DNA of 64,000 bases from an alpha proteobacterium U9-1i. GTDB taxonomy: Bacteria; Pseudomonadota; Alphaproteobacteria; Caulobacterales; Aquidulcibacteraceae. The stretch lies in assembly GCA_000974665.1 (NCBI GenBank), contig BBSY01000003.1, positions 1,054,001-1,118,000 on the forward strand, given 5' to 3'. Positions 1 through 64,000 of this stretch are shown piece by piece. Position 1 is the stretch's first letter; the number at the start of each line of letters is the position of its first letter. Under the pieces are notes generated by a model that had not been told where the DNA came from, did no database searches, and saw only the letters and a list, made by a program, of their open reading frames with translations. The translations under genes were made by a program, and so were the position numbers.

Positions 1-271
1 TCGCCGCGCCATGGGGCGAACACACCACGATCAAGGCGGCAGAAGCTCGGAGATTGGCTTCGATCTGCTCGCCTAGCTTGCCCGCACTTAGTTCTTCGCG
101 ATCGCGAAATACGGGATAAACGCGATTACTCTTTCGGCTTCCCGAGAGGTTCAGCGCCCCCATAGATGAAGGAATGCCATAACTCTCCAGCGAGCGATGA
201 AGCCTACGCGCGAAACGACCGTCCTTGCTTGAGTACGAAATAAACGCCGCATAGCGGAAAACTTCGGTCAT
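1..271 (-). CDS. TIR-domain protein, N-terminal part (cut by window edge)
   Basis: The frame is open from an ATG at 271 to the window edge, giving 90 residues with no stop. Near the N-terminus it reads YAAFISYSSKD, then RRLHRSLESYGIP, later VYPVFRDREELSAG and finally ALIVVCSPHGAA. These are the usual blocks of bacterial TIR domains of the 'FISYSHxD...PVFRDREEL...LIVVCSP' type. Known TIR proteins of this type often carry TPR or WD40 repeats after the TIR domain and can be NAD-consuming effectors in defence, but the C-terminal part and the catalytic Glu region lie outside the window, so the role is not decided here. The gene starts 37 nt after a small unknown gene on the same strand and could be co-transcribed with it. 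The fold call is confident; the function is not. Confidence 0.85.
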   Translation of the reverse strand, partial: MTEVFRYAAFISYSSKDGRFARRLHRSLESYGIPSSMGALNLSGSRKSNRVYPVFRDREELSAGKLGEQIEANLRASAALIVVCSPHGAA

Positions 272-308
272 GCGTCACCCCCGGGGCCGCGAGGTTATCA
301 TGCGCAAC

Positions 309-722
309 TCATGTGTCGAGCAAGCGGGCGACGCGAAAGCACCAAATGTCGGGCGGAATGCTGATTTGACTCCTGGCCCCGATCAACTCGGCGGCTAGCC
401 CGCTCTGAATGCGCTCATTCATGGCGCAGCGCTTGAGAGCGACATCGCGCGCGGCAGCTCGCACTGCGCCCGCGTTCTGTTTATCTGCCGTGTCATGCCA
501 ACGAGCCGCCTTCTCTGGGGCAGACAAAGTACCCCTCGCGTCCAATCCTGGCCATTGACGGTTGTTTTGCCATGCCATGCAAGCGCGTAAGAACATAAGC
601 ATGCCCCCGTATTCAAAGGGGTAAAACGATATAACAACACCAAATGCCCGCGCCCGCTCGCTCGCTTTGGTCGTCGGGGCCACCGGCGCGATGATGCGAG
701 CGGGCTGCCCCGAATCCGACAC
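309..722 (-). CDS. Hypothetical protein upstream of the TIR gene
   Basis: A 137-residue frame from an ATG at 722. I recognise no family. The middle (about residues 38-52) is mildly hydrophobic, and the second half is Ala/Arg-rich with a helical look. There is no signal peptide. It runs in the same direction as the TIR gene and ends 37 nt before it, so a two-gene unit is possible. A shorter frame inside it (419-643) overlaps and I treat it as a shadow. Whether this is a real gene is uncertain. Confidence 0.45.
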   Translation of the reverse strand: MSDSGQPARIIAPVAPTTKASERARAFGVVISFYPFEYGGMLMFLRACMAWQNNRQWPGLDARGTLSAPEKAARWHDTADKQNAGAVRAAARDVALKRCAMNERIQSGLAAELIGARSQISIPPDIWCFRVARLLDT

Positions 723-979
723 CCCGATTATGCGCGAAACGGTTCGAGATCGCGGAAGTTCACCGTCGCCGGTTTTAAGGCCCGTTGATCAGCACGAGTA
801 ACGAGAACTAACGCCAGTTCTCCTTCAGGCCAAATTTCACAACCGCTCTACGTTCTTGGCTGGTCACGGTCCTGCCGATCTCTCCTTGTCACCCCGTCAG
901 CACACAACACAACAGCAGGACGCTGACAAGCTTGCTGCATTGGATGGATTCCATGTCGTGAGCACATATACTCAATCGT

Positions 980-2284
980 ATGCTGTCGCCCCTCAAGAAC
1001 GCCACTTACGCTCGACTGTTCGGCGCCCAGATCGCCGCCCTGCTCGGCACAGGATTGGCCACAGTCGCACTAGGCTTGCTTGCCCACGAACTTGCTGGAG
1101 CGAGTGCCGGCGAAATCCTCGGCGCCATCTTTGCGATCAAGATGATCGCGTACGTTGCCGTTGCTCCAATCGCCAGCGCCCTCGCCACTCATGCTCCCCG
1201 AAAGACGTTGCTCATCGCGCTCGATCTCGTTCGAGCGGCGATCGGCATCTCGTTGCCGTTCGTGAGCGAGCCTTGGCAAATCTATGCGTTGATGGCGGTT
1301 CTGTACGTCGCCTCTGCGGCCTTCACGCCAGCATTCCAGGCGATGATACCCGATGTGCTGACTGACGAGCGTGAGTACACGAAGGCGTTGTCGCTCTCCC
1401 GGCTCGCCGCCGACCTAGAGAGTGTCGCCAGTCCCGTCCTGGCCGCGTTGCTACTGGCGGTCATGAGCTTCCACCAACTCTTCGCCGGCACAGCCGTGGG
1501 CTTTGTGTTCTCTGCGTTACTCGTTCTGTTGGCGGTTTTGCCGGCGGCTCGAAAAGCGGTGCCGAAACCATTCTTTCGTCGTCTCACAAGCGGCGTGAAC
1601 CTCTTCATGCACACGCCTCGTCTGCGTGGCCTCGTGGCGCTTTCGCTGGCGACAGCGGCTGGCGGCGCCATGGTGTTCGTCAACACCGTCGTGATCGTGC
1701 AGAGCAACTTCGCCATGAGCCAGCAGGCCACCGCTTGGGCGCTCGCCGCATTCGGACTGGGCTCCATGGGCGCCGCTCTCACTCTCCCGCCACTGCTTGA
1801 TCGCATTGCGGATCGCACCGTAGTGATCAGTGGCGCGTTAGCTCTGGCGCTTGGCCTCTCCCTCGGCCCATTCGTCGCGACGACGTACCCGGGCTTGCTG
1901 GCTCTCTGGGTTGTCCTCGGATGCAGTTACTCGCTGACGCTCACGCCCGTTGGCCGCGTTCTCCGTCGGTCGGCTCACGCTGAGGATCGGCCAGCGTTGT
2001 TCGCGGCACAGTTCGCGCTCTCGCACGCGTGCTGGCTGATAGCGTATCCGCTTGCCGGCTACGTAAGTGCTTCGGCGGGCGCCTCCGCTGCGTTCTGGAG
2101 TCTGGCAATGCTTTGCGGCGTCGGCGCTATTGTCACGGCAGCGATCTGGCCAGCCAGAGAAGATGTGAGTGTGGAGCACTCGCATGACGATCTCACCGCT
2201 GATCACCCTCACATGGCGCCAACGACCAGCACGCACTCGCACGAGTACATCATCGACGATCTGCATCGTCGCTGGCCTCATTAG
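980..2284 (+). CDS. MFS efflux transporter with His-rich C-terminal tail
   Basis: 434 residues with about 12 hydrophobic segments of major facilitator type, and a charged central loop after segment 6 (around residues 190-215). The last 40 residues leave the membrane and hold many His (EHSHDD, DHPHM, THSHEY, HRRWPH). MFS nickel/cobalt exporters of the NreB type have such a His-rich tail, and the neighbours are heavy-metal efflux genes, so metal export is the likely job (inference). The start is an ATG 7 nt after a TATACT box (967-972), which would give an almost leaderless mRNA. The gene points away from the czc operon. Confidence 0.75.
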   Translation: MLSPLKNATYARLFGAQIAALLGTGLATVALGLLAHELAGASAGEILGAIFAIKMIAYVAVAPIASALATHAPRKTLLIALDLVRAAIGISLPFVSEPWQIYALMAVLYVASAAFTPAFQAMIPDVLTDEREYTKALSLSRLAADLESVASPVLAALLLAVMSFHQLFAGTAVGFVFSALLVLLAVLPAARKAVPKPFFRRLTSGVNLFMHTPRLRGLVALSLATAAGGAMVFVNTVVIVQSNFAMSQQATAWALAAFGLGSMGAALTLPPLLDRIADRTVVISGALALALGLSLGPFVATTYPGLLALWVVLGCSYSLTLTPVGRVLRRSAHAEDRPALFAAQFALSHACWLIAYPLAGYVSASAGASAAFWSLAMLCGVGAIVTAAIWPAREDVSVEHSHDDLTADHPHMAPTTSTHSHEYIIDDLHRRWPH

Positions 2285-2318
2285 ACGACGCGCCGATACT
2301 TCCTAGAAGTACTCGACA

Positions 2319-3125
2319 TCATTCATGTCCCCCTGATGCCTCTCGCTTGTGAGCGAGCGTCATGATCGTCCAGCCCCATCCGAGTCGTTCCTTCAGGCGC
2401 TTCGGCGCGTTGCCGAACAACGCCCGAAGCACGGGGTCTAACTTGTTGTTTGAGACGAGGCGCCATGGAAAGCGGTTAGCCTTAGGCGTGATAGTGACCA
2501 GTTCATTGATGTCAAAGTGCGGACTCAACAGTTCTCGCAGTTCGGTTTCATCCACCCACTTTCTTATCGATCCCCGCGCCGGCGGCGGTACGCGATTTAG
2601 CTTTTCCAGCACCCGGCGGTTCTGTGTCGCCAAGATCAGCACGCCGCCTGGACGCAAGAGACGAGCGAGCTTGGCGATGAAGCCAGATTGATCGGCCACA
2701 TGCGCCAGCATCTCCAGGCTCACGACGACGTCGAAGCCTTCGTCCTCGAACTGAAGGTTCATGAAGTCGCCAGCAACGAAGCTCACTTGCGGCATACGGG
2801 CCTGAGCCCGTGACAGGACTGACGCCGACAGGTCGGTTGCCGTCACTGTCCCGAAACGCTGAAGCTCGGGACACAACCATCCAGCACCGCATCCGACGTC
2901 GATGATCCGTAGCTCAGACTTATTCCGCGCGTTCAGCCAGCCGACAACGCGATCGCGTTGATCCTCGCTTATGTCGCTCAGTCGTTGCTCTCGCGTTTCT
3001 GCGTTCCACTTTTCCCAGGCGTCGCGTTGCGCTGAGAGCGAAGGCGTATCTTGTGGCGCCGGCGACGCGTCACGCGCAGCCCGGCTAGCGGGATCGCCCG
3101 AGGCGCCCCCTTCCTGAATGCTCAT
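2319..3125 (-). CDS. Class I SAM-dependent methyltransferase
   Basis: About 268 residues. Motif I is IIDVGCGAGWL, followed by ATDLSASVL (motif II), then FDVVVSLEMLAHV and LLRPGGVLILAT. This is the UbiG/Methyltransf_11 pattern, with closest resemblance to ubiquinone-type O-methyltransferases. The N-terminal 45 residues are polar, Ala/Ser/Pro-rich and probably disordered. I take ATG 3125 because GGAGA sits 6 nt before it; ATG 3137 is also in frame. It is the last gene of the czc-direction unit, about 40 nt after the small His-rich gene. The substrate is unknown, and the link to metal resistance is only positional. Confidence 0.75.
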   Translation of the reverse strand: MSIQEGGASGDPASRAARDASPAPQDTPSLSAQRDAWEKWNAETREQRLSDISEDQRDRVVGWLNARNKSELRIIDVGCGAGWLCPELQRFGTVTATDLSASVLSRAQARMPQVSFVAGDFMNLQFEDEGFDVVVSLEMLAHVADQSGFIAKLARLLRPGGVLILATQNRRVLEKLNRVPPPARGSIRKWVDETELRELLSPHFDINELVTITPKANRFPWRLVSNNKLDPVLRALFGNAPKRLKERLGWGWTIMTLAHKREASGGHE

Positions 3126-3166
3126 AGTGATCTCCATTAAGTCCGCTTGGTGCGTTTCTTCGGAGA

Positions 3167-6792
<3,626 letters not shown>

Positions 6793-8037
6793 TCAGTGGT
6801 CGTGGCTGGCGCCGGACTTCTCGATGTCCGCGCGGATGAGAAAGGCATTATCGATGACGTAGACCTCGCCGGGACGAAGCCCGCCCAGCACTTCTGTCCA
6901 CTCCGGCGTCTGCCTACCGAGTTCGAGCATTCGGACTTCGTACGTGTCACCAACCCGGGCGAAGACGACGGTAAAGTCGCGAAAACGTTGCAGCGCACGT
7001 GTACGCACGGCGAGCGGCACATCCTGCTGAGAAACGACGGCGGCGCCTTCGACGGCCTGTCCGGGTCGCCACGTCGAGTCCGCATTGGGCAGATCAACAT
7101 GCGCCACGATCGTTTGGGTCATCATGTCCGCTGTGGGCAAAATCGCTTCAATGTCGGCGCGGACGTTGTGGTCGCCGCTCAAACTCCGAACCGTCACAGG
7201 CTGACCAGCACGCAGTCTCTCGGCGTCACGTGGATAGACGTAGAATTCCGCATGCACCTGTGTGGCATCAGCGATCACATAAATTGGCGCAGCGCCGGCC
7301 ACATCCCCAACGTTGGCGTCGCGCGACATCACTACGCCAGAGATTGGCGAGGGAATGCCGTACGTTTGAAGACTCTCGCTTGACGTGACGCTGGCCAACG
7401 TCTCGCCACGACGTACGCGATCGCCAATGGCGCGGTTCATGCGGACGATGCGGCCAGGATACCAAGCGGTGATTTCCGCGCGACCCTGTGGCTGAAGTTC
7501 GACACGCCCAGCAAGAGCAACCGTTTCTTCGAGCGTCGCCGGTCCTGCCGCCTCCACGCGAATTCCCGCAGCTTCGGCTTGCTCGGCCCCTATCGTGGTT
7601 CGGCCTTCGTATGACTCATAAGCCCAATCGTGCGTCTCGCCGTTGCTGACCGCTCGAACGGCAACATCAAACGAGTGTGGCTCGGTCACGACTGCGGCGC
7701 CTTTGAGGTAGTCTTCCTGGGGTGCGAACGTGAAGCTATCCACTTGTCCGCCAAGCCGCGTGAGCGACACCGTTAGCTGAACTTCGCGCGGATCGATCGG
7801 ACGATCGTTGCGATACGCGTAGACGTGAAACTCAGGCGGAACGCCGTCTTCGAAGATCGTCATCTCGATGGCGAAGTCTCCGTCGCGGAGCATCCGGCCC
7901 CGATGCGGTCCGCGTTCATACTCAGCCGCCTCTTCTTCGTGCTCGTCAGCGGGACTGGCGCCGCCGCACGCAGTTGCAAACGAAAGAGCTAGACCGGCTA
8001 TGGCTGCCCGAAGCCAAGCATGACGAGAACGGCTCAT
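6793..8037 (-). CDS. czcB: Heavy-metal RND periplasmic adaptor (membrane fusion) lipoprotein
   Basis: 414 residues. The N-terminus ends in LSFATAC, a lipobox, so it is probably a lipoprotein anchored in the inner membrane. After an acidic/His stretch (DEHEEEAAEYERGPHRGRML) come two beta-sandwich domains, a lipoyl-like hairpin (WYPGRIVRMNRAIGDRVRRGETLASV ... PISGVVMSRDANVGDVAG) and the C-terminal membrane-proximal domain. It bridges CzcA and CzcC. It overlaps the end of czcC by 4 nt and is followed 15 nt later by czcA. The C-terminus (ADIEKSGASHDH) again ends in His. Confidence 0.9.
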   Translation of the reverse strand: MSRSRHAWLRAAIAGLALSFATACGGASPADEHEEEAAEYERGPHRGRMLRDGDFAIEMTIFEDGVPPEFHVYAYRNDRPIDPREVQLTVSLTRLGGQVDSFTFAPQEDYLKGAAVVTEPHSFDVAVRAVSNGETHDWAYESYEGRTTIGAEQAEAAGIRVEAAGPATLEETVALAGRVELQPQGRAEITAWYPGRIVRMNRAIGDRVRRGETLASVTSSESLQTYGIPSPISGVVMSRDANVGDVAGAAPIYVIADATQVHAEFYVYPRDAERLRAGQPVTVRSLSGDHNVRADIEAILPTADMMTQTIVAHVDLPNADSTWRPGQAVEGAAVVSQQDVPLAVRTRALQRFRDFTVVFARVGDTYEVRMLELGRQTPEWTEVLGGLRPGEVYVIDNAFLIRADIEKSGASHDH

Positions 8038-9278
8038 TGAGAAATCTCCACAGCGTGATCGCCAGCAAGGCGCTCAAGCGAAGCAAGCGCACGATGATAG
8101 GAACGGAGGGCGGCGATGCGCCGTAGGCGTGCTTCTGATAGGGCACGTTGTGCTTCGAGCACGTCGATGTACGAGAAGGCGCCGCGAGCGTAGCCATCGC
8201 GTGCGAACCTCAGTGCTTCTTCGCTACTCGGGATGACACGAGCGTCCAGGCCCTCGACCTCGATGCGTGCCGTGTCCATCTGACTGATGAGCGCCGCACG
8301 CTGACGAGCGATGGCACGGCCAAACGCGTCCCGCTGATGCCGTGCTCGATCACGTTCGGCGCGTGCCCGGGCGACGCCGTCAGCATTGCGGTCCCAAAGC
8401 TGAAGTGGAACGGCAACGCCGACGACAAGCGCAGACTCATCGGTCTCGTTGAACTCCCGCATCCCGGCCTGGAGATCGATGTCGGGAACGCGGCGAGCAC
8501 GCTCAAGGCGAAGCTGAGCATCCGCTCGACTTTCCTGCGCCTCGGCAAGGCGAAGATCAGGTGCATGCCCATCGCTCGACATCAACGACCCAAGCGACTC
8601 GAACGACGCATACTCGACGGTGAAATCGCCTTCGCCGCCCCAGTAGCTAGCCAAGCGATTGCGAGCAGAGATCGCGGCACGACGGGCGCTTTCGGCCTCA
8701 ATCTCAGCCTCAGCCAAACGGGCTTGCGCTCTCGAACCGGCCATAAATGGATCACGCGCCGCTCGGACGCGGCGATCGACTGCATCGGCAAGATCACGAG
8801 CGGTCGAAAGACGCTCATCAGCGACGACCCGAACTGCCTCCGCCGCTTGAGCATCGATGAATGCGTGTTCGACCTCTTCAACGACATCGAGGCGTTGTAA
8901 GCCGGCGCCGATACGGGCCATGTCCCGTTCGCTCTCGGCTATCCGACGGCGAGCGCTTCGGTCCCCGCCAAGTTCGAGCGGCTGGCGCAGCGAGTACGTA
9001 GTCTCGGCTCGATCAGTCCCGCCGTAGGCGCCCGAACCTTCAAAGTTTTCGCGCTGGATTTCGAGCGTTGGATTACTCCAACGCCCCGACTGACGCACGT
9101 CCGCATCAGCCGCCCGCTCCGCCGCGTTCGCTGCGGCGATGCTCGGATCATCCGCAAGAGCGCGTGCTAGCACTTCCTCCCGCGTCAAAGGCGCCGTTTG
9201 CGCCTGAGCCGCAGCCTCGCTGGCAAAGGCAGCGACGCTAGCGATCCCAACAAGGACCGCGACAACATTCGTGGACAA
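8034..9278 (-). CDS. czcC: Outer-membrane channel (TolC-like) of the metal pump
   Basis: Outer membrane efflux protein, about 414 residues. A signal peptide (VVAVLVGIASVAAFASEAAAQA) is followed by two long helical repeats, with the NPTLEIQRENFEGSG segment typical of CzcC near residue 65 and PLELGGDRSARRR after it. I choose the TTG at 9278 because AGGGGGG lies 6 nt before it and the signal peptide follows at once. A GTG at 9308 in the same frame would add ten residues. Its stop overlaps the czcB start. It provides the exit duct for metals exported by CzcAB. Confidence 0.88.
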   Translation of the reverse strand: MSTNVVAVLVGIASVAAFASEAAAQAQTAPLTREEVLARALADDPSIAAANAAERAADADVRQSGRWSNPTLEIQRENFEGSGAYGGTDRAETTYSLRQPLELGGDRSARRRIAESERDMARIGAGLQRLDVVEEVEHAFIDAQAAEAVRVVADERLSTARDLADAVDRRVRAARDPFMAGSRAQARLAEAEIEAESARRAAISARNRLASYWGGEGDFTVEYASFESLGSLMSSDGHAPDLRLAEAQESRADAQLRLERARRVPDIDLQAGMREFNETDESALVVGVAVPLQLWDRNADGVARARAERDRARHQRDAFGRAIARQRAALISQMDTARIEVEGLDARVIPSSEEALRFARDGYARGAFSYIDVLEAQRALSEARLRRIAALRSYHRALASLERLAGDHAVEISQ

Positions 9279-9335
9279 GGAAAACCCCCCTCTGTCGCAA
9301 ACACGCACGCGCCATGGGCGTGCGAAATTTTCGGA

Positions 9336-9779
9336 TCAGAGGTTGGCGCGTGGAGGGCGGCGCAGCGGGAAGCTTAAATGGCGGACGTTTGTGACCGACT
9401 CTAACGGACGAACGACCTCTGCGTATGCAGCCGGCACGTACGGAGCAGCCGTTTCGTCACCGATAGAAAATTGCTGAAGGGCGTGAACGTGAGCGTGTTC
9501 ACCGTGTCCAGCATCGTCGGATGCCGGGACTGAACCGCCCTGGTTCAACGCGATGTCGGCACTTTGGTCGTGGCTGTCATCATCGTGATGACCGTCGGAA
9601 TCGTGCCGGTACTCGCCGCCCGGACGCTCGACATCGGCATGTCCATGGGACAGCACGATTTCCCGAATACCGTGCCCGGAGCCGCTCTCATGGGCATGAG
9701 CGGGCGCCGTCGCCACGACGCCGAATTGCGCCAGGGCTACCAACAACAGGCCAGTAAGGATGCGACGAAGCACGACCAT
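9336..9779 (-). CDS. Secreted His-rich protein, first gene of the czc unit
   Basis: 147 residues. Signal peptide (ILTGLLLVALAQFGVVATAPAHAH), then a His/Asp/Ser-rich stretch from about residue 28 to 110 (HESGSGHG, SHGHADVE, HDSDGHHDDDSHD, GHGEHAHVHAL), and a tail ending LRRPPRANL. It mirrors the His-rich gene that follows czcA, though the two share design more than sequence. It is probably a periplasmic metal-binding or sensing accessory of the pump (inference). A 17-bp inverted repeat (9807-9823) lies 28-44 nt upstream of its start and may be the operator of the whole operon. Confidence 0.62.
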   Translation of the reverse strand: MVVLRRILTGLLLVALAQFGVVATAPAHAHESGSGHGIREIVLSHGHADVERPGGEYRHDSDGHHDDDSHDQSADIALNQGGSVPASDDAGHGEHAHVHALQQFSIGDETAAPYVPAAYAEVVRPLESVTNVRHLSFPLRRPPRANL

Positions 9780-9806
9780 CCGATCAGTCTTAACGCCAGT
9801 TTCTTA

Positions 9807-9823
9807 CCGTTTCTTGAAAACGG
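9807..9823. promoter_or_regulatory. Inverted repeat upstream of the czc operon
   Basis: CCGTTT-cttga-AAACGG: perfect 6-bp arms around a 5-bp centre, 28 nt before the first gene of the metal-efflux unit. The place and form fit a dimeric repressor or response-regulator site. No regulator gene adjoins it, so the partner is unknown. Confidence 0.4.
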
Positions 9824-10033
9824 ACCATCGCGAGTATCGGGCGGCGGAAAGGGACGCAAGTCCCTTCACGCAGCGCGCTTGGTCGCACCGAAGGTGGCAC
9901 AAGGCCCGGGCTCGGAAGAACATCAACGAAGGGCCTTGGCTCGATCGCGCGGGTCGAGCGGATTGCCGTTGCGAAGCCGAAAGTTTATGGCTTCCATCAA
10001 GCAGAACTTCCTCATGGAGCTAAACGCGGCAAG

Positions 10034-10441
10034 ATGCGCGGCAAAGGCTGGAGCTTGGTTGTTCGTCGCATTCGCGAATGGGCAGCGGCGATTAAGCGGG
10101 ACGTGCACGCCCTATATCTAGCGACACGCGATCCACGAGTACCATGGTATGCCAAGCTACTTGCGGCGTTGGTTGCAGGCTACGCTCTGTCGCCTATCGA
10201 TCTAATCCCAGACTTCGTGCCCATCCTCGGCTACTTGGATGACCTGATCATCGTTCCGCTTGGCATCGTCCTCGTGCAAAAACTCATTCCGCTGGAAATC
10301 TTGAACGAGCATCGCAAGGCCGCCGCGGCGGCGCAAACGAGACCCGTCAGCCGCATCGCAGCTATCGTGATCGTCTTGATCTGGGCAGGGCTTTTCGCGC
10401 TCACCTCCTACGGGCTGTGGACAGCCTTCATGCCCAGATAG
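10034..10441 (+). CDS. YkvA/DUF1232 family small membrane protein
   Basis: 135 residues. The centre reads VPWYAKLLAALVAGYALSPIDLIPDFVPILGYLDDLIIVPLG (about residues 35-75), which is the DUF1232/YkvA signature (YxxSPIDLIPDxIPxxGxLDD). A hydrophobic segment ends the protein (IAAIVIVLIWAGLFALTSYGLW). The family is widespread and of unknown function, with some members tied to metal or envelope stress. It is the first plus-strand gene after the divergent czc promoter region. Confidence 0.8.
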   Translation: MRGKGWSLVVRRIREWAAAIKRDVHALYLATRDPRVPWYAKLLAALVAGYALSPIDLIPDFVPILGYLDDLIIVPLGIVLVQKLIPLEILNEHRKAAAAAQTRPVSRIAAIVIVLIWAGLFALTSYGLWTAFMPR

Positions 10442-10469
10442 GCGGGGCCGTCATTTTGAGGCGAATGCT

Positions 10470-10505
10470 GTGACAAATGCCCCGTCTAGTGCGTACTATG
10501 GGGCA
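10470..10505 (+). promoter_or_regulatory. Candidate promoter with palindrome; likely leaderless start
   Basis: GTGACA (10470-10475) and TACTAT (10494-10499) are spaced by 18 bp. The palindrome arms TGCCCC (10478-10483) and GGGGCA (10500-10505) flank the -10 element, and the second arm ends on the A of the start codon. Transcription would begin at or next to the ATG at 10505. This layout suits a repressor or a MerR-like activator site. Confidence 0.4.
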
Positions 10506-10837
10506 TGCGGTTGATCGTCAGCACGCTTTTGGCCCTTACGCTCGGCTTCCTGCCGGGAGCGCCGGCGCGTGCACAGGCCATGGCCCCCGCTTCTGCAACG
10601 GCCATGGCCTGCCACGAGTCTGGCGGGCAAAACATGGACCACAGCCTGCCGACGCCGAGCGACGACATGCAGGCTTGCGCTAGTCACTGTTTGTCGCATG
10701 TGAACGCCCAACCAAGCTTTGCTCGATTGGCCGCACCGCCGTTGTTGAACTTGGTGAGCGCCGAACGCTTCTCGTTCAACGATCTCGGTCATCCAAAAGA
10801 TCGCGATCCGCCAGAGCCGCCGCCCCCTCGAATCTAG
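10505..10837 (+). CDS. Small secreted Cys/His/Met protein, metal-linked
   Basis: 110 residues. Signal peptide (LIVSTLLALTLGFLPGAPARAQA) followed by MACHESGG, QNMDHS, and ACASHCLSHVNA, which puts four Cys/His pairs and several Met in about 50 residues. The C-terminus is Pro-rich (DPPEPPPPRI). It resembles the small secreted proteins found next to Cu/Cd resistance genes, but I cannot name a family. It is the first of five co-oriented genes for secreted or membrane metal proteins. A promoter with a palindrome overlaps its start. Confidence 0.6.
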   Translation: MRLIVSTLLALTLGFLPGAPARAQAMAPASATAMACHESGGQNMDHSLPTPSDDMQACASHCLSHVNAQPSFARLAAPPLLNLVSAERFSFNDLGHPKDRDPPEPPPPRI

Positions 10838-10904
10838 TCCTGATTTGAAGCAACGCGCCGACACGCTTCTGCTCGTTTCAACCTCCTCAAACAGGAACGC
10901 AATC

Positions 10905-11555
10905 ATGCGATCTTACGCATTCGTCGCGCTTGCCGCGACGGGCGCTGCGCTGGCGCCAACAAACAGCGAAGCCAGACCCGTCACCTATCCAGGTGGTTGG
11001 ATGGAAATGGTCGAACATCGTGACGAGACCACGATGGTTGAAACGATGCTCACGCTAACGCCGCATCTTGCGGTTGGCTGGCACGATGAGTGGGACGTTG
11101 AAAGCGATTGGCAATTTCATGGTCCGATGGTTGCCGGACTGGCCAAGCGCTGGAACATGCCAGACGCGCAAGCGAACATCTTCTGGACTGCCGGCGTCGG
11201 CGTCGCGTTCGATGACGCCGCATCAGTCGGCGGAAACAGCGAACCGGCAGCTTACGTTGGTATCGAGGCGGATTGGGAGAACCGTCGCTTCTACACGCTC
11301 TATCAGGCACGTGCCTTTTGGGCTGAAGATATCGATCGGACGCTCTCTCAGCGTGCACGCGTCGGCGTCGCCCCGTACATCGCGGAGGCGGGCCAACTTC
11401 ACACCTGGGCAATCCTTCAAGTCGATTACGAGCCGGAGGATGATCATCCGGTTTCGATCACACCGATGATCCGCTTGTTCCAAGACACCAAGCTCTTCGA
11501 AGCGGGTGTCTCTCTCGATGGCGACGCCTTCGCCAGCGTCATGTTTTATTTCTGA
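10905..11555 (+). CDS. Secreted/outer-membrane protein of metal cluster, unknown family
   Basis: 216 residues from ATG 10905, with a signal peptide (YAFVALAATGAALAPTNSEA). The mature part alternates polar and aromatic residues (HLAVGWHDEWDVESDWQFHGPMV, AAYVGIEADWENRRFYTLYQARAFW) and ends in SVMFYF. A terminal aromatic residue and beta-strand alternation are typical of outer-membrane beta barrels. It lies 12 nt before the HMA-domain gene and probably in one operon with it. The function is unknown; transport or sensing of metal across the outer membrane is a guess from context. Confidence 0.6.
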   Translation: MRSYAFVALAATGAALAPTNSEARPVTYPGGWMEMVEHRDETTMVETMLTLTPHLAVGWHDEWDVESDWQFHGPMVAGLAKRWNMPDAQANIFWTAGVGVAFDDAASVGGNSEPAAYVGIEADWENRRFYTLYQARAFWAEDIDRTLSQRARVGVAPYIAEAGQLHTWAILQVDYEPEDDHPVSITPMIRLFQDTKLFEAGVSLDGDAFASVMFYF

Positions 11556-11567
11556 AGGATTCTACCA

Positions 11568-11897
11568 ATGCACTTGATCAAAATCTTCGCTGTCGCGCTG
11601 GCCTTCACCACGGTGGCGCCAATTCCGGCGTCTGCTCAACAAAGGGGAGCGCAGACGGCGCCAATAACCGCCGACGTCGTCGTCGCGGTCAACGGTCTGG
11701 TCTGTGACTTCTGCGCCCAAGCGATCGACCGTAGCTTTCGCCGTCGAGCAGAGGTCAACAATGTGAGCGTGGACCTCACGGCCAAGCTCGTTTCAATCGA
11801 TTTCAGGCCGAACCAAAATCTCGACGACGCTACTCTTCGCGACATCATCACGAGAGCCGGGTACACGGTGACCGAAATCCGCCGGACAGCGCCATGA
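11568..11897 (+). CDS. Secreted HMA (heavy-metal-associated) domain protein, MerP-like
   Basis: 109 residues with a signal peptide (FAVALAFTTVAPIPASA) and one HMA domain from about residue 36. VVVAVNGLVCDFCAQAID holds the CxxC metal site (as C-D-F-C), followed by VNNVSVDLTAKLVSIDF and LRDIITRAGYTV. Such proteins bind soft metal ions (Hg, Cu, Cd) in the periplasm and hand them to a membrane carrier. Its stop overlaps the start of the MerT-like gene in an ATGA arrangement, as in merTP-like pairs. The leading aromatic of CxxC sites and the GMTC motif are altered (GLVC), so metal choice is open. Confidence 0.8.
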   Translation: MHLIKIFAVALAFTTVAPIPASAQQRGAQTAPITADVVVAVNGLVCDFCAQAIDRSFRRRAEVNNVSVDLTAKLVSIDFRPNQNLDDATLRDIITRAGYTVTEIRRTAP

Positions 11898-12283
11898 GAA
11901 GCGAACCTTTCTCATGGCGAGACACCGCCGCTCCCATGCTGGCGCTATTCGGCTCTACGGCAACGCTGGTTTGCTGTGCGTTGCCAGCGCTCTTCGTGGC
12001 GCTCGGCATGGGCGCGGTGGTGGCGGGGCTCGTCTCCGCCGTACCGCAGATCACATGGCTTTCCGAGAACAAGCCGCTGGTGTTCGGCGGCTCTGGGGTG
12101 CTGATCGCCCTTGCCGCTTGGTTGCAGTGGCGTGCTCGCAACGCACCTTGCCCTTCTGATACAGCGGCGGCCAGGGCGTGTCAGCGATTGCGGACCATTT
12201 CCGTAGTCGTTCTCGTTGTAGCCGCTGTCGCATGGGGCATCGGCGCCTTTTTCGCGTTCTTCGCAGCACAATTATTGTTTTGA
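11894..12283 (+). CDS. MerT-like small metal transport membrane protein
   Basis: 129 residues with three or four membrane spans. The first span reads FGSTATLVCCALPALFVALGMGA, the vicinal Cys pair and G-x-x-x-x-G context of MerT-type mercury/metal importers. Later a cytoplasmic loop carries C-P and A-C residues (NAPCPSDTAAARACQR) before a last hydrophobic segment. Translation is coupled to the preceding HMA protein by a 4-nt overlap. In mer systems the carrier feeds a reductase, but no merA is visible here, so another soft metal or a different downstream route is likely. The family call is by pattern. Confidence 0.65.
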   Translation: MRSEPFSWRDTAAPMLALFGSTATLVCCALPALFVALGMGAVVAGLVSAVPQITWLSENKPLVFGGSGVLIALAAWLQWRARNAPCPSDTAAARACQRLRTISVVVLVVAAVAWGIGAFFAFFAAQLLF

Positions 12284-12285
12284 AG

Positions 12286-12624
12286 ATGGAGTTTGATGTG
12301 CGCGTTCAAATGACAGCACTAACAATGGGCGTCTGCTTCATCGTGGCGGCATGCTCGCCGCCTCAACAACCGACAGCGGAGCCCACAACCGAGGCGCCCG
12401 CAGCCATTCAAGCGCGAGGGATCGTGAGAGCGCTCACGCCCGATTACAATGCCATCACCATCGAACACGAAGATATTCCAGAAATCGGGATGTCGGCGAT
12501 GACGATGGAATTTACGGTCACCGATGCATCAATGCTGAACGGCCTCGAAGTGGGTGATCAAGTATCGTTCCAACTGAGCGGTCCGCTCGACATCACGTCG
12601 ATCGCTGTAGCTGAAAGCAACTAA
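12286..12624 (+). CDS. CusF-like copper-binding lipoprotein
   Basis: About 112 residues. TMGVCFIVAACSPP is a lipobox. The mature part matches the CusF/YdeI copper-binding fold: ARGIVRALTPDYNAITIEHEDIPEIGMSAMTMEF, then GLEVGDQVSFQL. CusF binds Cu(I) through one His, two Met and a capping Trp. Here the His (EHEDIP) and the M-T-M are present, but the Trp position holds Met (IGMSAMTM). Start choice among ATG 12286, GTG 12298 and ATG 12310 is open. It is the last gene of the run of metal proteins and begins 3 nt after the MerT-like stop. Confidence 0.75.
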   Translation: MEFDVRVQMTALTMGVCFIVAACSPPQQPTAEPTTEAPAAIQARGIVRALTPDYNAITIEHEDIPEIGMSAMTMEFTVTDASMLNGLEVGDQVSFQLSGPLDITSIAVAESN

Positions 12625-12794
12625 TGCGTGCCGGCGGCGGCTTGTTAGCTGTCGCCGGTTTTCGTGTTTCTGGGCTTCCACGCGACGAGATGTTTTTCCG
12701 CGCCCTCACGAGCGCGGGCGAAGCCCGAAGAGCCGAGCCTCGGAAAGCAGCCGGTGCGGAGCACAAGAGCCCGGCGCGCGTTCGCGCGCGACGC

Positions 12795-13010
12795 CCTGCA
12801 CTATTCTCTTGGCAGGACGGTATGCTCGCGTTCGACGTACGCGCTGAACGAAGTGATCGCTGAAGCCTCTCGCCAAACTGGATGGACCTTCGAACTCGAA
12901 GATCCATCCCTTCGCGAGATGGGCGTAGGCGGTTAAGTCTGCGCCGATCCTGAAGCTTTCATCGAACTCATGTCTTCGAGGCTTGATCTTGAGGCGCGCC
13001 GTTGCGTTGA
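12795..13010 (+). pseudogene. Relic of a FecR-family anti-sigma/STN C-terminus
   Basis: In one frame FSWQDGMLAFDV (12804-12839), then after a shift ALNEVIAEASRQTGW, ELEDPSLREMGVGG, a TAA stop (12934-12936), and VCADPEAFIELMSSRLDLEA. This matches, block by block, the C-terminal part of FecR proteins (W-R-x-G-x-L-x-F ... L-x-E-x-x-x-E-x-N/S-R ... DP ... G-x-F-x-x-x-DPEAF). A frameshift and a stop make it a dead fragment. The rest of 12625-13422 shows no intact gene. A minus-strand frame of about 49 codons ending at 13042 (…LHGRIDALTKAQANAK…) may be another remnant. The area is rich in GC-only repeats. Confidence 0.6.
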
Positions 13011-13422
13011 TCGGCGCGCGCCGATTAGGCACTGTAGCCCCTTAAACCTCGAAGCCGCTGATCTCAGGCACGGCACCCGGCTTGGCATTGGCCTGAGCTT
13101 TGGTCAACGCGTCGATGCGGCCATGCAGGTTCATCGCCTGAAGCCTGCTCAGTGCGCTGCGCGCATCGAACGGCTCGATGCGCAGCACGCGACGAGATAT
13201 CTTTACCCGGAGCGGGGCACGGCGCCGCGCAAAGGGCCCGGGCGTCAGCGCGCGACGCCCTGCTCTCTCTCCGCCGAGCGCAACAACATGTTGGCTCTTG
13301 ATGGCGAGACGCTGAATGGCCGCGCGCGGGGGATTTGGTCACCTCTCTTCCTGGAATTGCACAATTCGTCGATTCGACGCACACAGCGTGAAGCGCGACC
13401 GCAAACCATCGGATCAGGTGTG

Positions 13423-13770
13423 ATGTTCGGCAAGGCAAAACCACCGCGAGATCAATTGGGCGAGCGCATGCGTAGAGCAGTCGCCCAGAAAATCGAACCG
13501 CCGCCCACGTCATATCCTTGGTCACGACAAATCGAACGCGCCGTTCGGTTGGCGGTATTCCGGCAAGGCGCGCTCATCCTTGCAGACGGCGAGAAGCAAC
13601 CGGTTGTCGTCAAAGACATCAGCGCTACAGGTGCGCGCATCGAATATTTCGTTCGGCGCGAACTGCCGGATTTCATCACGCTCGTCGAGCCAACGTTGCG
13701 AATCAAATCCCTCGCACGCGTAATCTGGCAACGCGATGGTATAGCAGGATTGGCGTTTGTTCGTGATTGA
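13423..13770 (+). CDS. PilZ-domain protein
   Basis: 115 residues from ATG 13423. After a basic N-terminus (residues 1-38) comes RAVRLAVFRQGALILADG, then VVVKDISATGARIEYFV and ARVIWQRDGIAGLAFV, the PilZ layout in which R…R and D/N-x-S-x-x-G bind cyclic di-GMP. The D-I-S-A-T-G part is intact. The RxxxR part reads R-A-V-R-L-A, a shortened form, so c-di-GMP binding is likely but not certain. It stands alone, with no flagellar or cellulose gene nearby. Confidence 0.75.
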   Translation: MFGKAKPPRDQLGERMRRAVAQKIEPPPTSYPWSRQIERAVRLAVFRQGALILADGEKQPVVVKDISATGARIEYFVRRELPDFITLVEPTLRIKSLARVIWQRDGIAGLAFVRD

Positions 13771-13867
13771 GTTCGCGCACCACGCAAGGCGAGCAGACCG
13801 AAAGCGCAACGACGCAACTGCGGCGCGTGAGGAATTCATAAACATGACCGCCGTCTAAAATTCCATC

Positions 13868-14146
13868 ATGGCGCCCTTTAACCCACTCGCTTCTGCTAGA
13901 GAACGCGCGTTCCTGCTCGCCAATAACGGCGAGCATCCTTCGTGGCCGCTGATCGCCAAGGCTCTGGCGCACGAAGGGTTCGGCGCCGTTGCCATCAAGC
14001 AGATTGGAAAAGATGCTAACGCGCAGCGCGAGATAGCAGCGCGCATACTCGTGGTGGAACAAGCGCGATTGGCGGACCAGGCAGCGCCCGCGCAAACCTG
14101 GCGCGTCGAAGATCCAAGAACGCGTGTCGTTTTAAAGGACGATTAG
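13868..14146 (+). CDS. Hypothetical protein, 92 residues
   Basis: The frame opens with ATG at 13868 and reads MAPFNPLASARERAFLLANN..., ending in VVLKDD. It is Ala-rich, mostly helical in composition, with no signal peptide, membrane span or known motif. It follows the PilZ gene by about 100 nt on the same strand. I do not recognise it. Confidence 0.4.
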   Translation: MAPFNPLASARERAFLLANNGEHPSWPLIAKALAHEGFGAVAIKQIGKDANAQREIAARILVVEQARLADQAAPAQTWRVEDPRTRVVLKDD

Positions 14147-14291
14147 ACGCCTCGACTTTTCGACAACGTGAATTCTCTTTTCACACCGGGTCTCACCTTT
14201 GGGCATTGCCACGGACGCTAGCCGGTCCAGTTGGTAGGCGGGGACACAAAAGGAGTGTTTATGGCGCAAGCTTATCAGTTCGACTGCGGGA

Positions 14292-14642
14292 TTGTGCCTG
14301 TTGTTGGCCATCGCGATTTCTCCGAGCGCTGCGTCTGCAAAGGCCGACAATGCGGCGGTTGCAGAGAATGGGACCGGCTGCTTGGTCGCTGACGCCAACG
14401 GCGCCTACACGGTCGATGCCAACTGCGCCTATCATCTGGTGACTCGCACCGATCGAAACGGCACGCTGGTTCTGGTGAGCTATCAAGATCACGGAACCCT
14501 TCCAGCAGAGGCGCCGCGCCCGCAATCGGCCATCCGCCGCGCTGTTTCATCAACGGTGGGTGGACAAGTGTGCGAGGGAAATGAGGTTACGACCCCTAGC
14601 GGCGAATACAGATGTGACTGCCGTTTCAACGCCCACCAATAA
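14292..14642 (+). CDS. Small secreted Cys-containing protein
   Basis: At least 116 residues. A hydrophobic signal (LCLLLAIAISPSAASA) is followed by a mature part with six Cys (NGTGCLVA, VDANCAYH, GGQVCEGN, EYRCDCRFNA), so disulfide bonds are likely. No ATG lies in frame: the start is a TTG near 14292, or an upstream codon that would add a basic N-region (WRKLISS). The family is unknown. Confidence 0.45.
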   Translation: MCLLLAIAISPSAASAKADNAAVAENGTGCLVADANGAYTVDANCAYHLVTRTDRNGTLVLVSYQDHGTLPAEAPRPQSAIRRAVSSTVGGQVCEGNEVTTPSGEYRCDCRFNAHQ

Positions 14643-14687
14643 AATCATAATCCATTGGCCGACTTACAATCGGCTGATGGTCTTTGC

Positions 14688-15203
14688 TTATTTGGCGGGT
14701 GCTGACCGCCCCGGACCTGCAATGAGCTCGAGTTGAGTGGTGCTTGATTTTTCGATCTGGCGTTCGACAGCTGCGGTAAACTCGGGATCAAACCAAGCTT
14801 TCAGCGCTGACCACATCACCTTGCCGCCCTCAGTCCGCAACACCAATGCGAGCCCCTCCACATATTCATCCAGCATCATTCCCGAAAAATCTCTCTGCCG
14901 ACGATCAATGTAGCCCTGCTCGGTCTGGGTGATCCATGCAAAAAGCCAGAAGCCCCATTTCATGCGCTCAGCCTCAGCAAGATTAGCAAAGTCTCTTTGT
15001 CCTCGAATGTGGACGTCTAATAGCGCGTCATTTTCGGAGAGCCTCAACAACACATCATTGTTGTTATTGACCATGTCGCGAGCATTTTGCCGCGAGACTT
15101 CCAGTCTTGCCCGGCTGACTTGAAATGCAAGAAAACCGAGCGTCACTATCACGGCGATAGATCCGCCAATATCGGAGATGATTTCCAATTCTTTCATTGT
15201 CAT
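14688..15203 (-). CDS. Hypothetical protein with one N-terminal membrane span
   Basis: 171 residues. One membrane helix (SDIGGSIAVIVTLGFLAFQV, about residues 10-29) is followed by a soluble helical domain. It contains DMVNNNNDVLLRLSENDALLDVHIRGQRDF, MKWGFWLFAWITQTEQGYIDRRQRD and SALKAWFDPEFTAAVERQIEKS. This layout is common in uncharacterised proteobacterial proteins. No catalytic motif is seen. Confidence 0.6.
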   Translation of the reverse strand: MTMKELEIISDIGGSIAVIVTLGFLAFQVSRARLEVSRQNARDMVNNNNDVLLRLSENDALLDVHIRGQRDFANLAEAERMKWGFWLFAWITQTEQGYIDRRQRDFSGMMLDEYVEGLALVLRTEGGKVMWSALKAWFDPEFTAAVERQIEKSSTTQLELIAGPGRSAPAK

Positions 15204-15467
15204 AGTGTCTACCCGGCAGCCGAATCCAACTCACGTCTACTAGAGATGGCCGTGCTCAACGGTGCGCAAGGGCCAGTTGCCGTCCTATAGACAACATCTT
15301 TCGACCGGCTGGAGACATAGCCATAACCGTCTTGTGTCACGTCAAGGACCGCCGACCGCCGAAGTGATCGGGCCTCGCGTACCAATCGCCGTTGCGCTTA
15401 AGGCGCTGAGCCGACGACGCTGTCTCAACCCTTCGGGCTGCGATCCCTGAGGCAAGAGCACCCGAGC

Positions 15468-15674
15468 TTAATCAGCCAGGAGCTTGGTCGGATGCACGCC
15501 CAATTGGTCGGCAATGCGCACCAGAACCAGCAAACTGGGATTTCGCTTCCCTCTTTCAATTCCACCCAGATAAGTGAGGTCTATCTCAGAATCGTGCGCG
15601 AGCTGTTCTTGACTCAGCTTTCTACGAACACGCAGCTTCCGAATATTTGCGCCCACGAGCGCCTTCCAGTCCAT
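15468..15674 (-). CDS. Small XRE-family HTH regulator 1
   Basis: 68 residues that are almost entirely a Cro/C1-type helix-turn-helix: IRKLRVRRKLSQEQLAHDSEIDLTYLGGIERGKRNPSLLVLVRIADQLGV. There is no other domain. The promoter region holds a tandem palindrome (15697-15723) that is shared with the second XRE gene upstream. Autoregulation or cross-regulation of the pair is therefore likely. Confidence 0.85.
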   Translation of the reverse strand: MDWKALVGANIRKLRVRRKLSQEQLAHDSEIDLTYLGGIERGKRNPSLLVLVRIADQLGVHPTKLLAD

Positions 15675-15696
15675 GACCAGAAGTCAACCTCACCGG

Positions 15697-15723
15697 GCTT
15701 ATAGTCACCAGGGACTATAGTCC
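15697..15723. promoter_or_regulatory. Tandem palindromic operator, copy 1
   Basis: The segment carries TTATAGTC followed by the palindrome GGACTATAGTCC. Palindrome centres lie at 15701/15702 and 15717/15718, 16 bp apart. It sits 23 nt upstream of XRE 1 and repeats almost exactly the site at 15963-15990. The left half-site is imperfect. Confidence 0.7.
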
Positions 15724-15727
15724 TTAT

Positions 15728-15940
15728 TTACTTCGGGATTTCAAAGAGGTCGGCAGGCAACACGCCAAGTGCCTCCGCTAAACCTGCGATCTTCTTGACG
15801 GTCGGGTTTGCCTCGCCCTTCTCAATCTCGCGTAAGTAGGTGACGTCGAGACCTGCATCCACGGCGAGCTGTTCTTGCGTAAGTCCTCGTGCTTCCCGCA
15901 GACGCAGGACATTCGCGCAAACTATTCGCTCCCACTCCAT
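15728..15940 (-). CDS. Small XRE-family HTH regulator 2
   Basis: 70 residues, again one Cro/C1-type HTH: VLRLREARGLTQEQLAVDAGLDVTYLREIEKGEANPTVKKIAGLAEALGV. It is clearly related to XRE 1 and probably arose by duplication together with its operator. The gene is divergent from the lasso uptake operon that begins at 16019, and the operator between them could serve both. Confidence 0.85.
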   Translation of the reverse strand: MEWERIVCANVLRLREARGLTQEQLAVDAGLDVTYLREIEKGEANPTVKKIAGLAEALGVLPADLFEIPK

Positions 15941-15962
15941 CGAACAGAAGAAACGGGATGAC

Positions 15963-15992
15963 GACTATAGTCACCAGGGACTATAGTCCCTG
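15963..15992. promoter_or_regulatory. Tandem palindromic operator, copy 2
   Basis: GACTATAGTC (15963-15972) and GGGACTATAGTCCC (15977-15990) are two perfect palindromes with centres 16 bp apart, close to one and a half turns of DNA. They lie between the divergent XRE 2 gene and the plus-strand operon at 16019. The repeat of the same double site before XRE 1 marks it as the binding site of this regulator pair. Confidence 0.75.
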
Positions 15993-16018
15993 TTCTGTAG
16001 GTTCTTCGGCAAGAGCAG

Positions 16019-16345
16019 ATGGGCGTCGTCACAAGCCAACCGGTAGCAGCCGAACGACTTCAGGAAACCCTAGCGGAACTGGGCGTCAAGCCACTCGCCC
16101 TTGTCTGGGCGCGCGACGATGCGTTGGACATCGCATTCAGAACGCAAAGTGGCTTAGCCGTCGTCGCGCGCTGTGTTGACACTCTAGACACCGCGGACTT
16201 GGCGGCACTCGCAAATATGCTCGCCGAAGGTCCATTCGGCAAAGCGATGCTCGTGAATTCGTCAGACGCCGTCGCGCAGGCGAATGCGTCAATTCTGGTT
16301 TGCGGAGCCGGCGCGCTTCGCGAAACGCTGATTGAAGTCCTATGA
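16019..16345 (+). CDS. Unknown 108-residue protein heading the lasso uptake operon
   Basis: It reads GLAVVARCVDTLDTADLAALANMLAEG, then KAMLVNSSDAVAQANASILVCGAGALRETL. The pattern strand, strand, helix, strand, helix with A-x-x-x-A before I-L-V-C-G recalls the C-terminal half of Mrr-like nuclease domains, but no catalytic D/E-x-K is seen, so this is only a weak resemblance. Its stop overlaps the start of the FecI gene (ATGA). It is downstream of the XRE operator and may link that switch to the sigma factor. Function unknown. Confidence 0.6.
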   Translation: MGVVTSQPVAAERLQETLAELGVKPLALVWARDDALDIAFRTQSGLAVVARCVDTLDTADLAALANMLAEGPFGKAMLVNSSDAVAQANASILVCGAGALRETLIEVL

Positions 16346-16860
16346 GGGGGGAACCGGAACTCAGGCGGCTGTTCGATAACGAGGCTGGCGTCCTCAGGCG
16401 ATTTCTGCGCCGCTTCGGCGCAAGCGTCTCTCCAGAAGATATCGCACAGGACAGTTTCCTCCGTCTGTGCGCAGCTGACGCCAGACGGATCGTGTCGCCT
16501 CGAGCGTTCTTATTCCAAACCGCAAAGAACATGGCCGTCGATGCGCTACGCAGGAGCAAGGCAGCGCCCTATCGCGCCGTCGCGAGCATTGATCTCGTGT
16601 CGACTGCTGCGCACGCGCCCAGCGCCGAGGATCATTGCATTGCCGTTGAAGAGGCGGCAGCCGTGCGTGCTGCGATCGCGGCGCTGCCGGAACTTGAGCG
16701 CAAGGCGCTGCTGATGCGCCGGGTCGAACTGTTGCCGCCTGCCGAGGTCGCTGCGGCGCTCGGCGTGAGCGAGCGTCAGGTGCAGCGGCTCGTCTTGAAG
16801 GCCATCGCCTTTTGTCACGCCAGGCTCACCGCCGCTGACGGCGGCGCTTCGGCGCCTTAA
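16342..16860 (+). CDS. FecI-type ECF sigma factor, lasso module 1
   Basis: 172 residues with sigma region 2 (GVLRRFLRRFGASVSPEDIAQDSFLRL ... AFLFQTAKNMAVDALRR) and region 4 (ALPELERKALLMRRVELLPPAEVAAALGVSERQVQRLVLKAI). FecI-type factors are held by FecR and switched on when a TonB receptor binds its ligand. Here the receptor and a lasso isopeptidase follow, so the likely signal is the lasso peptide itself. It overlaps the previous gene by 4 nt; FecR starts 11 nt after its stop. Confidence 0.9.
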   Translation: MRGEPELRRLFDNEAGVLRRFLRRFGASVSPEDIAQDSFLRLCAADARRIVSPRAFLFQTAKNMAVDALRRSKAAPYRAVASIDLVSTAAHAPSAEDHCIAVEEAAAVRAAIAALPELERKALLMRRVELLPPAEVAAALGVSERQVQRLVLKAIAFCHARLTAADGGASAP

Positions 16861-16871
16861 GACAGATCGCC

Positions 16872-17843
16872 ATGGCCCACCGCGAGCCAACACAGGCCGA
16901 ATTGGAGGCCGCGCACTGGCTCGTGGTCTTGGACGAGCCCCGCGTCAGCCGCCAAGACATCGATGCGTTCCAGGCTTGGCTTGCCGCGGACGAAACCCAC
17001 AAGCGCGCCTATGACGCGGTCTCGGCGACAGCCGACAAGATCGATGCCGTCTTAGCGACAGAACCCGTCGGACACGAGATTGGCCATCGGAGAACAAGGG
17101 TCCCAGTTCGACCGATCGCGATCGCCGCGCTCTCGGCAGCGGCCGCTCTCGCCTTGTTCGTCATCTCACCGCTCAACCCCCTTCGGGACGAGGCGAGCGC
17201 CGTCTATGCCACGGCGCCGGAACAGGAGCGCCTCGTGCGGTTAAGCGACGGCACCACGATCGAAATGGCGCCTGGCGCGCGGTTGCGGGCGAGTTTCGAG
17301 GGCGATGAACGCCACGTGCGGTTCGAAGAAGGCGTCGCGCTTTTTAATGTTGCGCACGACGCCTCGCGGCCCTTCGTCGTGACGACCAGGTTCGGAGATA
17401 TCCGCGTGCTCGGCACATCGTTCGTCGTGCGGCTCGGATCCGATGCAGCCATCACCACAGTGCTCAGCGGACGCGTCGAAGCACGCCGCGAGATGCTGTT
17501 CTCACCTGACAACAGCGTGGCGGCTTCAGCCGATCAAGAGATCGAGCTGGCCGGTGGCGCTCCCACCGTTTCAGTTCTGGCGCCGGGCGCCCTAGATCGC
17601 CGGCTGGTGTGGCGCGAGCGTATGGTGGCGCTCGACGGCCAATCCTTGCGCGAAGCAGCGGCTGAGGTGACGCGCTTTTCGGGCGTTCGCTTCGCCTTCG
17701 CCGACACCGCGACCGCGCAGGTGCGCCTCTCCGGATATGTGGCTGGAGACGACGTCGAGGCGTTTCTCGTGTTGCTAGAAAACAATGTCGGGGTCAGCGC
17801 CGATCGCCGAGCCGATGGCGTAATAGTGCTGCGCACTGAGTGA
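16872..17843 (+). CDS. FecR-type anti-sigma regulator, lasso module 1
   Basis: 323 residues. The N-terminal cytoplasmic part has the FecR_N pattern (EAAHWLVVLDEPRVSRQDIDAFQAWLAADETHKRAYDAV). One membrane span follows (IAIAALSAAAALALFVISPL, about residues 77-96), then the periplasmic FecR domain (LVRLSDGTTIEMAPGARLR ... FVVTTRFGDIRVLGTSFVVR) and a C-terminal STN-like part. It senses the receptor's signalling domain and controls the sigma factor just upstream. Confidence 0.9.
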   Translation: MAHREPTQAELEAAHWLVVLDEPRVSRQDIDAFQAWLAADETHKRAYDAVSATADKIDAVLATEPVGHEIGHRRTRVPVRPIAIAALSAAAALALFVISPLNPLRDEASAVYATAPEQERLVRLSDGTTIEMAPGARLRASFEGDERHVRFEEGVALFNVAHDASRPFVVTTRFGDIRVLGTSFVVRLGSDAAITTVLSGRVEARREMLFSPDNSVAASADQEIELAGGAPTVSVLAPGALDRRLVWRERMVALDGQSLREAAAEVTRFSGVRFAFADTATAQVRLSGYVAGDDVEAFLVLLENNVGVSADRRADGVIVLRTE

Positions 17844-17937
17844 GCGTGAGAAAAAACTCTCCGTCGTTGTCGTTTTCGGCGAGGCCGTTCGTCTCCCCTT
17901 CTTGAAGACCGAGCATGCGGTCGAAGGGGAGGTGAGC

Positions 17938-20931
17938 TTGACCAAAACCGTCAAGCGCGCGGAGCGCGTTTCGCATTGGATTGCCGGCCTGTTGTTGGGC
18001 GTGTCGCCATTGGCGTTGGCGCATGACGCACGCGCTCAGGCCAATGGCGCTTCGGTCTCCGAGGAAACTCGGATTGAATACGACATCCCCGCTCAGCCGC
18101 TCTCAAGCGCGTTGGCATTATACGCGCAACAATCCAGGCTAAGTACGCTTGTCCCAACAGATCGCCTTGCGGGCCAATTCGCGCCCGCCGTACGTGGCCG
18201 ATTAACGCGTGAAGAAGCGTTGTCACGATTACTTTCCGGGTCGAATTTGCGAGGGGAACTTACACCCGCAAATACGCTTGCGCTGGAGCAAGATCAGAGC
18301 CCCCAGCTCGACAGCGCGAACGCTGAGGCGCGCGTTCGCGCCGAAGCGACCACCGGCGCCCAGGCGGACGAGGAAATCGTAGTCACCGGGACCCGTATCC
18401 GCGGTACGGCCCCTGTCGGATCTAATGTGGTCACCATCGACCGGGCCGAGATTGAGCAAAGCGGCCTCTCCACCACTGAAGAACTGATGCGGACTTTGCC
18501 ACAAGTGTTCAACGGTGGATTCGCTCAGCACATCTCTTTCCAGAACGGCAATATCGGCGGCGGTTCTGGTCTCAATCTGCGCGGACTAGGCGCGGACGCG
18601 ACCCTGACCCTGGTCAACGGTCGGCGTCTTCCGGTCATGGGCCTGCGCGGCAACTTCACCGACATATCGAGCATTCCCGCGAGCGCCATCGAACGCATTG
18701 AAGTACTGCCCGACGCCGCGTCGGCCATCTACGGCAGCGACGCCGTCGGCGGCGTCGTCAATTTCATTTTGCGGCGCGATTTCGAAGGTTTCGAATTGGG
18801 CGCCCGGTTGGGGGCAGTCACTGACGGCGACCTGGAAGAAATGCGCATTGGCGCGGCAGCGGGCCGACATTTTGGTCCCTTGCGCCTTTTTGGCGCTTAC
18901 GAATTCTTCGATCGGACCGCGCTTCAAACCGAAGACCGGGACTACCTAGCTGACAGCGACCTTCGCGCGCTGGGAGGCGCCAATTTTGACTCGCTGCGGG
19001 GCAATCCCGCGACATTGATCGTAAGCGGGCTCGGCAACTTTGGTGTGCCGTTCGGGCAAGACGGGAGAAACATCCGCCAGACCGACCTGATCGCCGGCCT
19101 GGTCAATACCGCCAACGCAAATGAAGGCCTCGACGCCCTTCCCGAAATTGAGCAGCACGCCGTCGTGTTGAGCGCCGAACTCGACCTTTCGCCAAACATG
19201 CTGATCTTCGCCGACGGCCGCTATGCGTCGCGTAGTTTTCTGTCAGCGAACGCACACACCACACAGCGCATCACCATCCCCGCTAGCAACGCGTTCAGAG
19301 CGCGCAACAATCTCTTTCCTGGCCGCACTGTCCAGGCCGACTACGACTTCTATCGCGACCTCGGCCCCCGTCTGGAAGATGGTGAAACAACAACGCTCGA
19401 CTTGGCCGCCGGACTGCGCTGGGACCTGAGCGAAGCTTGGCTCCTTGAGCCGCAATTGGCCTATGGGCGCATCGCCAGCGATCACACCAGACGCAACTTA
19501 ATCAACATGCCGGCGCTCACCGCCGCGCTCGCCAGCAACGATCCCAACATCGCCTTTAACCCGTTCGGCGACGGCGCCTTCACCAATCCGGCAACCATCG
19601 CGTCGATCCGTGGCTTTGGCCACAGCGACCTTTTGTCGGAAACCTGGAGCGTGTCCCTCAAAGCCGACGGACCGCTCTTCTCTTTACCGGCCGGCGATGT
19701 TCGCTTGGCGTTGGGGGGCGACTATCGCCACGAATTTTTCGAGATCAGCGAAGTGAGCTTCACCACAACGGCCGCGCCGACGCCGTCGACTTCGAGCAAG
19801 AACGACCGCAACGTCGAGGCCGCGTTCGCTGAAGTGTTAATCCCCCTGTTTGGTCCAGGATTGCCTCCGCCGATCGGTGAGCGCGTCGATCTTTCGCTAG
19901 CTGGACGATATGAGCGCTACAGCGACTTCGGCGAGACGTTCAATCCGAAGGTTGGCCTTCGGTGGGACCTTTCAGATGCGCTGAGCTTGCGCGCCTCTTA
20001 TGGCCAGTCTTTCCGAGCCCCCAATCTCTCCGATTTAGATCCAGATGGCACGCTGGCGCGCCGGCAAGTGCGCGGTCTCAACATCACGGATGCAGGCGCC
20101 CCCAGCGGACGCAGCAACATCATCTTGGTACTTGGCGCTAATCCCGACCTGCAAGAGCAACGCGCTGAAAGCTGGTCGGCGGGCGCAACCTATGCGCCGC
20201 CCGCCTCGGGCTTTCGCGCCGACCTCAATTACTTCGACGTCCGGTTCTCCGATCGCATTGCCAGCATCACCAACATCGCAGGGGCGCTCAATCCCGCGTC
20301 CGAGTTTGCGTCACTAATCGATCGCAGCCCCGATCCATCCGAGATCGCTACGCTTCTTGCCGAAGCGCAGGCGCTCGGCACTAGCGGCGGCTTCAGCGCG
20401 AGCGATATCACCGTCATCGTCGATGCGCGTTCCACCAATCTGGCGCGTACGGACGTGCGCGGCATGGATTTGGCGATGTCGTATACAACAGACATCGGTC
20501 CTGGCGAACTCACGCTACGAGCGGACGCCACCTACCTGATTGACTTTCTGCGCGCGGCTTCCCCCCTCGCGAACGCGGTCAATGTCGTGGACACGGTTGG
20601 CAACCCGGTGGACCTCAAGGCGCGCCTCGGCGCGACCTATGACATCGGCCGTTTCAACGCCTCGGCCTTCGTCAATTACACCGACGAGTTTACCGACAAT
20701 CTGAGCACGCCCTCCCGGGCGGTCGATGCGTGGACGACGATTGACTTGCACCTGGGATGGCGGCTTGGCCCGTCCGATAGCGGCCGAGGTCCTGAACTGT
20801 CGCTCTCGGTTGTCAATGCGTTGGACGAGGATCCGCCCTTCGTCAACAACGCGGCGGGCGTTGGGTACGATCCAAGTAACGCCGATCCTCTTGGCCGTTT
20901 CGTCGCCGTTGAGCTGCGGACTCGCTTCTAG
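17938..20931 (+). CDS. TonB-dependent receptor with STN signalling domain, lasso module 1
   Basis: About 997 residues. A signal peptide ending AHDARAQA is followed by an STN domain (EYDIPAQPLSSALALYAQQSRLSTLVPTDRLAG), a linker, the plug (DEEIVVTGTRIRGTAPVGSN ... LRGLGADATLTLVNGRRLP ... SAIYGSDAVGGVVNFIL) and a 22-strand barrel ending VAVELRTRF. No ATG fits. TTG 17938 has GGAGG 5 nt before it; GTG 17932 and TTG 17902 are in frame. The STN domain signals to FecR. The place directly before a lasso isopeptidase (2 nt gap) points to lasso peptide import, as in astexin loci. Confidence 0.9.
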   Translation: MTKTVKRAERVSHWIAGLLLGVSPLALAHDARAQANGASVSEETRIEYDIPAQPLSSALALYAQQSRLSTLVPTDRLAGQFAPAVRGRLTREEALSRLLSGSNLRGELTPANTLALEQDQSPQLDSANAEARVRAEATTGAQADEEIVVTGTRIRGTAPVGSNVVTIDRAEIEQSGLSTTEELMRTLPQVFNGGFAQHISFQNGNIGGGSGLNLRGLGADATLTLVNGRRLPVMGLRGNFTDISSIPASAIERIEVLPDAASAIYGSDAVGGVVNFILRRDFEGFELGARLGAVTDGDLEEMRIGAAAGRHFGPLRLFGAYEFFDRTALQTEDRDYLADSDLRALGGANFDSLRGNPATLIVSGLGNFGVPFGQDGRNIRQTDLIAGLVNTANANEGLDALPEIEQHAVVLSAELDLSPNMLIFADGRYASRSFLSANAHTTQRITIPASNAFRARNNLFPGRTVQADYDFYRDLGPRLEDGETTTLDLAAGLRWDLSEAWLLEPQLAYGRIASDHTRRNLINMPALTAALASNDPNIAFNPFGDGAFTNPATIASIRGFGHSDLLSETWSVSLKADGPLFSLPAGDVRLALGGDYRHEFFEISEVSFTTTAAPTPSTSSKNDRNVEAAFAEVLIPLFGPGLPPPIGERVDLSLAGRYERYSDFGETFNPKVGLRWDLSDALSLRASYGQSFRAPNLSDLDPDGTLARRQVRGLNITDAGAPSGRSNIILVLGANPDLQEQRAESWSAGATYAPPASGFRADLNYFDVRFSDRIASITNIAGALNPASEFASLIDRSPDPSEIATLLAEAQALGTSGGFSASDITVIVDARSTNLARTDVRGMDLAMSYTTDIGPGELTLRADATYLIDFLRAASPLANAVNVVDTVGNPVDLKARLGATYDIGRFNASAFVNYTDEFTDNLSTPSRAVDAWTTIDLHLGWRLGPSDSGRGPELSLSVVNALDEDPPFVNNAAGVGYDPSNADPLGRFVAVELRTRF

Positions 20932-20933
20932 CC

Positions 20934-23039
20934 ATGCTGACATGGGCGATTGCCGCAGCGCTATCGTGTACGCCGCCGCAAACAGAGCCGGCGGCGACGG
21001 TGGGCGTCGCTGAGCTCATCTCCCTGCGCGACATTTCGGGTTTGAGTCTGTCCCCAGACGCAACTCGCGCGGTATATCAGGTTCAGCGAGCCGATGTCGA
21101 ACGCGACGACTATGACTCCGTGTGGTGCTTGGTCGACTTCGCTACTGGCGACATTAGCGAACTCAGCGATGGGGGCGCCATCGCGATGCCAGTTCTCGCC
21201 GGGCTTGGACGGCGAACCGGCATGTGGATGACGCTGCAGCCGCGTTGGACTGCTGACGGACGCACCGTCGCCATGCTCGTGCGCCGCGATGGGCGCATCG
21301 CATTGCAGACCTGCGAATTGCAGCGGATGCGCTGTCGACTTTTTATGACGAGCGGCGACGTTGAAGACTTGGTGTGGAGCGGCGATGGTCGGGGCATTCT
21401 CTTCACCAGCACACCGTCAGACGCACAGCGAGCAGCCGCACGCTCTGACGAGGGCGACCTCGGGTATCGCTTTGATGACCGGTTCGATGTGTTTCACGCT
21501 CTCTTTCCGCTCCGCGGTTTTGAGGCGAACCGCGAGGTGCGTTATATCGATGTGCCTGCGGGACGCGAACGCACCGCAAACGCGCAAGAGGTAGAACGCT
21601 TCCAGACGCATAGGCGCAGCCCCATTTCGACTACAATGGGCGCGGGGCGGAGCGCGACCCTGTTTGCATCCGCGCCTGTAACCCGGCCTGCCTTCTTGTC
21701 AGGGCGCGACGTGCGCGACTTCATCAGGCTTGGAGGCGACGGGGGCGCGTGGACTGAACCATCTTCCCCAGACGCGGCAGGAAGCGCACCACCGCTCACG
21801 CTTTTTGCCTCGCATGAAAGTCGTGATGTGCGGTGCGGCGCGCCGGAATGCGAAGGCTACATTGTGGAACTCGCCGCGCGTGACGAGACGAGTGTCCTCT
21901 TTGTTCGGCGCGAAGGTTGGGGGCTCAGCCGCCACGGCCTGTATCTTTGGGATATCGACACGAACACCGTCCGTCCGCTCGTCGTGACAGATGACGTCAT
22001 TCGCGTGTGCGCGCCGAGGCGCACGGATGCGATTTGTCTTCACGAGGGCCCGACGCGCCCGCGACGGATCATATCCGTGGACTACGCCAGCGGCGCAGTG
22101 CGAACGCTTGTCGACGCCAATCCGGCTCTGCCAGAGGCCGCCTTCGCGCCGGCGCGAAAGCTTGAATGGCGCAGCCCCAGGGGGGATGAATTGTTCGGCT
22201 ATTATCTCACGCCGCCCGATGCACGAGGTCCTCACCCGCTCATCATTGTGCAGTATCGCGCGACCGGCTTTCTGCGCGGCGGCGTCGGGGACGAATACCC
22301 CATTCAAGCTTTCGTGCGCGCCGGCTTTGCCGTGCTGGCGCTCGAGCGGCCCGACCCAATTGCGTTGCGCGCTGTTGTTCGGGATGCAGACGAGATCGAT
22401 CGGCGAGAATGGGAAGGACTTTCCGAGCGGCGCCGAACGTTGGCGGCGCTGACTTCCGGCATCGATCGTATGGTCGATATGGGAATCGCCGATCGCGCGC
22501 GCGTGGGCGTGACAGGTTTGAGCGACGGCGCCGAGACCGCTGTCTTCGGTCTTATCCATTGCGCCTGCATTGCCGCCGCGGCCATCAGCAGCGGCGTGCA
22601 CGACCCGATGTCGTACTACTTGACCTCAGACCGCCAGCGTGAGGCAATGCGCCTTCATGGGCGCGGGTCTGACGATATTCAGTTCTGGGACGATGTATCG
22701 CTGTCTCGACACGCCGCCCACGTAGCCGCGCCCATCCTGGCCCAAGTCGCCGATCGCGAAGCGCTCTTCATGTTGCAAGCGCAACGCACATTCTCCGACC
22801 TCAGCAAACCCTTCGATCTCTATGTGTTTCCTGATGAGTACCATGTAAAATGGCGGCCTCGACACCGGCTCGCCATCTACCAAAGGAGCCTCAGATGGTT
22901 CGAGTTCTGGCTGTTGCAGCGCGAGAGCGAGGACGCGGCGTTCGGCGATGAGTACGCGCGCTGGCGTGCCTGGCGTGTACTCCTAGCCGAGAGCGACGCC
23001 CCGCGGCAGATTGCGCAGCCAGGCCTCCACACTCAATAA
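20934..23039 (+). CDS. Lasso peptide isopeptidase (AtxE-like S9 family), module 1
   Basis: 701 residues: an N-terminal export signal, a seven-bladed beta-propeller part (residues about 30-420) and an alpha/beta-hydrolase part. The nucleophile is Ser530 in GLSDGAE, the acid Asp607 in VADREALF and the His637 in DEYHVKW. This spacing agrees with the triad known for astexin isopeptidase AtxE2. The enzyme hydrolyses the macrolactam bond of a threaded lasso peptide and is specific for the lasso shape. It follows the TonB receptor by 2 nt and its last 57 nt overlap the 3' end of the cyclase gene on the other strand. Confidence 0.88.
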   Translation: MLTWAIAAALSCTPPQTEPAATVGVAELISLRDISGLSLSPDATRAVYQVQRADVERDDYDSVWCLVDFATGDISELSDGGAIAMPVLAGLGRRTGMWMTLQPRWTADGRTVAMLVRRDGRIALQTCELQRMRCRLFMTSGDVEDLVWSGDGRGILFTSTPSDAQRAAARSDEGDLGYRFDDRFDVFHALFPLRGFEANREVRYIDVPAGRERTANAQEVERFQTHRRSPISTTMGAGRSATLFASAPVTRPAFLSGRDVRDFIRLGGDGGAWTEPSSPDAAGSAPPLTLFASHESRDVRCGAPECEGYIVELAARDETSVLFVRREGWGLSRHGLYLWDIDTNTVRPLVVTDDVIRVCAPRRTDAICLHEGPTRPRRIISVDYASGAVRTLVDANPALPEAAFAPARKLEWRSPRGDELFGYYLTPPDARGPHPLIIVQYRATGFLRGGVGDEYPIQAFVRAGFAVLALERPDPIALRAVVRDADEIDRREWEGLSERRRTLAALTSGIDRMVDMGIADRARVGVTGLSDGAETAVFGLIHCACIAAAAISSGVHDPMSYYLTSDRQREAMRLHGRGSDDIQFWDDVSLSRHAAHVAAPILAQVADREALFMLQAQRTFSDLSKPFDLYVFPDEYHVKWRPRHRLAIYQRSLRWFEFWLLQRESEDAAFGDEYARWRAWRVLLAESDAPRQIAQPGLHTQ

Positions 23040-24731
23040 GCCGACGATGCGAGGCAAATTTTCTGAGGCCCGCAATATGCTGGCTTCGCTCAATATGGCA
23101 GACAACACGTCGTGTGAAACAAGGCCGTGCCCAGCGAGCGCACCTTCTAGAAGGTATGCGCGCAGGAACGGAAGCTGCTGAAGCAGAACCTGAGCGAGGT
23201 AGGCGCTGGTCTGCCCTTTAGAGCGGCGCTGCAATACCTGTGGGGCGATGCGCCTGCCAAAGGCGTCTCGCACGAGGCCGCGGTCTTTCCCGCCGGGTGA
23301 CAGCACAAAGGTTGGCAGGCTGAGACACGCTTCAAGAACCGGTTGGGCGACAAGCGGATAGATATAATCGGCGTGCGAACGCCAATCGAAATAGTTGAGG
23401 CGATCTTCTATCAGCGCGAGATGCAGACGTTTGCCTGGGAGTAGACCTTCGGGCGCGTCCTCGACCGCCGGCAGAAGGCCAATAGCCTTGGAAGTGAGGT
23501 ACGTCGGATGAGTGCTGGGCGCCGCTGCATCGCGGCTCAGCGCCTGACGCCAAGCGCTAAACGCGCTTCCCCAAAATGGCGCGCCGGTCTCTGCGGCGTG
23601 CGACCAGCAGCGGCGCCAAAACCCGAGGCCCGGTCCGCGGGCAATCAAGCGATCGGCTAGCACGTCATTTCGCAATGTGCGGAAAAAAACGTTGTCTCCA
23701 CCCCGTCCTGAAAACAATGCCGTTAGACCGTGTTTAGCGGCGAAGGCAGCTTCGATCTCATCGGTCTCGCCATCAGCCAACCATAATGGCGGGTTGAGCG
23801 CCGGCTTCAACTGGACCGCGGCCTCAAGATTCACGCGCGAAGGATCACGCTGGGCCTCGCAAAGGGATGCGCCCGCGAACTCCGCCGCCGCGCGCGCGTA
23901 AGCGCGCTCATCTCCTTCCAGATTGGAGGTCGCGAAATTTATGGCGCGCACCCGCGATGGGTCAGGCATGCACGCAAGCACAATGCTTGAATCCAGCCCA
24001 CCTGAAAGGCGAAGACCGAACCGGGGAAAGCAATCGGCCCAGGCGCCACATGCCGTCTCCACAGCGCCCGCAAGCGAAGCTTTGGCCGCTTGCTGCTCGA
24101 TCGGCGCTGTCGCAAACGCTTCAGGGCGCCAGACCTGCTCGATGGACAGCCGTGATTGGCCGACACGAGCCACTGCGCCAGGCTTCAGTTCTGATACGCC
24201 CTCCAGGCCCGTCTTGGTCGTGATGTGACGGTTGTTCGCCAATCTCAGAGCTACATAGCCCCAGTCGACCTCGGTCGGTCCCAGTCCAACCGCATCAATG
24301 TCTTCACTGTGGGACAAAAAGATGAAGGCGTTGCCGCGCCTCGCAACGAAGCATGGCAGCGCGCCAGACGGGTCGCGAACAATGAAGACACATGCGTTGG
24401 GGACGTCACGAATGAAACAAACGTAACGGCCCCAAACACGCGTAAAGGCGACGGCCCCGCGACTCTCAATGAATTCTGCGTCGCGCAACTGCTCCGACTG
24501 AGCGCGAGATCCGCCCGCGAATACAGTCCCAATAAAGCTCACGTGCGCGCCAACGTGCAGGCCCTCCCCCGCGCTGGACCGGTGCGGCGCCTCCAGCACT
24601 GAGAGGCCAGGCGCATCGACACGATGCACCCAGTCGGAATGAGTGGTCGCTATGGCGGCAAGGACATCAGCGGCGTCCTTGGACGCGACTTCGGACTGAT
24701 AGCTCCAAACCAGCGCTATGAAACGGTTCAT
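22983..24731 (-). CDS. Lasso peptide macrolactam synthetase (cyclase, McjC/AtxC-like)
   Basis: 582 residues of asparagine-synthetase-B type. The N-terminal glutaminase-like half lacks the catalytic Cys2 (it starts MNRFIALVW), as usual in lasso cyclases. The ATP pyrophosphatase half has SGGLDSS at residues 243-249 and GRGGDNVFF near 350. It activates the Asp/Glu side chain as an acyl-AMP and closes the ring onto Gly1. It starts 2 nt after the B gene stop and is the last gene of the A1-A2-B-C unit. A remnant of a second, homologous cyclase lies at 36509-36871. Confidence 0.9.
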   Translation of the reverse strand: MNRFIALVWSYQSEVASKDAADVLAAIATTHSDWVHRVDAPGLSVLEAPHRSSAGEGLHVGAHVSFIGTVFAGGSRAQSEQLRDAEFIESRGAVAFTRVWGRYVCFIRDVPNACVFIVRDPSGALPCFVARRGNAFIFLSHSEDIDAVGLGPTEVDWGYVALRLANNRHITTKTGLEGVSELKPGAVARVGQSRLSIEQVWRPEAFATAPIEQQAAKASLAGAVETACGAWADCFPRFGLRLSGGLDSSIVLACMPDPSRVRAINFATSNLEGDERAYARAAAEFAGASLCEAQRDPSRVNLEAAVQLKPALNPPLWLADGETDEIEAAFAAKHGLTALFSGRGGDNVFFRTLRNDVLADRLIARGPGLGFWRRCWSHAAETGAPFWGSAFSAWRQALSRDAAAPSTHPTYLTSKAIGLLPAVEDAPEGLLPGKRLHLALIEDRLNYFDWRSHADYIYPLVAQPVLEACLSLPTFVLSPGGKDRGLVRDAFGRRIAPQVLQRRSKGQTSAYLAQVLLQQLPFLRAYLLEGALAGHGLVSHDVLSAILSEASILRASENLPRIVGLLSVEAWLRNLPRGVALG

Positions 24732-24733
24732 GC

Positions 24734-25378
24734 CTAGACGACCATGATTGGCGTATAACCGCGTGCGTGATCGGCGCTGTCATTCAGCACCTGGTCGCCC
24801 AGCTGCGCCCAGCAATGAGCGGCGAACGGCGCGCCCTTCACCGCGAAGACCCAGTCGACCGCTGCCCCGCGCGGACCCAGAAATAGAAGCAGCGCAAGCG
24901 TCTCGCGAAGGCACGCATTGCGCGCCGTCCCCAACGGGCGGCTCGCAGAAAAGGCGGCCGCCATGCGGACGATCGCTTCTTCAGATCGTTCGTGATTTTT
25001 TCGTCGCGCCCGCCGCTCGGAGACTATCGAACTGATATGGCTCCCGCAGAGCAGGCCCGACGCACGCCCGCGGCACAAAGCTGCGCGCGCTATGGAGAAA
25101 ACCTGAGGACGACTAGCGTAGACCTCGCGTGATGGCGTTGGGGCTTTCGCTAACGCAAGCGGACGCCCGGCGCCGTCCGCGAGCACGCGCGCCGCGCGGA
25201 GGCTTTGCACGACCTCCCCTGACAGCGGCGCGCGGCGCCTCAACTCATCGGCAAGGCGCAAGGACATTGCGCGGCTTAGTGCGCAGTAGCGATCGGCCTG
25301 GAGATCAAGGAAAACAATTGTCTCGTCGGCGAACGCCATGAACACATCAGCGCGCAATTGTGGTGTGGATCCGCTCAC
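24734..25378 (-). CDS. Lasso leader peptidase with N-terminal RRE (McjB-like)
   Basis: 214 residues in one chain. Residues 1-85 form a PqqD-like recognition element (ETIVFLDLQADRYCALSRAMSLRL) that binds the leader. The C-terminal half is a transglutaminase-like Cys protease. Cys156 (ARNACLRETL), His188 (FAAHCWAQ) and Asp200 (VLND) have the same 32 and 12 residue spacing as the triad of McjB. It cuts the leader after the conserved Thr-x to free Gly1. The start is a GTG 4 nt after the A2 stop, so translation is coupled to the precursor. Fused RRE-protease is the proteobacterial arrangement. Confidence 0.88.
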   Translation of the reverse strand: MSGSTPQLRADVFMAFADETIVFLDLQADRYCALSRAMSLRLADELRRRAPLSGEVVQSLRAARVLADGAGRPLALAKAPTPSREVYASRPQVFSIARAALCRGRASGLLCGSHISSIVSERRARRKNHERSEEAIVRMAAAFSASRPLGTARNACLRETLALLLFLGPRGAAVDWVFAVKGAPFAAHCWAQLGDQVLNDSADHARGYTPIMVV

Positions 25379-25382
25379 CGGT

Positions 25383-25478
25383 TCACATCAGCGGGTCGCG
25401 GTCCTCCATGAGATGATCTACCCCGCCTTGGGTCTCGGCCGACACCGCGCCCAGTTCGATTACTTCTTGAGCCGACAT
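25383..25478 (-). CDS. Lasso peptide precursor A2
   Basis: 31 residues. The leader (17 residues) ends EVIELGAVSAETQ, with Thr at position -2 as B proteases need. The predicted core is GGVDHLMEDRDPLM (14 residues). Gly1 can join Glu8 (ring of 8) or Asp9 (ring of 9), leaving a very short loop and tail. GGAG lies 6 nt before the ATG. It is 4 nt from the B gene and follows A1, with which it shares the core frame G-G-V-D-x-x-x-E-D-R-[DE]-P-L. Not experimentally shown; the call rests on motif, size and position. Confidence 0.85.
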   Translation of the reverse strand: MSAQEVIELGAVSAETQGGVDHLMEDRDPLM

Positions 25479-25512
25479 GTTTCACTCCGTCTCTTTTCGC
25501 CTGATAGAGCCA

Positions 25513-25537
25513 GCGCGCGGGAACACGTCCCGCGCGC
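25513..25537 (-). other. Strong intercistronic hairpin between precursors A1 and A2
   Basis: A perfect 10-bp stem, GCGCGCGGGA / TCCCGCGCGC, with a 5-nt loop, lies 13 nt after the A1 stop. No T-run follows on the minus strand, so it is not a classic terminator. It could stall decay or partly stop transcription, making A1 more abundant than A2-B-C. Confidence 0.75.
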
Positions 25538-25550
25538 CTCCTCGTGCCGC

Positions 25551-25661
25551 TTAGAAAAGCGGCTCACGGTCTTCGATTTCGGTGTCCACGCCACCGTGCG
25601 TTTGCTCGGAGACGGCGCCCAGTTCGATCGGGTCTTGTTCGAACGTGTTTTCGTCACGCAT
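25551..25661 (-). CDS. Lasso peptide precursor A1
   Basis: 36 residues. The 22-residue leader contains DPIELGAVSEQTH with Thr at -2. The predicted core is GGVDTEIEDREPLF (14 residues), with Glu8 or Asp9 as ring closing acid. AAAGGAGC is a strong ribosome binding site 6-8 nt before the ATG. The leader block IELGAVS is shared with A2, and residues 1-4, 8-10 and 12-13 of the core are identical in both. The core is acidic (five or six acid residues, one Arg). It is too short for standard gene callers and easy to miss. Confidence 0.88.
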   Translation of the reverse strand: MRDENTFEQDPIELGAVSEQTHGGVDTEIEDREPLF

Positions 25662-25732
25662 TGTCAAAGCTCCTTTGAAGGGCCGTGGCTCGGCCCAGGA
25701 GCGATGCTGCGCCTACTGGCGTCGATAAGAGA

Positions 25733-25742
25733 GTTTATAAAC
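25733..25742 (-). promoter_or_regulatory. Candidate -10 element of the precursor operon
   Basis: GTTTATAAAC is a 10-bp palindrome containing TATAAA on the minus strand, about 70 nt before A1. The same string TTATAAACT occurs in the luxR promoter at 28850-28859. No clear -35 box is seen, which suggests activator dependence. The 5' leader then holds a GGGCCG/CGGCCC hairpin (25680-25696) just before the ribosome binding site. Confidence 0.4.
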
Positions 25743-25772
25743 GTGAATATTTTGCGGGGTTCTAGCGGCGCG

Positions 25773-26393
25773 TCAGGCGCCGTTCGACGGCAGCCCTAGC
25801 AACGCCGCGCAGTCACGGATCGCCTTTGCGGCCGCCACGCGTTTGTCATGGTAAAGCCGGAGTGCGATCTTCAAGCCGCCGACGTCGCCCTTTTCTATAG
25901 CTTGATCTAAGGGAGTAAGTTCTTCCTCAACAGCAGCCCAAAGGTCGCGCTCCGCCACGCGCGCAATGTGTAACCTGTCATCGGCGTTGCGAGCTGACGC
26001 CACGAGTTCGCCGTGGGTGCCACTTTGTAACGCCGTCAACAGCGCAGCCGTACGGTCCGGATAGTCGCGGGCAACAACCTTTATGGGCGAGCTCAATGAG
26101 CTTACACTGTTCAGTGCAAGCTCTGCGAGCTCACCACGCCATCGATAGAGATCGCGCAATCCGCTTTCACTCCACATCGCCACGCTGAACCCGTGTGAAG
26201 GCCGGAAGGCCACAAGCCGCTCGGCCGTGAGGCGCAGCAATGCTTCACGCACGGGCGTTGTCGAGACGGCCAGGTCCGTAGCAATCGCACTTGCGTCAAG
26301 ACGCTGACGCAGCCGAAAGCGCCCGGCCATCAGCCTTGCCTTGATCTCCTGGTAAGCCCGCTCCGATGTTGGCGTCTCAGGCGTCCTCGCCAT
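25773..26393 (-). CDS. GntR/FadR-type transcriptional regulator
   Basis: 206 residues. Winged HTH: SERAYQEIKARLMAGRFRLRQRLDASAIATDLAVSTTPVREALLRLTAERLVAFRPSHGFSVA, followed by an all-helical FCD-like ligand domain from about residue 75. FCD domains bind small carboxylates, often with a metal. It overlaps the dioxygenase gene by 17 nt and ends about 110 nt before the lasso precursors, so it may control the dioxygenase, the lasso unit or both. The expected FCD metal ligands are not clear by eye. Confidence 0.85.
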   Translation of the reverse strand: MARTPETPTSERAYQEIKARLMAGRFRLRQRLDASAIATDLAVSTTPVREALLRLTAERLVAFRPSHGFSVAMWSESGLRDLYRWRGELAELALNSVSSLSSPIKVVARDYPDRTAALLTALQSGTHGELVASARNADDRLHIARVAERDLWAAVEEELTPLDQAIEKGDVGGLKIALRLYHDKRVAAAKAIRDCAALLGLPSNGA

Positions 26394-27276
26394 AATGAGC
26401 CTTTAGTTGACGAGCGATATCCGGCGTCAGCGCGTCAATGTGCGGTCCAGGCAGGCACTGCCCGTCCTCAAGCGCGCAGATCGGATCGCGCCCCTCCCAG
26501 CCGCCCAGGTTGGGGCGATGCATCTGGTAACCGATGAGCCGCTGTAATGGCTCTGGGAATGACCGCACGACGGCGGGCGGGTAAGCCAGGAACTGGTTTT
26601 CGTACTGCTTCAGCCAACCCAAACAATAAGAGACAATGATGCCGTCGCGCGGCGCGCTTGACCGGTTCTCGCCGGCGCCGTGCGTGAGCGCACCAAGAAA
26701 GACCAACGCATCCCCTGGCTGCATCTCCGCGGGGATTGACCGAATTGGATCAATGCTGCGATCCAGTGCGTCCGTGTGACTGCCTGGCCAAAGGCGCGTC
26801 GCCCCATTCTCTTCGGTGAAAGCAGTCAACGGCCACATCACGTTGATGAGCCAGGGGCGAAGCTTCGGTTCCTGAGGCCACATCTCTTCATCGCGGTGGG
26901 GCGCCTGGGCTCGCTCTTGCGGGTGCACGCGAATGGCTTGCGTCAGATTGAGCTGGATGCAATCGCACGACGGCTGCAGCGCCGCGCGCGTGATCGCGAG
27001 CACAGCTGGATGGAGAACAAGGTCTTGTGTTGAAGGCGCCTTGTTGAGGAGACCTCCGACCCGCGTTGTCTTCCATCCGTAAAAATCGCCTACGCACTTC
27101 GGCGTGGCGGCCAAATGCGGCGCGACCTCGGCGCAAATCAATCGCGATTTCAGATGACTGATCGCTTCTGGCAAGATGACATAACCGTCCCGCATTAAGT
27201 CCTCAAACGCTTGCGTGAAACGAGCCTCTGAATGAAGCGCCGGTTGAATGGACATGTGCGGGGTGGCGACTTGCAT
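26377..27276 (-). CDS. PhyH-family Fe(II)/2-oxoglutarate dioxygenase
   Basis: 299 residues. The metal site is H-x-D in APHRDEEMWPQ (about residue 130) and the distal His in VFLGALTHGAGENRSS, with the 2-oxoglutarate Arg expected in PRDGIIVSY. Long family blocks such as LRPWLINVMWPLTAFTEENGATRLWPGSH and CLGWLKQYENQFLAYPP are intact. Such enzymes hydroxylate small substrates or side chains. It has AGGAGG before its ATG. It sits between luxI and the GntR gene on the lasso strand, so peptide or signal hydroxylation is possible (inference); primary metabolism is the alternative. Confidence 0.85.
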   Translation of the reverse strand: MQVATPHMSIQPALHSEARFTQAFEDLMRDGYVILPEAISHLKSRLICAEVAPHLAATPKCVGDFYGWKTTRVGGLLNKAPSTQDLVLHPAVLAITRAALQPSCDCIQLNLTQAIRVHPQERAQAPHRDEEMWPQEPKLRPWLINVMWPLTAFTEENGATRLWPGSHTDALDRSIDPIRSIPAEMQPGDALVFLGALTHGAGENRSSAPRDGIIVSYCLGWLKQYENQFLAYPPAVVRSFPEPLQRLIGYQMHRPNLGGWEGRDPICALEDGQCLPGPHIDALTPDIARQLKAHYGEDA

Positions 27277-27314
27277 GGCGGCCTCCTCAACGTGTTGAAT
27301 TGTTTCGCGCGCGC

Positions 27315-27941
27315 TCAGGCGGCACGCGCCAGCCCGGCATCAGCGAAGCGCGTAACAGGACCGGTTAGCCGCGCCCGTTGGCGTACGGCGGCAAGGCCAT
27401 CGCTGGTGACGTCGGCCAGCATGGCGACGAGACGCTCTCGCCCCATCCTCTGCTTTGGCCCCAAGGCGCGCACGTTCCAGCCCGCTTGATCTGCAAGCGG
27501 CGCCAGCGCGGCGCCCGCGACGAAACTCACTTTCTCAATTCCGAACAGAATCGAAGTCTCCAGGATGCCTGCGATCATCCGCGCCAACAGGTCGCGACGG
27601 GGCGCGCCTTTCGCAATGGTTGGCGCGGGGCAGAATCGGGATGCCTCCCAAACGCGCGCCGACCGCGGCGGTCCATCGTCGCAGAGCTTGGCGAACACTT
27701 CGCTCATAAGATGTGGCGAGAGCGTTGGCAGTAGCCGCGCCGATTGCTGCACGTCGCCGTTTGCATCCACATCAATCAGATACATTGCCTCCTCGCTATC
27801 GAACTCGTCGATCTCAAGGCCCATGCTTTCGCTCAGCCGCCAATGCATGCGGTCGATGAACACCTGCTTGCGCTGGCGATGCATCTCCATCAGCGCGTGA
27901 TGAAAGAGACGGCGATTGTCGCGCGTGATGATCTGGATCAT
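27315..27941 (-). CDS. Acyl-homoserine lactone synthase (LuxI family)
   Basis: 208 residues from ATG 27941, which has GAGG 5 nt upstream and starts MIQIITRDNR as family members do; an upstream ATG at 28034 would add 31 residues. All key LuxI residues can be placed: MHRQRKQVFIDRMHW (Arg, Phe, Trp), GLEIDEFDSEEAMYLI (Glu, Asp, Asp), ARLLPT (Arg), VWEASRF (Glu and Arg). It makes an N-acyl-homoserine lactone from SAM and an acyl donor. The gene follows luxR on the same strand and precedes the dioxygenase. The acyl chain length is not readable. Confidence 0.92.
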   Translation of the reverse strand: MIQIITRDNRRLFHHALMEMHRQRKQVFIDRMHWRLSESMGLEIDEFDSEEAMYLIDVDANGDVQQSARLLPTLSPHLMSEVFAKLCDDGPPRSARVWEASRFCPAPTIAKGAPRRDLLARMIAGILETSILFGIEKVSFVAGAALAPLADQAGWNVRALGPKQRMGRERLVAMLADVTSDGLAAVRQRARLTGPVTRFADAGLARAA

Positions 27942-28054
27942 GAGCCTCGTGTCCTCCGCACCGAACTCCGTGAGATTGAGGGCAGACGCGTGCGCTCTGC
28001 TATGGGCCGATCGGCCCATTGACGCGCTTCGCACCGGACGCAGCTGTGGAGAAG

Positions 28055-28789
28055 TCAGTCCGCCAGATCGGACAAGGTCAGCGTGCCGTCGAGATAAGCG
28101 AACATGATCGCTTGGATGCGCGAGCTCACCCCATAGCGCGCTCGCGCATGCTCGATTGTGTGTTTGGCAGTCGCGGTCTTAATGCCGAGGATATCTGCGA
28201 TCAACGGATCGCTCTTGCCGCGGGCTGCAAGCGCCAAACACTCCTTCTGGCGCTTCGTCAACACGACCGGCTTTCGCGTCTCACCCGTCGCGCGCAGCCG
28301 CGCTTCCTCGTGGGCGTGAAACGCCATCAATTGTAAGTCAGGCACGATGAGAGGATCGATGCCGTCAGGACCAGGCACAAGCGAACACGACGCCGGCAGC
28401 GCACCGGGCGAATGAATGGGAATGGTCAATCCCTTCCTCAAGCCGCATTCCGCGGCTTCGTTCAGAATCCGGCGCTGGTCACGCGCCAGATCGTATTGGA
28501 CCACGAACTCCTCCCACCAAAACGGCAGGAGTGCGTTGTGTGCGCCGAAGAAAATTGGATCGCGGTTGGCGTATTTCTTATCCGAAAACCAGACCAGCCA
28601 AGGGTGCGGATAGTTAACGATGGCGACGGCGCCTGTCGGGGGCTTCAGCGGATCGACATGCGAGGCGCAGGCAACATATCTGATCCCGCAAGCCTCCATC
28701 TCCGCAAAGAGAAAACGCGCGATATCCTCTGCCGAAGCAGCCGCCCGGCACTTTTGCACAAAGTCCAACGTGGCCTCACGCCGGCCCAT
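28055..28789 (-). CDS. LuxR-family quorum-sensing regulator
   Basis: 244 residues. The autoinducer-binding domain keeps the usual contacts: PHPWLVWFSDKKYANRDPIFF (Trp, Tyr, Asp-Pro), FWWEE (Trp) and GLRKGLTIPIH (Gly). The C-terminal GerE-type HTH is LTKRQKECLALAARGKSDPLIADILGIKTATAKHTIEHARARYGVSS. It is the cognate partner of luxI 20 to 110 nt downstream. All minus-strand genes from here to the cyclase point the same way, so the lasso genes are its natural target. Confidence 0.92.
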   Translation of the reverse strand: MGRREATLDFVQKCRAAASAEDIARFLFAEMEACGIRYVACASHVDPLKPPTGAVAIVNYPHPWLVWFSDKKYANRDPIFFGAHNALLPFWWEEFVVQYDLARDQRRILNEAAECGLRKGLTIPIHSPGALPASCSLVPGPDGIDPLIVPDLQLMAFHAHEEARLRATGETRKPVVLTKRQKECLALAARGKSDPLIADILGIKTATAKHTIEHARARYGVSSRIQAIMFAYLDGTLTLSDLAD

Positions 28790-28806
28790 CGTCTACTCCG
28801 CCCTCC

Positions 28807-28859
28807 GCGCGCTCAGGTTGAACCCTAAGCGCGCCGTTTTTCAAGTGAATTGCAAGTTT
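28807..28859 (-). promoter_or_regulatory. luxR promoter: -10 element and inverted repeat
   Basis: TATAAA (28853-28858) inside TTATAAACT serves as a likely -10. A 28-bp imperfect inverted repeat, GCGCGCT (28807-28813) / AGCGCGC (28828-28834) with inner CAGG/CCCT, follows in the leader 18 nt before the start. It might be an operator or an RNA hairpin. It is not a textbook lux box. Confidence 0.4.
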
Positions 28860-29041
28860 ATAAGCATTGCATGGCGCCCATTCTCGCAGCGCGCGACGTG
28901 GGCGCTGGCCCCATCCCGGGAGGCGAGTCGCCCCTCTCGGCATAACCTCATCGCACCCTGTCTACCCGCTTCCGATGATCGCCCTCGTGGCTAAGTGGAA
29001 TGGTTTGGCGTCACGTGCCGCCGCGCGTCAGAAACTGCTCA

Positions 29042-29557
29042 ATGCAACGCATCAGCTTAGTGGCGCCAACGCGGGCTGTCGCATTAGGCGGCTTGCTCAC
29101 TTTTGCTCTGTGTCTCGGCATCGGCTTTGTTGCCGTATCGACGCTTTCCGACGTCGTCATCTACAATGCGAGCCCGTCGATGCCCCAAGGCATCTACGTG
29201 CGTATGCACTCGCCAATCGTGCGCCATTCAATCGTTACCGTGCGGGCGCGGGATGTCGCGCTGAACTATGCGACAGCGCGGCGCTTCACAGACGCAAACG
29301 ATCGGTTTCTCAAACGCGTCGCCGCATTGGATGGCGATGTCGTCTGTGCGCTTGGTCCCCTGGTAACCATCAATCACGAGCTCACACTTCGGCGTCGAAC
29401 GTTGGACAACGCCGGACGCGCATTGCCGACTTGGTCAGGATGCCGGCGCCTCGATGATCAAGTTTTCCTGATCGGCGACACGGCGGACAGTTTTGACGGC
29501 CGTTATTGGGGACCGGTTGCCTCGGACCTAATTGAAGGCGTTTGGCGTCGGCGATGA
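29042..29557 (+). CDS. traF: Conjugative transfer signal peptidase TraF (S26 family)
   Basis: 171 residues from ATG 29042 (ATG 29000 also in frame). N-terminal membrane span (AVALGGLLTFALCLGIGFVAVSTL), catalytic Ser in NASPSMPQGIY and catalytic Lys in DRFLKRVAALDGD, then FLIGDTADSFDGRYWGPVAS, the closing box of the family. In conjugation TraF matures the pilin. It is divergent from luxR and lies alone here, without other mating-pair genes. Its 3' two-thirds and the following leader are repeated at 36872-37384, where the gene is broken. Confidence 0.85.
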   Translation: MQRISLVAPTRAVALGGLLTFALCLGIGFVAVSTLSDVVIYNASPSMPQGIYVRMHSPIVRHSIVTVRARDVALNYATARRFTDANDRFLKRVAALDGDVVCALGPLVTINHELTLRRRTLDNAGRALPTWSGCRRLDDQVFLIGDTADSFDGRYWGPVASDLIEGVWRRR

Positions 29558-29716
29558 CGCCGCGCACCGCGCCGGGCCACTTCTTGTCGCACGCCGCCCT
29601 GCTCCGTGCGGTCAAGGGACGCTGCGCTCTTCGCCCTTGACCGCGCATGCCGGCGTGCAGCGCGAGCATCGCCCGGCGCGGCTCCTCGCGTGCGGGCGAT
29701 GGAGTGAATGCGATGA
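29203..29716 (+). repeat. Direct repeat, copy 1 (traF 3' part plus hairpin leader)
   Basis: About 514 bp match 36872-37384. By eye about 50 differences fall in the ~355 bp of traF but only about 7 in the ~157 bp of non-coding leader. The leader holds two perfect hairpins: GCGGTCAAGGG/CCCTTGACCGC (29608-29618, 29634-29644) and CATCGCCCG/CGGGCGATG (29667-29675, 29693-29701). Homology ends at the ATG (29713) that in copy 2 starts parB. The rest up to 29975 shows no gene. Confidence 0.9.
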
Positions 29717-29975
29717 ACATCCCCGCCCCTTCGGTGGAATGAGCTTGCACACCACCGGTCTTGTGGCTCAGGCTCACCCCGGTTGCTGATGCAGTAGCGA
29801 GGATGCGGTACAGAACGCACAATCGAACGTATCTAAACGCCTCTGATCTGAGACCGGGATTGGAGGTACGGCCAAACGGCCCCGCGGTCGCCCCTCGACG
29901 CACACTGTCCCTTGTCTGTAGACGGGCAAGTCTCGCGAAGCCTCAGCATTGTTTTCAGTTAATTGAGGCGCGGCC

Positions 29976-30512
29976 ATGAGTTCGCCGCCGATCCCCGAGT
30001 CCAGCGGCCTCGGTTCGCCACAGCGTGCGGGCATCGTGGCGCGCTATCGGGAGCCGTTGATACGCTACTTTTTGCGCAAAGGGATGAATGAGCCCGCATC
30101 CGAAGATCTGGCCCACGACACGTTTTTGAAGCTCTTTGCTTTGGCGCGCACCGATCATGTCGAGAACATGGAAGCCTATCTCTTCCAGATCGCCCGGTCG
30201 GTCTTCAACGATCATCTGAGCCACCTCGAGGTGCGCCGGCGCAATCACGGCATTGTCGAAAGCCTCTGGGGAGAAAAAACTGAGACTCGGACGCCCGAGC
30301 GCGTCTTAGAGGGCAAAGCCGCTTTCGCACGATTTGAAAGCGCACTTGCCGAATTGAAACCTAAGACACGAGACATATTCCTGATGAACCGGATGGAGGG
30401 GCTCTCCTATACCCAGATCGCCGTCCGCCTTGGCGTGACGCCCAGCGCAATCGAGAAGCACATCTCGACCGCGATCGCCCATTTCGTTCGCCGCTTGCGG
30501 GATCATCGATGA
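29976..30512 (+). CDS. FecI-type ECF sigma factor, module 2
   Basis: 178 residues. Region 2: VARYREPLIRYFLRKGMNEPASEDLAHDTFLKLF ... NMEAYLFQIARSVFNDHLS. Region 4: ALAELKPKTRDIFLMNRMEGLSYTQIAVRLGVTPSAIEKHISTAIAHF. It is only distantly like the sigma factor of module 1, so the two modules are not a recent duplication. Its stop overlaps the fecR start (ATGA). It begins about 260 nt after repeat copy 1. Confidence 0.9.
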   Translation: MSSPPIPESSGLGSPQRAGIVARYREPLIRYFLRKGMNEPASEDLAHDTFLKLFALARTDHVENMEAYLFQIARSVFNDHLSHLEVRRRNHGIVESLWGEKTETRTPERVLEGKAAFARFESALAELKPKTRDIFLMNRMEGLSYTQIAVRLGVTPSAIEKHISTAIAHFVRRLRDHR

Positions 30513-31549
30513 AGGGGACCGCTTCTCCTCCCGAAGGCGATGAGCCCATGAATTTGACGGATGAGGCCAGCGCCTGGTTTGCGCGGATGCATTCCGACCA
30601 GGTCATGTCGGAAGACGAAACCGCGTTCGTCGAATGGCTCGAGGCTAATCCTCAACATCGCAAGGCCTATGAGGAGGTCGCCGCGGTATGGGGCGGGCTG
30701 GGCGAACTGCGCGGTGATCCGGCCATGCGCCCCTTGCTCAGCCATTTGAGCGATGATGTCGAAGCGTCTCCAAAGCGCGGCCTTGATCGCCGGCGCCTGT
30801 TGCAGGCTGCTGCAGCCTCCATTGGCGTGTTGGGTGTGGCTGGCGCAAGCTGGTTCGGCGTGAGTGAGTTCGCCGGCGCTGAGACCTATCAGACGGCCTT
30901 TGGCGAGCAAAGGCGCGTCGCGCTTCAAGATGGCTCCACGCTTACCTTAAACACTGAAACCAAAGTGCGCGTGCGCTTCACCGAGACCGAGCGCAGGCTT
31001 TGGTTGGATCAGGGACAGGCTTACTTCATCGTGGCGCCGGATCGCACGCGACCGTTCCGGGTGTTCGTTGGCGATGAAGAAGTTCGCGCGCTAGGTACGC
31101 AATTTGAAGTGCGCCGTGATGGCGATCAGATGAAGGTCACGCTCGAAGAAGGGTCGGTCGCGATCATCCGCCGCGCCAGTCAAGAAGTGCTGCGCGCGGA
31201 CACGCCAGCACCTGCCGATGTCGTGCTGGAGATGGGACAACAGGCGATCGTGGCGCCAGCGGAGGCCATTCAAGTGGCGGTGGTGGATACGCGGCGGATG
31301 ACGGCATGGCGCTTTGGACAGATGGCGCTCGACGCTGATCGGCTCTCGTATGCCGTCACCGAACTCAATCGCTACAACACCAGACAGATCGTGATCGACA
31401 GTCCAGAGCTACAGTCGTTGCAGATCTCGGGCCTATTTCAGACCGGGTCGCCGGAAGCATTCGTCGAAGCGATTTCGGCCGTGCTGCCCGTCGAGGTTGC
31501 GAGCCAGGACGAGCGCTCGATCCATCTTGTCTATGCGAGAGCGAACTGA
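30509..31549 (+). CDS. FecR-type anti-sigma regulator, module 2
   Basis: 346 residues. FecR_N region with ASAWFARMHSDQVMSEDETAFVEWLEANPQHRKAYEEVAAVWGGLGEL. A DRRRLLQAAAASIGVLGVAGASWFG segment follows (about residues 93-117), with a twin-arginine motif as in many FecR proteins. Then come the FecR domain (RRVALQDGSTLTLNTETKVRVRF ... FRVFVGDEEVRALGTQFEV) and the STN-like C-terminus (LSYAVTELNRYNTRQIVIDSPELQSLQISGLFQTGSPEAF). A second start at 30548 (MNLTDEAS) fits family length better. It controls the sigma factor before it. Confidence 0.9.
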   Translation: MKGTASPPEGDEPMNLTDEASAWFARMHSDQVMSEDETAFVEWLEANPQHRKAYEEVAAVWGGLGELRGDPAMRPLLSHLSDDVEASPKRGLDRRRLLQAAAASIGVLGVAGASWFGVSEFAGAETYQTAFGEQRRVALQDGSTLTLNTETKVRVRFTETERRLWLDQGQAYFIVAPDRTRPFRVFVGDEEVRALGTQFEVRRDGDQMKVTLEEGSVAIIRRASQEVLRADTPAPADVVLEMGQQAIVAPAEAIQVAVVDTRRMTAWRFGQMALDADRLSYAVTELNRYNTRQIVIDSPELQSLQISGLFQTGSPEAFVEAISAVLPVEVASQDERSIHLVYARAN

Positions 31550-31662
31550 ACACGTCCATGAACTATTTGTTGAGGCTCAATGGACTTGGCCCGTCTTCAG
31601 GACGAGCACCACTCAGAACGGGGACCATCCCCGCGACCCAATGTGCTCGAGGGGGAGTCATC

Positions 31663-34617
31663 ATGGGTAGTCGAAAATTCGGATTGCGTCATGCGTTGCT
31701 GATGGGTGCGGCTGCGTTTGGCGTAGGGATCAGCCAAGCCGCAGCGCCGCCGGCCTATGCGCAGGAAGCCACGCACGCTTACCAAATCGGCCCACAAGAC
31801 CTCGACGAGGCCCTCCGCGAATTCGCGCGTCAGACGGGGCGCGATGTCCTGTTCACTCCTGCTGCGGTCGCCGGAAAGCGATCACCCGGCGCCCAGGGGC
31901 AAATGACCGAGCGACAAGCACTCGAAGCATTGCTTGCCGGAACAGGCCTGAGGTTTGAGCAGACCGCATCGAACGGCTATGCGGTGCAAGATCCAAACTC
32001 CCCTACACGGCTCGGCGACGCGCGGACCACTGAAGCGGCGCCGAGTGAAGGCAACGTGGACGATGAGATCGTTGTCACCGGCACACGTATCCGAGGCGCC
32101 GTGCCCGCCGGTTCGAATTTGATTGAACTCAGCCGTGAAGATCTGGACGCAACTGGGCGCTTGACGCTGCAAGACGCATTGCAAACCTTGCCGCAGAATT
32201 TTGCTGGCAGCCAAAATGAAGGAACGGTGGAAGGCTCGCTCAACGCGCGCAGCAACTTTTCTTACGGCTCGACCATCGATTTGCGCGGCTTAGGCGCCGA
32301 CGCGACATTGACCCTTGTCAACGGCCGCCGGCTCGCGCCCGCGGGCGTCGGCAATTACGTGGATATCTCAATCATTCCGCTCGCGGCAGTCGAGCGGATC
32401 GAAGTTTTGGCCGACGGCGCCTCGGCGACCTATGGCTCAGACGCGGTCAGTGGTGTCGTCAACATCATTCTCAATGACAGCTTCGAGGGCGCTGAAACGC
32501 GAGGCTATGTCACCGGCACATCGCAAGGCGGCGCCGAAGGCGTAGGCTTCTCGCAATTGCTCGGCTTCGACTGGAACAGCGGGCGCTTGACCGCCGCTTA
32601 CGATTATCGGGATCGCCGCGAACTCGACATTGACGATCGCGACTTCTTGGCCAGCTCCGACTTCCGCCCCGAAGGCTCCAACTTTTCACGCACGCTCGCC
32701 AGTCCGGGCAACATTATCCGTATTGGTGCGACGCCGGTTTCGCTCGCCATTCCCGAAGGTCAAGACGGTACCTCTTTGACTGCGGCAGACCTCATTCCAG
32801 GAGTGCTGAACCTCAACGAACTTAATGAGGGCGCTTGGCTCTTGCCGGAACAGACGAGCCACTCGATCTTTGTAAGCGCGCAGCAGGATGTGAATCCGGC
32901 CCTTACACTCAGCGCCGATCTCATAGCCACCGATCGTGAGGTTTACCTCGAGCGAGAGCAGCTCTTTGCCAATATCGTCGTGCCGGAGTCGAACGCCTAT
33001 CGGCAGCTGAACAATTTATTCGTAGGCCAGGGACCGCTTACGATCGCGTACTTCTTCGGACCCGACTTGGGACCGGTGCGCAACATCAGCCGATCGCAAG
33101 CCTATTCCACCGCATTTAGCGGCGAACTCGCATTGCCCAACGATTGGACATTGTCGGCTTCCCTCACCCACTCGCAAAGCCGCGAGTCGATCGACAATGA
33201 AAACTTTTTCGACTCCGCAAACATTGCCCCGGCGCTCGCCAGCGGCAATCTGAACACCGCCTTCAATCCGTTTGCAGACGGCTCCAATACGAATTCGGCC
33301 GTGCTGGCGGGCCTTACATTCGACATCGCCACTGAAAACGAAGGCCGGGTCACGAGCTACGGCGCCACCATGGATGGCCCGCTCTGGGCCTTGCCCGGCG
33401 GGCCGATCCGCGCCGCTTTCGGCGTCGAGCAACGCCGCGAACGCTTTTCGATTTCGCGTTTGGAGGACCATGCGTCTGGGGTCGCAGATCAATTCATCCA
33501 AGACCCGGGCGCACGCACAGTCGACGCCATTTTCGCCGAACTATACCTGCCTCTCATTTCGCCCGATAACGGCGTGCCGCTTGTGCATGCCCTCACGCTG
33601 TCGGCGTCCGCCCGACGTGAGGAGGCAAGCGACTATGGCGCATCGACTACGCCCCGCGTCGGCGTCCGCTGGGCTTTGTCCGAAGCCTTCGCGCTCCGCG
33701 GTTCTTGGGGCCAATCATTCAAGGGACCGCTGTTCGACCAATTGCTCGGCGGAACAGCGATATCTTATCTCACCGCGAGCGCAGCGCAGGACCCGCTCGC
33801 CGACAACGGCTCGACCGGGGTCTTGGCTATCGCCGGCGCCAATCGCGAACTGCGTCCCGAACAGGCCGAGAGTTGGACCGCAGGCTTCGACGTCGAACTC
33901 GGCACGGGCTTTACCCTCTCGGCGACTTACTACGACATCGATTTCGCAGATCGCATCACTTCGGCGGGCGGCACGTTTGCAATCCTGCGCAATCCTGCCG
34001 GCTTCGAAAGCATCATCTACCGCGATCCATCGCCTCAGCTCATAGCCGAATTTCTGGCGCTGGGGCCGCCCCCATTCGGCGTGCTGCCCGCTGACGGCGT
34101 TGAGGTCATCGTCGACAGGCGCCTGGTCAATCTATCCGCCCTGCGCGTGCGCGGAATTGATCTCTCTGCGGCCTACGCTTTCGAAACCGACATTGGACAA
34201 ATCTCGCTGACCTTGGCCGCCAGCAATATGCTGCAGTACGAGACGACATTGGCGCCGGGAGCGGCGCCGGTGAGCGCGCTCAACACCCTGAATGGGCCGG
34301 TAGACCTTCGCGGCCGCGCCACTTTAGCCTGGCAGGGCGTACAAACTGGCGCTGCGCTCACCTTCAATTACGTGGACGCTTATCGCGACACGTTGAGCCT
34401 ACCGGCCCGTGACATAGATTCTTTTCAGACCTTTGACTTCCGGCTTACGCACGATTTCGGCGACCGTGAGCGCGGCCTTGTGGTTGCGTTTAATCTGAAC
34501 AACGTCTTTGACGAAGACCCGCCCTTCGCCAACAACCCGACCGGGTTCGCATTCGACGCCGCGAACGCGTCGCCGCTTGGCCGCGTGATCTCGCTCGAAT
34601 TGCGGCAGCGCTGGTGA
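31663..34617 (+). CDS. TonB-dependent receptor with STN domain, module 2
   Basis: 984 residues from ATG 31663, which has GGGGGAG 6 nt upstream. Signal peptide ending PPAYAQEA, an STN domain (YQIGPQDLDEALREFARQTGRDVLFTPAAVAGKRSPG), a plug (DDEIVVTGTRIRGAVPAGSN ... LRGLGADATLTLVNGRRLAPAG ... SATYGSDAVSGVVNIIL) and a barrel ending VISLELRQRW. It is clearly homologous to the receptor of module 1 (plug blocks nearly identical, extracellular loops different), which suggests a different lasso or similar ligand. The isopeptidase follows with a stop/start overlap. Confidence 0.9.
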   Translation: MGSRKFGLRHALLMGAAAFGVGISQAAAPPAYAQEATHAYQIGPQDLDEALREFARQTGRDVLFTPAAVAGKRSPGAQGQMTERQALEALLAGTGLRFEQTASNGYAVQDPNSPTRLGDARTTEAAPSEGNVDDEIVVTGTRIRGAVPAGSNLIELSREDLDATGRLTLQDALQTLPQNFAGSQNEGTVEGSLNARSNFSYGSTIDLRGLGADATLTLVNGRRLAPAGVGNYVDISIIPLAAVERIEVLADGASATYGSDAVSGVVNIILNDSFEGAETRGYVTGTSQGGAEGVGFSQLLGFDWNSGRLTAAYDYRDRRELDIDDRDFLASSDFRPEGSNFSRTLASPGNIIRIGATPVSLAIPEGQDGTSLTAADLIPGVLNLNELNEGAWLLPEQTSHSIFVSAQQDVNPALTLSADLIATDREVYLEREQLFANIVVPESNAYRQLNNLFVGQGPLTIAYFFGPDLGPVRNISRSQAYSTAFSGELALPNDWTLSASLTHSQSRESIDNENFFDSANIAPALASGNLNTAFNPFADGSNTNSAVLAGLTFDIATENEGRVTSYGATMDGPLWALPGGPIRAAFGVEQRRERFSISRLEDHASGVADQFIQDPGARTVDAIFAELYLPLISPDNGVPLVHALTLSASARREEASDYGASTTPRVGVRWALSEAFALRGSWGQSFKGPLFDQLLGGTAISYLTASAAQDPLADNGSTGVLAIAGANRELRPEQAESWTAGFDVELGTGFTLSATYYDIDFADRITSAGGTFAILRNPAGFESIIYRDPSPQLIAEFLALGPPPFGVLPADGVEVIVDRRLVNLSALRVRGIDLSAAYAFETDIGQISLTLAASNMLQYETTLAPGAAPVSALNTLNGPVDLRGRATLAWQGVQTGAALTFNYVDAYRDTLSLPARDIDSFQTFDFRLTHDFGDRERGLVVAFNLNNVFDEDPPFANNPTGFAFDAANASPLGRVISLELRQRW

Positions 34618-36521
34618 GCGCCGCGATGCGATTTCTTTTAGCGGTGATCCTCTGCCTCGCGCTCGTTTTATCGCCGCCGGCCGGGGCGCAGGCAGAGCAG
34701 CGTCGTGCCGCGACGCTTGAGGACATCTACTCGCTTCGCGATATTGGCGGCGATGTCGATCCATTCCTGGAGATATCGCCAGACCGGACTCAAGCCGCGT
34801 TCTTCGTGCGCGAAATCTTGGCCGAAGCGGACGACTATGCCTATCGCTTGGCGCTGACGGACATCGCAAGCGGACATACCCGCATCATCGCCGATGCAGG
34901 CCGGTTTGTGTTCCGCACTGACGGTGGCTATCGATCCGGGCTCGGCGTCGATCGCATCGCCCGTTTTTCGCCTGATGGCGCGGCGCTCTACTACACCGCC
35001 GAACACGACGGACGGTTGAACATCCGCCGTCTCGACTTGAGAACGGGTGATGACGCCCAGGTGACCGACGCCGAAGGAGACATCCGCGGCCTTTGGTTCA
35101 GCGACGATATTCTGATGTTCGAGACTGCCACGCCGCGCGAGCAGGCGCGCACCCAGTTGCTTGAGGACGAACGCCGTGGTTTTCGCGTCGATGAGAACTT
35201 TCGAGCAGCGTACGGCCTTGCCCGTGTCACCGATGAAGTCGCGGGTGCGCGCACTTGGATCTACGATCCCTCCTCCAGATTGACGCGTGCGTCTGACGAC
35301 AGCGCGCCTCCGGCGCCTGCCTACATCAGGCCGCTTGATTCCACTTCGACGGTTGCAGAACCCGCGCTTGCTCTCTTCGCGCCGGGCGATGAGCGGTGCA
35401 TGGACCCCGCATGCGCAGGCGCGCTCGATGCAGCCTGGCTTATGTCAGGCGACGACACCGAAGAGGTGCTGTTCCTCCGGCGCGAGGGCCATGCGCGCGC
35501 GTTACACGCCCTATACATGTGGTCGCCGGCATCCGGCGCCGTGCATTTGATACGGCGGGCCGAAGAGCGCCTCTTTGCCTGTGCGCCTGGGCGCGTCGCG
35601 CTCATCTGCTTTCAGGAAAGCGCGCTGACGCCACGCCGTTTGGTTTTAATCGACCTTGTGAGCGGCGCGCTCACGCCGCTCTTCGATCCTAACCCCGGGT
35701 TTCGCACGATTGCGGCGCCGCGCATAGAACGGCTCGACTTTACCGATGCCGAAGGCAATGAGAGTTACGCACACCTCGTCTATCCGTTGCGCTACCGCCG
35801 GGGCCGGTCCTATCCCGCCGTTGTCGTTCAATATCACTCTCGCGGTTTCTTGCGCGGTGGCGTCGGTAACGAGACACCAATCTTGCCGCTTTCGGCACAT
35901 GGCTATTTCATTATCAGTGTGGAGCGCCCAGAATTCCGCTTGCGCGCAGCGCGCCTGACCGCCGCAGAGGTGCAGCGCGAGACCGAACTCGACGGTTCTG
36001 AGCGGCGCGCCAAGCGCGAGGCGCTTGACGCTTTCATCGGCCGCGCCGTTGCCCGTGGCGCCGATCCGGCTCGAATTGGCATTACCGGTTTGTCCGATGG
36101 CGCCGAGACCGTCTACGCCATGTTGATGGACGAGCCCAACACCTTCAGAGCTGCAGTCGTTGGCTCGCCCCCGACCGATCCCGCAAGCTGGCCGCTCCAA
36201 GCGTCGGCCTATCGCGATCGCAGCCTCGCGCGCATTGGCCTCACTTCGCCGTGGGTCGAAGGATCGCCTTGGACACAATGGTGGCGCGACAATAGCGCTT
36301 CGTTGAACGCTGAGCGGCTCAGTACGCCCATTCTCTTCAACTGGGGTGAAAGCGAAGCTGTGCGCGGCTTTCCCCTGCTGGCGCGCTTGCATGAAAACGG
36401 AACGCCGTATGAAGCCTACATCTATCCAGGCGCCTATCACCTCAAATATCGGCCCCAACAGCTATTGGCCGCGCAGCAGCGGACCATGGACTGGTTCAAT
36501 CGATGGCTTCAGCCAGATTGA
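34614..36521 (+). CDS. Lasso peptide isopeptidase-like S9 hydrolase, module 2
   Basis: 635 residues from GTG 34614 (ATG 34626 possible; signal peptide LLAVILCLALVLSPPAGAQA). The propeller is followed by an alpha/beta hydrolase with Ser494 in GLSDGAETV and His609 in GAYHLKYRP. At the place of the catalytic Asp of module 1 (VADREALF) this protein has NWGESEAVRGF, so Glu replaces Asp. It is about 65 residues shorter than the module 1 enzyme. It probably opens lasso peptides imported by the adjacent receptor. Its end overlaps a convergent cyclase relic by 13 nt, as in module 1. Confidence 0.82.
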   Translation: MSAAMRFLLAVILCLALVLSPPAGAQAEQRRAATLEDIYSLRDIGGDVDPFLEISPDRTQAAFFVREILAEADDYAYRLALTDIASGHTRIIADAGRFVFRTDGGYRSGLGVDRIARFSPDGAALYYTAEHDGRLNIRRLDLRTGDDAQVTDAEGDIRGLWFSDDILMFETATPREQARTQLLEDERRGFRVDENFRAAYGLARVTDEVAGARTWIYDPSSRLTRASDDSAPPAPAYIRPLDSTSTVAEPALALFAPGDERCMDPACAGALDAAWLMSGDDTEEVLFLRREGHARALHALYMWSPASGAVHLIRRAEERLFACAPGRVALICFQESALTPRRLVLIDLVSGALTPLFDPNPGFRTIAAPRIERLDFTDAEGNESYAHLVYPLRYRRGRSYPAVVVQYHSRGFLRGGVGNETPILPLSAHGYFIISVERPEFRLRAARLTAAEVQRETELDGSERRAKREALDAFIGRAVARGADPARIGITGLSDGAETVYAMLMDEPNTFRAAVVGSPPTDPASWPLQASAYRDRSLARIGLTSPWVEGSPWTQWWRDNSASLNAERLSTPILFNWGESEAVRGFPLLARLHENGTPYEAYIYPGAYHLKYRPQQLLAAQQRTMDWFNRWLQPD

Positions 36522-36871
36522 AGTTCGCTTCCCATCTCTGACGAAGGCCCAGCCCGAAAGGCCTGCGCGCACGCCGTTTTTGTTTTGAGGAAGCGCCGGA
36601 GCCACAGTTCGGCAATGAAGGCGGTCATGATCTGCGCCTTGGTTTTCGCATCGACCACCACATCCCGCCGAAGCGCGGTCTCCAGCGGTTCGCGCGCCAA
36701 TAACCCGAGCTTCACGAGTTCACCGTCGCACAGTATCTCACGGATGAACGGCAATTGCCGTTCCAGCACCGCGCGGTGATAGCGGGTGGTGTCACCCTTA
36801 TGGCGCCGCTCCAGAATAACGCGCGGAATTAAGTCGCCAAACGCGGCTCGCGCCAGCGCTCGCTCACGCCC
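36509..36871 (-). pseudogene. 3' remnant of a second lasso cyclase
   Basis: An open frame of about 120 residues without a start. ALARAAFGDLIPRVILERRHKG and VLERQLPFIREILCDG line up with the cyclase of module 1 (LVRDAFGRRIAPQVLQRRSKG and VLLQQLPFLRAYLLEG). It covers only the C-terminal fifth; the glutaminase-like and ATP-binding parts are gone. At 36871/36872 the sequence passes without a gap into the middle of traF. So the second module once had its own biosynthesis genes, which were lost by a deletion or recombination ending here. Confidence 0.85.
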
Positions 36872-37225
36872 TATGCAGGCGCCGATCGTGCGCCATTCAA
36901 TCGTTACCGTGCGGGCGCGGGATGTCGCGTTGAACTATGCCGCAACGCGGCGGTTTACGGACGCGAACGATCGGTTTCTCAAACGCGTCGCCGCATTGGA
37001 TGGTGATATCGTTTGTGGCTCGGGCCGTTCGTAACGATCAATCGCAAAATTACCCTGCAGCGTCGAACAGTGGACAGCGCCGGACGCACATTTCCAACTT
37101 GGTCGGGATGCCGGCGCCTCCATCGTCAAGTATTCCTGATCGGCGATACAGCGGACAGTTTTGACGGGCGTTATTGGGGACCAGTTGCCTCAGAGCTCAT
37201 CGAAGGGGTTTGGCGTCGACGATAA
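36872..37225 (+). pseudogene. Truncated, frameshifted traF copy
   Basis: Matches traF from its residue 55 to the stop. The 5' third (membrane span and Ser site) is missing, and one base is lost near 37015 (GTTTGTGGCTCGGG against GTCTGTGCGCTTGG in the intact gene), shifting the frame. The Lys box DRFLKRVAALDGD and the end box FLIGDTADSFDGRYWGPVAS remain in two frames. It cannot make an active peptidase. Confidence 0.88.
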
Positions 37226-37384
37226 CGCCGCGCCCCGCGCCGGGCCACTTCTTGTCGCACGCCGCCCTGCTCCGTGCGGTCAAGGGACGCTGCGCTCTTC
37301 GCCCTTGACCGCGCATGTCGGCGTGCAGGGCGAGCATCGCCCGGCGCGGCTTCTCGCGTGCGGGCGATGGAGAAAATGCAATGA
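36872..37384 (+). repeat. Direct repeat, copy 2 (traF' plus hairpin leader of parB)
   Basis: Second copy of the ~0.5 kb repeat (copy 1 at 29203-29716). The non-coding leader has the same two perfect hairpins: GCGGTCAAGGG/CCCTTGACCGC (37276-37286, 37302-37312) and CATCGCCCG/CGGGCGATG (37335-37343, 37361-37369). It ends at the parB start. The repeats bracket module 2 (7.2 kb between them). Confidence 0.9.
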
Positions 37385-39231
37385 CCGACATCACTATGAT
37401 CGCTTTGTCGAAGCTCGTTCCAGGACAGCGCAATGTCCGCAAGACCAAGCCCGCGATGAGCATTGATGAACTCGCCGCGTCCATCGCGGCGCATGGCCTC
37501 TTGCAGAACCTGGTCGTCTCGGAAGCTGACAAAGGACGCTATTCCGTGGAAGCCGGCGGCCGGCGCCTGAAGGCGCTTCGAAAACTCGCCAAGGCGAAGA
37601 CCATTCCCGGCAACGAGCCGATCCCCTGCCGCGTCGTGCCGCTTGACGATGCGACGGAAGTGTCGCTGGCCGAGAACGTTCAACGAGAGCCGATGCATCC
37701 GGCAGACGAGATCGAGGCATTTGCTCAGCTTGCTGAAGCTGGTCACGGTCCGGAAGCTATTGCCGGCCGCTTTGGCGTCAACGGCACGCACGTCGCACGC
37801 CGGCTTCGGCTGGCGCGCGTGTCGCCGCGGCTGATCGAGGCGCTGAAAAAGGACGAAGTCGATCTCGATCAATTGGGCGCGCTCGCCTTCACCGACGATC
37901 ATGCGCTGCAGGACAAAGCCTTCTTCGATACGCCGGAGTGGCAACGGACGCCCGAGCAACTCAAAGCGCGCGTAACCCAAGCGCATGTCGCCGAGACCGA
38001 CAAACTCGCGCGCTTTGTCAGCGTCGACGCCTATGTCGAAGCCGGCGGCGCGGTTGCGTCCGATCTCTTCGCGGACGAAGACGAGACGCGCTTTCTTGCC
38101 GACCGCGAGCTTCTGGTTCGGCTGACCGAGGCCAAGCTCGAACCGATCGTCGCTGAAGTTCAGGCGGAAGGCTGGGCGTTTGTCGAGATTTCGATCGACG
38201 GCGTGGCCTGGAGCCAATTTCCGGCACGCGTGCGTGAACGCCGGCGCGATCTCACCACCGACGAAACCGCTGAGCAAGAACGGCTTTACGCCAAGCTGGA
38301 CCAAACCGAAGACGAGGCCGAGATCGAAAAGCTCGAAGCGGCGATCGATGCGCTGGCGCCGGCGCAATGGGACGACGACGAAGTCGCCCTCGCCGGGGCG
38401 ATCGTGACATTGAACCACTCCGGCGAGGTCAAAGTCGAACGCGGCCTGGTGCGCGTTGAAGACGTGAAGGCGCTGAGGGCGCTGCGCCGAAAGCGCACGA
38501 CGTCAGCCCACGGCGCCGCTGACGCAGACGACGAGCACACCGAGGTCGCAGCAGCGCCAAAGCCGGCCGTTCCTGCCAAGCTGCTGGACGAATTGCTCGC
38601 GCACAAGACGCTGGGCCTTCGGGTCGCGATCGTCGATAGCCCAGCGCTCGCACTTCGCCTCGTGATGTTCAGCCTGGCCGCAAGCTTCATGGGCGATGCA
38701 TCCGCATCGTGCCTGGCGATCTCTGTCGATCACGTTGACGTGGGGCGCTCCATTACGCGCACGGAGAGTAAAGCGGCCGGTGAATTTGCCGAAATTGGTT
38801 CGGTGTGGCGTTCGCGTCTGCCGGTCAGTCCAGAAGAGCTCTGGGGCTACATCTCTTCGATGGACGAGCCGATGCTGCTTGAACTCCTCGCGGTGACGAT
38901 CGCCGCCGGCATCGATCTCAGGCGTGCTGGGCCGCTCTCGGGGATGGAAGCACGTCAAGCACTCGGTCAGACGCTCTGCAACCTCGCTGGGCTCGACATG
39001 ACCAAATATTGGAGGGCGTCGGTCGAGAGTTACTTCGAGCACGTCCGCAAGGACACGATCGTCGAGGCGCTGGTCGAGGTCAATCCGAAGCTGGACCGCG
39101 CCGCGCTCGAGAAAGCGCCGAAGAAAGAAGTGCTGACGCGCGCCAAGCGCACGTTCAAACAAAGCGCCTGGCTGCCTTCGCCCCTTCGCACGCCGGCTGC
39201 GGCCGCACCCTTGGCCATAGCGGCCGAGTAG
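37381..39231 (+). CDS. ParB/Spo0J-family partition protein of a mobile element
   Basis: 616 residues from ATG 37381 (GGAGA upstream). The ParB N-terminal CTP-binding domain is clear: LVPGQRNVRK, IAAHGLLQNLVV, EAGGRRLKALRK and LAENVQREPMHPADEIEAF. An HTH follows (PEAIAGRFGVNGTHVARRLRLARVS). The C-terminal 400 residues are much longer than in chromosomal ParB and include an acidic helical part (QTEDEAEIEKLEAAIDALAPAQWDDDE) and an Ala/Lys-rich end. Long ParB proteins of this type are carried by alphaproteobacterial plasmids and ICEs. No parA is next to it. The hairpin leader (repeat copy 2) is its 5' region. Confidence 0.85.
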   Translation: MTDITMIALSKLVPGQRNVRKTKPAMSIDELAASIAAHGLLQNLVVSEADKGRYSVEAGGRRLKALRKLAKAKTIPGNEPIPCRVVPLDDATEVSLAENVQREPMHPADEIEAFAQLAEAGHGPEAIAGRFGVNGTHVARRLRLARVSPRLIEALKKDEVDLDQLGALAFTDDHALQDKAFFDTPEWQRTPEQLKARVTQAHVAETDKLARFVSVDAYVEAGGAVASDLFADEDETRFLADRELLVRLTEAKLEPIVAEVQAEGWAFVEISIDGVAWSQFPARVRERRRDLTTDETAEQERLYAKLDQTEDEAEIEKLEAAIDALAPAQWDDDEVALAGAIVTLNHSGEVKVERGLVRVEDVKALRALRRKRTTSAHGAADADDEHTEVAAAPKPAVPAKLLDELLAHKTLGLRVAIVDSPALALRLVMFSLAASFMGDASASCLAISVDHVDVGRSITRTESKAAGEFAEIGSVWRSRLPVSPEELWGYISSMDEPMLLELLAVTIAAGIDLRRAGPLSGMEARQALGQTLCNLAGLDMTKYWRASVESYFEHVRKDTIVEALVEVNPKLDRAALEKAPKKEVLTRAKRTFKQSAWLPSPLRTPAAAAPLAIAAE

Positions 39232-39305
39232 CGGGCAAACGAAGCGCCGCTGCGGGGAGTTTGACCCGCGGCGGCGCAACGTCGTTTGGACGTGGGGACG
39301 TCCTT

Positions 39306-39368
39306 TTACTTCTTCTTTTTCGCGGCCTTCTTCGGCGCGGCTTTGGCTTTCTTGGCTTTCTTCGCCAT
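39306..39368 (-). CDS. Tiny Lys/Ala-rich basic peptide (20 residues)
   Basis: ATG 39368 to TAA gives MAKKAKKAKAAPKKAAKKKK. GGAG lies 8 nt before the start. The composition is that of histone H1-like tails and would bind nucleic acids non-specifically. It is convergent with parB. It could be a real small gene or a chance frame in a Lys-codon repeat; the full start-SD-stop arrangement favours a gene. Confidence 0.45.
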   Translation of the reverse strand: MAKKAKKAKAAPKKAAKKKK

Positions 39369-39472
39369 GCGTGATGCTCCAGCGTGTCGAGGCATTGGGA
39401 TTTAACCTCAGCATGAGCTTGGGACTGAGTCTGGAATCAAATCTTAACGCGCGCCTCCCGGCGCGTTCTCTC

Positions 39473-40180
39473 TCAATAGCGGATCATGCGCGGCTGACCG
39501 GCGTCGATATCGACGTGGATAGAAGTTTCGCCGTACTCGCCGGGCGGCCCAGCGGCCAAGATGAGCTGAACCTCGCCGTTGAACGGATCTGGGTGAGCCG
39601 GAATCTCGTGGCGCCCCGGCAGCATTTTGATGTTGTCGGTCTTATAGACCCAAACGTCGTTGCCCTTGAGAAGGACGAGCAATTCACGGAGCCGCCGGCG
39701 AATGGGCAGCTCGCCGTCCGTCTGCAGCAGCGCGCGGTTGCTCCCGCTCCAGCTCAGGCTCGAAGCCAGTTCGTAGAGTTCGGTGATGTAGCCTTGAGTC
39801 TCTTCAATAAGCCGGACCTTGATCTGCAAGAGGACGACATGAGCCTTCGATGCGGCGTCAATCAACACGGCCTCATCCTCGACCATTTCGGCGATGCCGG
39901 TGTCAAAGCGCGGGAAGAAACGATCCTTCTCAGGAGGTTTTGACGGCATTGCCGAGGCCGGCGCCGGAGCAGAAGCGCAAAGTTGCATCCGCGGCACGCT
40001 CAGAGCTCGTGCTAATCGATCGACAACGTCGACAGCGATCAAGCCCTTTGCGTTCTCAATCTCTCGGAGCCGCCGCTCACTAATCCCCACTTCGTGCGCA
40101 AACTCCTTCTGCGTTGCGCTGCGCTCACGGCTTGAGCGCAAGCGTTTCACCTCAGCACCATCGACTTCAAGCTTGAGCAC
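39473..40180 (-). CDS. XRE-type HTH regulator of the mobile element
   Basis: 235 residues from GTG 40180, which has AAGGAGG 8 nt upstream. HTH near the N-terminus: EVKRLRSSRERSATQKEFAHEVGISERRLREIENAKGLIAVDVVDRLARAL. The remaining 150 residues form an unknown domain (LLQIKVRLIEETQGYITELYELASSLSWSGSNRALLQTDGELPIRRRLRELLVLLKGNDVWVYKTDNIKML), perhaps a sensor. It lies among element genes and is divergent from ssb across a long inverted-repeat region, so it may control that side. Confidence 0.75.
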   Translation of the reverse strand: MLKLEVDGAEVKRLRSSRERSATQKEFAHEVGISERRLREIENAKGLIAVDVVDRLARALSVPRMQLCASAPAPASAMPSKPPEKDRFFPRFDTGIAEMVEDEAVLIDAASKAHVVLLQIKVRLIEETQGYITELYELASSLSWSGSNRALLQTDGELPIRRRLRELLVLLKGNDVWVYKTDNIKMLPGRHEIPAHPDPFNGEVQLILAAGPPGEYGETSIHVDIDAGQPRMIRY

Positions 40181-40392
40181 GCTTCCCGCCTCCTTGACCT
40201 TCGCCACTATAGGCCATCGACGCGGATTCGGGCGGCGCCAAACCGGCGGATAACAGGCGCCGATGCGGCGCCGCATCAGTTCTCACACTCCGCCTCTGCT
40301 GTTGGCCCTTCCGAAGCGAACGCACGCGCCTCTCCGGCGCCTTCGGTCCGACAACACACCACGAGGCCTCTCGCTCATTGGTCCTCGTCTTC

Positions 40393-40474
40393 GCATGCGG
40401 GCGGTCGCTTGCAAGGGGCAAGCCTCCGGTCGCGGTACCCGCGACCCCTTGCAAGCGCCCTCTTACCCGCATGC
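40393..40474. repeat. Nested long inverted repeats upstream of ssb
   Basis: Three sets of perfect arms are nested. Outer GCATGCGGG/CCCGCATGC (40393-40401, 40466-40474); middle CGCTTGCAAGGGG/CCCCTTGCAAGCG (40406-40418, 40445-40457); inner GGTCGCGG/CCGCGACC (40428-40435, 40439-40446). The whole can fold into one long branched hairpin in single-stranded DNA. It is 75 nt before the SSB-like gene. The stretch 40181-40548 holds nothing else I recognise. Confidence 0.85.
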
Positions 40475-40548
40475 AGCCCACGGCCCCATCGCGGGAGAGC
40501 CCCGCGGCGCTTCTCGCCGGAGCTTGCCGGCGAACAGGAGAGACACCC

Positions 40549-40911
40549 ATGTTCCGCTTCACCGCTCAGGGCCGCATCGGCAAGATCGAAGAACTGAAAA
40601 GCAAGACCCTCCGCATCTCAATCGCCGCAGACCGTTTGGCCGAAGGCCGCGACGGCCAATACACCAAGACCGAATGGCTCCGTTGCGTCTCGTTTGACGC
40701 TGATTTGAACGCCGAGATGCTGACCCAGCTCGACAAGGGCGACAGCGTCACCTTCGAAGGCCGCATCGTTCCGACCGCCTGGATGAAGGGCGAGCAGAAG
40801 ATCTACGACAACACGTTCGAGATCACCCGCTATCAGCGGCTATCGCGCCCGAAGGCCAAGACCGCACCCGCCAAGACCAAGGCCGACGAGACCGCGGACG
40901 TGGCCGCGTAG
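40549..40911 (+). CDS. SSB-like single-strand DNA-binding protein of the element
   Basis: 120 residues with the OB-fold pattern MFRFTAQGRIGKIEELKSKTLRISIAADRLAEG ... KTEWLRCVSFDADLNAEMLTQLDKGDSVTFEGRIVPTAWMKGEQKIYDNTFEITRYQRLS. A basic-acidic Ala/Lys tail follows (KAKTAPAKTKADETADVAA) without the usual DDDIPF end of host SSB. Small SSB proteins of this kind protect incoming plasmid strands during conjugation. AGGAGAG precedes the ATG. A terminator follows at 40932. Confidence 0.78.
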   Translation: MFRFTAQGRIGKIEELKSKTLRISIAADRLAEGRDGQYTKTEWLRCVSFDADLNAEMLTQLDKGDSVTFEGRIVPTAWMKGEQKIYDNTFEITRYQRLSRPKAKTAPAKTKADETADVAA

Positions 40912-40931
40912 ACGGCCTCTTCACTTCGTTC

Positions 40932-40960
40932 GGAGCCGCCCTCGGGCGGCTCCTTCTCTT
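40932..40960 (+). terminator. Rho-independent terminator after the SSB-like gene
   Basis: GGAGCCGCCC / GGGCGGCTCC stem (40932-40941, 40944-40953) followed by TTCTCTTT. A 12-bp palindrome GCGCACGTGCGC (40976-40987) comes next, before the ArdC gene, and could be an operator. Confidence 0.8.
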
Positions 40961-41007
40961 TCCATCCGCGCGCACGCGCACGTGCGCGCCTCATCAGGAC
41001 ACATCCA

Positions 41008-41895
41008 ATGCCTAATAACGACCGCGCGAGCATCTATGCCCGCATCACCGAACAGATCGTCGCTGCGATTGAATGCGGCGTCGAAACGGGGCGCATGCCC
41101 TGGCACCATAACGGCAGCGCCATCTATCGCCCCGCCAACGTCGGCTCGAAGAAGCCCTATCGCGGCATCAACACGCTCGCCCTGTGGGCCTCGGCAGAGG
41201 CGAAGGGATATCCCACCGGCCTCTGGGGCACGTTCAAGCAATGGTTCGAACTGGGCGCTGTCGTGCGCAAGGGCGAGCGCGCCAGCGCCGTCGTGCTTTG
41301 GAAACAGGTCGACAAACCCGATGCGGAAGACAGCGAGAAGAGGCGCTTCTTCGCGCGTGGCTACAGCGTTTTCAACGTCGCCCAAGTGGACGGCTACGAA
41401 CCCGAGGCCATTCCTACGCTTCCGGAGTCCGAGCGGCTGGCCCATGCCGAGGCCTTCATCGCCGCCCTCGGAATCCAAATCATGCACGGCGGCGACATGG
41501 CCTTTTATCGACCATCGACCGATACGGTGCATCTGCCTCCCTTCGAACGCTTCTTTGATGCAGCGTCCGCCTACGGCGTTGCGCTGCACGAATGCGGCCA
41601 TGCGAGCGGCGCAAAGCATCGCCTCGACCGCGACCTCTCGGGTCGCTTCGGCACTGAGAGTTATGCCGCCGAAGAGATTTGCGTGGAATTGGCAAGCGGA
41701 TTCGTCCTCGCCGATCTCGGCATCGCGCACAATCCACGCGAGGATCACGCTGCCTATATTGCAAGCTGGCTCACGATTTTGAAATCAGACCCGCGCGCCA
41801 TTTTCACCGCGGCGTCAAAAGCGCAAGCGATCGCCGACTGGATGCACGCCCAGCAAGGCGGCGCGATCAGTGAGCTGGTGGAAGCGAGCGCTTGA
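41008..41895 (+). CDS. ardC: ArdC-type antirestriction protein
   Basis: 295 residues. The N-terminal domain (YARITEQIVAAIECGVETGRMPWHHNGSAIYRPANVGSKKPYRGINTLALWA) is the ssDNA-binding ArdC region. A metallopeptidase-like part has HECGHASGAKHRLDR (HExxH) and AAEEICVELASGFVLADLG with the distal Glu. ArdC protects incoming plasmid DNA from host restriction in the recipient. It follows ssb in the order typical of plasmid leading regions. Its last 29 nt overlap a convergent MFS gene. Confidence 0.88.
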   Translation: MPNNDRASIYARITEQIVAAIECGVETGRMPWHHNGSAIYRPANVGSKKPYRGINTLALWASAEAKGYPTGLWGTFKQWFELGAVVRKGERASAVVLWKQVDKPDAEDSEKRRFFARGYSVFNVAQVDGYEPEAIPTLPESERLAHAEAFIAALGIQIMHGGDMAFYRPSTDTVHLPPFERFFDAASAYGVALHECGHASGAKHRLDRDLSGRFGTESYAAEEICVELASGFVLADLGIAHNPREDHAAYIASWLTILKSDPRAIFTAASKAQAIADWMHAQQGGAISELVEASA

Positions 41896-43069
41896 CGCTC
41901 GTCAGCATCAAGGCCGCCGCTGCTGCGCACACGACGCCGCCGAGGAAAGTGGCTTGCGGACCAGCGACGTCCCACAACACGCCGGCGGCGACGCTTGCTC
42001 CAAGGAGCGCGACACCGGTCGCCAGATTGAAGACGCCGAAGGCCGAGCCTCTGAGCTCGGCCGGTGCGTTATCGGCGACAAGCTTAGCCAGCAGGCCCTG
42101 CGTCAGCGCCATGTGCGCACCCCAGAGCGCGATGCCGACGAAGACGCCGACAAGCCCTGGGCCAAACGCCAACGCCAGATCGGCGGCCACCAGCGCGGCG
42201 ATGCCCCAGAGGAAAAGCGTACGCGCTGGCAGCCGATCGGAAAGATCGCCGGCGGGATAGGCGCCGATCGAATAGACGACGTTCATCACCACCAAAACCA
42301 GCGGCGCCCACATCAGCGGCAAGCCCTGGTCCGACGCGCGAAGGATCAGGAAGGCTTCGCTGAACCGCGCCAAGGTGAAGACTACGCCCAGTGCGACGAC
42401 GCGCCAGAATGCCGGCGGCAAGCGCTTCAGATCGGCAATGCGGACGGGCGAACGCGCATGGTCGGAACCAGCCGCGCGATCTTCAACCCCAACGACGACA
42501 AGAATAACGGCGAGTACGGCCGGAATGAGCGCCGCCCAGAACACAGCGCGCATATTGCCGGCGAAGAGCGCCATGAGCGCGATCGCGATCAGCGGGCCGG
42601 CGAAGGCGCCGGCGGTGTCGAGCGCTTGGCGAAGTCCATAGGCGCGGCCGCGTATCTCTGGTGGCGTCACGTCAGCCACCAGCGCGTCGCGCGGCGCCCC
42701 ACGCAGACCTTTGCCGATGCGATCGGCGAAGCGCGCGCCAAAAACCAGAAGCGGCGTGGCGGCGATGGCGAAGAAGGGCTTGGAGAGAGCGCCCAGGCCA
42801 TAGCCCAAGAGGATGAGCGGCTTACGCCGCCCCATCCGGTCGGAGAGATAGCCGGAGAACACTTTCGAGATCGCCGCGGTCGATTCCGCCACCCCGTCGA
42901 TGATCCCGACCAGCAACACGCTTGCGCCCAAAGTCGTCGTCAGGAAGAGCGGCAACAGCGCGTGGATGGTCTCCGACGAGATGTCCATGAAGAAGCTGAC
43001 CAGGCCCAGCGCCCACACTGTGCGAGGGATCGGCGTGCGGCGGCGCTGTGTGGAAGAAGCGTCGGACAT
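41867..43069 (-). CDS. MFS transporter (drug/metal efflux type)
   Basis: 400 residues from ATG 43069 (43075 also in frame), with 12 membrane segments. The loop 2-3 signature is GYLSDRMGRRKPLILLGYGLG, with RGAPRDALVADVTPPEIRGRAYGLRQALDTAGAFAGPL after segment 4, which is characteristic of a group of bacterial MFS exporters often found with metal resistance. It is convergent with ardC and runs against the other element genes. It is probably cargo. The substrate is unknown. Confidence 0.8.
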   Translation of the reverse strand: MSDASSTQRRRTPIPRTVWALGLVSFFMDISSETIHALLPLFLTTTLGASVLLVGIIDGVAESTAAISKVFSGYLSDRMGRRKPLILLGYGLGALSKPFFAIAATPLLVFGARFADRIGKGLRGAPRDALVADVTPPEIRGRAYGLRQALDTAGAFAGPLIAIALMALFAGNMRAVFWAALIPAVLAVILVVVGVEDRAAGSDHARSPVRIADLKRLPPAFWRVVALGVVFTLARFSEAFLILRASDQGLPLMWAPLVLVVMNVVYSIGAYPAGDLSDRLPARTLFLWGIAALVAADLALAFGPGLVGVFVGIALWGAHMALTQGLLAKLVADNAPAELRGSAFGVFNLATGVALLGASVAAGVLWDVAGPQATFLGGVVCAAAAALMLTSVKRSLPPAH

Positions 43070-43344
43070 GCTCACTCACTTACTGGCGCGCAGACGCTCT
43101 GGAGCATCTCCACCTCATCCGCGCCCGTCGAATCAACGCCTCTAGCTGTGCGATTATGCGAGGCCGAGCCTTCACGGTCATGAGTTATTCCACCCGCCGT
43201 CCCTTGGTGCGCGCCTCTCAGCTTCGTGATTCAGTGTGATCGATAGTCTGTGTGAGTGAAAGGTCGAAGGATGGTGGGGTGGAAGGCAAGATAAAGGGCA
43301 CCCCACTCAGCACACCAATCGCTTGCAAACACTGGCGCAAATAC

Positions 43345-43391
43345 GAGGTGCGCGCGATGATCGCGAGGTGCGCACGAGGTGCGCGCACCTC
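43345..43391. repeat. Iteron-like repeats and palindrome before the relaxase gene (possible oriT or operator)
   Basis: GAGGTGCGC occurs at 43345, 43365 and 43376, and the last copy is half of a perfect 16-bp palindrome GAGGTGCG|CGCACCTC (43376-43391), 19 nt before the relaxase start. Repeats next to a relaxase are usual for oriT or for relaxase autoregulation. The stretch 43076-43344 shows no gene. Confidence 0.55.
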
Positions 43392-43410
43392 ACTCCGCTG
43401 AGCGTGCCCG

Positions 43411-44625
43411 ATGATCGACGCTGCAAGCATCAATCGACTCTTCCGCGCCGGAAAACTGAAGCGCGACATGTTCGGCGCGGAAGTGTTTCGGCCAGGTAAA
43501 TCACTCAACATCACACGCGCTCTAAATGCCGACATGCTCGAAGGCCGCCATGATGGACGCGCGAAAGCATCAGGCGGCGCCATGCGCGCCGGCTACGGCA
43601 AGAAGCTGCACAGTCTGGTTGGACCGTCGCGCCAACTGGCGCGGCGCACGTCACCGCAGGGTGCGCACGCGGGTTTCGATCCACGCCAACGCGCGATCGT
43701 GAAGATCCACTATTTCAACCACTCCGGCGGCGGTGGCGCCGCTTTACGCGCACACGCCCGATACGTGGCCCGCGATGCGGCCGCCCGAGCGCCAACACCT
43801 GGAGATGTCCCAGAACCCGACGCGCCGGCCGATCACGCCGAGGCGAAGGCGCGCGCCCACGGCAAGTATTTAGACCGTGCGGGCAACGGCGCCGCCTTCT
43901 ATGACGCGGCCTCGGATGCGGTCGACGGCGGCGAGCGAGCCGCCTCCTGGGCGCGGAGCGATCGCCGGCATTTCCGCCTGATCCTGGCGCCCGAGAACGG
44001 AACAAAGTTCGGCGACCTCAGAAGCTACACAAGGAAGGTCATGCGGCGTGCGGAGGTCACATTGGGCTCCAAACTCGAGTGGGTCGCGGTCGACCACTGG
44101 GATACTGACAATCCGCATACGCACATCATCCTGCGGGGCGTGCGCGGTGATGGGCGGGACCTCATCATTCCGAGGGAATTCGTTCAGCACGGCTTCCGCT
44201 CGGCCGCCCGCGATGTGGCCACGGAACGGCTTGGGCTGCGTACGCGGGAAGACGATCGTCTCGCACTGCACCGCGAGGTGCGAGCGCACCGGCCAACTCG
44301 GCTCGATCAGTGGATCGGCGATCAGCTCGACAAGGACGGCAAGGTGCGCATCGCGGACCTACGGGCGCCGAACGGCGATCCGGCTGCGACAGACGCCCTG
44401 AAAGGCCGCGCTCAAGAACTCCGGCGGCTCGGTCTGGCGACGGAGGTCCGGCGCAACGTGCTGCAGTTCGCGCCGAACTGGCGCGACGGGCTTAAGGCGC
44501 TCGAACTCCACCTCGACATCCGCAAGGCGCTGATGCAATCACGCGCCATCGACGCCGCTCGCGCGCAGCAGACCGGCAAGTCGATTTCAACGTTGCTGCG
44601 CGGCGGACAAGGGCCCGACCGCTGA
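43411..44625 (+). CDS. VirD2/TraI-like relaxase (mobilisation nuclease)
   Basis: 404 residues. The relaxase core lies in the middle: IVKIHYFNHSGGGGAALRAHARYVARD, then HFRLILAPENGTKFGDLRSYTRKVMRRAEVTLGSKLEWVAVDHWDTDNPHTHIILRGVRGDGRDLIIPREFV. D-N-P-H-T-H is the metal-binding His motif. Relaxases of this DUF3363-linked family usually run to 600 residues or more, so this one seems to lack its C-terminal domain. It nicks oriT and pilots DNA transfer. No coupling protein or type IV secretion genes follow. Confidence 0.8.
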   Translation: MIDAASINRLFRAGKLKRDMFGAEVFRPGKSLNITRALNADMLEGRHDGRAKASGGAMRAGYGKKLHSLVGPSRQLARRTSPQGAHAGFDPRQRAIVKIHYFNHSGGGGAALRAHARYVARDAAARAPTPGDVPEPDAPADHAEAKARAHGKYLDRAGNGAAFYDAASDAVDGGERAASWARSDRRHFRLILAPENGTKFGDLRSYTRKVMRRAEVTLGSKLEWVAVDHWDTDNPHTHIILRGVRGDGRDLIIPREFVQHGFRSAARDVATERLGLRTREDDRLALHREVRAHRPTRLDQWIGDQLDKDGKVRIADLRAPNGDPAATDALKGRAQELRRLGLATEVRRNVLQFAPNWRDGLKALELHLDIRKALMQSRAIDAARAQQTGKSISTLLRGGQGPDR

Positions 44626-44713
44626 GCTTTCGCGTCTCAAGCGAGCTCACCGTTTCCCGGCGTTTCCCGACCCGTTCCTGACGTTTCGGCGCCGACAACA
44701 TCGATGTCCAACA

Positions 44714-44947
44714 ATGGAGTTCTCGATGTCTGCCGCCGCCAACGCCGCGCCTGACGATGACCTGCTGACCGATGAAGACGTGGTCGCGCGTTATCGCGGT
44801 CGCATCACTCTGGGCACGCTCCGCAACTGGCGCGCCCTCAAGATCGGTCCGCCTTACGTCAAGGTCGGCAAGGCCGTGCTTTATAGCCGCTCCGCATTGC
44901 AGGCGTGGGACAAGCGCAACACCGTGGCCTGCAGCAAGCTCACCTAG
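44714..44947 (+). CDS. AlpA/excisionase-like HTH protein
   Basis: 77 residues (or 73 from ATG 44726). It reads LLTDEDVVARYRGRITLGTLRNWRALKIGPPYVKVGKAVLYSRSALQAWDKRN, the MerR-type HTH of AlpA-like regulators and excisionases that accompany mobile elements. It lies directly after the relaxase and overlaps the convergent nuclease gene by 4 nt. Confidence 0.75.
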   Translation: MEFSMSAAANAAPDDDLLTDEDVVARYRGRITLGTLRNWRALKIGPPYVKVGKAVLYSRSALQAWDKRNTVACSKLT

Positions 44948-45360
44948 TTACCGCCCGTGGGTGCGCCCGCCGCCCGCAGCAGATCGCCGATCTCCCGGCC
45001 ATCAATGCGGCACACTGCGATCACGCGGTCATACACGATGACTCGGCCGCTTCGGCCGCGCCTCGCGGTGCAGCTGGCTGGTCGCCCCAGAGCCACCTGT
45101 TCCAAGAAGCGCTTCGATCGAGGTCCGTCCGGTGAGCGGAGCTCCGGCGCGTCGAAGTCGCCGAGACGCACTTCGATCCAGGTGCTCGGATCATCCGAAT
45201 TTCCAACGCAGAGACTGTCGCCGTCGCCGACGTACCGCACCGTTCCGCTGAACGTCTCACCGGCGCGGCGCGGCAGCTCCGCCGTGCATGGATCAGCATA
45301 CGCGATGCTGGGCGCCAACACAAAAAGACCGAGCGTGGCGATTGCGGCAATGAGCTTCAT
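44944..45360 (-). CDS. Secreted thermonuclease-like (SNase) protein
   Basis: 138 residues. Signal peptide (LIAAIATLGLFVLAPSIAYA), then FSGTVRYVGDGDSLCVG, WIEVRLGDFDAPELRSPDG and AGRVIVYDRVIAVCRIDGREI-type blocks of the staphylococcal nuclease fold. The Asp pair (DGDS, GDFDAPE) and the first Arg (VRLGD) are present. The second half is shorter than usual and ends in PTGGN. Such nucleases are common cargo of alphaproteobacterial conjugative elements. Confidence 0.75.
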   Translation of the reverse strand: MKLIAAIATLGLFVLAPSIAYADPCTAELPRRAGETFSGTVRYVGDGDSLCVGNSDDPSTWIEVRLGDFDAPELRSPDGPRSKRFLEQVALGRPASCTARRGRSGRVIVYDRVIAVCRIDGREIGDLLRAAGAPTGGN

Positions 45361-45567
45361 GATCGATCATTCTCCACGTGATGGAGTATTTCTCGATTCC
45401 AATTCCAACGCGAATGTGCGATGACGTGATCGAGCGTGTTTTGCGTGTGATGAGCGTGATGATTGCGAGTGGGGTTTGTCCTACTGATCCCCATAGCGGC
45501 GCCTTCTCACCGCGCGCGGACACAAATATGCAAGTAGTTCAACGGCGAACGAGCACGTTGGGAAAGC

Positions 45568-45728
45568 GCCACAATCACCCGAGCGGCGATCCCAAGCCAT
45601 CGACCCAAGACATCCACATCACCCGTGAAATCGTCGCCGCCACCACCGCCGTCGGCGTGAAGGTGCACGATCATCTCATTATCGGCCGCAACGGCGCCGC
45701 AAGCTTCAAGACGATGGGCTTGCTCTAA
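45568..45728 (+). pseudogene. 3' fragment of radC
   Basis: HNHPSGDPKPSTQDIHITR and VHDHLIIGRNGAASFKTMGLL are the JAMM-motif part and end of RadC-family proteins. The frame runs upstream to 45378, but that part shows no RadC sequence, so the N-terminal three-quarters are missing. RadC proteins often lie inside mobile elements. This fragment is the last element-type sequence before the chromosomal genes. Confidence 0.75.
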
Positions 45729-45812
45729 CTCTCAGCGCCGCCTAGACAGCCTCCGAGCGCCGACCATACAGGCCTGTATGGCGACCAAACCAGCGCCGAG
45801 GGGAAACGCCAG

Positions 45813-47147
45813 ATGAGTGACGCAGTGGCAGCCCATCCGGGCTATGGCACGAAATCCTATCGCGCCTACGTGCTCGGCGTTTTGCTGGTCGTCTACACGT
45901 TCAACTTCATTGACCGCATCCTGATCGGCATCGTCGGCGAGGATTTGAAGCACGATCTCGGCGTCAGCGATTTCCAGCTGGGCCTGCTCGGCGGGCCGGC
46001 GTTCGCGATCCTCTACACATTGCTCGGCATCCCGATCGCGCGCTACGCCGAACGCGGCAACCGCATCACCATCGTCTCGATCGGCGCGGCGGTGTGGAGC
46101 CTGATGACGGCGCTTTGCGGCTTTGCGAACTCGTTCCTCCAACTCGTGCTCGCCCGCATCGGCGTCGGCATCGGCGAAGCCGCGTGCATCCCGCCCTCGC
46201 ACTCGGCGATCTCGGACTATTTCCCCACCGAACGCCGCGCCACCGCGCTCTCGATCTTCGCACTCGGCATTCCCATCGGCACGATGATGGCGGCGGTCGG
46301 CGGCGGCTGGCTGGTGCAGAACTTCGATTGGCGCTCGGCCTTCTGGCTGCTTGGCGCGCCGGGCCTCGTGGCCGCCCTCATTCTCAAGCTCACCGTGCGC
46401 GAACCGCCGCGCGTCGCCGCCGCAAGCAAAGCGCCAAGCTTCGGCGAAACCTTCAAAGTGCTCGCCAGCAAGCCGTCGTTTTGGCACGTCGCGTTTGCCG
46501 GCGCGCTCATGAGCTTCGTCGGCTACGCTAACGCGCAATTCCTTGTTTCCTTCACCGTGCGCAATTACGGGCTCTCGATCGCGGAAGCGTCCTACGCGTT
46601 CGGCGCCATCGCCGGCTTCGCCGTCGCCATCGGCACATTCCTCGGCGGCTTCCTCGGAGACCGTTTATCCGCACGCCATCCGCGTGTGCTGGCGTGGCTG
46701 CCCGCACTCGGCATCGCGGTGTGCGTTCCCGCCTACGGGCTCGCGTTCATGCAACAGAGCTTCGGCGCCGCCTTCGCCATCCTCATGGTCGCGCCAATCT
46801 TCCACTACCTTTATCTCGGCCCCATGTTCGCCGTCACCCAAGGCGTCGCTGAACCTCGCACGCGCGCCACCGCGGCTGCTTTGCTGCTGCTGATCGTGAA
46901 CCTCATCGGCTACGGCTTGGGGCCGCCAACCATCGGCGCGCTCGCGGATTATTTCGCCAACCAATCGCTCGCCGCCGAGGGCCTCGCGCTCGCCGCCTGC
47001 CGCACCGCCGAAGCGCCAGCGGCCTGCGGCCCAGCGCAAGCGCTCGGCATCAAATACGCACTGGTCTGGGGCCTCGTGGTGATGGTGTGGGCTGGCGTGC
47101 ACTTCTTGATCGCCGGCCGCACCTTGCAGCGCGACCGCGTCGGTTGA
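45813..47147 (+). CDS. Spinster-like MFS transporter
   Basis: 444 residues with 12 membrane segments. YRAYVLGVLLVVYTFNFIDRILIGIVGEDLKHDLGVSDFQLGLLGGPAFAILYTLLGIPIARYAERGNR is the typical start of this proteobacterial MFS group, and GIGEAACIPPSHSAISDYFPTERRATALSIFALGIPIGTM follows. The substrate is unknown (lipid-like or organic acids in relatives). It is the first gene of the chromosomal part and is followed by purB 33 nt later on the same strand. Confidence 0.85.
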   Translation: MSDAVAAHPGYGTKSYRAYVLGVLLVVYTFNFIDRILIGIVGEDLKHDLGVSDFQLGLLGGPAFAILYTLLGIPIARYAERGNRITIVSIGAAVWSLMTALCGFANSFLQLVLARIGVGIGEAACIPPSHSAISDYFPTERRATALSIFALGIPIGTMMAAVGGGWLVQNFDWRSAFWLLGAPGLVAALILKLTVREPPRVAAASKAPSFGETFKVLASKPSFWHVAFAGALMSFVGYANAQFLVSFTVRNYGLSIAEASYAFGAIAGFAVAIGTFLGGFLGDRLSARHPRVLAWLPALGIAVCVPAYGLAFMQQSFGAAFAILMVAPIFHYLYLGPMFAVTQGVAEPRTRATAAALLLLIVNLIGYGLGPPTIGALADYFANQSLAAEGLALAACRTAEAPAACGPAQALGIKYALVWGLVVMVWAGVHFLIAGRTLQRDRVG

Positions 47148-47180
47148 CGCAAGCGGCTGAGGGCTCCAAACCCTGGCCGC

Positions 47181-48488
47181 ATGATTCCGCGTTACGCACG
47201 ACCTGAAATGACGGCCATTTGGTCCGCAGAAGCCCGTTATGGCGTTTGGCTTGAGATCGAGACGCTCGCCATGGAAGCCATGGCCGAGTTCGGCACGATC
47301 CCGAAGAGCGCCGCCGACGCCTATCGCGCCAAAGGCCAATTCGAGGTCGCGCGCATCGATGAGATCGAGCGCGAGGTAAAGCACGACGTTATCGCCTTCC
47401 TCACCAGCGTCTCCGAGCATGTCGGCCCTGAGAGCCGCTTCGCCCACCAGGGCATGACGTCAAGCGATGTGCTCGACACCTGCCTTGCCGTGCAGCTCGT
47501 GCGCGCAAGCGATCTCCTGATCGCCGGCTGCGAGCGCGTTATGGCGGCGCTGAAAACACGCGCCCTCGAATTCAAAATGACGCCGACCATCGGGCGCAGC
47601 CACGGCATCCATGCCGAGCCGACCACGTTCGGCCTCAAGCTCGCCGGCCACTACGCCGAGTTCGCACGCAATCGCGAACGCCTGCACATGGCGAAGTTCG
47701 AGATCGCCACCTGCGCCATCTCCGGCGCCGTCGGCACCTTCGCGCAGATCGATCCGCGCGTTGAGGCATACGTCGCCGAGAAACTCGGCCTCGTGCCGGA
47801 GCCGGTGTCCACGCAAGTCATCCCGCGCGACCGCCACGCAGCGTTCTTCGCCGCGTTGGGCGTCGTCGCCGCTGGGATCGAGCGCCTCGCCACCGAAGTA
47901 CGTCACCTCCAGCGCACCGAGGTGCTCGAAGCGGAAGAATTTTTCGAGCCCGGCCAAAAGGGCTCCTCGGCCATGCCACACAAGCGCAACCCCGTGCTCA
48001 CGGAAAACCTCTGCGGCCTCGCCCGCCTGGTGCGCAGCGCCGTCACGCCGGCGATGGAGAACGTCGCACTCTGGCATGAGCGGGACATCAGCCATTCAAG
48101 CGTCGAACGCGGCATCGGCCCCGACGCCACCATCCACCTCGATTTCGCCCTGCACCGCATGGCGGTGGTGATGGAAAAGCTGGTCGTCTACCCGGAAAAC
48201 ATGGCGCGCAATTTGGCGCTGCTCGGTGGCCTGCACAATTCGCAGCGCGTGATGCTGGCGCTTACGCAAGCAGGCGTCAGCCGCGAGGACGCGTATCGGC
48301 TCGTACAGCGCAACGCCATGGCGGTTTGGCAAAGCCCGCCGCCGCGTCCGGAAACGGCTCTCATCGACCGTCTCAAGGCCGATGCCGACGTGACCGCCAA
48401 GCTCGACGCAAACGCGCTCGCCGGCTGCTTCGACGACGCGCACCATTTCGCGCGGGTGGACGATATCTTTGCGCGGGTGTTCGGTTAA
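47181..48488 (+). CDS. purB: Adenylosuccinate lyase
   Basis: 435 residues. The fumarase/aspartase signature is GSSAMPHKRNPVLTENL (about residues 263-279). The general acid-base His lies in GRSHGIHAEPTTFG (TIGRSHG) and the TSSDVLDT block near residue 93 is intact. It splits SAICAR to AICAR and adenylosuccinate to AMP in purine synthesis. Other purine genes follow downstream (purC, purS, purQ). Its stop overlaps a convergent lipoprotein gene by 4 nt. Confidence 0.95.
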   Translation: MIPRYARPEMTAIWSAEARYGVWLEIETLAMEAMAEFGTIPKSAADAYRAKGQFEVARIDEIEREVKHDVIAFLTSVSEHVGPESRFAHQGMTSSDVLDTCLAVQLVRASDLLIAGCERVMAALKTRALEFKMTPTIGRSHGIHAEPTTFGLKLAGHYAEFARNRERLHMAKFEIATCAISGAVGTFAQIDPRVEAYVAEKLGLVPEPVSTQVIPRDRHAAFFAALGVVAAGIERLATEVRHLQRTEVLEAEEFFEPGQKGSSAMPHKRNPVLTENLCGLARLVRSAVTPAMENVALWHERDISHSSVERGIGPDATIHLDFALHRMAVVMEKLVVYPENMARNLALLGGLHNSQRVMLALTQAGVSREDAYRLVQRNAMAVWQSPPPRPETALIDRLKADADVTAKLDANALAGCFDDAHHFARVDDIFARVFG

Positions 48489-49108
48489 ACCCGCGCTGCC
48501 GCGATCTTCGCCTCGATCGTATCCATCAAGCTTTGCATTTCGCTGCGCGCCTGTTGCGCGCGCAGGTAATAACGTTGCCGCACATCATAGGCGCGCTCTG
48601 TATCGCCGCGATCTTCCAGACGCTGCGCGCGCTGTTCGGCCCGCTCCGCCGCGACCTGCTCACGCGCCATGAGCTGCTGCAGCTGCATCACCTCCGCGCA
48701 CGCACTCTGCATCCCGTCACGGAACACGCGGCGCTGATCATCTAGTCCGACGGAGAGATCAATCATCTGCGCGCCCTCGCGCGCCTCGCCCGCCAAATCC
48801 TCGGCGCCGACATACCCGGCGATGATGGCGCCCATGACCGCGAGTTCGGCGCCGTCCATCTCACGGTCGCTGCCGAGCGAGTCTGCGAAGTTCGGCCACA
48901 CGACGCCCTCGCGCTCACGCGACGCCGAATGCAAACCCACCGCCGCGCGGAAGGTCGCGCGGCCTGCTTCCGTGCAGATGTCGATGGTCGAGGCGCCGCG
49001 GCCAATCTCATCCACGATTGCGCTCGCCTCGGCCGGCGTCAGCGACAGCGGCGCCGCCGGCGTGCACGCCGCGACCGCAATCGCGCATATCCATCTCCGC
49101 GGCATCAT
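48485..49108 (-). CDS. Putative lipoprotein with helical C-terminus
   Basis: About 207 residues from ATG 49108. ICAIAVAACTPAAP gives a lipobox. The mature protein has a helical middle (ELAVMGAIIAGYVGAEDLAGEAREGAQMIDLSVGLDDQRRVFRDGMQSACAEVMQLQQLM) and a coiled-coil-like end (REQVAAERAEQRAQRLEDRGDTERAYDVRQRYYLRAQQARSEMQSL). No known family. It is convergent with purB. Confidence 0.65.
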   Translation of the reverse strand: MMPRRWICAIAVAACTPAAPLSLTPAEASAIVDEIGRGASTIDICTEAGRATFRAAVGLHSASREREGVVWPNFADSLGSDREMDGAELAVMGAIIAGYVGAEDLAGEAREGAQMIDLSVGLDDQRRVFRDGMQSACAEVMQLQQLMAREQVAAERAEQRAQRLEDRGDTERAYDVRQRYYLRAQQARSEMQSLMDTIEAKIAAARV

Positions 49109-49202
49109 CTCGCTCCCGCACGCCTTCTCGCCGGCAAACGTAGAGAAAACGTGCAACGGCAGCGTAAACGCGCGCTTGACCCTTCGCGCCGCTTATGCTT
49201 TG

Positions 49203-49218
49203 TGTTGCAAAGTACTTT
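49203..49218. promoter_or_regulatory. Candidate operator before the secreted protein gene
   Basis: AAAGTACTTT (49209-49218) is a perfect 10-bp palindrome, and CTTTG-tgttg-CAAAG overlaps its left side. It sits 14 nt before the next start codon, a repressor-like position. No regulator gene is near. Confidence 0.35.
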
Positions 49219-49232
49219 TACGGAGCCACATA

Positions 49233-49790
49233 ATGCTGCGACTCGTCACCTTTGTGATCGCCTTAAGTCTGTCCGCGCTGTCGATTGAACCGGCGCAAGC
49301 CCAGACCGCTCAGGCCGCCCATCGCGGGCCTGATCTAGCCGCCCAGCGCGCGGCGATGGCGCGCCTATCCGGCATGATCGGTGATTGGACGGGTGAGGTC
49401 GCCGTGACGTTCCCCGCCGCGCGCACCGTCCACCAGGTCGAGCACATCGAAAGCGAGATGGACGGTCTGCTCCTGGTGATCCGAGGCAACGGCTTTGCCG
49501 AAGCTACGCATACTGGAGCACCGATTTTTCAGGCTTTTGGCGTCATTTCGTACAACGAGCAGCGCCAGGTCTACGAGTTCCGCGTGTACAATGACGGGCG
49601 CGCCGCCACCGCAGAAGCGCGCTTCCTCGACGATGGCCGTCTGCAATGGACGATGAATTTCGCGCCGGTGATCGTCCGCTACACCATTACGCTCGGTGAG
49701 GGGCGCTGGAACGAGATCGGCGAGATGAGCCGCGACAACGGCGCAACGTGGGCGCGCACGCTTGAGATGAATCTGACGCGCAACCCCTAG
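49233..49790 (+). CDS. Secreted DUF1579-like protein
   Basis: 185 residues from ATG 49233. Signal peptide (TFVIALSLSALSIEPAQAQ), then MARLSGMIGDWTGEVAVTFPA, MDGLLLVIRGNGF, FQAFGVISYNEQRQVYEFRVYNDGR, and WNEIGEMSRDNGATWARTLEMNL. The pattern (G-x-W-x-G ... G-x-x-S-Y ... Y-x-F-R) is that of DUF1579-type lipocalin-like barrels of unknown ligand. It stands alone with a palindromic site upstream. Confidence 0.6.
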   Translation: MLRLVTFVIALSLSALSIEPAQAQTAQAAHRGPDLAAQRAAMARLSGMIGDWTGEVAVTFPAARTVHQVEHIESEMDGLLLVIRGNGFAEATHTGAPIFQAFGVISYNEQRQVYEFRVYNDGRAATAEARFLDDGRLQWTMNFAPVIVRYTITLGEGRWNEIGEMSRDNGATWARTLEMNLTRNP

Positions 49791-49804
49791 CCGCGCGCCG
49801 TCGC

Positions 49805-49825
49805 CCGGGAGCCTTTAGCTCCCGG
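49805..49825. terminator. Convergent hairpin
   Basis: CCGGGAGC / GCTCCCGG (49805-49812, 49818-49825) lies between two convergent genes, and the stop of the minus-strand gene is in the loop. There is no T-run, so termination efficiency is doubtful. Confidence 0.4.
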
Positions 49826-50138
49826 CGGCGATCTGCGACCGCGCCTCGGACAAGCACTCGTCCATCTTGGTGCGGATTTGGTGGTCGGAGAGCGTCACCG
49901 AATGCAAATCCAGATCGCTGCGAATTTTTTTGAACAGATCCTCAACGCCCGCCTCTTCCAGGTCCGCGATCACCACGGACTTGGCGTAATCTTCGGCCGC
50001 GTCGTCCGCGAGCCCCATAAGACCGGCCGCCCAACGCCCCACAAGCTTCGCCCGGCGCGCCTGGGTCTTGAATTCAAGCTGTTGATCTAGCTCGAATTTC
50101 TTCTCGGCGGCACGCTCACGCTTGTCGAATTCGCTCAT
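49815..50138 (-). CDS. F1-ATPase inhibitor zeta subunit (DUF1476)
   Basis: 107 residues, the exact family length. It starts MSEFDKRERAAEKKFELDQQLEFKTQARRAKLVGRWAAGLMGL, the hallmark of DUF1476. Its N-terminal segment inhibits the F1 part of the alphaproteobacterial ATP synthase by blocking wasteful ATP hydrolysis. The family is nearly restricted to Alphaproteobacteria and supports the assignment of this window. It is divergent from purC. Confidence 0.9.
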   Translation of the reverse strand: MSEFDKRERAAEKKFELDQQLEFKTQARRAKLVGRWAAGLMGLADDAAEDYAKSVVIADLEEAGVEDLFKKIRSDLDLHSVTLSDHQIRTKMDECLSEARSQIAAGS

Positions 50139-50349
50139 TGCCTTCGGCCTCGTCGGTCAGATTAGGGTCAAGTTGAGGGCTATCCATAAGTAGCCCCAGC
50201 CGGGCTATCAACCCGGCTGACATCAAGCTTCGCCGGGCGGCCGCGCGACATTGTGGCCGCGTCCCCCGTAACCTAAGTTCTTTCCCTGACGCGCCGCGAT
50301 TCCGCTGGCCGCGCTGCCGGCGTCGCCGGAGCCCCATGAGGAGGGCCCC

Positions 50350-51099
50350 ATGTCCCGTCGCAAGAAGATTTACGAAGGCAAGGCCAAGATCCTGTACGAG
50401 GGTCCCGAACCGGGCACCCTCATCCAATATTTCAAGGACGACGCCACCGCGTTCAACGCGCAGAAAAAGGCGATCCTCGAAGGCAAGGGCGTCATCAACA
50501 ACCAGATCTCCGGGTTCATCATGCAGAACCTGAACGCGATCGGCGTGCCCACGCACTACATCAAGACCATGAACATGCGCGAACAGCTGGTTCGCGAGGT
50601 CGAGATCATCCCGCTCGAAGTCGTGTGCCGCAACGTGGCGGCGGGCTCGCTCTCGACGCGCCTCGGTATCGAAGAAGGCACGCCCCTGCCGCGCTCGATC
50701 ATCGAGTTTTATTATAAGAACGACGCGCTCGGCGATCCGATCGTCGCCGAGGAACACATCACCGCGTTCAACTGGGCGTCGACCCAGGAGATCGACGACA
50801 TTATGGCGCTGACGCTGCGCGTGAACGATTATCTGTTCGGCCTGTTTGGCGGCGTCGGCATCAAGCTCATCGATTTCAAAATCGAGTTCGGCCGGCTCTA
50901 TGAAGGCGACATGGTCCGCACCGTGATCGCCGACGAGATCAGCCCCGACAGCGCGCGGCTGTGGGACATGCAGACCAACGAGAAAATGGACAAGGATCGC
51001 TTCCGCCGCGACCTCGGCAACGTCACCGAGGCCTACGTGGAAGTGGCGCGCCGGCTCGGCATCCTCAAGCAAGCCGCCGGCGGCGAAAGCGTGCATTGA
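50350..51099 (+). CDS. purC: SAICAR synthase
   Basis: 249 residues. [35 protein letters not shown] opens the fold; [37 protein letters not shown] holds the substrate loop; IDFKIEFGR and [15 protein letters not shown] carry the metal/ATP-binding residues. It joins aspartate to CAIR. GGAG occurs 7 nt upstream. A hairpin follows the gene, then purS. Confidence 0.95.
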
Positions 51100-51105
51100 G
51101 CGCAA

Positions 51106-51132
51106 AGCGCCTCGCTTGGTGAGCGAGGCGCT
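51106..51132 (+). terminator. Hairpin after purC
   Basis: AGCGCCTCGCT / AGCGAGGCGCT, an 11-bp perfect stem with a 5-nt loop (51106-51116, 51122-51132), 7 nt after the purC stop. No T-run follows; it may act as an attenuator or an mRNA-stabilising element between purC and purS. Confidence 0.6.
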
Positions 51133-51225
51133 AACTGCGTTTGCCCCCGTTTCGCGCTGTTCTAGGAGCGTGACACTCCTCCGGGGGCGGAGGACAAGGG
51201 GCCTGGGAAAGCAAGGGGCTGAGCA

Positions 51226-51471
51226 ATGAAAGCAATCGTGACCGTGGGCTTGAAGCCCGGCGTTTTAGACGTGCAGGGCAAGGCTGTGGCCGGCGCCTTG
51301 ACTGAACTCGGCTTTGGCGGCGTCAACGACGCGCGCGTCGGCAAAGTCATCGAAATTCAACTCGACGGCAACCTAGACCCCGCCACCGCGGAAGCGCAGG
51401 TGCGCGAAATGTGCGAGAAGCTGCTCGCCAACACCGTCGTCGAAAGCTACCGCGTCGACATCGCGCAATAG
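51226..51471 (+). CDS. purS: FGAM synthase subunit PurS
   Basis: 81 residues: MKAIVTVGLKPGVLDVQGKAVAGALTELGFGGVNDARVGKVIEIQLDG, the standard PurS sequence, ending in NTVVESYRVDI. It forms the PurLQS complex that makes FGAM. purQ lies 2.3 kb downstream after three unrelated genes, and purL is not in the window, which breaks the usual purCSQL order. Confidence 0.93.
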   Translation: MKAIVTVGLKPGVLDVQGKAVAGALTELGFGGVNDARVGKVIEIQLDGNLDPATAEAQVREMCEKLLANTVVESYRVDIAQ

Positions 51472-51490
51472 TCAGCGCTCGGAACGCAAA

Positions 51491-51520
51491 AAGGGCCGGA
51501 CGCCTGCGCGTCCGGCCCTT
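51491..51520. terminator. Strong bidirectional terminator after purS
   Basis: AAGGGCCGGACGC / GCGTCCGGCCCTT (51491-51503, 51508-51520), a 13-bp stem with a 4-nt loop. A-rich DNA lies on one side and TTTCG on the other, so it can serve both purS and the convergent phosphate-binding protein gene. Confidence 0.88.
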
Positions 51521-51535
51521 TCGCTTATGGAGCAA

Positions 51536-52558
51536 CTATTCCGCCGCCGCAGTCGCGCTCAGCGGCCGCGCCATCAGTTCGTCGATGTGCAGGCCCACGA
51601 CATTGTGGCCGCCGAACGCGGTGCCGGTCGCGCCGCTCGCCACACGCTCAGAGATCGCGGTGTAGGCGTTCGCCGGCAACGGCACGTAACCCACTTGCGG
51701 CGCAAGCGTCGGCACGTTGGCGATGAAATATTCGACGAACCGGCGCACTTGCGGCCGACGCAGCGCTTCGGCGCTCACGTAAACGAACATGGGCCGCGAT
51801 AGCGGATAGGTTCCCGCCTCGATCGTTTCCGGCGATGGCGCGACGCCATCGATCGAGAGCGCCTTCACACGCTCGCGGTTGGCCTCGTAATACGCATAGC
51901 CGAAATAGCCCAAGGCGCCCGGATTGGTGATCACGCCTTGGACGATGATGTTGTCGTCCTCGCTTGGCGTGAAATCAGTGCGCGACGAGCCGCCATCGCC
52001 ATTCACCGCCTCGGTGAAAAAGTCGAACGTTCCCGACGCCGTGCCCGGGCCAAACAATTGCAAATTCTGGTTCGGCCACGAACGGTCCACCTGATTCCAG
52101 TTCGTGATCGTGCGCTCCGCTGCGGGCTGCCAGATGCTGCGCAATTGCGCGAGCGTGATGTTGTTCAGCGGATTGGAAGGATGCACGACAACGCTGATGC
52201 CGTCGAAAGCGATGGGAATCTCCACGTACTGAATGTTCGCCGTCGCGCACGCTTCCATCTCCTCGGCCGAGATCGGACGCGACGCGTTGGAGATTTGCGT
52301 TTCGCCCCGGCAGAATTTCCGGAAGCCGCCGCCGGTGCCGCTCTCGCCAACGGTTACGCGCGCTGCGCCGGTTTGCGAGGTTCCGAACGCCTCCGCCGCC
52401 GCCTCGGCGAGCGGAAACACGGTGGACGATCCGTCGATTGAGATCTGTTCGGCCGATGTGGCCGGCGCGCGTTGGCCTTCGCCGCCGCACGCGCCTATGG
52501 CCACTGCCAACATCGCCGCACAAAACGTCCGCGCCCTATGCTTCGCGTACATGCCCAT
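51536..52558 (-). CDS. PstS-family phosphate-binding lipoprotein
   Basis: 340 residues. Lipobox LAVAIGAC. ISIDGSSTVFPLAEAAAEAF, VGESGTGGGFRKFCRGETQISNASRPI and GPGTASGTFDFFTEAV are the phosphate-binding loops of PstS proteins. In this family they bind free phosphate in the periplasm for the PstCAB transporter. No pst genes are next to it, so it may be a solitary high-affinity binder or a phosphate scavenging protein. Confidence 0.88.
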   Translation of the reverse strand: MGMYAKHRARTFCAAMLAVAIGACGGEGQRAPATSAEQISIDGSSTVFPLAEAAAEAFGTSQTGAARVTVGESGTGGGFRKFCRGETQISNASRPISAEEMEACATANIQYVEIPIAFDGISVVVHPSNPLNNITLAQLRSIWQPAAERTITNWNQVDRSWPNQNLQLFGPGTASGTFDFFTEAVNGDGGSSRTDFTPSEDDNIIVQGVITNPGALGYFGYAYYEANRERVKALSIDGVAPSPETIEAGTYPLSRPMFVYVSAEALRRPQVRRFVEYFIANVPTLAPQVGYVPLPANAYTAISERVASGATGTAFGGHNVVGLHIDELMARPLSATAAAE

Positions 52559-52580
52559 ACCTCCAGCTCAGCTTGAAAAA

Positions 52581-52793
52581 TCAATCGCCGCCATCACCGC
52601 CGCCGTCCGCAGCGTCGATCGTCTCGTGACGCGATCCTGCATCAGCAGCCACGAACGGCGCGCCGCTGTCTCCGCCTTGCGCGACGCCCCGCGGCGCATT
52701 GATGCGCCACAACACCCAGGTGAGCGCGGCGGTGAGTGCGATTGCGGCCAGCCCGGCCAGAAGGATCCATGTCGGCATAGGCGCTTCTAGCAA
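52581..52793 (-). CDS. Small single-span membrane protein
   Basis: 70 residues (65 from ATG 52778). One membrane helix (TWILLAGLAAIALTAALTWVLWRI) is followed by a Gly/Asp-rich tail (DAADGGGDGGD). It lies directly before the PstS gene on the same strand. No family recognised. Confidence 0.5.
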   Translation of the reverse strand: MLEAPMPTWILLAGLAAIALTAALTWVLWRINAPRGVAQGGDSGAPFVAADAGSRHETIDAADGGGDGGD

Positions 52794-52883
52794 GCCCGCG
52801 CGACAGAATCACGTCTGCGTGAGGGGTATGGCGGAACATCGCATCGCAATTGAGCCCCATACGCCACGACCTACCGTCGCAAT

Positions 52884-53738
52884 ATGCTTCGCCACCTCGC
52901 CTTTGCGCTCGTTTTGTTGGTCGCGTCGGCCCCAGCCGTCGCGCAACAACCCGTCAGCCTCATGCCCAGTTTCCAGGACGTCGCCGCCGAGGTGCGCTCG
53001 ATCGCGATTGAAGGGCCAAATCCGCGCACGCGCCGTTCGGTCTATTTTTGGCGCCCTACGAACGCACCGCCAGGTGAACTCCCGGTGCTCTATATGGCCG
53101 ATGGCGCCTATGGCCTTTACGTCGCCATCGCTGGTTTGCGCCAAGCCGTCGCTGATGGGCGCATCCCACCGCTCTTGGTCGTCGGCATCGATCCGCATCG
53201 GCAAAATCGGCATTACGAATACGTGCTGTATCGCGATCGTCGCACCACCTTTGAGGATCACGAGCGCTGGTTTCTGGAAACGGTGATGCCGTTCGCAGAG
53301 CGCATCGCTGGCGCTTCACGCGATCCGGCGCGGCGCGCAATCGGCGGCTACTCCAACGGCGCAGACTTCACCTTGGCGATGATCGAGCGCCACCCGGAAA
53401 TGTTCGGGGCCGCCTTGGTGCATTCTCCAGCCGCGAAGCCGAGCGTCAGCCTGGACGATCGCTCCGCGCACGTACGATGGGTCATGAGCGCTGGGCGCCA
53501 TGAGGGCCGCTCCAACAACAGCGTCGTCGCCCTGGTTGATCGCTTGATCGAAGAAATCGACGACCGGCCCAGCGCGATTCGCCGCTGTGTGGGCAATTGG
53601 GCGCACGAGGGCCTGGCCTGGCGCGACATTTCGCCGGGTTCGGTATCGTGGCTGTTTGGGTTCTCGGGCTCAGCCGAGGTTGAAACCACCGTTGAGCGCG
53701 AGACTTGCCGCAACACCGGGCCCAACACCGGCCTCTGA
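52884..53738 (+). CDS. Secreted esterase of the enterochelin-esterase-like family
   Basis: 284 residues. Signal peptide ([18 protein letters not shown]), [41 protein letters not shown] and the nucleophile elbow GGYSNGADF (Ser about residue 156), then an end with a [14 protein letters not shown] His region. This is the D/Fes-like alpha/beta-hydrolase fold of putative esterases. The substrate is unknown. It lies between purS and purQ, 49 nt before the latter. Confidence 0.75.
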
Positions 53739-53787
53739 ACCGCCCCTGGCCCTTGGATCGCGCGGCGACGCACTCTATCAAGGGCCC

Positions 53788-54450
53788 ATGAAATCAGCCG
53801 TAATCGTCTTCCCAGGGTCCAATTGCGACCGTGACGCCGCTCGCGCGCTCGGTCGGTTGACCGGCAAGCCGGCCGCTATGGTCTGGCACAAGGATCACGA
53901 TCTGCCGGAAGGCACCGATCTCGTGGTTCTACCCGGTGGGTTTTCGTACGGCGACTATCTCCGCTCCGGCGCGATGGCGGCGAAGAGCCCGGTGATGAGG
54001 GCCATCGCCGCGCATGCCGAACGCGGCGGTTATGTGCTCGGCATCTGCAATGGCTTTCAAGTGCTCACGGAAACGCGGCTGCTGCCGGGGGCGCTCTTGC
54101 GCAATGGCGGCCTCAAGTTTTCCTGCAAGGACGTGCCTCTCACGATCGTCAACGGCAACACGCCGTTCACGCGCGCCTACCGCGTCACCCGCGACACCGA
54201 AATTCCTATCGCCCACGGCGACGGCCGCTTCTTCGCCGACGACGAAACCTTGGACCGCCTCGAAGGCGAGGGCCGCGTGGTGTTCCGCTATCGCGACAAC
54301 CCGAACGGCTCGCTGCGCGACATCGCCGGCATCATCAACGAGCGCGGCAACGTCATGGGCATGATGCCTCACCCCGAGCGCGCATCGGATGAACGCCTCG
54401 GCCGAACCGGCGGCGTCGGTGTGTTCCAAAGCCTCATGGAAGCCGCCTAA
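53788..54450 (+). CDS. purQ: FGAM synthase glutaminase subunit
   Basis: 220 residues. [16 protein letters not shown] opens the fold, the nucleophile Cys is in GICNGFQVL, and the His/Glu pair is in [11 protein letters not shown]. As the class I glutamine amidotransferase part of PurLQS it delivers ammonia to FGAR. The stop shares one base with the start of the next gene (TAATG). Confidence 0.95.
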
Positions 54451-54842
54451 TGGCCAAGAAACCGCAAGCCGCCGGCTTTGACGCCGAGGTGGACGCCGCG
54501 CGCGGCCGGCTTGAAGCCGCCTTGAGCGAAGAAACCGGCTTCGACGATCTGGCCGCGCTGCAAGCGCTTGCGCCGATCCTGCAGGAGAAGATCGCTTCGC
54601 GCCGCCTCGCTTTCGCGTTGTCGGACGACGAAGACGACGAAACTCAGATCGCTGTAATCCACGTTCAAACCGACGAAGAGCTTGGCTTCATCTTCGCAGA
54701 GGACGGCGAGTACGTGTTCGAGAGCAATCTCGACGCCTATTTCGATGATTTCGTCGATGACGATCCAGAGCGTTTTGTTGAACGTCTCTACGAAACGCTC
54801 CGCGCCGACTTGCCGAAATACGAAGTCGAGAACAAAAGCTGA
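54450..54842 (+). CDS. Acidic hypothetical protein coupled to purQ
   Basis: 130 residues, strongly acidic in the second half (LSDDEDDETQIAVIHVQTDEELGFIFAEDGEYVFESNLDAYFDDFVDDDPERFVERLYETL). Helical N-terminus. Its start overlaps the purQ stop, so it is translated with it. No family recognised; a role in purine synthesis is only suggested by position. Confidence 0.65.
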   Translation: MAKKPQAAGFDAEVDAARGRLEAALSEETGFDDLAALQALAPILQEKIASRRLAFALSDDEDDETQIAVIHVQTDEELGFIFAEDGEYVFESNLDAYFDDFVDDDPERFVERLYETLRADLPKYEVENKS

Positions 54843-54852
54843 GCGCCCGCGC

Positions 54853-54999
54853 TTACGCCAGCTCGTAAACCCCAGCCAACTCATCAACGAGCGCGAACAG
54901 GCTTTCCTCGGTGCGCGCGAGCCACGCCGCGAATGCCGCCTCGATCTCACCGAGGAGCACCTCGCCCTCCCATGTGAGCAGCAGATCGGCCGGCAACAT
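54853..54999 (-). CDS. 48-residue protein coupled to sppA
   Basis: ATG 54999 overlaps the sppA stop (TGATG), so it is made by coupled translation. The sequence is acidic and amphipathic (LLLTWEGEVLLGEIEAAFAAWLARTEESLFALVDELAGVYELA). It has no known family and is too short for most gene callers. Confidence 0.55.
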   Translation of the reverse strand: MLPADLLLTWEGEVLLGEIEAAFAAWLARTEESLFALVDELAGVYELA

Positions 55000-56762
55000 C
55001 AGCGCAACTCCATATGCGCAGCTTCGGCGCGCGCGCCGCCGTCTTCCTCGCGCATCGCCGCCATCATGCGGGCAAAGCGCGGATCGCTCATCACCGCGTT
55101 GAGACGCGCCAGCGCCTGCGCGCTTTCCGACGATACGCCGAACAGCCCACCCAGCGCCTCGAACGGATTTTCCTGCGTTGGGAAGAAACGTAACTGCACG
55201 CGCGCATCTTCGGCGATTCCGGCAAGCGCCCGCGCCCGCGCGACCGCGACATCAAAGCCGCCGAGATGATCGACCAGCCGCAGACCAAGCGCCTGTTGCC
55301 CGGTCCAGACACGCCCGCCCGCGATCGCCCGAACCTGATCAACCGGAATTTGCCGGCCGTCCGACACCAGCCCCAAGAACGTGGAATAGAGCCGGTCAAT
55401 GTGTTGGGCGTGCAGTGCGCGTTCGGCTTGGTTGAACGGACGGTTGGCGCTGTACATCTCCACCATCGGCGAGCCCACCGTCACCGTCTCGGTGTGCGCC
55501 GAAAGGTAGTGCTCCATCGCATCGCCAATGATCAGCTTACCGCTGATCACCCCGATCGAGCCAGTAATGGTGGTCGGCGACGCCACGATCTCGTTGGCGT
55601 GCGTGGCCACGTAATAACCGCCCGATGCCGCAACTTCGCCCATCGACACGACGATCGGTTTGCCGCTTTCGCGCGCCGTGCGCAGCGCCGCGAGAATTTG
55701 GTCCGACGCAACCGCCGAACCGCCGCCGCTTGATACGCGGAATACGATCGCCTTCACGGCGCTGTCGTTGGCCGCGTCAAGCAGGGCCTGCGCAACGGCG
55801 TCGCTGTTGAACACTGCTTCATCGCTAAAAATGTCATGGCTTTCGGGGCCGGAGACGATGCCGCCTTCGCCCTGCACAACGGCGATCACATCGCCGCCAA
55901 CGCGCACCGGAGGACGATATTCGGCGAAGTCGATGACCTCGGCGCCATCATGCTCGGACCGTTCGCGCGCCGCGCGCTCGGCCTGTTCCGGCCAGCCCAC
56001 CTGATCGACGAGCTTCAATTCGACTGCGCGCTGCACGGTGTACGGTGTGCCCTCAATGATTCCCGCCACCTGGTCTGCCGCGATCTCGCGGTCAGCTGCA
56101 ATATTCGCCGCCATCTGCGTGTAGAGCGCGCCAAGCAACCCGCTGACTTGCTCGCGGTGCTGAGGCGTAAGCCCGCGTTGAGTCAGTTCGTGCGCGGCGG
56201 TTTTGTAATCCTCACGCGCCTCGAACTGCGCCTGCAAATGATAACGGCGCAACGTATCAGCGAAGAACGTCATCTCCGCCGAAAGTCCCATCGGCAAAAA
56301 CTCGCCCGCTTCTTGGATCCAAATCTCGTCGGCGCCAGCGACCGCCATGTAGCCGGGCATCGACATGCGCGCGCCATCGCCTTGGATGTGCGCAACCACA
56401 TACTTGCCGGCGCCCCGAAACGCCGCCAATGCGGCGCGAACTTCCTCGGCCTGCGCCGGCGCCATGCCGGTCGTGGATGTGCGAATGAAAATGCCATCGA
56501 CGCGATCATCCTGCCGGGCGGCGTCGATGCGCGTGATCGTGTCGATTAGGGAGGGCGTTCCGCCGAACGCGGCGAATGGGTTTGCCGGCCGCTGGTCGGT
56601 CATCGGCTCGCGCAAATCTAGCGAGAGCACCATGTGCGCCGGCTGCACCGGCCCAGACGAAGCCGCCGCCCCAATCATCCCGCCGATGACGAAGAACCCC
56701 AAGAAGCAAAACAGCACGCCGCCGACGACAACCCCGGCCACGGTTATGAGAAATTGCTTCAC
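54999..56762 (-). CDS. sppA: Signal peptide peptidase SppA, long form
   Basis: 587 residues from GTG 56762 (an ATG 24 nt upstream is also in frame). N-terminal membrane span (LITVAGVVVGGVLFCFLGFFVIGG). Two tandem crotonase-like domains: the first holds the catalytic Lys (REDYKTAAHEL, about 200), the second the catalytic Ser (MGEVAASGGYYVATHANEIVASPTTITGSIGV, near residue 390). It is the E. coli-type long SppA. It degrades cleaved signal peptides at the inner membrane. Confidence 0.92.
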   Translation of the reverse strand: MKQFLITVAGVVVGGVLFCFLGFFVIGGMIGAAASSGPVQPAHMVLSLDLREPMTDQRPANPFAAFGGTPSLIDTITRIDAARQDDRVDGIFIRTSTTGMAPAQAEEVRAALAAFRGAGKYVVAHIQGDGARMSMPGYMAVAGADEIWIQEAGEFLPMGLSAEMTFFADTLRRYHLQAQFEAREDYKTAAHELTQRGLTPQHREQVSGLLGALYTQMAANIAADREIAADQVAGIIEGTPYTVQRAVELKLVDQVGWPEQAERAARERSEHDGAEVIDFAEYRPPVRVGGDVIAVVQGEGGIVSGPESHDIFSDEAVFNSDAVAQALLDAANDSAVKAIVFRVSSGGGSAVASDQILAALRTARESGKPIVVSMGEVAASGGYYVATHANEIVASPTTITGSIGVISGKLIIGDAMEHYLSAHTETVTVGSPMVEMYSANRPFNQAERALHAQHIDRLYSTFLGLVSDGRQIPVDQVRAIAGGRVWTGQQALGLRLVDHLGGFDVAVARARALAGIAEDARVQLRFFPTQENPFEALGGLFGVSSESAQALARLNAVMSDPRFARMMAAMREEDGGARAEAAHMELR

Positions 56763-56962
56763 GCGCCCTGCTCCACCCCTCGGCACTCCCGCCGGGTTTA
56801 TCGATAAATGATAAGGACTGCCCAGCTGCTGACAAGGGCGGCGCCGCAGAAAGGCGTCCTGGCGCGACCAATTTCACCCCTCCCGAACAGCCAAAACCAT
56901 TTGCCCTGCCGTTCGGTCACCCTCAAAACTGGCGCACGAGGGCCGGAGTGGGTGCTAGTCAG

Positions 56963-57415
56963 ATGGCCGAGCCAGGTTCGCGATTGCCGGCGTTTGGAAG
57001 CGACCACTGGATGCTGGAGCAGCAACTCCGCGCCGAGGTCGAGGCCGAAGGCTGGCGCAATCTGCGCCAGCATTTGGCGCACCCCGTCATCGCTCCCACC
57101 GCGCCCGATGCGCCTGCTGCTCCGCTGCCGCCGAAGCGCGAATGGCGCTTTGGCGCGGCAATGGTCAAAGGCATTGTCCGCTCCGGCGTCGGCGCGGCCG
57201 GCGCTTATCTGGCTTTCCTCGCTGCCGCCGATAGCGGGCTTGGCGAATTCGAGATCTGGCTCGCGGTGATCGCGGGCTTCATCGTCTCACTTTCTCTCAC
57301 CGCCTTCGGGATCGGCCGTCAGCTCGTCCACGCGCTCGCACGCATGGCTGCTTGGGGCTTGGTCATCGCACTTGGCGTCGGCGCGGTGTATCTCGTGAGC
57401 CAGATGGCGGCGTAA
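56963..57415 (+). CDS. Hypothetical membrane protein
   Basis: 150 residues from ATG 56963 (GTG 56948 possible). A soluble N-terminus with HWMLEQQLRAEVEAEGWRNLRQHL is followed by a Pro/Ala linker and three hydrophobic segments. It is divergent from sppA and precedes the glycosyltransferase on the same strand. No family recognised. Confidence 0.6.
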   Translation: MAEPGSRLPAFGSDHWMLEQQLRAEVEAEGWRNLRQHLAHPVIAPTAPDAPAAPLPPKREWRFGAAMVKGIVRSGVGAAGAYLAFLAAADSGLGEFEIWLAVIAGFIVSLSLTAFGIGRQLVHALARMAAWGLVIALGVGAVYLVSQMAA

Positions 57416-57439
57416 GCAACGCCGGGGCCGGGACTACGC

Positions 57440-58882
57440 ATGAGCATCGTTTCGCAATTGGTGGAGCGCCCGGAGCGCGCGCTCTGGGCGTTGATCAGCG
57501 CGCAACTCGCGTTCTGGACGCTCGCGCCCGCCTTTTCCCACACGGCGCCGCCGCTCGACGTGGTGGAGATGTATGCGTGGGGCCGCGAAGGCGTCGTGGC
57601 CACGTTCAAGCATCCAAACCTTCCAGGCCTCGTGCTCGAAGGCGTGCGCCGCATCACCGGCATCGCCGGTTGGCCCGCTTATCTCGTCTCGCAGATTTTC
57701 ATTTGCATCACGTTCTGGGCCGTGTTCGCGCTCGGGCGCGACATGCTCGGCGCACCGCGCGCACTTGCCGGCGTGCTGATGCTCACGGGCGTCTATTTCT
57801 TTTCGTGGACGACGCCTGAGTTCAATCACAACGTCGCGCAAATGCCGCTCTGGGCCTTGGTGACGCTGTTTCTATGGCGCGCCGGCACACAAGGCGGCGC
57901 ATTGAACTGGGCGCTGCTGGGTCTGTTCGCTGGCCTCAGCCTTTGGGCGAAATACTCATCGGCGATGCTGCTCGCGCCCGCCGCGCTCTGGCTGCTGTGG
58001 GACGCAGACGCTCGCAAACGCCTGTTCACTTTTGGCCCATGGCTCGCGCTCCTGGTGTTTGCCGGAGTCGCGGCGCCGCAAGCCGTGTGGCTCGTCGACA
58101 ACGATTTTCAACCCTTCAGTTACGCCGCACGTCGCTCCGGCGATGGCGGCCCGCTCGCGGCGCTCGAATTCCTGTTGACGGAAATCGCCAACCATTTGCC
58201 GCTGATCATTCTGATCGCGGCCGCGGGCTTCTTCGGAAAGCCAGCAAGCGACACTCCTGAACGGCCGAGCCCACGCGCGTTGCGCTTTCTGTTGCTGCTT
58301 GGCCTTGGCCCGCTTGCGCTCACGATACTCGCTGGCGTGTTCGGCGCGGGCCTGCGCGCCTCGTGGGGCATGCCGATGTTCAACCTGTCAGGTTTGATCA
58401 TCGTTGCGCTTCTCTCGAACAAATTCAGCGTTGCGCGCCTCGGTCGTCTTGCGTGGGGCGCGGCCATTCTGATCGTTACCGTCAGCGGGCTCTATTTCGC
58501 GCACATGCGCTATGGCGCCCGCTTCACCGACGATCCGCTGCGCGGCAACTGGCCCCAAGCCAACATGAGCCGCGCGCTGCAAGACGCCTGGGCCGAAGAG
58601 ACAGGCGGAGCGCCCTTGCGCATCGTCGCCGGCGACATCTGGACGGCCGGGCTCCTCGGCATGAGCGACCCAAATCCGCCATCCGTGCTCATCAACGACG
58701 ATCTCTCGATCTCGCCGTGGATCACACAGGATCAACTGACGCGTGACGGTGCGCTCTATGTGTGGGTGGAAAACCCTGACGACACGCGCGAAGCCGATGG
58801 CCGGGTCACATTGCGCTATCCGCTCTTTCCTGACGCGCCGCCGTTGCGGATAAATTATCGCGTGGCGCCGCCGGCGCCCTGA
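57440..58882 (+). CDS. GT39-like membrane glycosyltransferase (ArnT/PMT_2 type)
   Basis: 480 residues with about 10 membrane spans. DVVEMYAWGREGVVATFKHPNLPGLVLEGVRRITG places the acidic motif of the first periplasmic loop, and ATPEFNHNVAQMPLWALVTLFLWRA follows, as in PMT_2 proteins that use polyprenyl-phosphate sugars. The C-terminal periplasmic part has LRIVAGDIWTAGLLGMSDPNPPSVLINDDLSISPW. It is convergent with a GT2 gene that could make its lipid-linked donor. Confidence 0.85.
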   Translation: MSIVSQLVERPERALWALISAQLAFWTLAPAFSHTAPPLDVVEMYAWGREGVVATFKHPNLPGLVLEGVRRITGIAGWPAYLVSQIFICITFWAVFALGRDMLGAPRALAGVLMLTGVYFFSWTTPEFNHNVAQMPLWALVTLFLWRAGTQGGALNWALLGLFAGLSLWAKYSSAMLLAPAALWLLWDADARKRLFTFGPWLALLVFAGVAAPQAVWLVDNDFQPFSYAARRSGDGGPLAALEFLLTEIANHLPLIILIAAAGFFGKPASDTPERPSPRALRFLLLLGLGPLALTILAGVFGAGLRASWGMPMFNLSGLIIVALLSNKFSVARLGRLAWGAAILIVTVSGLYFAHMRYGARFTDDPLRGNWPQANMSRALQDAWAEETGGAPLRIVAGDIWTAGLLGMSDPNPPSVLINDDLSISPWITQDQLTRDGALYVWVENPDDTREADGRVTLRYPLFPDAPPLRINYRVAPPAP

Positions 58883-58883
58883 C

Positions 58884-59849
58884 TTATTGCGCCGCGACCG
58901 CGACTGGCGCGTCGGAGCGCTCAATCTTTTCCACAAACTCCAGCGCCCGCTCGCGCACGCGCGGCGGCGTGTCGATACGGCCGAGGCTTGAGACGATCAA
59001 CGTGATCATCGTGAAGAGGCCGGTCTGCAAAAACAGCGACAGCGCAAAGCCGGTCACGATCGTCACCCACCCAGGCGTCGCCATGCCGAGAAACTTCACA
59101 ACCAGCGCGCCAATCACCACCGCGACGACAATGCCAGCCATCAACACGGACGCCAGCGCCAAGCGCGTCAGCACAAGATCGCCAAACACCATCACGGCGC
59201 GCATACCGTGCAGCACCAGGCTCGGAAAGTTCATCTTCGACGAACCCGCATAACGCGTGCTGCGATTGATCGGCACATCGGCGCGGCGGAGTTTGGCCTT
59301 CACCACCGCGCCCGCAACGTGCGTCGCGGTTTCGTGCATGCCCGATAGTCGGCGCAACGCCGCCGGCGAGAGCGCCATGAAATTCCCGAACCGCAGCGTC
59401 TGGCCGGTGAGGATTGTGAACAGCCGCCGATAGATGGCGTAGAAGATCTGAAACGTCAGCGGCTCCGAGCGCTTAGCGCGCGCGGCCGCGGCGACATCGA
59501 TGTTGCGCGCCTCCAATGCCGCCAGCAGATCGGGAATGGATTCCGGCGCATCCTCGCCGTCGGAATCCATGATCACCGCACCGGTGACGCCGTCTACCTC
59601 GGCGGCGCGCGCCAGACCAATGGCGATCGCGGTCTGATGCCCCACATTGCGCGCCAGCCGCAGAATTTCGCCGGCGACACCCGCCGCACGCATCGCCTCA
59701 ATGCTCGGCGGCGCTGACAGCGATCCATCGTCCACCGCGACCACGTGAAAGCGCACGCTGGCGGTGCGTTGCGTCTCGGCCAAATGTCGGCACAGCTCCG
59801 CGAAGCTCTCGCGGTCCTCATAGACGGGGCTGATGATGGCGATCGTCAT
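58884..59849 (-). CDS. GT2 polyprenyl-phosphate glycosyltransferase (GtrB/DPMS-like)
   Basis: 321 residues. GT-A domain: AIISPVYEDRESFAELCRHL, VVAVDDGSLS, and VIMDSDGEDAPESIPDLLAAL (catalytic/metal Asp motif D-S-D-G-E-D where D-x-D is usual), then two C-terminal membrane spans (LALASVLMAGIVVAVVIGALVV and GWVTIVTGFALSLFLQTGLFTMITLIV). It moves a sugar from a nucleotide donor to polyprenyl phosphate and probably feeds the convergent GT39-like enzyme. Confidence 0.88.
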   Translation of the reverse strand: MTIAIISPVYEDRESFAELCRHLAETQRTASVRFHVVAVDDGSLSAPPSIEAMRAAGVAGEILRLARNVGHQTAIAIGLARAAEVDGVTGAVIMDSDGEDAPESIPDLLAALEARNIDVAAAARAKRSEPLTFQIFYAIYRRLFTILTGQTLRFGNFMALSPAALRRLSGMHETATHVAGAVVKAKLRRADVPINRSTRYAGSSKMNFPSLVLHGMRAVMVFGDLVLTRLALASVLMAGIVVAVVIGALVVKFLGMATPGWVTIVTGFALSLFLQTGLFTMITLIVSSLGRIDTPPRVRERALEFVEKIERSDAPVAVAAQ

Positions 59850-59900
59850 GCCGGGCGAGGGTAGCCGTCAGCGCCGGGCGCCACAACGCCGCTGGCCCTT

Positions 59901-60220
59901 TCAATCGCCATGGATGCGCTCGCCGTTCTCCAGCATGGCGATGAATTTGGCGATCCGCTTAGCGCGGGTGTCGGGACGCTTGGCGTCGTGAATGCGGTGC
60001 AGGATAGCGTAGCGGTTAACCGCGTTCAGGGTTCTGAAAAACGCGTGATCAGCCGCTCGGCGCTGTCGCGATTGACGGGCTTGGTGACGCTTGGATCTGG
60101 CGCGCCCTTCTTCGGCAATTTCAGCCAAATCCCTGTCGCGTCCGGCTTTTGGCCCGCCAGCCATTTCTCAAGCGCAGCTTGCGAGGCGAAAGCGCGGACG
60201 GGAAGGTCGAGGTCAGCCAT
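59901..60220 (-). pseudogene. YdeI/OmdA-family gene with internal deletion
   Basis: From ATG 60220: MADLDLPVRAFASQAALEKWLAGQKPDATGIWLKLPKKGA is the usual N-terminus. The sequence then jumps to the far C-terminal block, which lies in another frame: FFRTLNAVNRYAILHRIHDAKRPDTRAKRIAKFIAMLENGERIH. The middle third or more is gone and the first frame stops at 60026. It is not likely to be functional. Confidence 0.75.
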
Positions 60221-60263
60221 GCCCAGCGGTCTATCGCCGAAGCGTGTCGGGCGGGAAGGAAGA

Positions 60264-60340
60264 TGGTCGGAGTAGCAAGATTCGAACTTACGACCCCCAC
60301 GTCCCGAACGTGGTGCTCTACCAGGCTGAGCTATACTCCG
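60264..60340 (-). tRNA. tRNA-Pro(CGG)
   Basis: Cloverleaf with acceptor CGGAGTA/TACTCCG, D-arm AGCTCAGCCTGGTAGAGC, anticodon loop TTCGGGA (anticodon CGG) and T-loop GTTCGAATC. CCA is encoded at the 3' end (60264-60266). Confidence 0.95.
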
Positions 60341-60490
60341 AAGGCCGCGGCTTATAATGCGCCCAATCCCGGCTGGCAATCGCCGCCGCCTGGCCGAGGC
60401 GCCATAGCCGCCCGGCCCCTGTTGCATCCCAAAGCGGGCGCCCTTAAGTAGCCGCTTCTCGCGCCCGGGGACCCTGGTTCCTGACGCTAT

Positions 60491-60565
60491 TGGGGTGTCG
60501 CCAAGCGGTAAGGCAGCGGTTTTTGGTACCGCCATTCCTAGGTTCGAATCCTAGCACCCCAGCCA
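60491..60565 (+). tRNA. tRNA-Gln(TTG)
   Basis: Acceptor TGGGGTG/CACCCCA, anticodon loop TTTTGGTA with anticodon TTG, T-loop GTTCGAATC, discriminator G and encoded CCA (60563-60565). Confidence 0.95.
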
Positions 60566-60766
60566 GCCTTCGCTCGACGAAGTCGAGAACCGCCCTTTCC
60601 CAGATTTAACTGCAACCACTTGGCTTTAGCCGGAACGGGTCGCGGTGCGGCCCGTTGGCTTCATGCTCGGCAGCGAGCCAACACCGCACGGACGGTGATG
60701 GCTCGACCTCGCGCTTCTGGCGCGAGCGCCAGGCGATACGCCAACACTCATTCGAAAGGCCTCCCC

Positions 60767-61132
60767 ATGCCCACACCATCCGGACACACCACCGCCATCA
60801 CAGCGAAGCGCGTCATCGGCTCGGCCGTACGCGACACCCAAGGCAACAAGATCGGCCACATCGAGGATCTCGTCCTCGACAAGCTGTCGAACAACATCAT
60901 GTTCGCCGTTGTCGGCTTCGGCAGCGTCCTCGGCATGGGCCAGAAGTACCATCCGATCCCATGGTCGATGCTCGATTACGCTGACGGCAGCGACGCCTAC
61001 GTCGTGACGTTGACTGAAGACCAACTCAAAAACGCGCCTGCCGACACAATAGACCAGCTCGTCGCCAATGACGGCGCCGCGTTCCGCGACCGCGCCTACG
61101 CGCACTACAACGCGCCCCGCTATTGGTCGTAA
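60767..61132 (+). CDS. PRC-barrel domain protein
   Basis: 121 residues from ATG 60767. TAKRVIGSAVRDTQGNKIGHIEDLVLDKLSNNIMFAVVGFGSVLGMGQKYHPIPWSMLDY is a PRC-barrel domain, and a second segment follows (AYVVTLTEDQLKNAPAD ... RAYAHYNAPRYWS). Such stand-alone stress-type PRC proteins are common in Alphaproteobacteria. The exact role is unknown. Confidence 0.85.
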   Translation: MPTPSGHTTAITAKRVIGSAVRDTQGNKIGHIEDLVLDKLSNNIMFAVVGFGSVLGMGQKYHPIPWSMLDYADGSDAYVVTLTEDQLKNAPADTIDQLVANDGAAFRDRAYAHYNAPRYWS

Positions 61133-61360
61133 CGGGTCCATGAGGCGGGCGCACCCTGCCTCGTGACGAGCCCGCCTCGGACGGACGCCGCATTGAGGAA
61201 GGCGCGGCGTGAAGCCGAGGCGGGCTCGAGCCGCTCGGGCGCCGATGCAACGCAAAGCGCCGCCTCACTCTCCTTTCACACTTCACCTCTTGCCAGACCC
61301 GCCTCCGAACGGCTGAAAGAAGCCCCTTCGGCAGAATATCGATTCGGGAACGCAATCCTC

Positions 61361-61828
61361 ATGGCCAGAAAGAGCTACACGCCCGGTGACTTCAACCTCA
61401 TGGTGAAGCGCTCAAAGACGGGGCTCGGCCTTTACGCCGAAGATGAAATCCCAAAGGGTGCGTGCGTCATCGAATATACCGGCCGCCAACTCACAGCCGG
61501 CGAAGAGGAAAAAAGCCGCAGCAAATACCTCTTCGAGGTCAATGCGCGCAAAACCATAGACGGCGCGCCGCGCTGGAACACCGCGCGCTACATCAATCAT
61601 TCGTGCAAGCCAAACTGCGAGCCCAACATCTACAAGGGCCGCGTCTACATCCACGCGCTCCGCCGCATCAAAACCGGCGAGGAGCTCAACTACGATTACG
61701 GCAAAAACTACTTCAACGAATATCTGAAGGAAATTTGCCGCTGCCCGAAGTGCGAGCCCGAGAAGCCCGCCAAGAAGGCCGCGAAAAAGGCAAAGGCGCC
61801 GGCGAAAGCCACGCGCGCGCGCGCTTAA
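61361..61828 (+). CDS. SET-domain lysine methyltransferase-like protein with basic tail
   Basis: 155 residues from ATG 61361. SET motifs are complete: KTGLGLYAEDEIPKGACVIEYTGRQL, RYINHSCKPNCEPNI (NHS-C), GEELNYDYGKNYF (catalytic Tyr), and a post-SET Cys group ICRCPKCEP. The tail is Lys/Ala-rich (AKKAAKKAKAPAKATRARA), like histone H1 ends. Bacterial SET enzymes methylate Lys in histone-like or ribosomal proteins. Its stop overlaps that of rpiA on the other strand. Confidence 0.88.
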   Translation: MARKSYTPGDFNLMVKRSKTGLGLYAEDEIPKGACVIEYTGRQLTAGEEEKSRSKYLFEVNARKTIDGAPRWNTARYINHSCKPNCEPNIYKGRVYIHALRRIKTGEELNYDYGKNYFNEYLKEICRCPKCEPEKPAKKAAKKAKAPAKATRARA

Positions 61829-62526
61829 AGAGTCCGCGTCTCTGCGCCGACGGCTTTGCCCAGGATAACCACCTTGGCGAGCCCCAAGAACAGGCCGTGT
61901 TCCACCACGCCCGGGATGTCGCTCAGCAACACGCCCAATCGTTCGGGATCGACGATGCGCTTGGCGTGCGCGTCGATGATGTAATTGCCGCCATCGGTGA
62001 TCACTGGCTCGTTGGACTTGCCGCTGACCCGCAAGCTCGCTTCATCGCCCGCACAACCCGTCGCGCGCAACGCGTCGGCGATCCGCGACGCTGTCAGCGA
62101 AAAGCCAAAACGCGTCACTTCCACCGGCAGTGGAAACGCGCCAAGCGTTTCGACGGCCTTGGCTTCGTCGGCGATCACGATCATCTTGTCGCTCGCCGCC
62201 GCTACGATCTTCTCCCGCAGCAACGCGCCGCCGCCGCCCTTGATCAAGCGAAACGCGCCATCGAGTTCATCAGCGCCGTCAATGTCGAGATCGAGCCTGG
62301 TCACCTTGCCGATATCCACCAGCGGCACGCCAACCTGATCCGCCAGCACACGCGTCGCTTCCGAAGTCGGAACGCCCGTCACCCGCAAGCCTTGCCGCAC
62401 CCGTTCGCCCAACAACCGCACGAAATGCGCGGACGTCGAGCCGGTGCCGAGCCCCAGCAGCATGCCGTCCTTCACATATTTCAGCGCTTCGGCGGCGGCG
62501 TTAAACTTGGCGAGATCGGCGCTCAT
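61825..62526 (-). CDS. rpiA: Ribose-5-phosphate isomerase A
   Basis: 233 residues from ATG 62526. GLGTGSTSAHFVRLLGE, TSEATRVLADQVGVPL, DLDIDGADELDGAFRLIKGGGGALLREKIVAAASDKMIVIADEAK are the RpiA signature blocks, with the catalytic Asp/Glu/Lys in place. It interconverts ribose-5-phosphate and ribulose-5-phosphate. The start overlaps the glmU stop (ATGA). Confidence 0.95.
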   Translation of the reverse strand: MSADLAKFNAAAEALKYVKDGMLLGLGTGSTSAHFVRLLGERVRQGLRVTGVPTSEATRVLADQVGVPLVDIGKVTRLDLDIDGADELDGAFRLIKGGGGALLREKIVAAASDKMIVIADEAKAVETLGAFPLPVEVTRFGFSLTASRIADALRATGCAGDEASLRVSGKSNEPVITDGGNYIIDAHAKRIVDPERLGVLLSDIPGVVEHGLFLGLAKVVILGKAVGAETRTL

Positions 62527-63899
62527 TCGGCTTCCTTGCGCTTGCCGCCGCGCGCGGCGCGTTCGGCCAATTTCTTTTCGCGAAAGCGTTTGGCCCAATT
62601 GTCGACATTCATCTGCTTGCCGCGCGCCACCGCGAGCGCATCGTCGGGCACGTCCTTGGTGATCACCGAACCCGAGCCCGTCATCGCCCGCGCGCCCACC
62701 GTCACCGGCGCAACGAGGGCTGTGTCTGAACCAATGAACGCATCCTCGCCGATAATCGTCTTGTACTTGTCATAGCCATCGTAATTGCACGTGATGGTGC
62801 CGCAGCCGATATTCGCGCGCGCGCCAACCTCGGCGTCACCGACATAGGTGAGGTGGCTCGCCTGCGCATTGGCGCCGAAAGTTGCGTTCTTCACCTCAAC
62901 GAAATTGCCGATCTTCACGCCCGCGCCCAAACGCGCGCCCGGCCGAAGCCGCGCTGACGGCCCCACTTGCGCGCTTTCGCCAACGCTCGCGCCTTCCAGA
63001 TGGCTGAACGCCTTGATCCGCGCGCCGCGTGCGATCTTCACTCCAGGGCCAAAGAACACATTCGGCTCGATGATCACATCCGGCGCGATCTCGGTATCGT
63101 AAGAAAAATACACGGTCGCCGGATCGATCATCGTCACGCCGGCGTCCAAAGTCGCCGCACGCGCCCGCGCCTGAAACGCCGCCTCCGCGTCGGCCAGCTG
63201 CGCGCGTGAATTCACGCCCATCACTTCAGCCTCCGTCGCCTCAACGACGGCCACCTGCATCCCCGCCGCACGCGCCAAGCCCGGAACGTCGGTGAGGTAA
63301 AATTCCTTCTGAGCGTTGTCGTCCTTCAGCTGCGCAATCAGCTCGAACAGCACCTTCTTGTCACCGACAAGCGCACCCGCATTGCACAACGTCACGCGGC
63401 GTTCTTCGTCGCTCGCGTCCTTGTGCTCGACGTTACGCACGAACGCGCCGGCGCCATCGAGCACGATGCGCCCATACCCCGTCGGGTCCTTCGCCTGGAA
63501 GCCCAGCATCACCATCGCCGCGCCCGCGTCGCGCGCAGCAAACATCTTCTCCAACGTCTCGACGCGGATCAGCGGCGTATCGCCAAAATAGACGGCCACG
63601 TCGCCTTCAAAGCCCGTCAGCGCCGCCTCCGCCGATCGCGCCGCATCGCCCGTGCCGCGCGGCGGGTCCTGCACCGCCACGCCGCCGTCGCCCAGCGCGC
63701 CGCGCACCCGCGCCTGCACCGCGTCCGCCCGCGCCGCTGTCACAACCACCGTGCGCGCGCAGCCGAGGCCCGCCGCCAGCGCCATACCCCAATCCACGAG
63801 CGGCCGTCCGCCCATGGCGTGCAGCACCTTCGGCAGGTCGGACTTCATCCGCGTGCCTTGACCCGCTGCCAGAATGATCGCCGCGCGCGCTCGGCCCAT
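62523..63899 (-). CDS. glmU: Bifunctional GlmU (N-acetylglucosamine-1-phosphate uridyltransferase / acetyltransferase)
   Basis: 458 residues from ATG 63899. The N-terminal uridyltransferase has LAAGQGTRMKSDLPKVLHAMGGRPLVDW and VYFGDTPLI. The C-terminal left-handed beta-helix is full of hexapeptide repeats (IEPNVFFGPGVKIARGARIKAF ... NIGCGTITCNYDGYDKYKTIIGEDAFIGSDTALVAPVTVG). It makes UDP-GlcNAc for peptidoglycan and LPS. It forms an operon with rpiA. The remaining bases to 64000 show no gene. Confidence 0.96.
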   Translation of the reverse strand: MGRARAAIILAAGQGTRMKSDLPKVLHAMGGRPLVDWGMALAAGLGCARTVVVTAARADAVQARVRGALGDGGVAVQDPPRGTGDAARSAEAALTGFEGDVAVYFGDTPLIRVETLEKMFAARDAGAAMVMLGFQAKDPTGYGRIVLDGAGAFVRNVEHKDASDEERRVTLCNAGALVGDKKVLFELIAQLKDDNAQKEFYLTDVPGLARAAGMQVAVVEATEAEVMGVNSRAQLADAEAAFQARARAATLDAGVTMIDPATVYFSYDTEIAPDVIIEPNVFFGPGVKIARGARIKAFSHLEGASVGESAQVGPSARLRPGARLGAGVKIGNFVEVKNATFGANAQASHLTYVGDAEVGARANIGCGTITCNYDGYDKYKTIIGEDAFIGSDTALVAPVTVGARAMTGSGSVITKDVPDDALAVARGKQMNVDNWAKRFREKKLAERAARGGKRKEAE

Positions 63900-64000
63900 T
63901 TGCCTATCCTGCTCGTCGTGCTTGTCCGAATCCGAGCTTGGTCTTAGCCCAAAGCCCAAGGCCGCGCGATGCGCGGGCCGCCAACTTTCCTTTGGGGCAG

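Follow-up and report, generated by a model that had tools for sequence, protein, structure and literature searches.

A predicted AHL signalling module linked to an apparently exchangeable lasso peptide cassette in an alphaproteobacterium

Judged from its sequence, the locus in the window (the whole 64-kb stretch of DNA that was analysed, from a Terricaulis-like bacterium) is a complete astexin/benenodin-like lasso locus accompanied by an AHL module, luxR-luxI-phyH. The explanation which is considered probable is that this module and a complete lasso cassette of the isopeptidase type have been joined, so that lasso production would be controlled by density and the cassette would be exchanged as a unit. 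The evidence, drawn from sequence comparisons, consists of the parts themselves, the conservation of their linkage, two blocks that each co-evolve internally, mosaic borders and a covarying palindrome.

Composition of the locus

The order luxR-luxI-phyH-gntR-A1-A2-B-C on the minus strand, as originally predicted, was borne out, with domain matches for all eight genes (table 1). The same prediction named FecI/FecR and a TonB receptor as usual in proteobacterial loci of the astexin type. Both were found just outside the region it described, together with an AtxE2-type isopeptidase, and FecI/FecR/TonB units flank the locus on both sides. The reading frames of phyH and gntR share 17 nt, and isopeptidase 1 is convergent with C, its 3′ end overlapping C by 57 nt.

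Table 1. Features of the AHL-lasso locus and of the neighbouring receptor unit (positions in the window)
Feature	Position	Strand	Evidence or remark
FecI1, ECF sigma factor	16342-16860	+	Sigma70_r4_2 44 bits, r2 36 bits
FecR1, anti-sigma/sensor	16872-17843	+	FecR 70 bits
TonB-dependent receptor 1	17902-20931	+	NCBIfam TonB receptor matches
Isopeptidase 1, AtxE2-type	20934-23039	+	NF033523 614 bits (cut-off 400)
C, lasso macrolactam synthetase, asparagine synthase-like	22983-24731	-	Asn_synthase (PF00733) 74 bits
B, leader peptidase	24734-25378	-	Transglut_core3 (PF13471) 61 bits; NF033537
A2 precursor	25383-25478	-	Leader motif; MSAQEVIELGAVSAETQ followed by predicted core GGVDHLMEDRDPLM
A1 precursor	25551-25661	-	MRDENTFEQDPIELGAVSEQTH followed by predicted core GGVDTEIEDREPLF
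Putative GntR operator/promoter element	25725-25751	-	Upstream of A1; AATATTCACGTTTATAAACTCTCTTAT
gntR	25773-26393	-	PF00392 52 bits
phyH, Fe(II)/2-oxoglutarate dioxygenase	26377-27276	-	PF05721 95 bits
luxI, AHL synthase	27315-27941	-	Autoind_synth (PF00765) 95 bits
Candidate lux box, palindrome	28002-28019		luxR-luxI gap; ATGGGCCGATCGGCCCAT
luxR	28055-28789	-	Autoind_bind (PF03472) 83 bits; GerE (PF00196) 37 bits
TraF-like S26 signal peptidase, mobile-element gene at the edge of the module	29000-29557	+	PF10502 63 bits
FecI2	29976-30512	+	Domain match
FecR2	30509-31549	+	Domain match
TonB receptor 2	31558-34617	+	Comparison with receptors of relatives
Isopeptidase 2, intact, orphan	34614-36521	+	NF033523 538 bits
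Remnant of a second C synthetase, last 120 aa	36512-36871	-	Comparison with C of L067
Direct repeat of the S26 region 29204-29716	36873-37384	+	Rearrangement junction

With a precursor, B2, C, an AtxE2-family isopeptidase and TonB plus FecI/FecR all present, the predicted lasso locus belongs to the isopeptidase type. Both precursors show Thr at leader position -2, Gly1 in the core and Asp/Glu at positions 7-9. Their leaders are benenodin-like, but membership in the benenodin family (NF033522) was rejected, since the scores of 22.5 and 27.8 bits, which concern the leader part only, fall under the curated cut-off of 33. The leader is constant, whereas the cores are highly varied, with E at position 8/9 in 33 out of the 33 tabulated cores.

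The proposed catalytic triad of B (C156/H188/D200) holds, with C and H in 27/27 homologues and D in 24/27, and the protein scores 63 bits against the NCBIfam lasso B2 model NF033537 (cut-off 33). The role of C as a lasso cyclase is similarly supported by a PF00733 match above cut-off and by an SGG-DS motif which is invariant in 27 homologues; against the NCBIfam lasso cyclase models its scores are below their cut-offs. Isopeptidase 1 matches the AtxE2 structure 5txc (E 1.3e-79) and retains the GLSDG serine motif.

The LuxI/LuxR pair was confirmed, both domains carrying the catalytic and ligand-binding residues. LuxI matches the AHL synthase structure 6wns (E 4e-32), and its start is the ATG at 27941 rather than the mechanical GTG at 28034, the M-I start being conserved. 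In LuxR, W64/D77/P78/W92/G120 are conserved, at the spacing of TraR. The gap between the two genes contains a perfect, lux-box-like palindrome of 18 bp, the sole match within the window at ≤3 mismatches. Homologous covarying palindromes are located at the same place before luxI in most loci and are weak or absent in L069, L070, L071 and L080. A lux box directly before A1 was rejected, as no such palindrome was seen there; AHL control of A1 would therefore be indirect.

A candidate for such a relay is GntR, which is placed between the signalling and the lasso blocks in the same direction as both. Its AF2 model (pLDDT 88) matches FadR/FCD-type GntR structures (2hs5, TM 0.77). Within the gntR-A gap a conserved element may serve as the GntR operator/promoter, and the sequence of the gap covaries with the DNA-binding domain of GntR (r 0.71, p 0.0005). 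The gene also occurs in lux-less lasso loci (L230, L231, L234) and in lux-phyH loci that have no lasso genes (L208, L210-L213).

Conserved linkage and separate histories of the two blocks

Contrary to a random association, which was the outcome named as refuting the original prediction, luxI and phyH are present in 25 out of 26 lasso loci of the bacterial family, counting only loci with at least 5 kb of upstream sequence; most of the relatives compared are MAGs. The gene set is conserved at the protein level in >20 loci and is thus far beyond chance. The genome contains a second AHL-lasso copy, whose PhyH and LuxI show 59% and 58% identity, against only 27-28% for B and C. A divergent layout, i.e., luxR-luxI-phyH opposite to gntR-A-B-C, occurs in another Caulobacterales family (L220-L223), and the gammaproteobacterium Povalibacter uvarum DSM 26723 (L207) also carries the linkage in a layout other than that of the window. 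A class-wide isopeptidase survey, in which the best three candidates per genome were scored, matched one other genome, from a family of five members. In the plasmid collection, LuxI relatives were at most 36% identical. There is one genome (G418) where a lasso locus without lux (L164) and a lux-phyH-gntR module without lasso genes (L078) stand apart, which indicates that the cis linkage has been dispensable at least once.

The distances of LuxR, LuxI and PhyH are strongly correlated (Mantel r 0.85-0.91), as are those of B, C and the isopeptidase (r 0.92-0.96), whereas between the signalling and the lasso blocks r is 0.34-0.43 and, for LuxI-C in the thinned set, 0.11 (p 0.16). As far as sequence distances can tell, each block co-evolves internally and the two hardly do so together. 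For instance, the window and L067 share LuxR, LuxI and PhyH at 99%, 96% and 92% identity, but B and C at 24-27%. Conversely, L033 and L072 have one core exactly in common, with a LuxR only 43% identical.

TonB receptor 1 is a mosaic, in which the N-terminal ~180 aa stay with FecR1 and the barrel goes with the lasso cassette. FecR1 is 95% identical in the relative G430, yet the neighbouring receptor barrel differs. The peptide-receptor cassettes have been swapped between fixed borders, namely phyH/gntR and the boundary of the TonB signalling domain with the barrel.

The unit downstream of the S26 gene is apparently the receptor and isopeptidase for a lasso type of another strain, kept as orphans. 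In detail, the barrel of TonB receptor 2 is ~93-100% identical to the receptor belonging to the lasso type that the relatives G430/G415 make, with a different N-terminus. Isopeptidase 2 is 94% identical to that of L067 and has no matching synthesis genes, and the C remnant matches residues 495-614 of C from L067 at 96% identity. In G429 (L064) both flanks of the rearrangement are joined, with ~512 bp shared. Receiver-only units were also found in L225, L228 and L229. Mobile-element genes near the locus include ParB, ArdC, relaxase-like and S26 genes.

Proposed mechanism and its alternatives

The conserved linkage and the swapping of the peptide half beside a constant signalling half suggest a density-gated, strain-specific peptide system. 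AHL control, the GntR relay, the substrate of PhyH and the receptor-peptide pairing are the steps that we infer. At high density, LuxR-AHL would bind the palindrome before luxI and raise luxI-phyH-gntR, and lasso production would follow density by read-through plus GntR acting at the element before A1. The exported peptide would be recognised by its cognate TonB barrel, the N-terminal domain of the receptor would pass the signal to FecR/FecI, and the isopeptidase would linearise the imported peptide. The lasso genes with their cognate barrel and isopeptidase would be exchanged between strains as a unit, while the signalling ends stay.

PhyH, which was predicted to act either on the peptide or on the signal, probably belongs to the AHL module and oxidises the AHL or its acyl precursor, because phyH also accompanies luxI where lasso genes are missing (L026, L034, L098-L102, L208-L214, L235-L237). 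The signal half of that prediction is favoured and the peptide half is not. The iron site and 2-oxoglutarate residues H127/D129/H199/R210 are invariant, and PHYHD1 is a weak match (E 1.4e-4). A tailoring enzyme hydroxylating the lasso peptide (+16 Da) would fit with the position of phyH next to the lasso genes and with its closest solved relatives by homology and fold, the Fe/2OG oxygenases of secondary metabolism. It is nevertheless very improbable and was rejected as the main reading: besides the lasso-less loci (see also PMC3704786, PMC5012321), phyH is absent from the lux-less lasso loci L164, L230, L231 and L234, and PhyH divergence tracks LuxI (r 0.89) more than C (r 0.41), and not B/C.

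The near-independent histories of the two blocks, the mobile-element genes adjoining the locus, the separation of the modules in G418 and the lux-phyH modules located beside virB genes in Sphingobium (PMC4288048) would also be expected if module and cassette were mere neighbours on a mobile element with no link in regulation, AHL controlling transfer or something else. This seems unlikely, as repeated exchange of cassettes has left the linkage intact in 25/26 loci, similar linkages occur in another family with a divergent layout and in a gammaproteobacterium, and gntR, co-directional and overlapping phyH, lies between both blocks. As for the peptide, a bacteriocin of narrow range that targets close kin, like microcin J25 or capistruin, with the isopeptidase as immunity, is conceivable though rather doubtful. 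Toxin-immunity loci typically show swapped cassettes and retained orphan isopeptidases, and the varied cores with constant leader and E8/E9, the orphan receptor and isopeptidase in the window, the receiver-only units and isopeptidase N-termini resembling signal peptides agree with it. On the contrary, producers retain a dedicated TonB receptor with FecI/FecR and would import their own toxin, and no ABC exporter or immunity gene was recognised in the cluster.

A siderophore-like carrier or signal, made at high density, re-imported through TonB and opened in the periplasm, with receptor-only strains as receivers or cheaters, is likewise a doubtful but possible role. FecI/FecR-TonB signalling accompanies each cassette, and PMC11006600 (citing Chekan 2016) takes up a siderophore-like hypothesis for lassos of the isopeptidase type; the strong diversification and exchange of the cores, however, exceed the need of a carrier, which has no known cargo. 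Within the preferred explanation of a density-controlled, exchangeable cassette, modular kin recognition is put forward tentatively. In this view, the lasso peptide, receptor barrel and isopeptidase would form an exchangeable cassette that recombines with a common AHL module at the two fixed functional borders (phyH/gntR; TonB signalling domain/barrel), giving strain-specific density-gated peptide alleles, with receptor and isopeptidase remnants as receiver-only or immune alleles.

Relation to known systems

Since the peptide travels with its barrel and isopeptidase, and both the density sensor and the FecI/FecR end remain in place, a matched peptide-receptor pair is suggested. Natural allele swaps and receiver-only strains are material for the toxin, carrier and signal hypotheses on the role of isopeptidase-type lassos. 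The loci supply some 30 predicted lasso cores, along with the receptors predicted to match them, and offer a candidate set of target genes for the known luxR-luxI-phyH modules.

These modules are described in Novosphingobium and Sphingobium (PMC3704786, PMC5012321, PMC4288048), sometimes with gntR right after phyH, so phyH beside luxI is not the novelty. The same co-directional order and a homologous PhyH are found here, but the downstream genes reported for sphingomonads are not lasso genes, and in topology T they are virB genes. No report of luxR-luxI-phyH joined to lasso cassettes was found in the literature searched.

In Burkholderia thailandensis, the bactobolin antibiotic cluster has its own btaI2/btaR2 pair embedded in it and controlling it (reviewed in PMC6963729). 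The likeness lies in the gene arrangement, with luxI/luxR directly beside the biosynthetic genes and pointing the same way; bactobolin is not a lasso peptide, and no receptor/isopeptidase cassette exchange is described. For the Burkholderia lasso peptide capistruin, a connection between production and AHL-influenced regulation has been discussed (PMC6963729). However, the effect is indirect, via the repressor ScmR, and capABCD has no luxI/luxR and carries an ABC exporter in place of isopeptidase and TonB.

Also close are the astexin/benenodin loci of Asticcacaulis (AtxE2) and sphingocin of Sphingomonas BPH (PMC11006600), which share A-B-C, an adjacent AtxE2-type isopeptidase, a TonB receptor, FecI/FecR and a similar leader. 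As described, those clusters are not reported to be linked to luxI/luxR/phyH, and the AHL-lasso loci differ further in that nearly all of them have two precursors and that whole cassettes are exchanged.

Composition of the lasso locus and of a second receptor unit

All eight genes of the original prediction were found, in the predicted order and on the minus strand. The interval assigned to them falls short of the whole locus, which continues past it with a plus-strand isopeptidase, a TonB receptor, FecR and FecI. With these four genes adjoining A-B-C, this is a complete isopeptidase-type lasso locus, and luxR-luxI-phyH is the addition. The isopeptidase converges on C with a 57 nt overlap and has the AtxE2 structure 5txc as its best solved relative. 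Catalytic residues are conserved in B, C, the isopeptidase, LuxI and PhyH.

Features of the lasso locus and of the second receptor unit in the window
Feature	Position	Strand	Remarks
luxR, luxI, phyH, gntR, A1, A2, B, C	22983-28834	minus	originally predicted lasso unit with quorum circuit
A1 precursor			core GGVDTEIEDREPLF
A2 precursor			core GGVDHLMEDRDPLM
Isopeptidase	20934-23039	plus	AtxE2-family, 614 bits (cut-off 400)
TonB receptor (TonB1), FecR (FecR1), FecI	16342-20931		upstream of isopeptidase
FecI2, FecR2, TonB2, isopeptidase 2	29976-36521		isopeptidase intact; no synthesis genes of its own
C-synthetase remnant	36512-36871		last 120 residues; 96% identical to locus L067

The TonB2 receptor and isopeptidase 2 fit the lasso type of another strain, and the region 29976-37384 resembles a half-lost second unit. 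At 36872/36873 the C remnant abuts a direct repeat of the S26 signal peptidase gene region (29204-29716), and genome G429 lacks the 7.2-kb segment, its flanks being joined. The simplest reading of these sequences is a former second unit which would have lost its synthesis half together with luxR-luxI-phyH-gntR and retained the receptor and the isopeptidase. Units of FecI/FecR/TonB/isopeptidase alone also occur as L225 (G523:C2), L228 (G650, cut by the contig end) and L229 (G456), and with a truncated isopeptidase in G427 (L174); no B or C genes were recognisable near these four. Receiver-only loci thus seem to be recurrent.

Beside the locus, 37315-44625 carries ParB-domain, ArdC anti-restriction, SSB and relaxase-like genes (the relaxase match lying below the cut-off), as in an integrated or mobilisable element. 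A putative RND-type efflux pump gene is located at 3604-6777, flanked by minus-strand genes (6793-9308).

Linkage of the signalling and lasso genes

The family survey comprised 60 genomes, with up to 20 kb read around the matches. Loci were counted when C and the isopeptidase were present and the available sequence extended 5 kb or more upstream (n=26, including the window). The proposed check on related loci showed the linkage, luxI and phyH being present in 25 of the 26, with luxI 2.6-4.5 kb from C. The sole exception is L164 of genome G418. In that genome luxR-luxI-phyH-gntR also occurs as a module apart from any lasso genes (L078); the two resemble one locus split between gntR and A1. Three further loci (L092, L096, L097) start within phyH at a contig edge, and the contigs of L163, L165 and L166 are too short for lux linkage to be judged.

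The whole arrangement occurs once more in the window's genome, on a different contig and with two different precursors (cores GIPKQDEVEDLTERNFKD and GIPVWMHEESTGEMDYRD); the PhyH and LuxI of this copy are 58-59% identical to those of the window, but B and C only 27-28%. Two precursors are found in nearly all family loci, and Glu occupies core position 8 or 9 in 33/33 tabulated cores (composition-based expectation ~24% per core). A related genome, deposited as Terricaulis sp., carries the locus (L189), and the same contig is found in G437, of the window's genus. Other family members hold B2/C-like loci that have neither an isopeptidase nor lux genes (L167-L173), of a different lasso type or a related peptide type.

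In another Caulobacterales family, luxR-luxI-phyH is divergent from gntR-A-B-C in four loci (L220-L223), and the short contig of one further synthesis locus (L227) shows no lux genes. The gammaproteobacterium Povalibacter uvarum (L207) carries luxR-luxI-phyH-A-B-C with a convergent isopeptidase and a TonB receptor. In the lasso loci of further families (L230-L234), luxI is absent.

Co-varying blocks and cassette exchange

Distance matrices of 24 complete loci were compared by Mantel correlations; for sequences that share descent these have descriptive value, and their permutation p-values are not corrected for common ancestry. LuxR, LuxI and PhyH correlate among themselves (r 0.85-0.91), as do B, C and the isopeptidase (r 0.92-0.96), whereas the correlation between the two blocks is weak (r 0.34-0.43). 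In a thinned set of 17 loci, LuxI against C gave r 0.11 (p 0.16) and B against C still 0.92, the p ignoring kinship. GntR is intermediate. The gntR-A1 intervening sequence tracks GntR (r 0.71, p 0.0005) and barely C (r 0.12, p 0.08; kinship again ignored), which is consistent with a putative GntR operator in this gap. The predicted GntR structure has a FadR/FCD-like fold.

Between the window and L067, identity reaches 99% for LuxR, 96% for LuxI and 92% for PhyH but is only 24-27% for B and C. Conversely, one core is exactly the same in L033 and L072 and the other almost the same, C being 73% and LuxR 43% identical. On the far side, the exchange border is located inside the TonB receptor. In genome G430, the first ~180 residues of the receptor are 71-83% identical to TonB1 and the adjoining FecR is 95% identical to FecR1, while the remainder matches TonB2 at about 93-100% identity and TonB1 mostly at 18-65%. 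This mosaic indicates that the N-terminal signalling part remains with FecR/FecI and that the barrel moves together with the lasso peptide genes.

Proposed regulation, PhyH and known systems

The luxR-luxI gap contains a palindrome (ATGGGCCGATCGGCCCAT in the window; AATAGGCACGTCCGTGCCTATT, AATAGGCCTGATCAGGCCTGTT and AATAGGTCCCGTGGGACCAATT elsewhere) whose inner bases covary on both arms across loci and whose front bears a conserved GTCA(A). Per-locus shuffle values are 0.003-0.06 in most cases, uncorrected and from related loci; in L069, L070, L071 and L080 the palindrome is weak or missing. No similar palindrome was seen before A1. Based on this distribution, LuxR is proposed to control luxI-phyH-gntR and would reach the lasso genes through read-through and GntR, placing lasso peptide production under putative AHL control.

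PhyH is intact and closest to Fe/2OG oxygenases of secondary metabolism by sequence and by fold, the latter resting on a middling predicted structure (pLDDT 71). The original prediction allowed it to act on the peptide or on the signal. The signal side is favored, because PhyH accompanies LuxI both with and without lasso genes; it may oxidise the AHL or its acyl donor. A published study likewise leaves the PhyH substrate open (PMC5012321).

In the open-licence PMC articles searched, neither the union of isopeptidase-type lasso loci with luxR-luxI-phyH nor a cassette exchange with these borders was found reported. Both components are known separately, and quorum-sensing pairs within biosynthetic clusters are known from bactobolin (PMC6963729). 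The luxR-luxI-phyH-gntR modules of Sphingomonas genomes (L208, L210, L211), near which lasso genes are not recognisable, agree with the luxR-luxI-phyH modules published for Novosphingobium and Sphingobium (PMC3704786, PMC5012321, PMC4288048).
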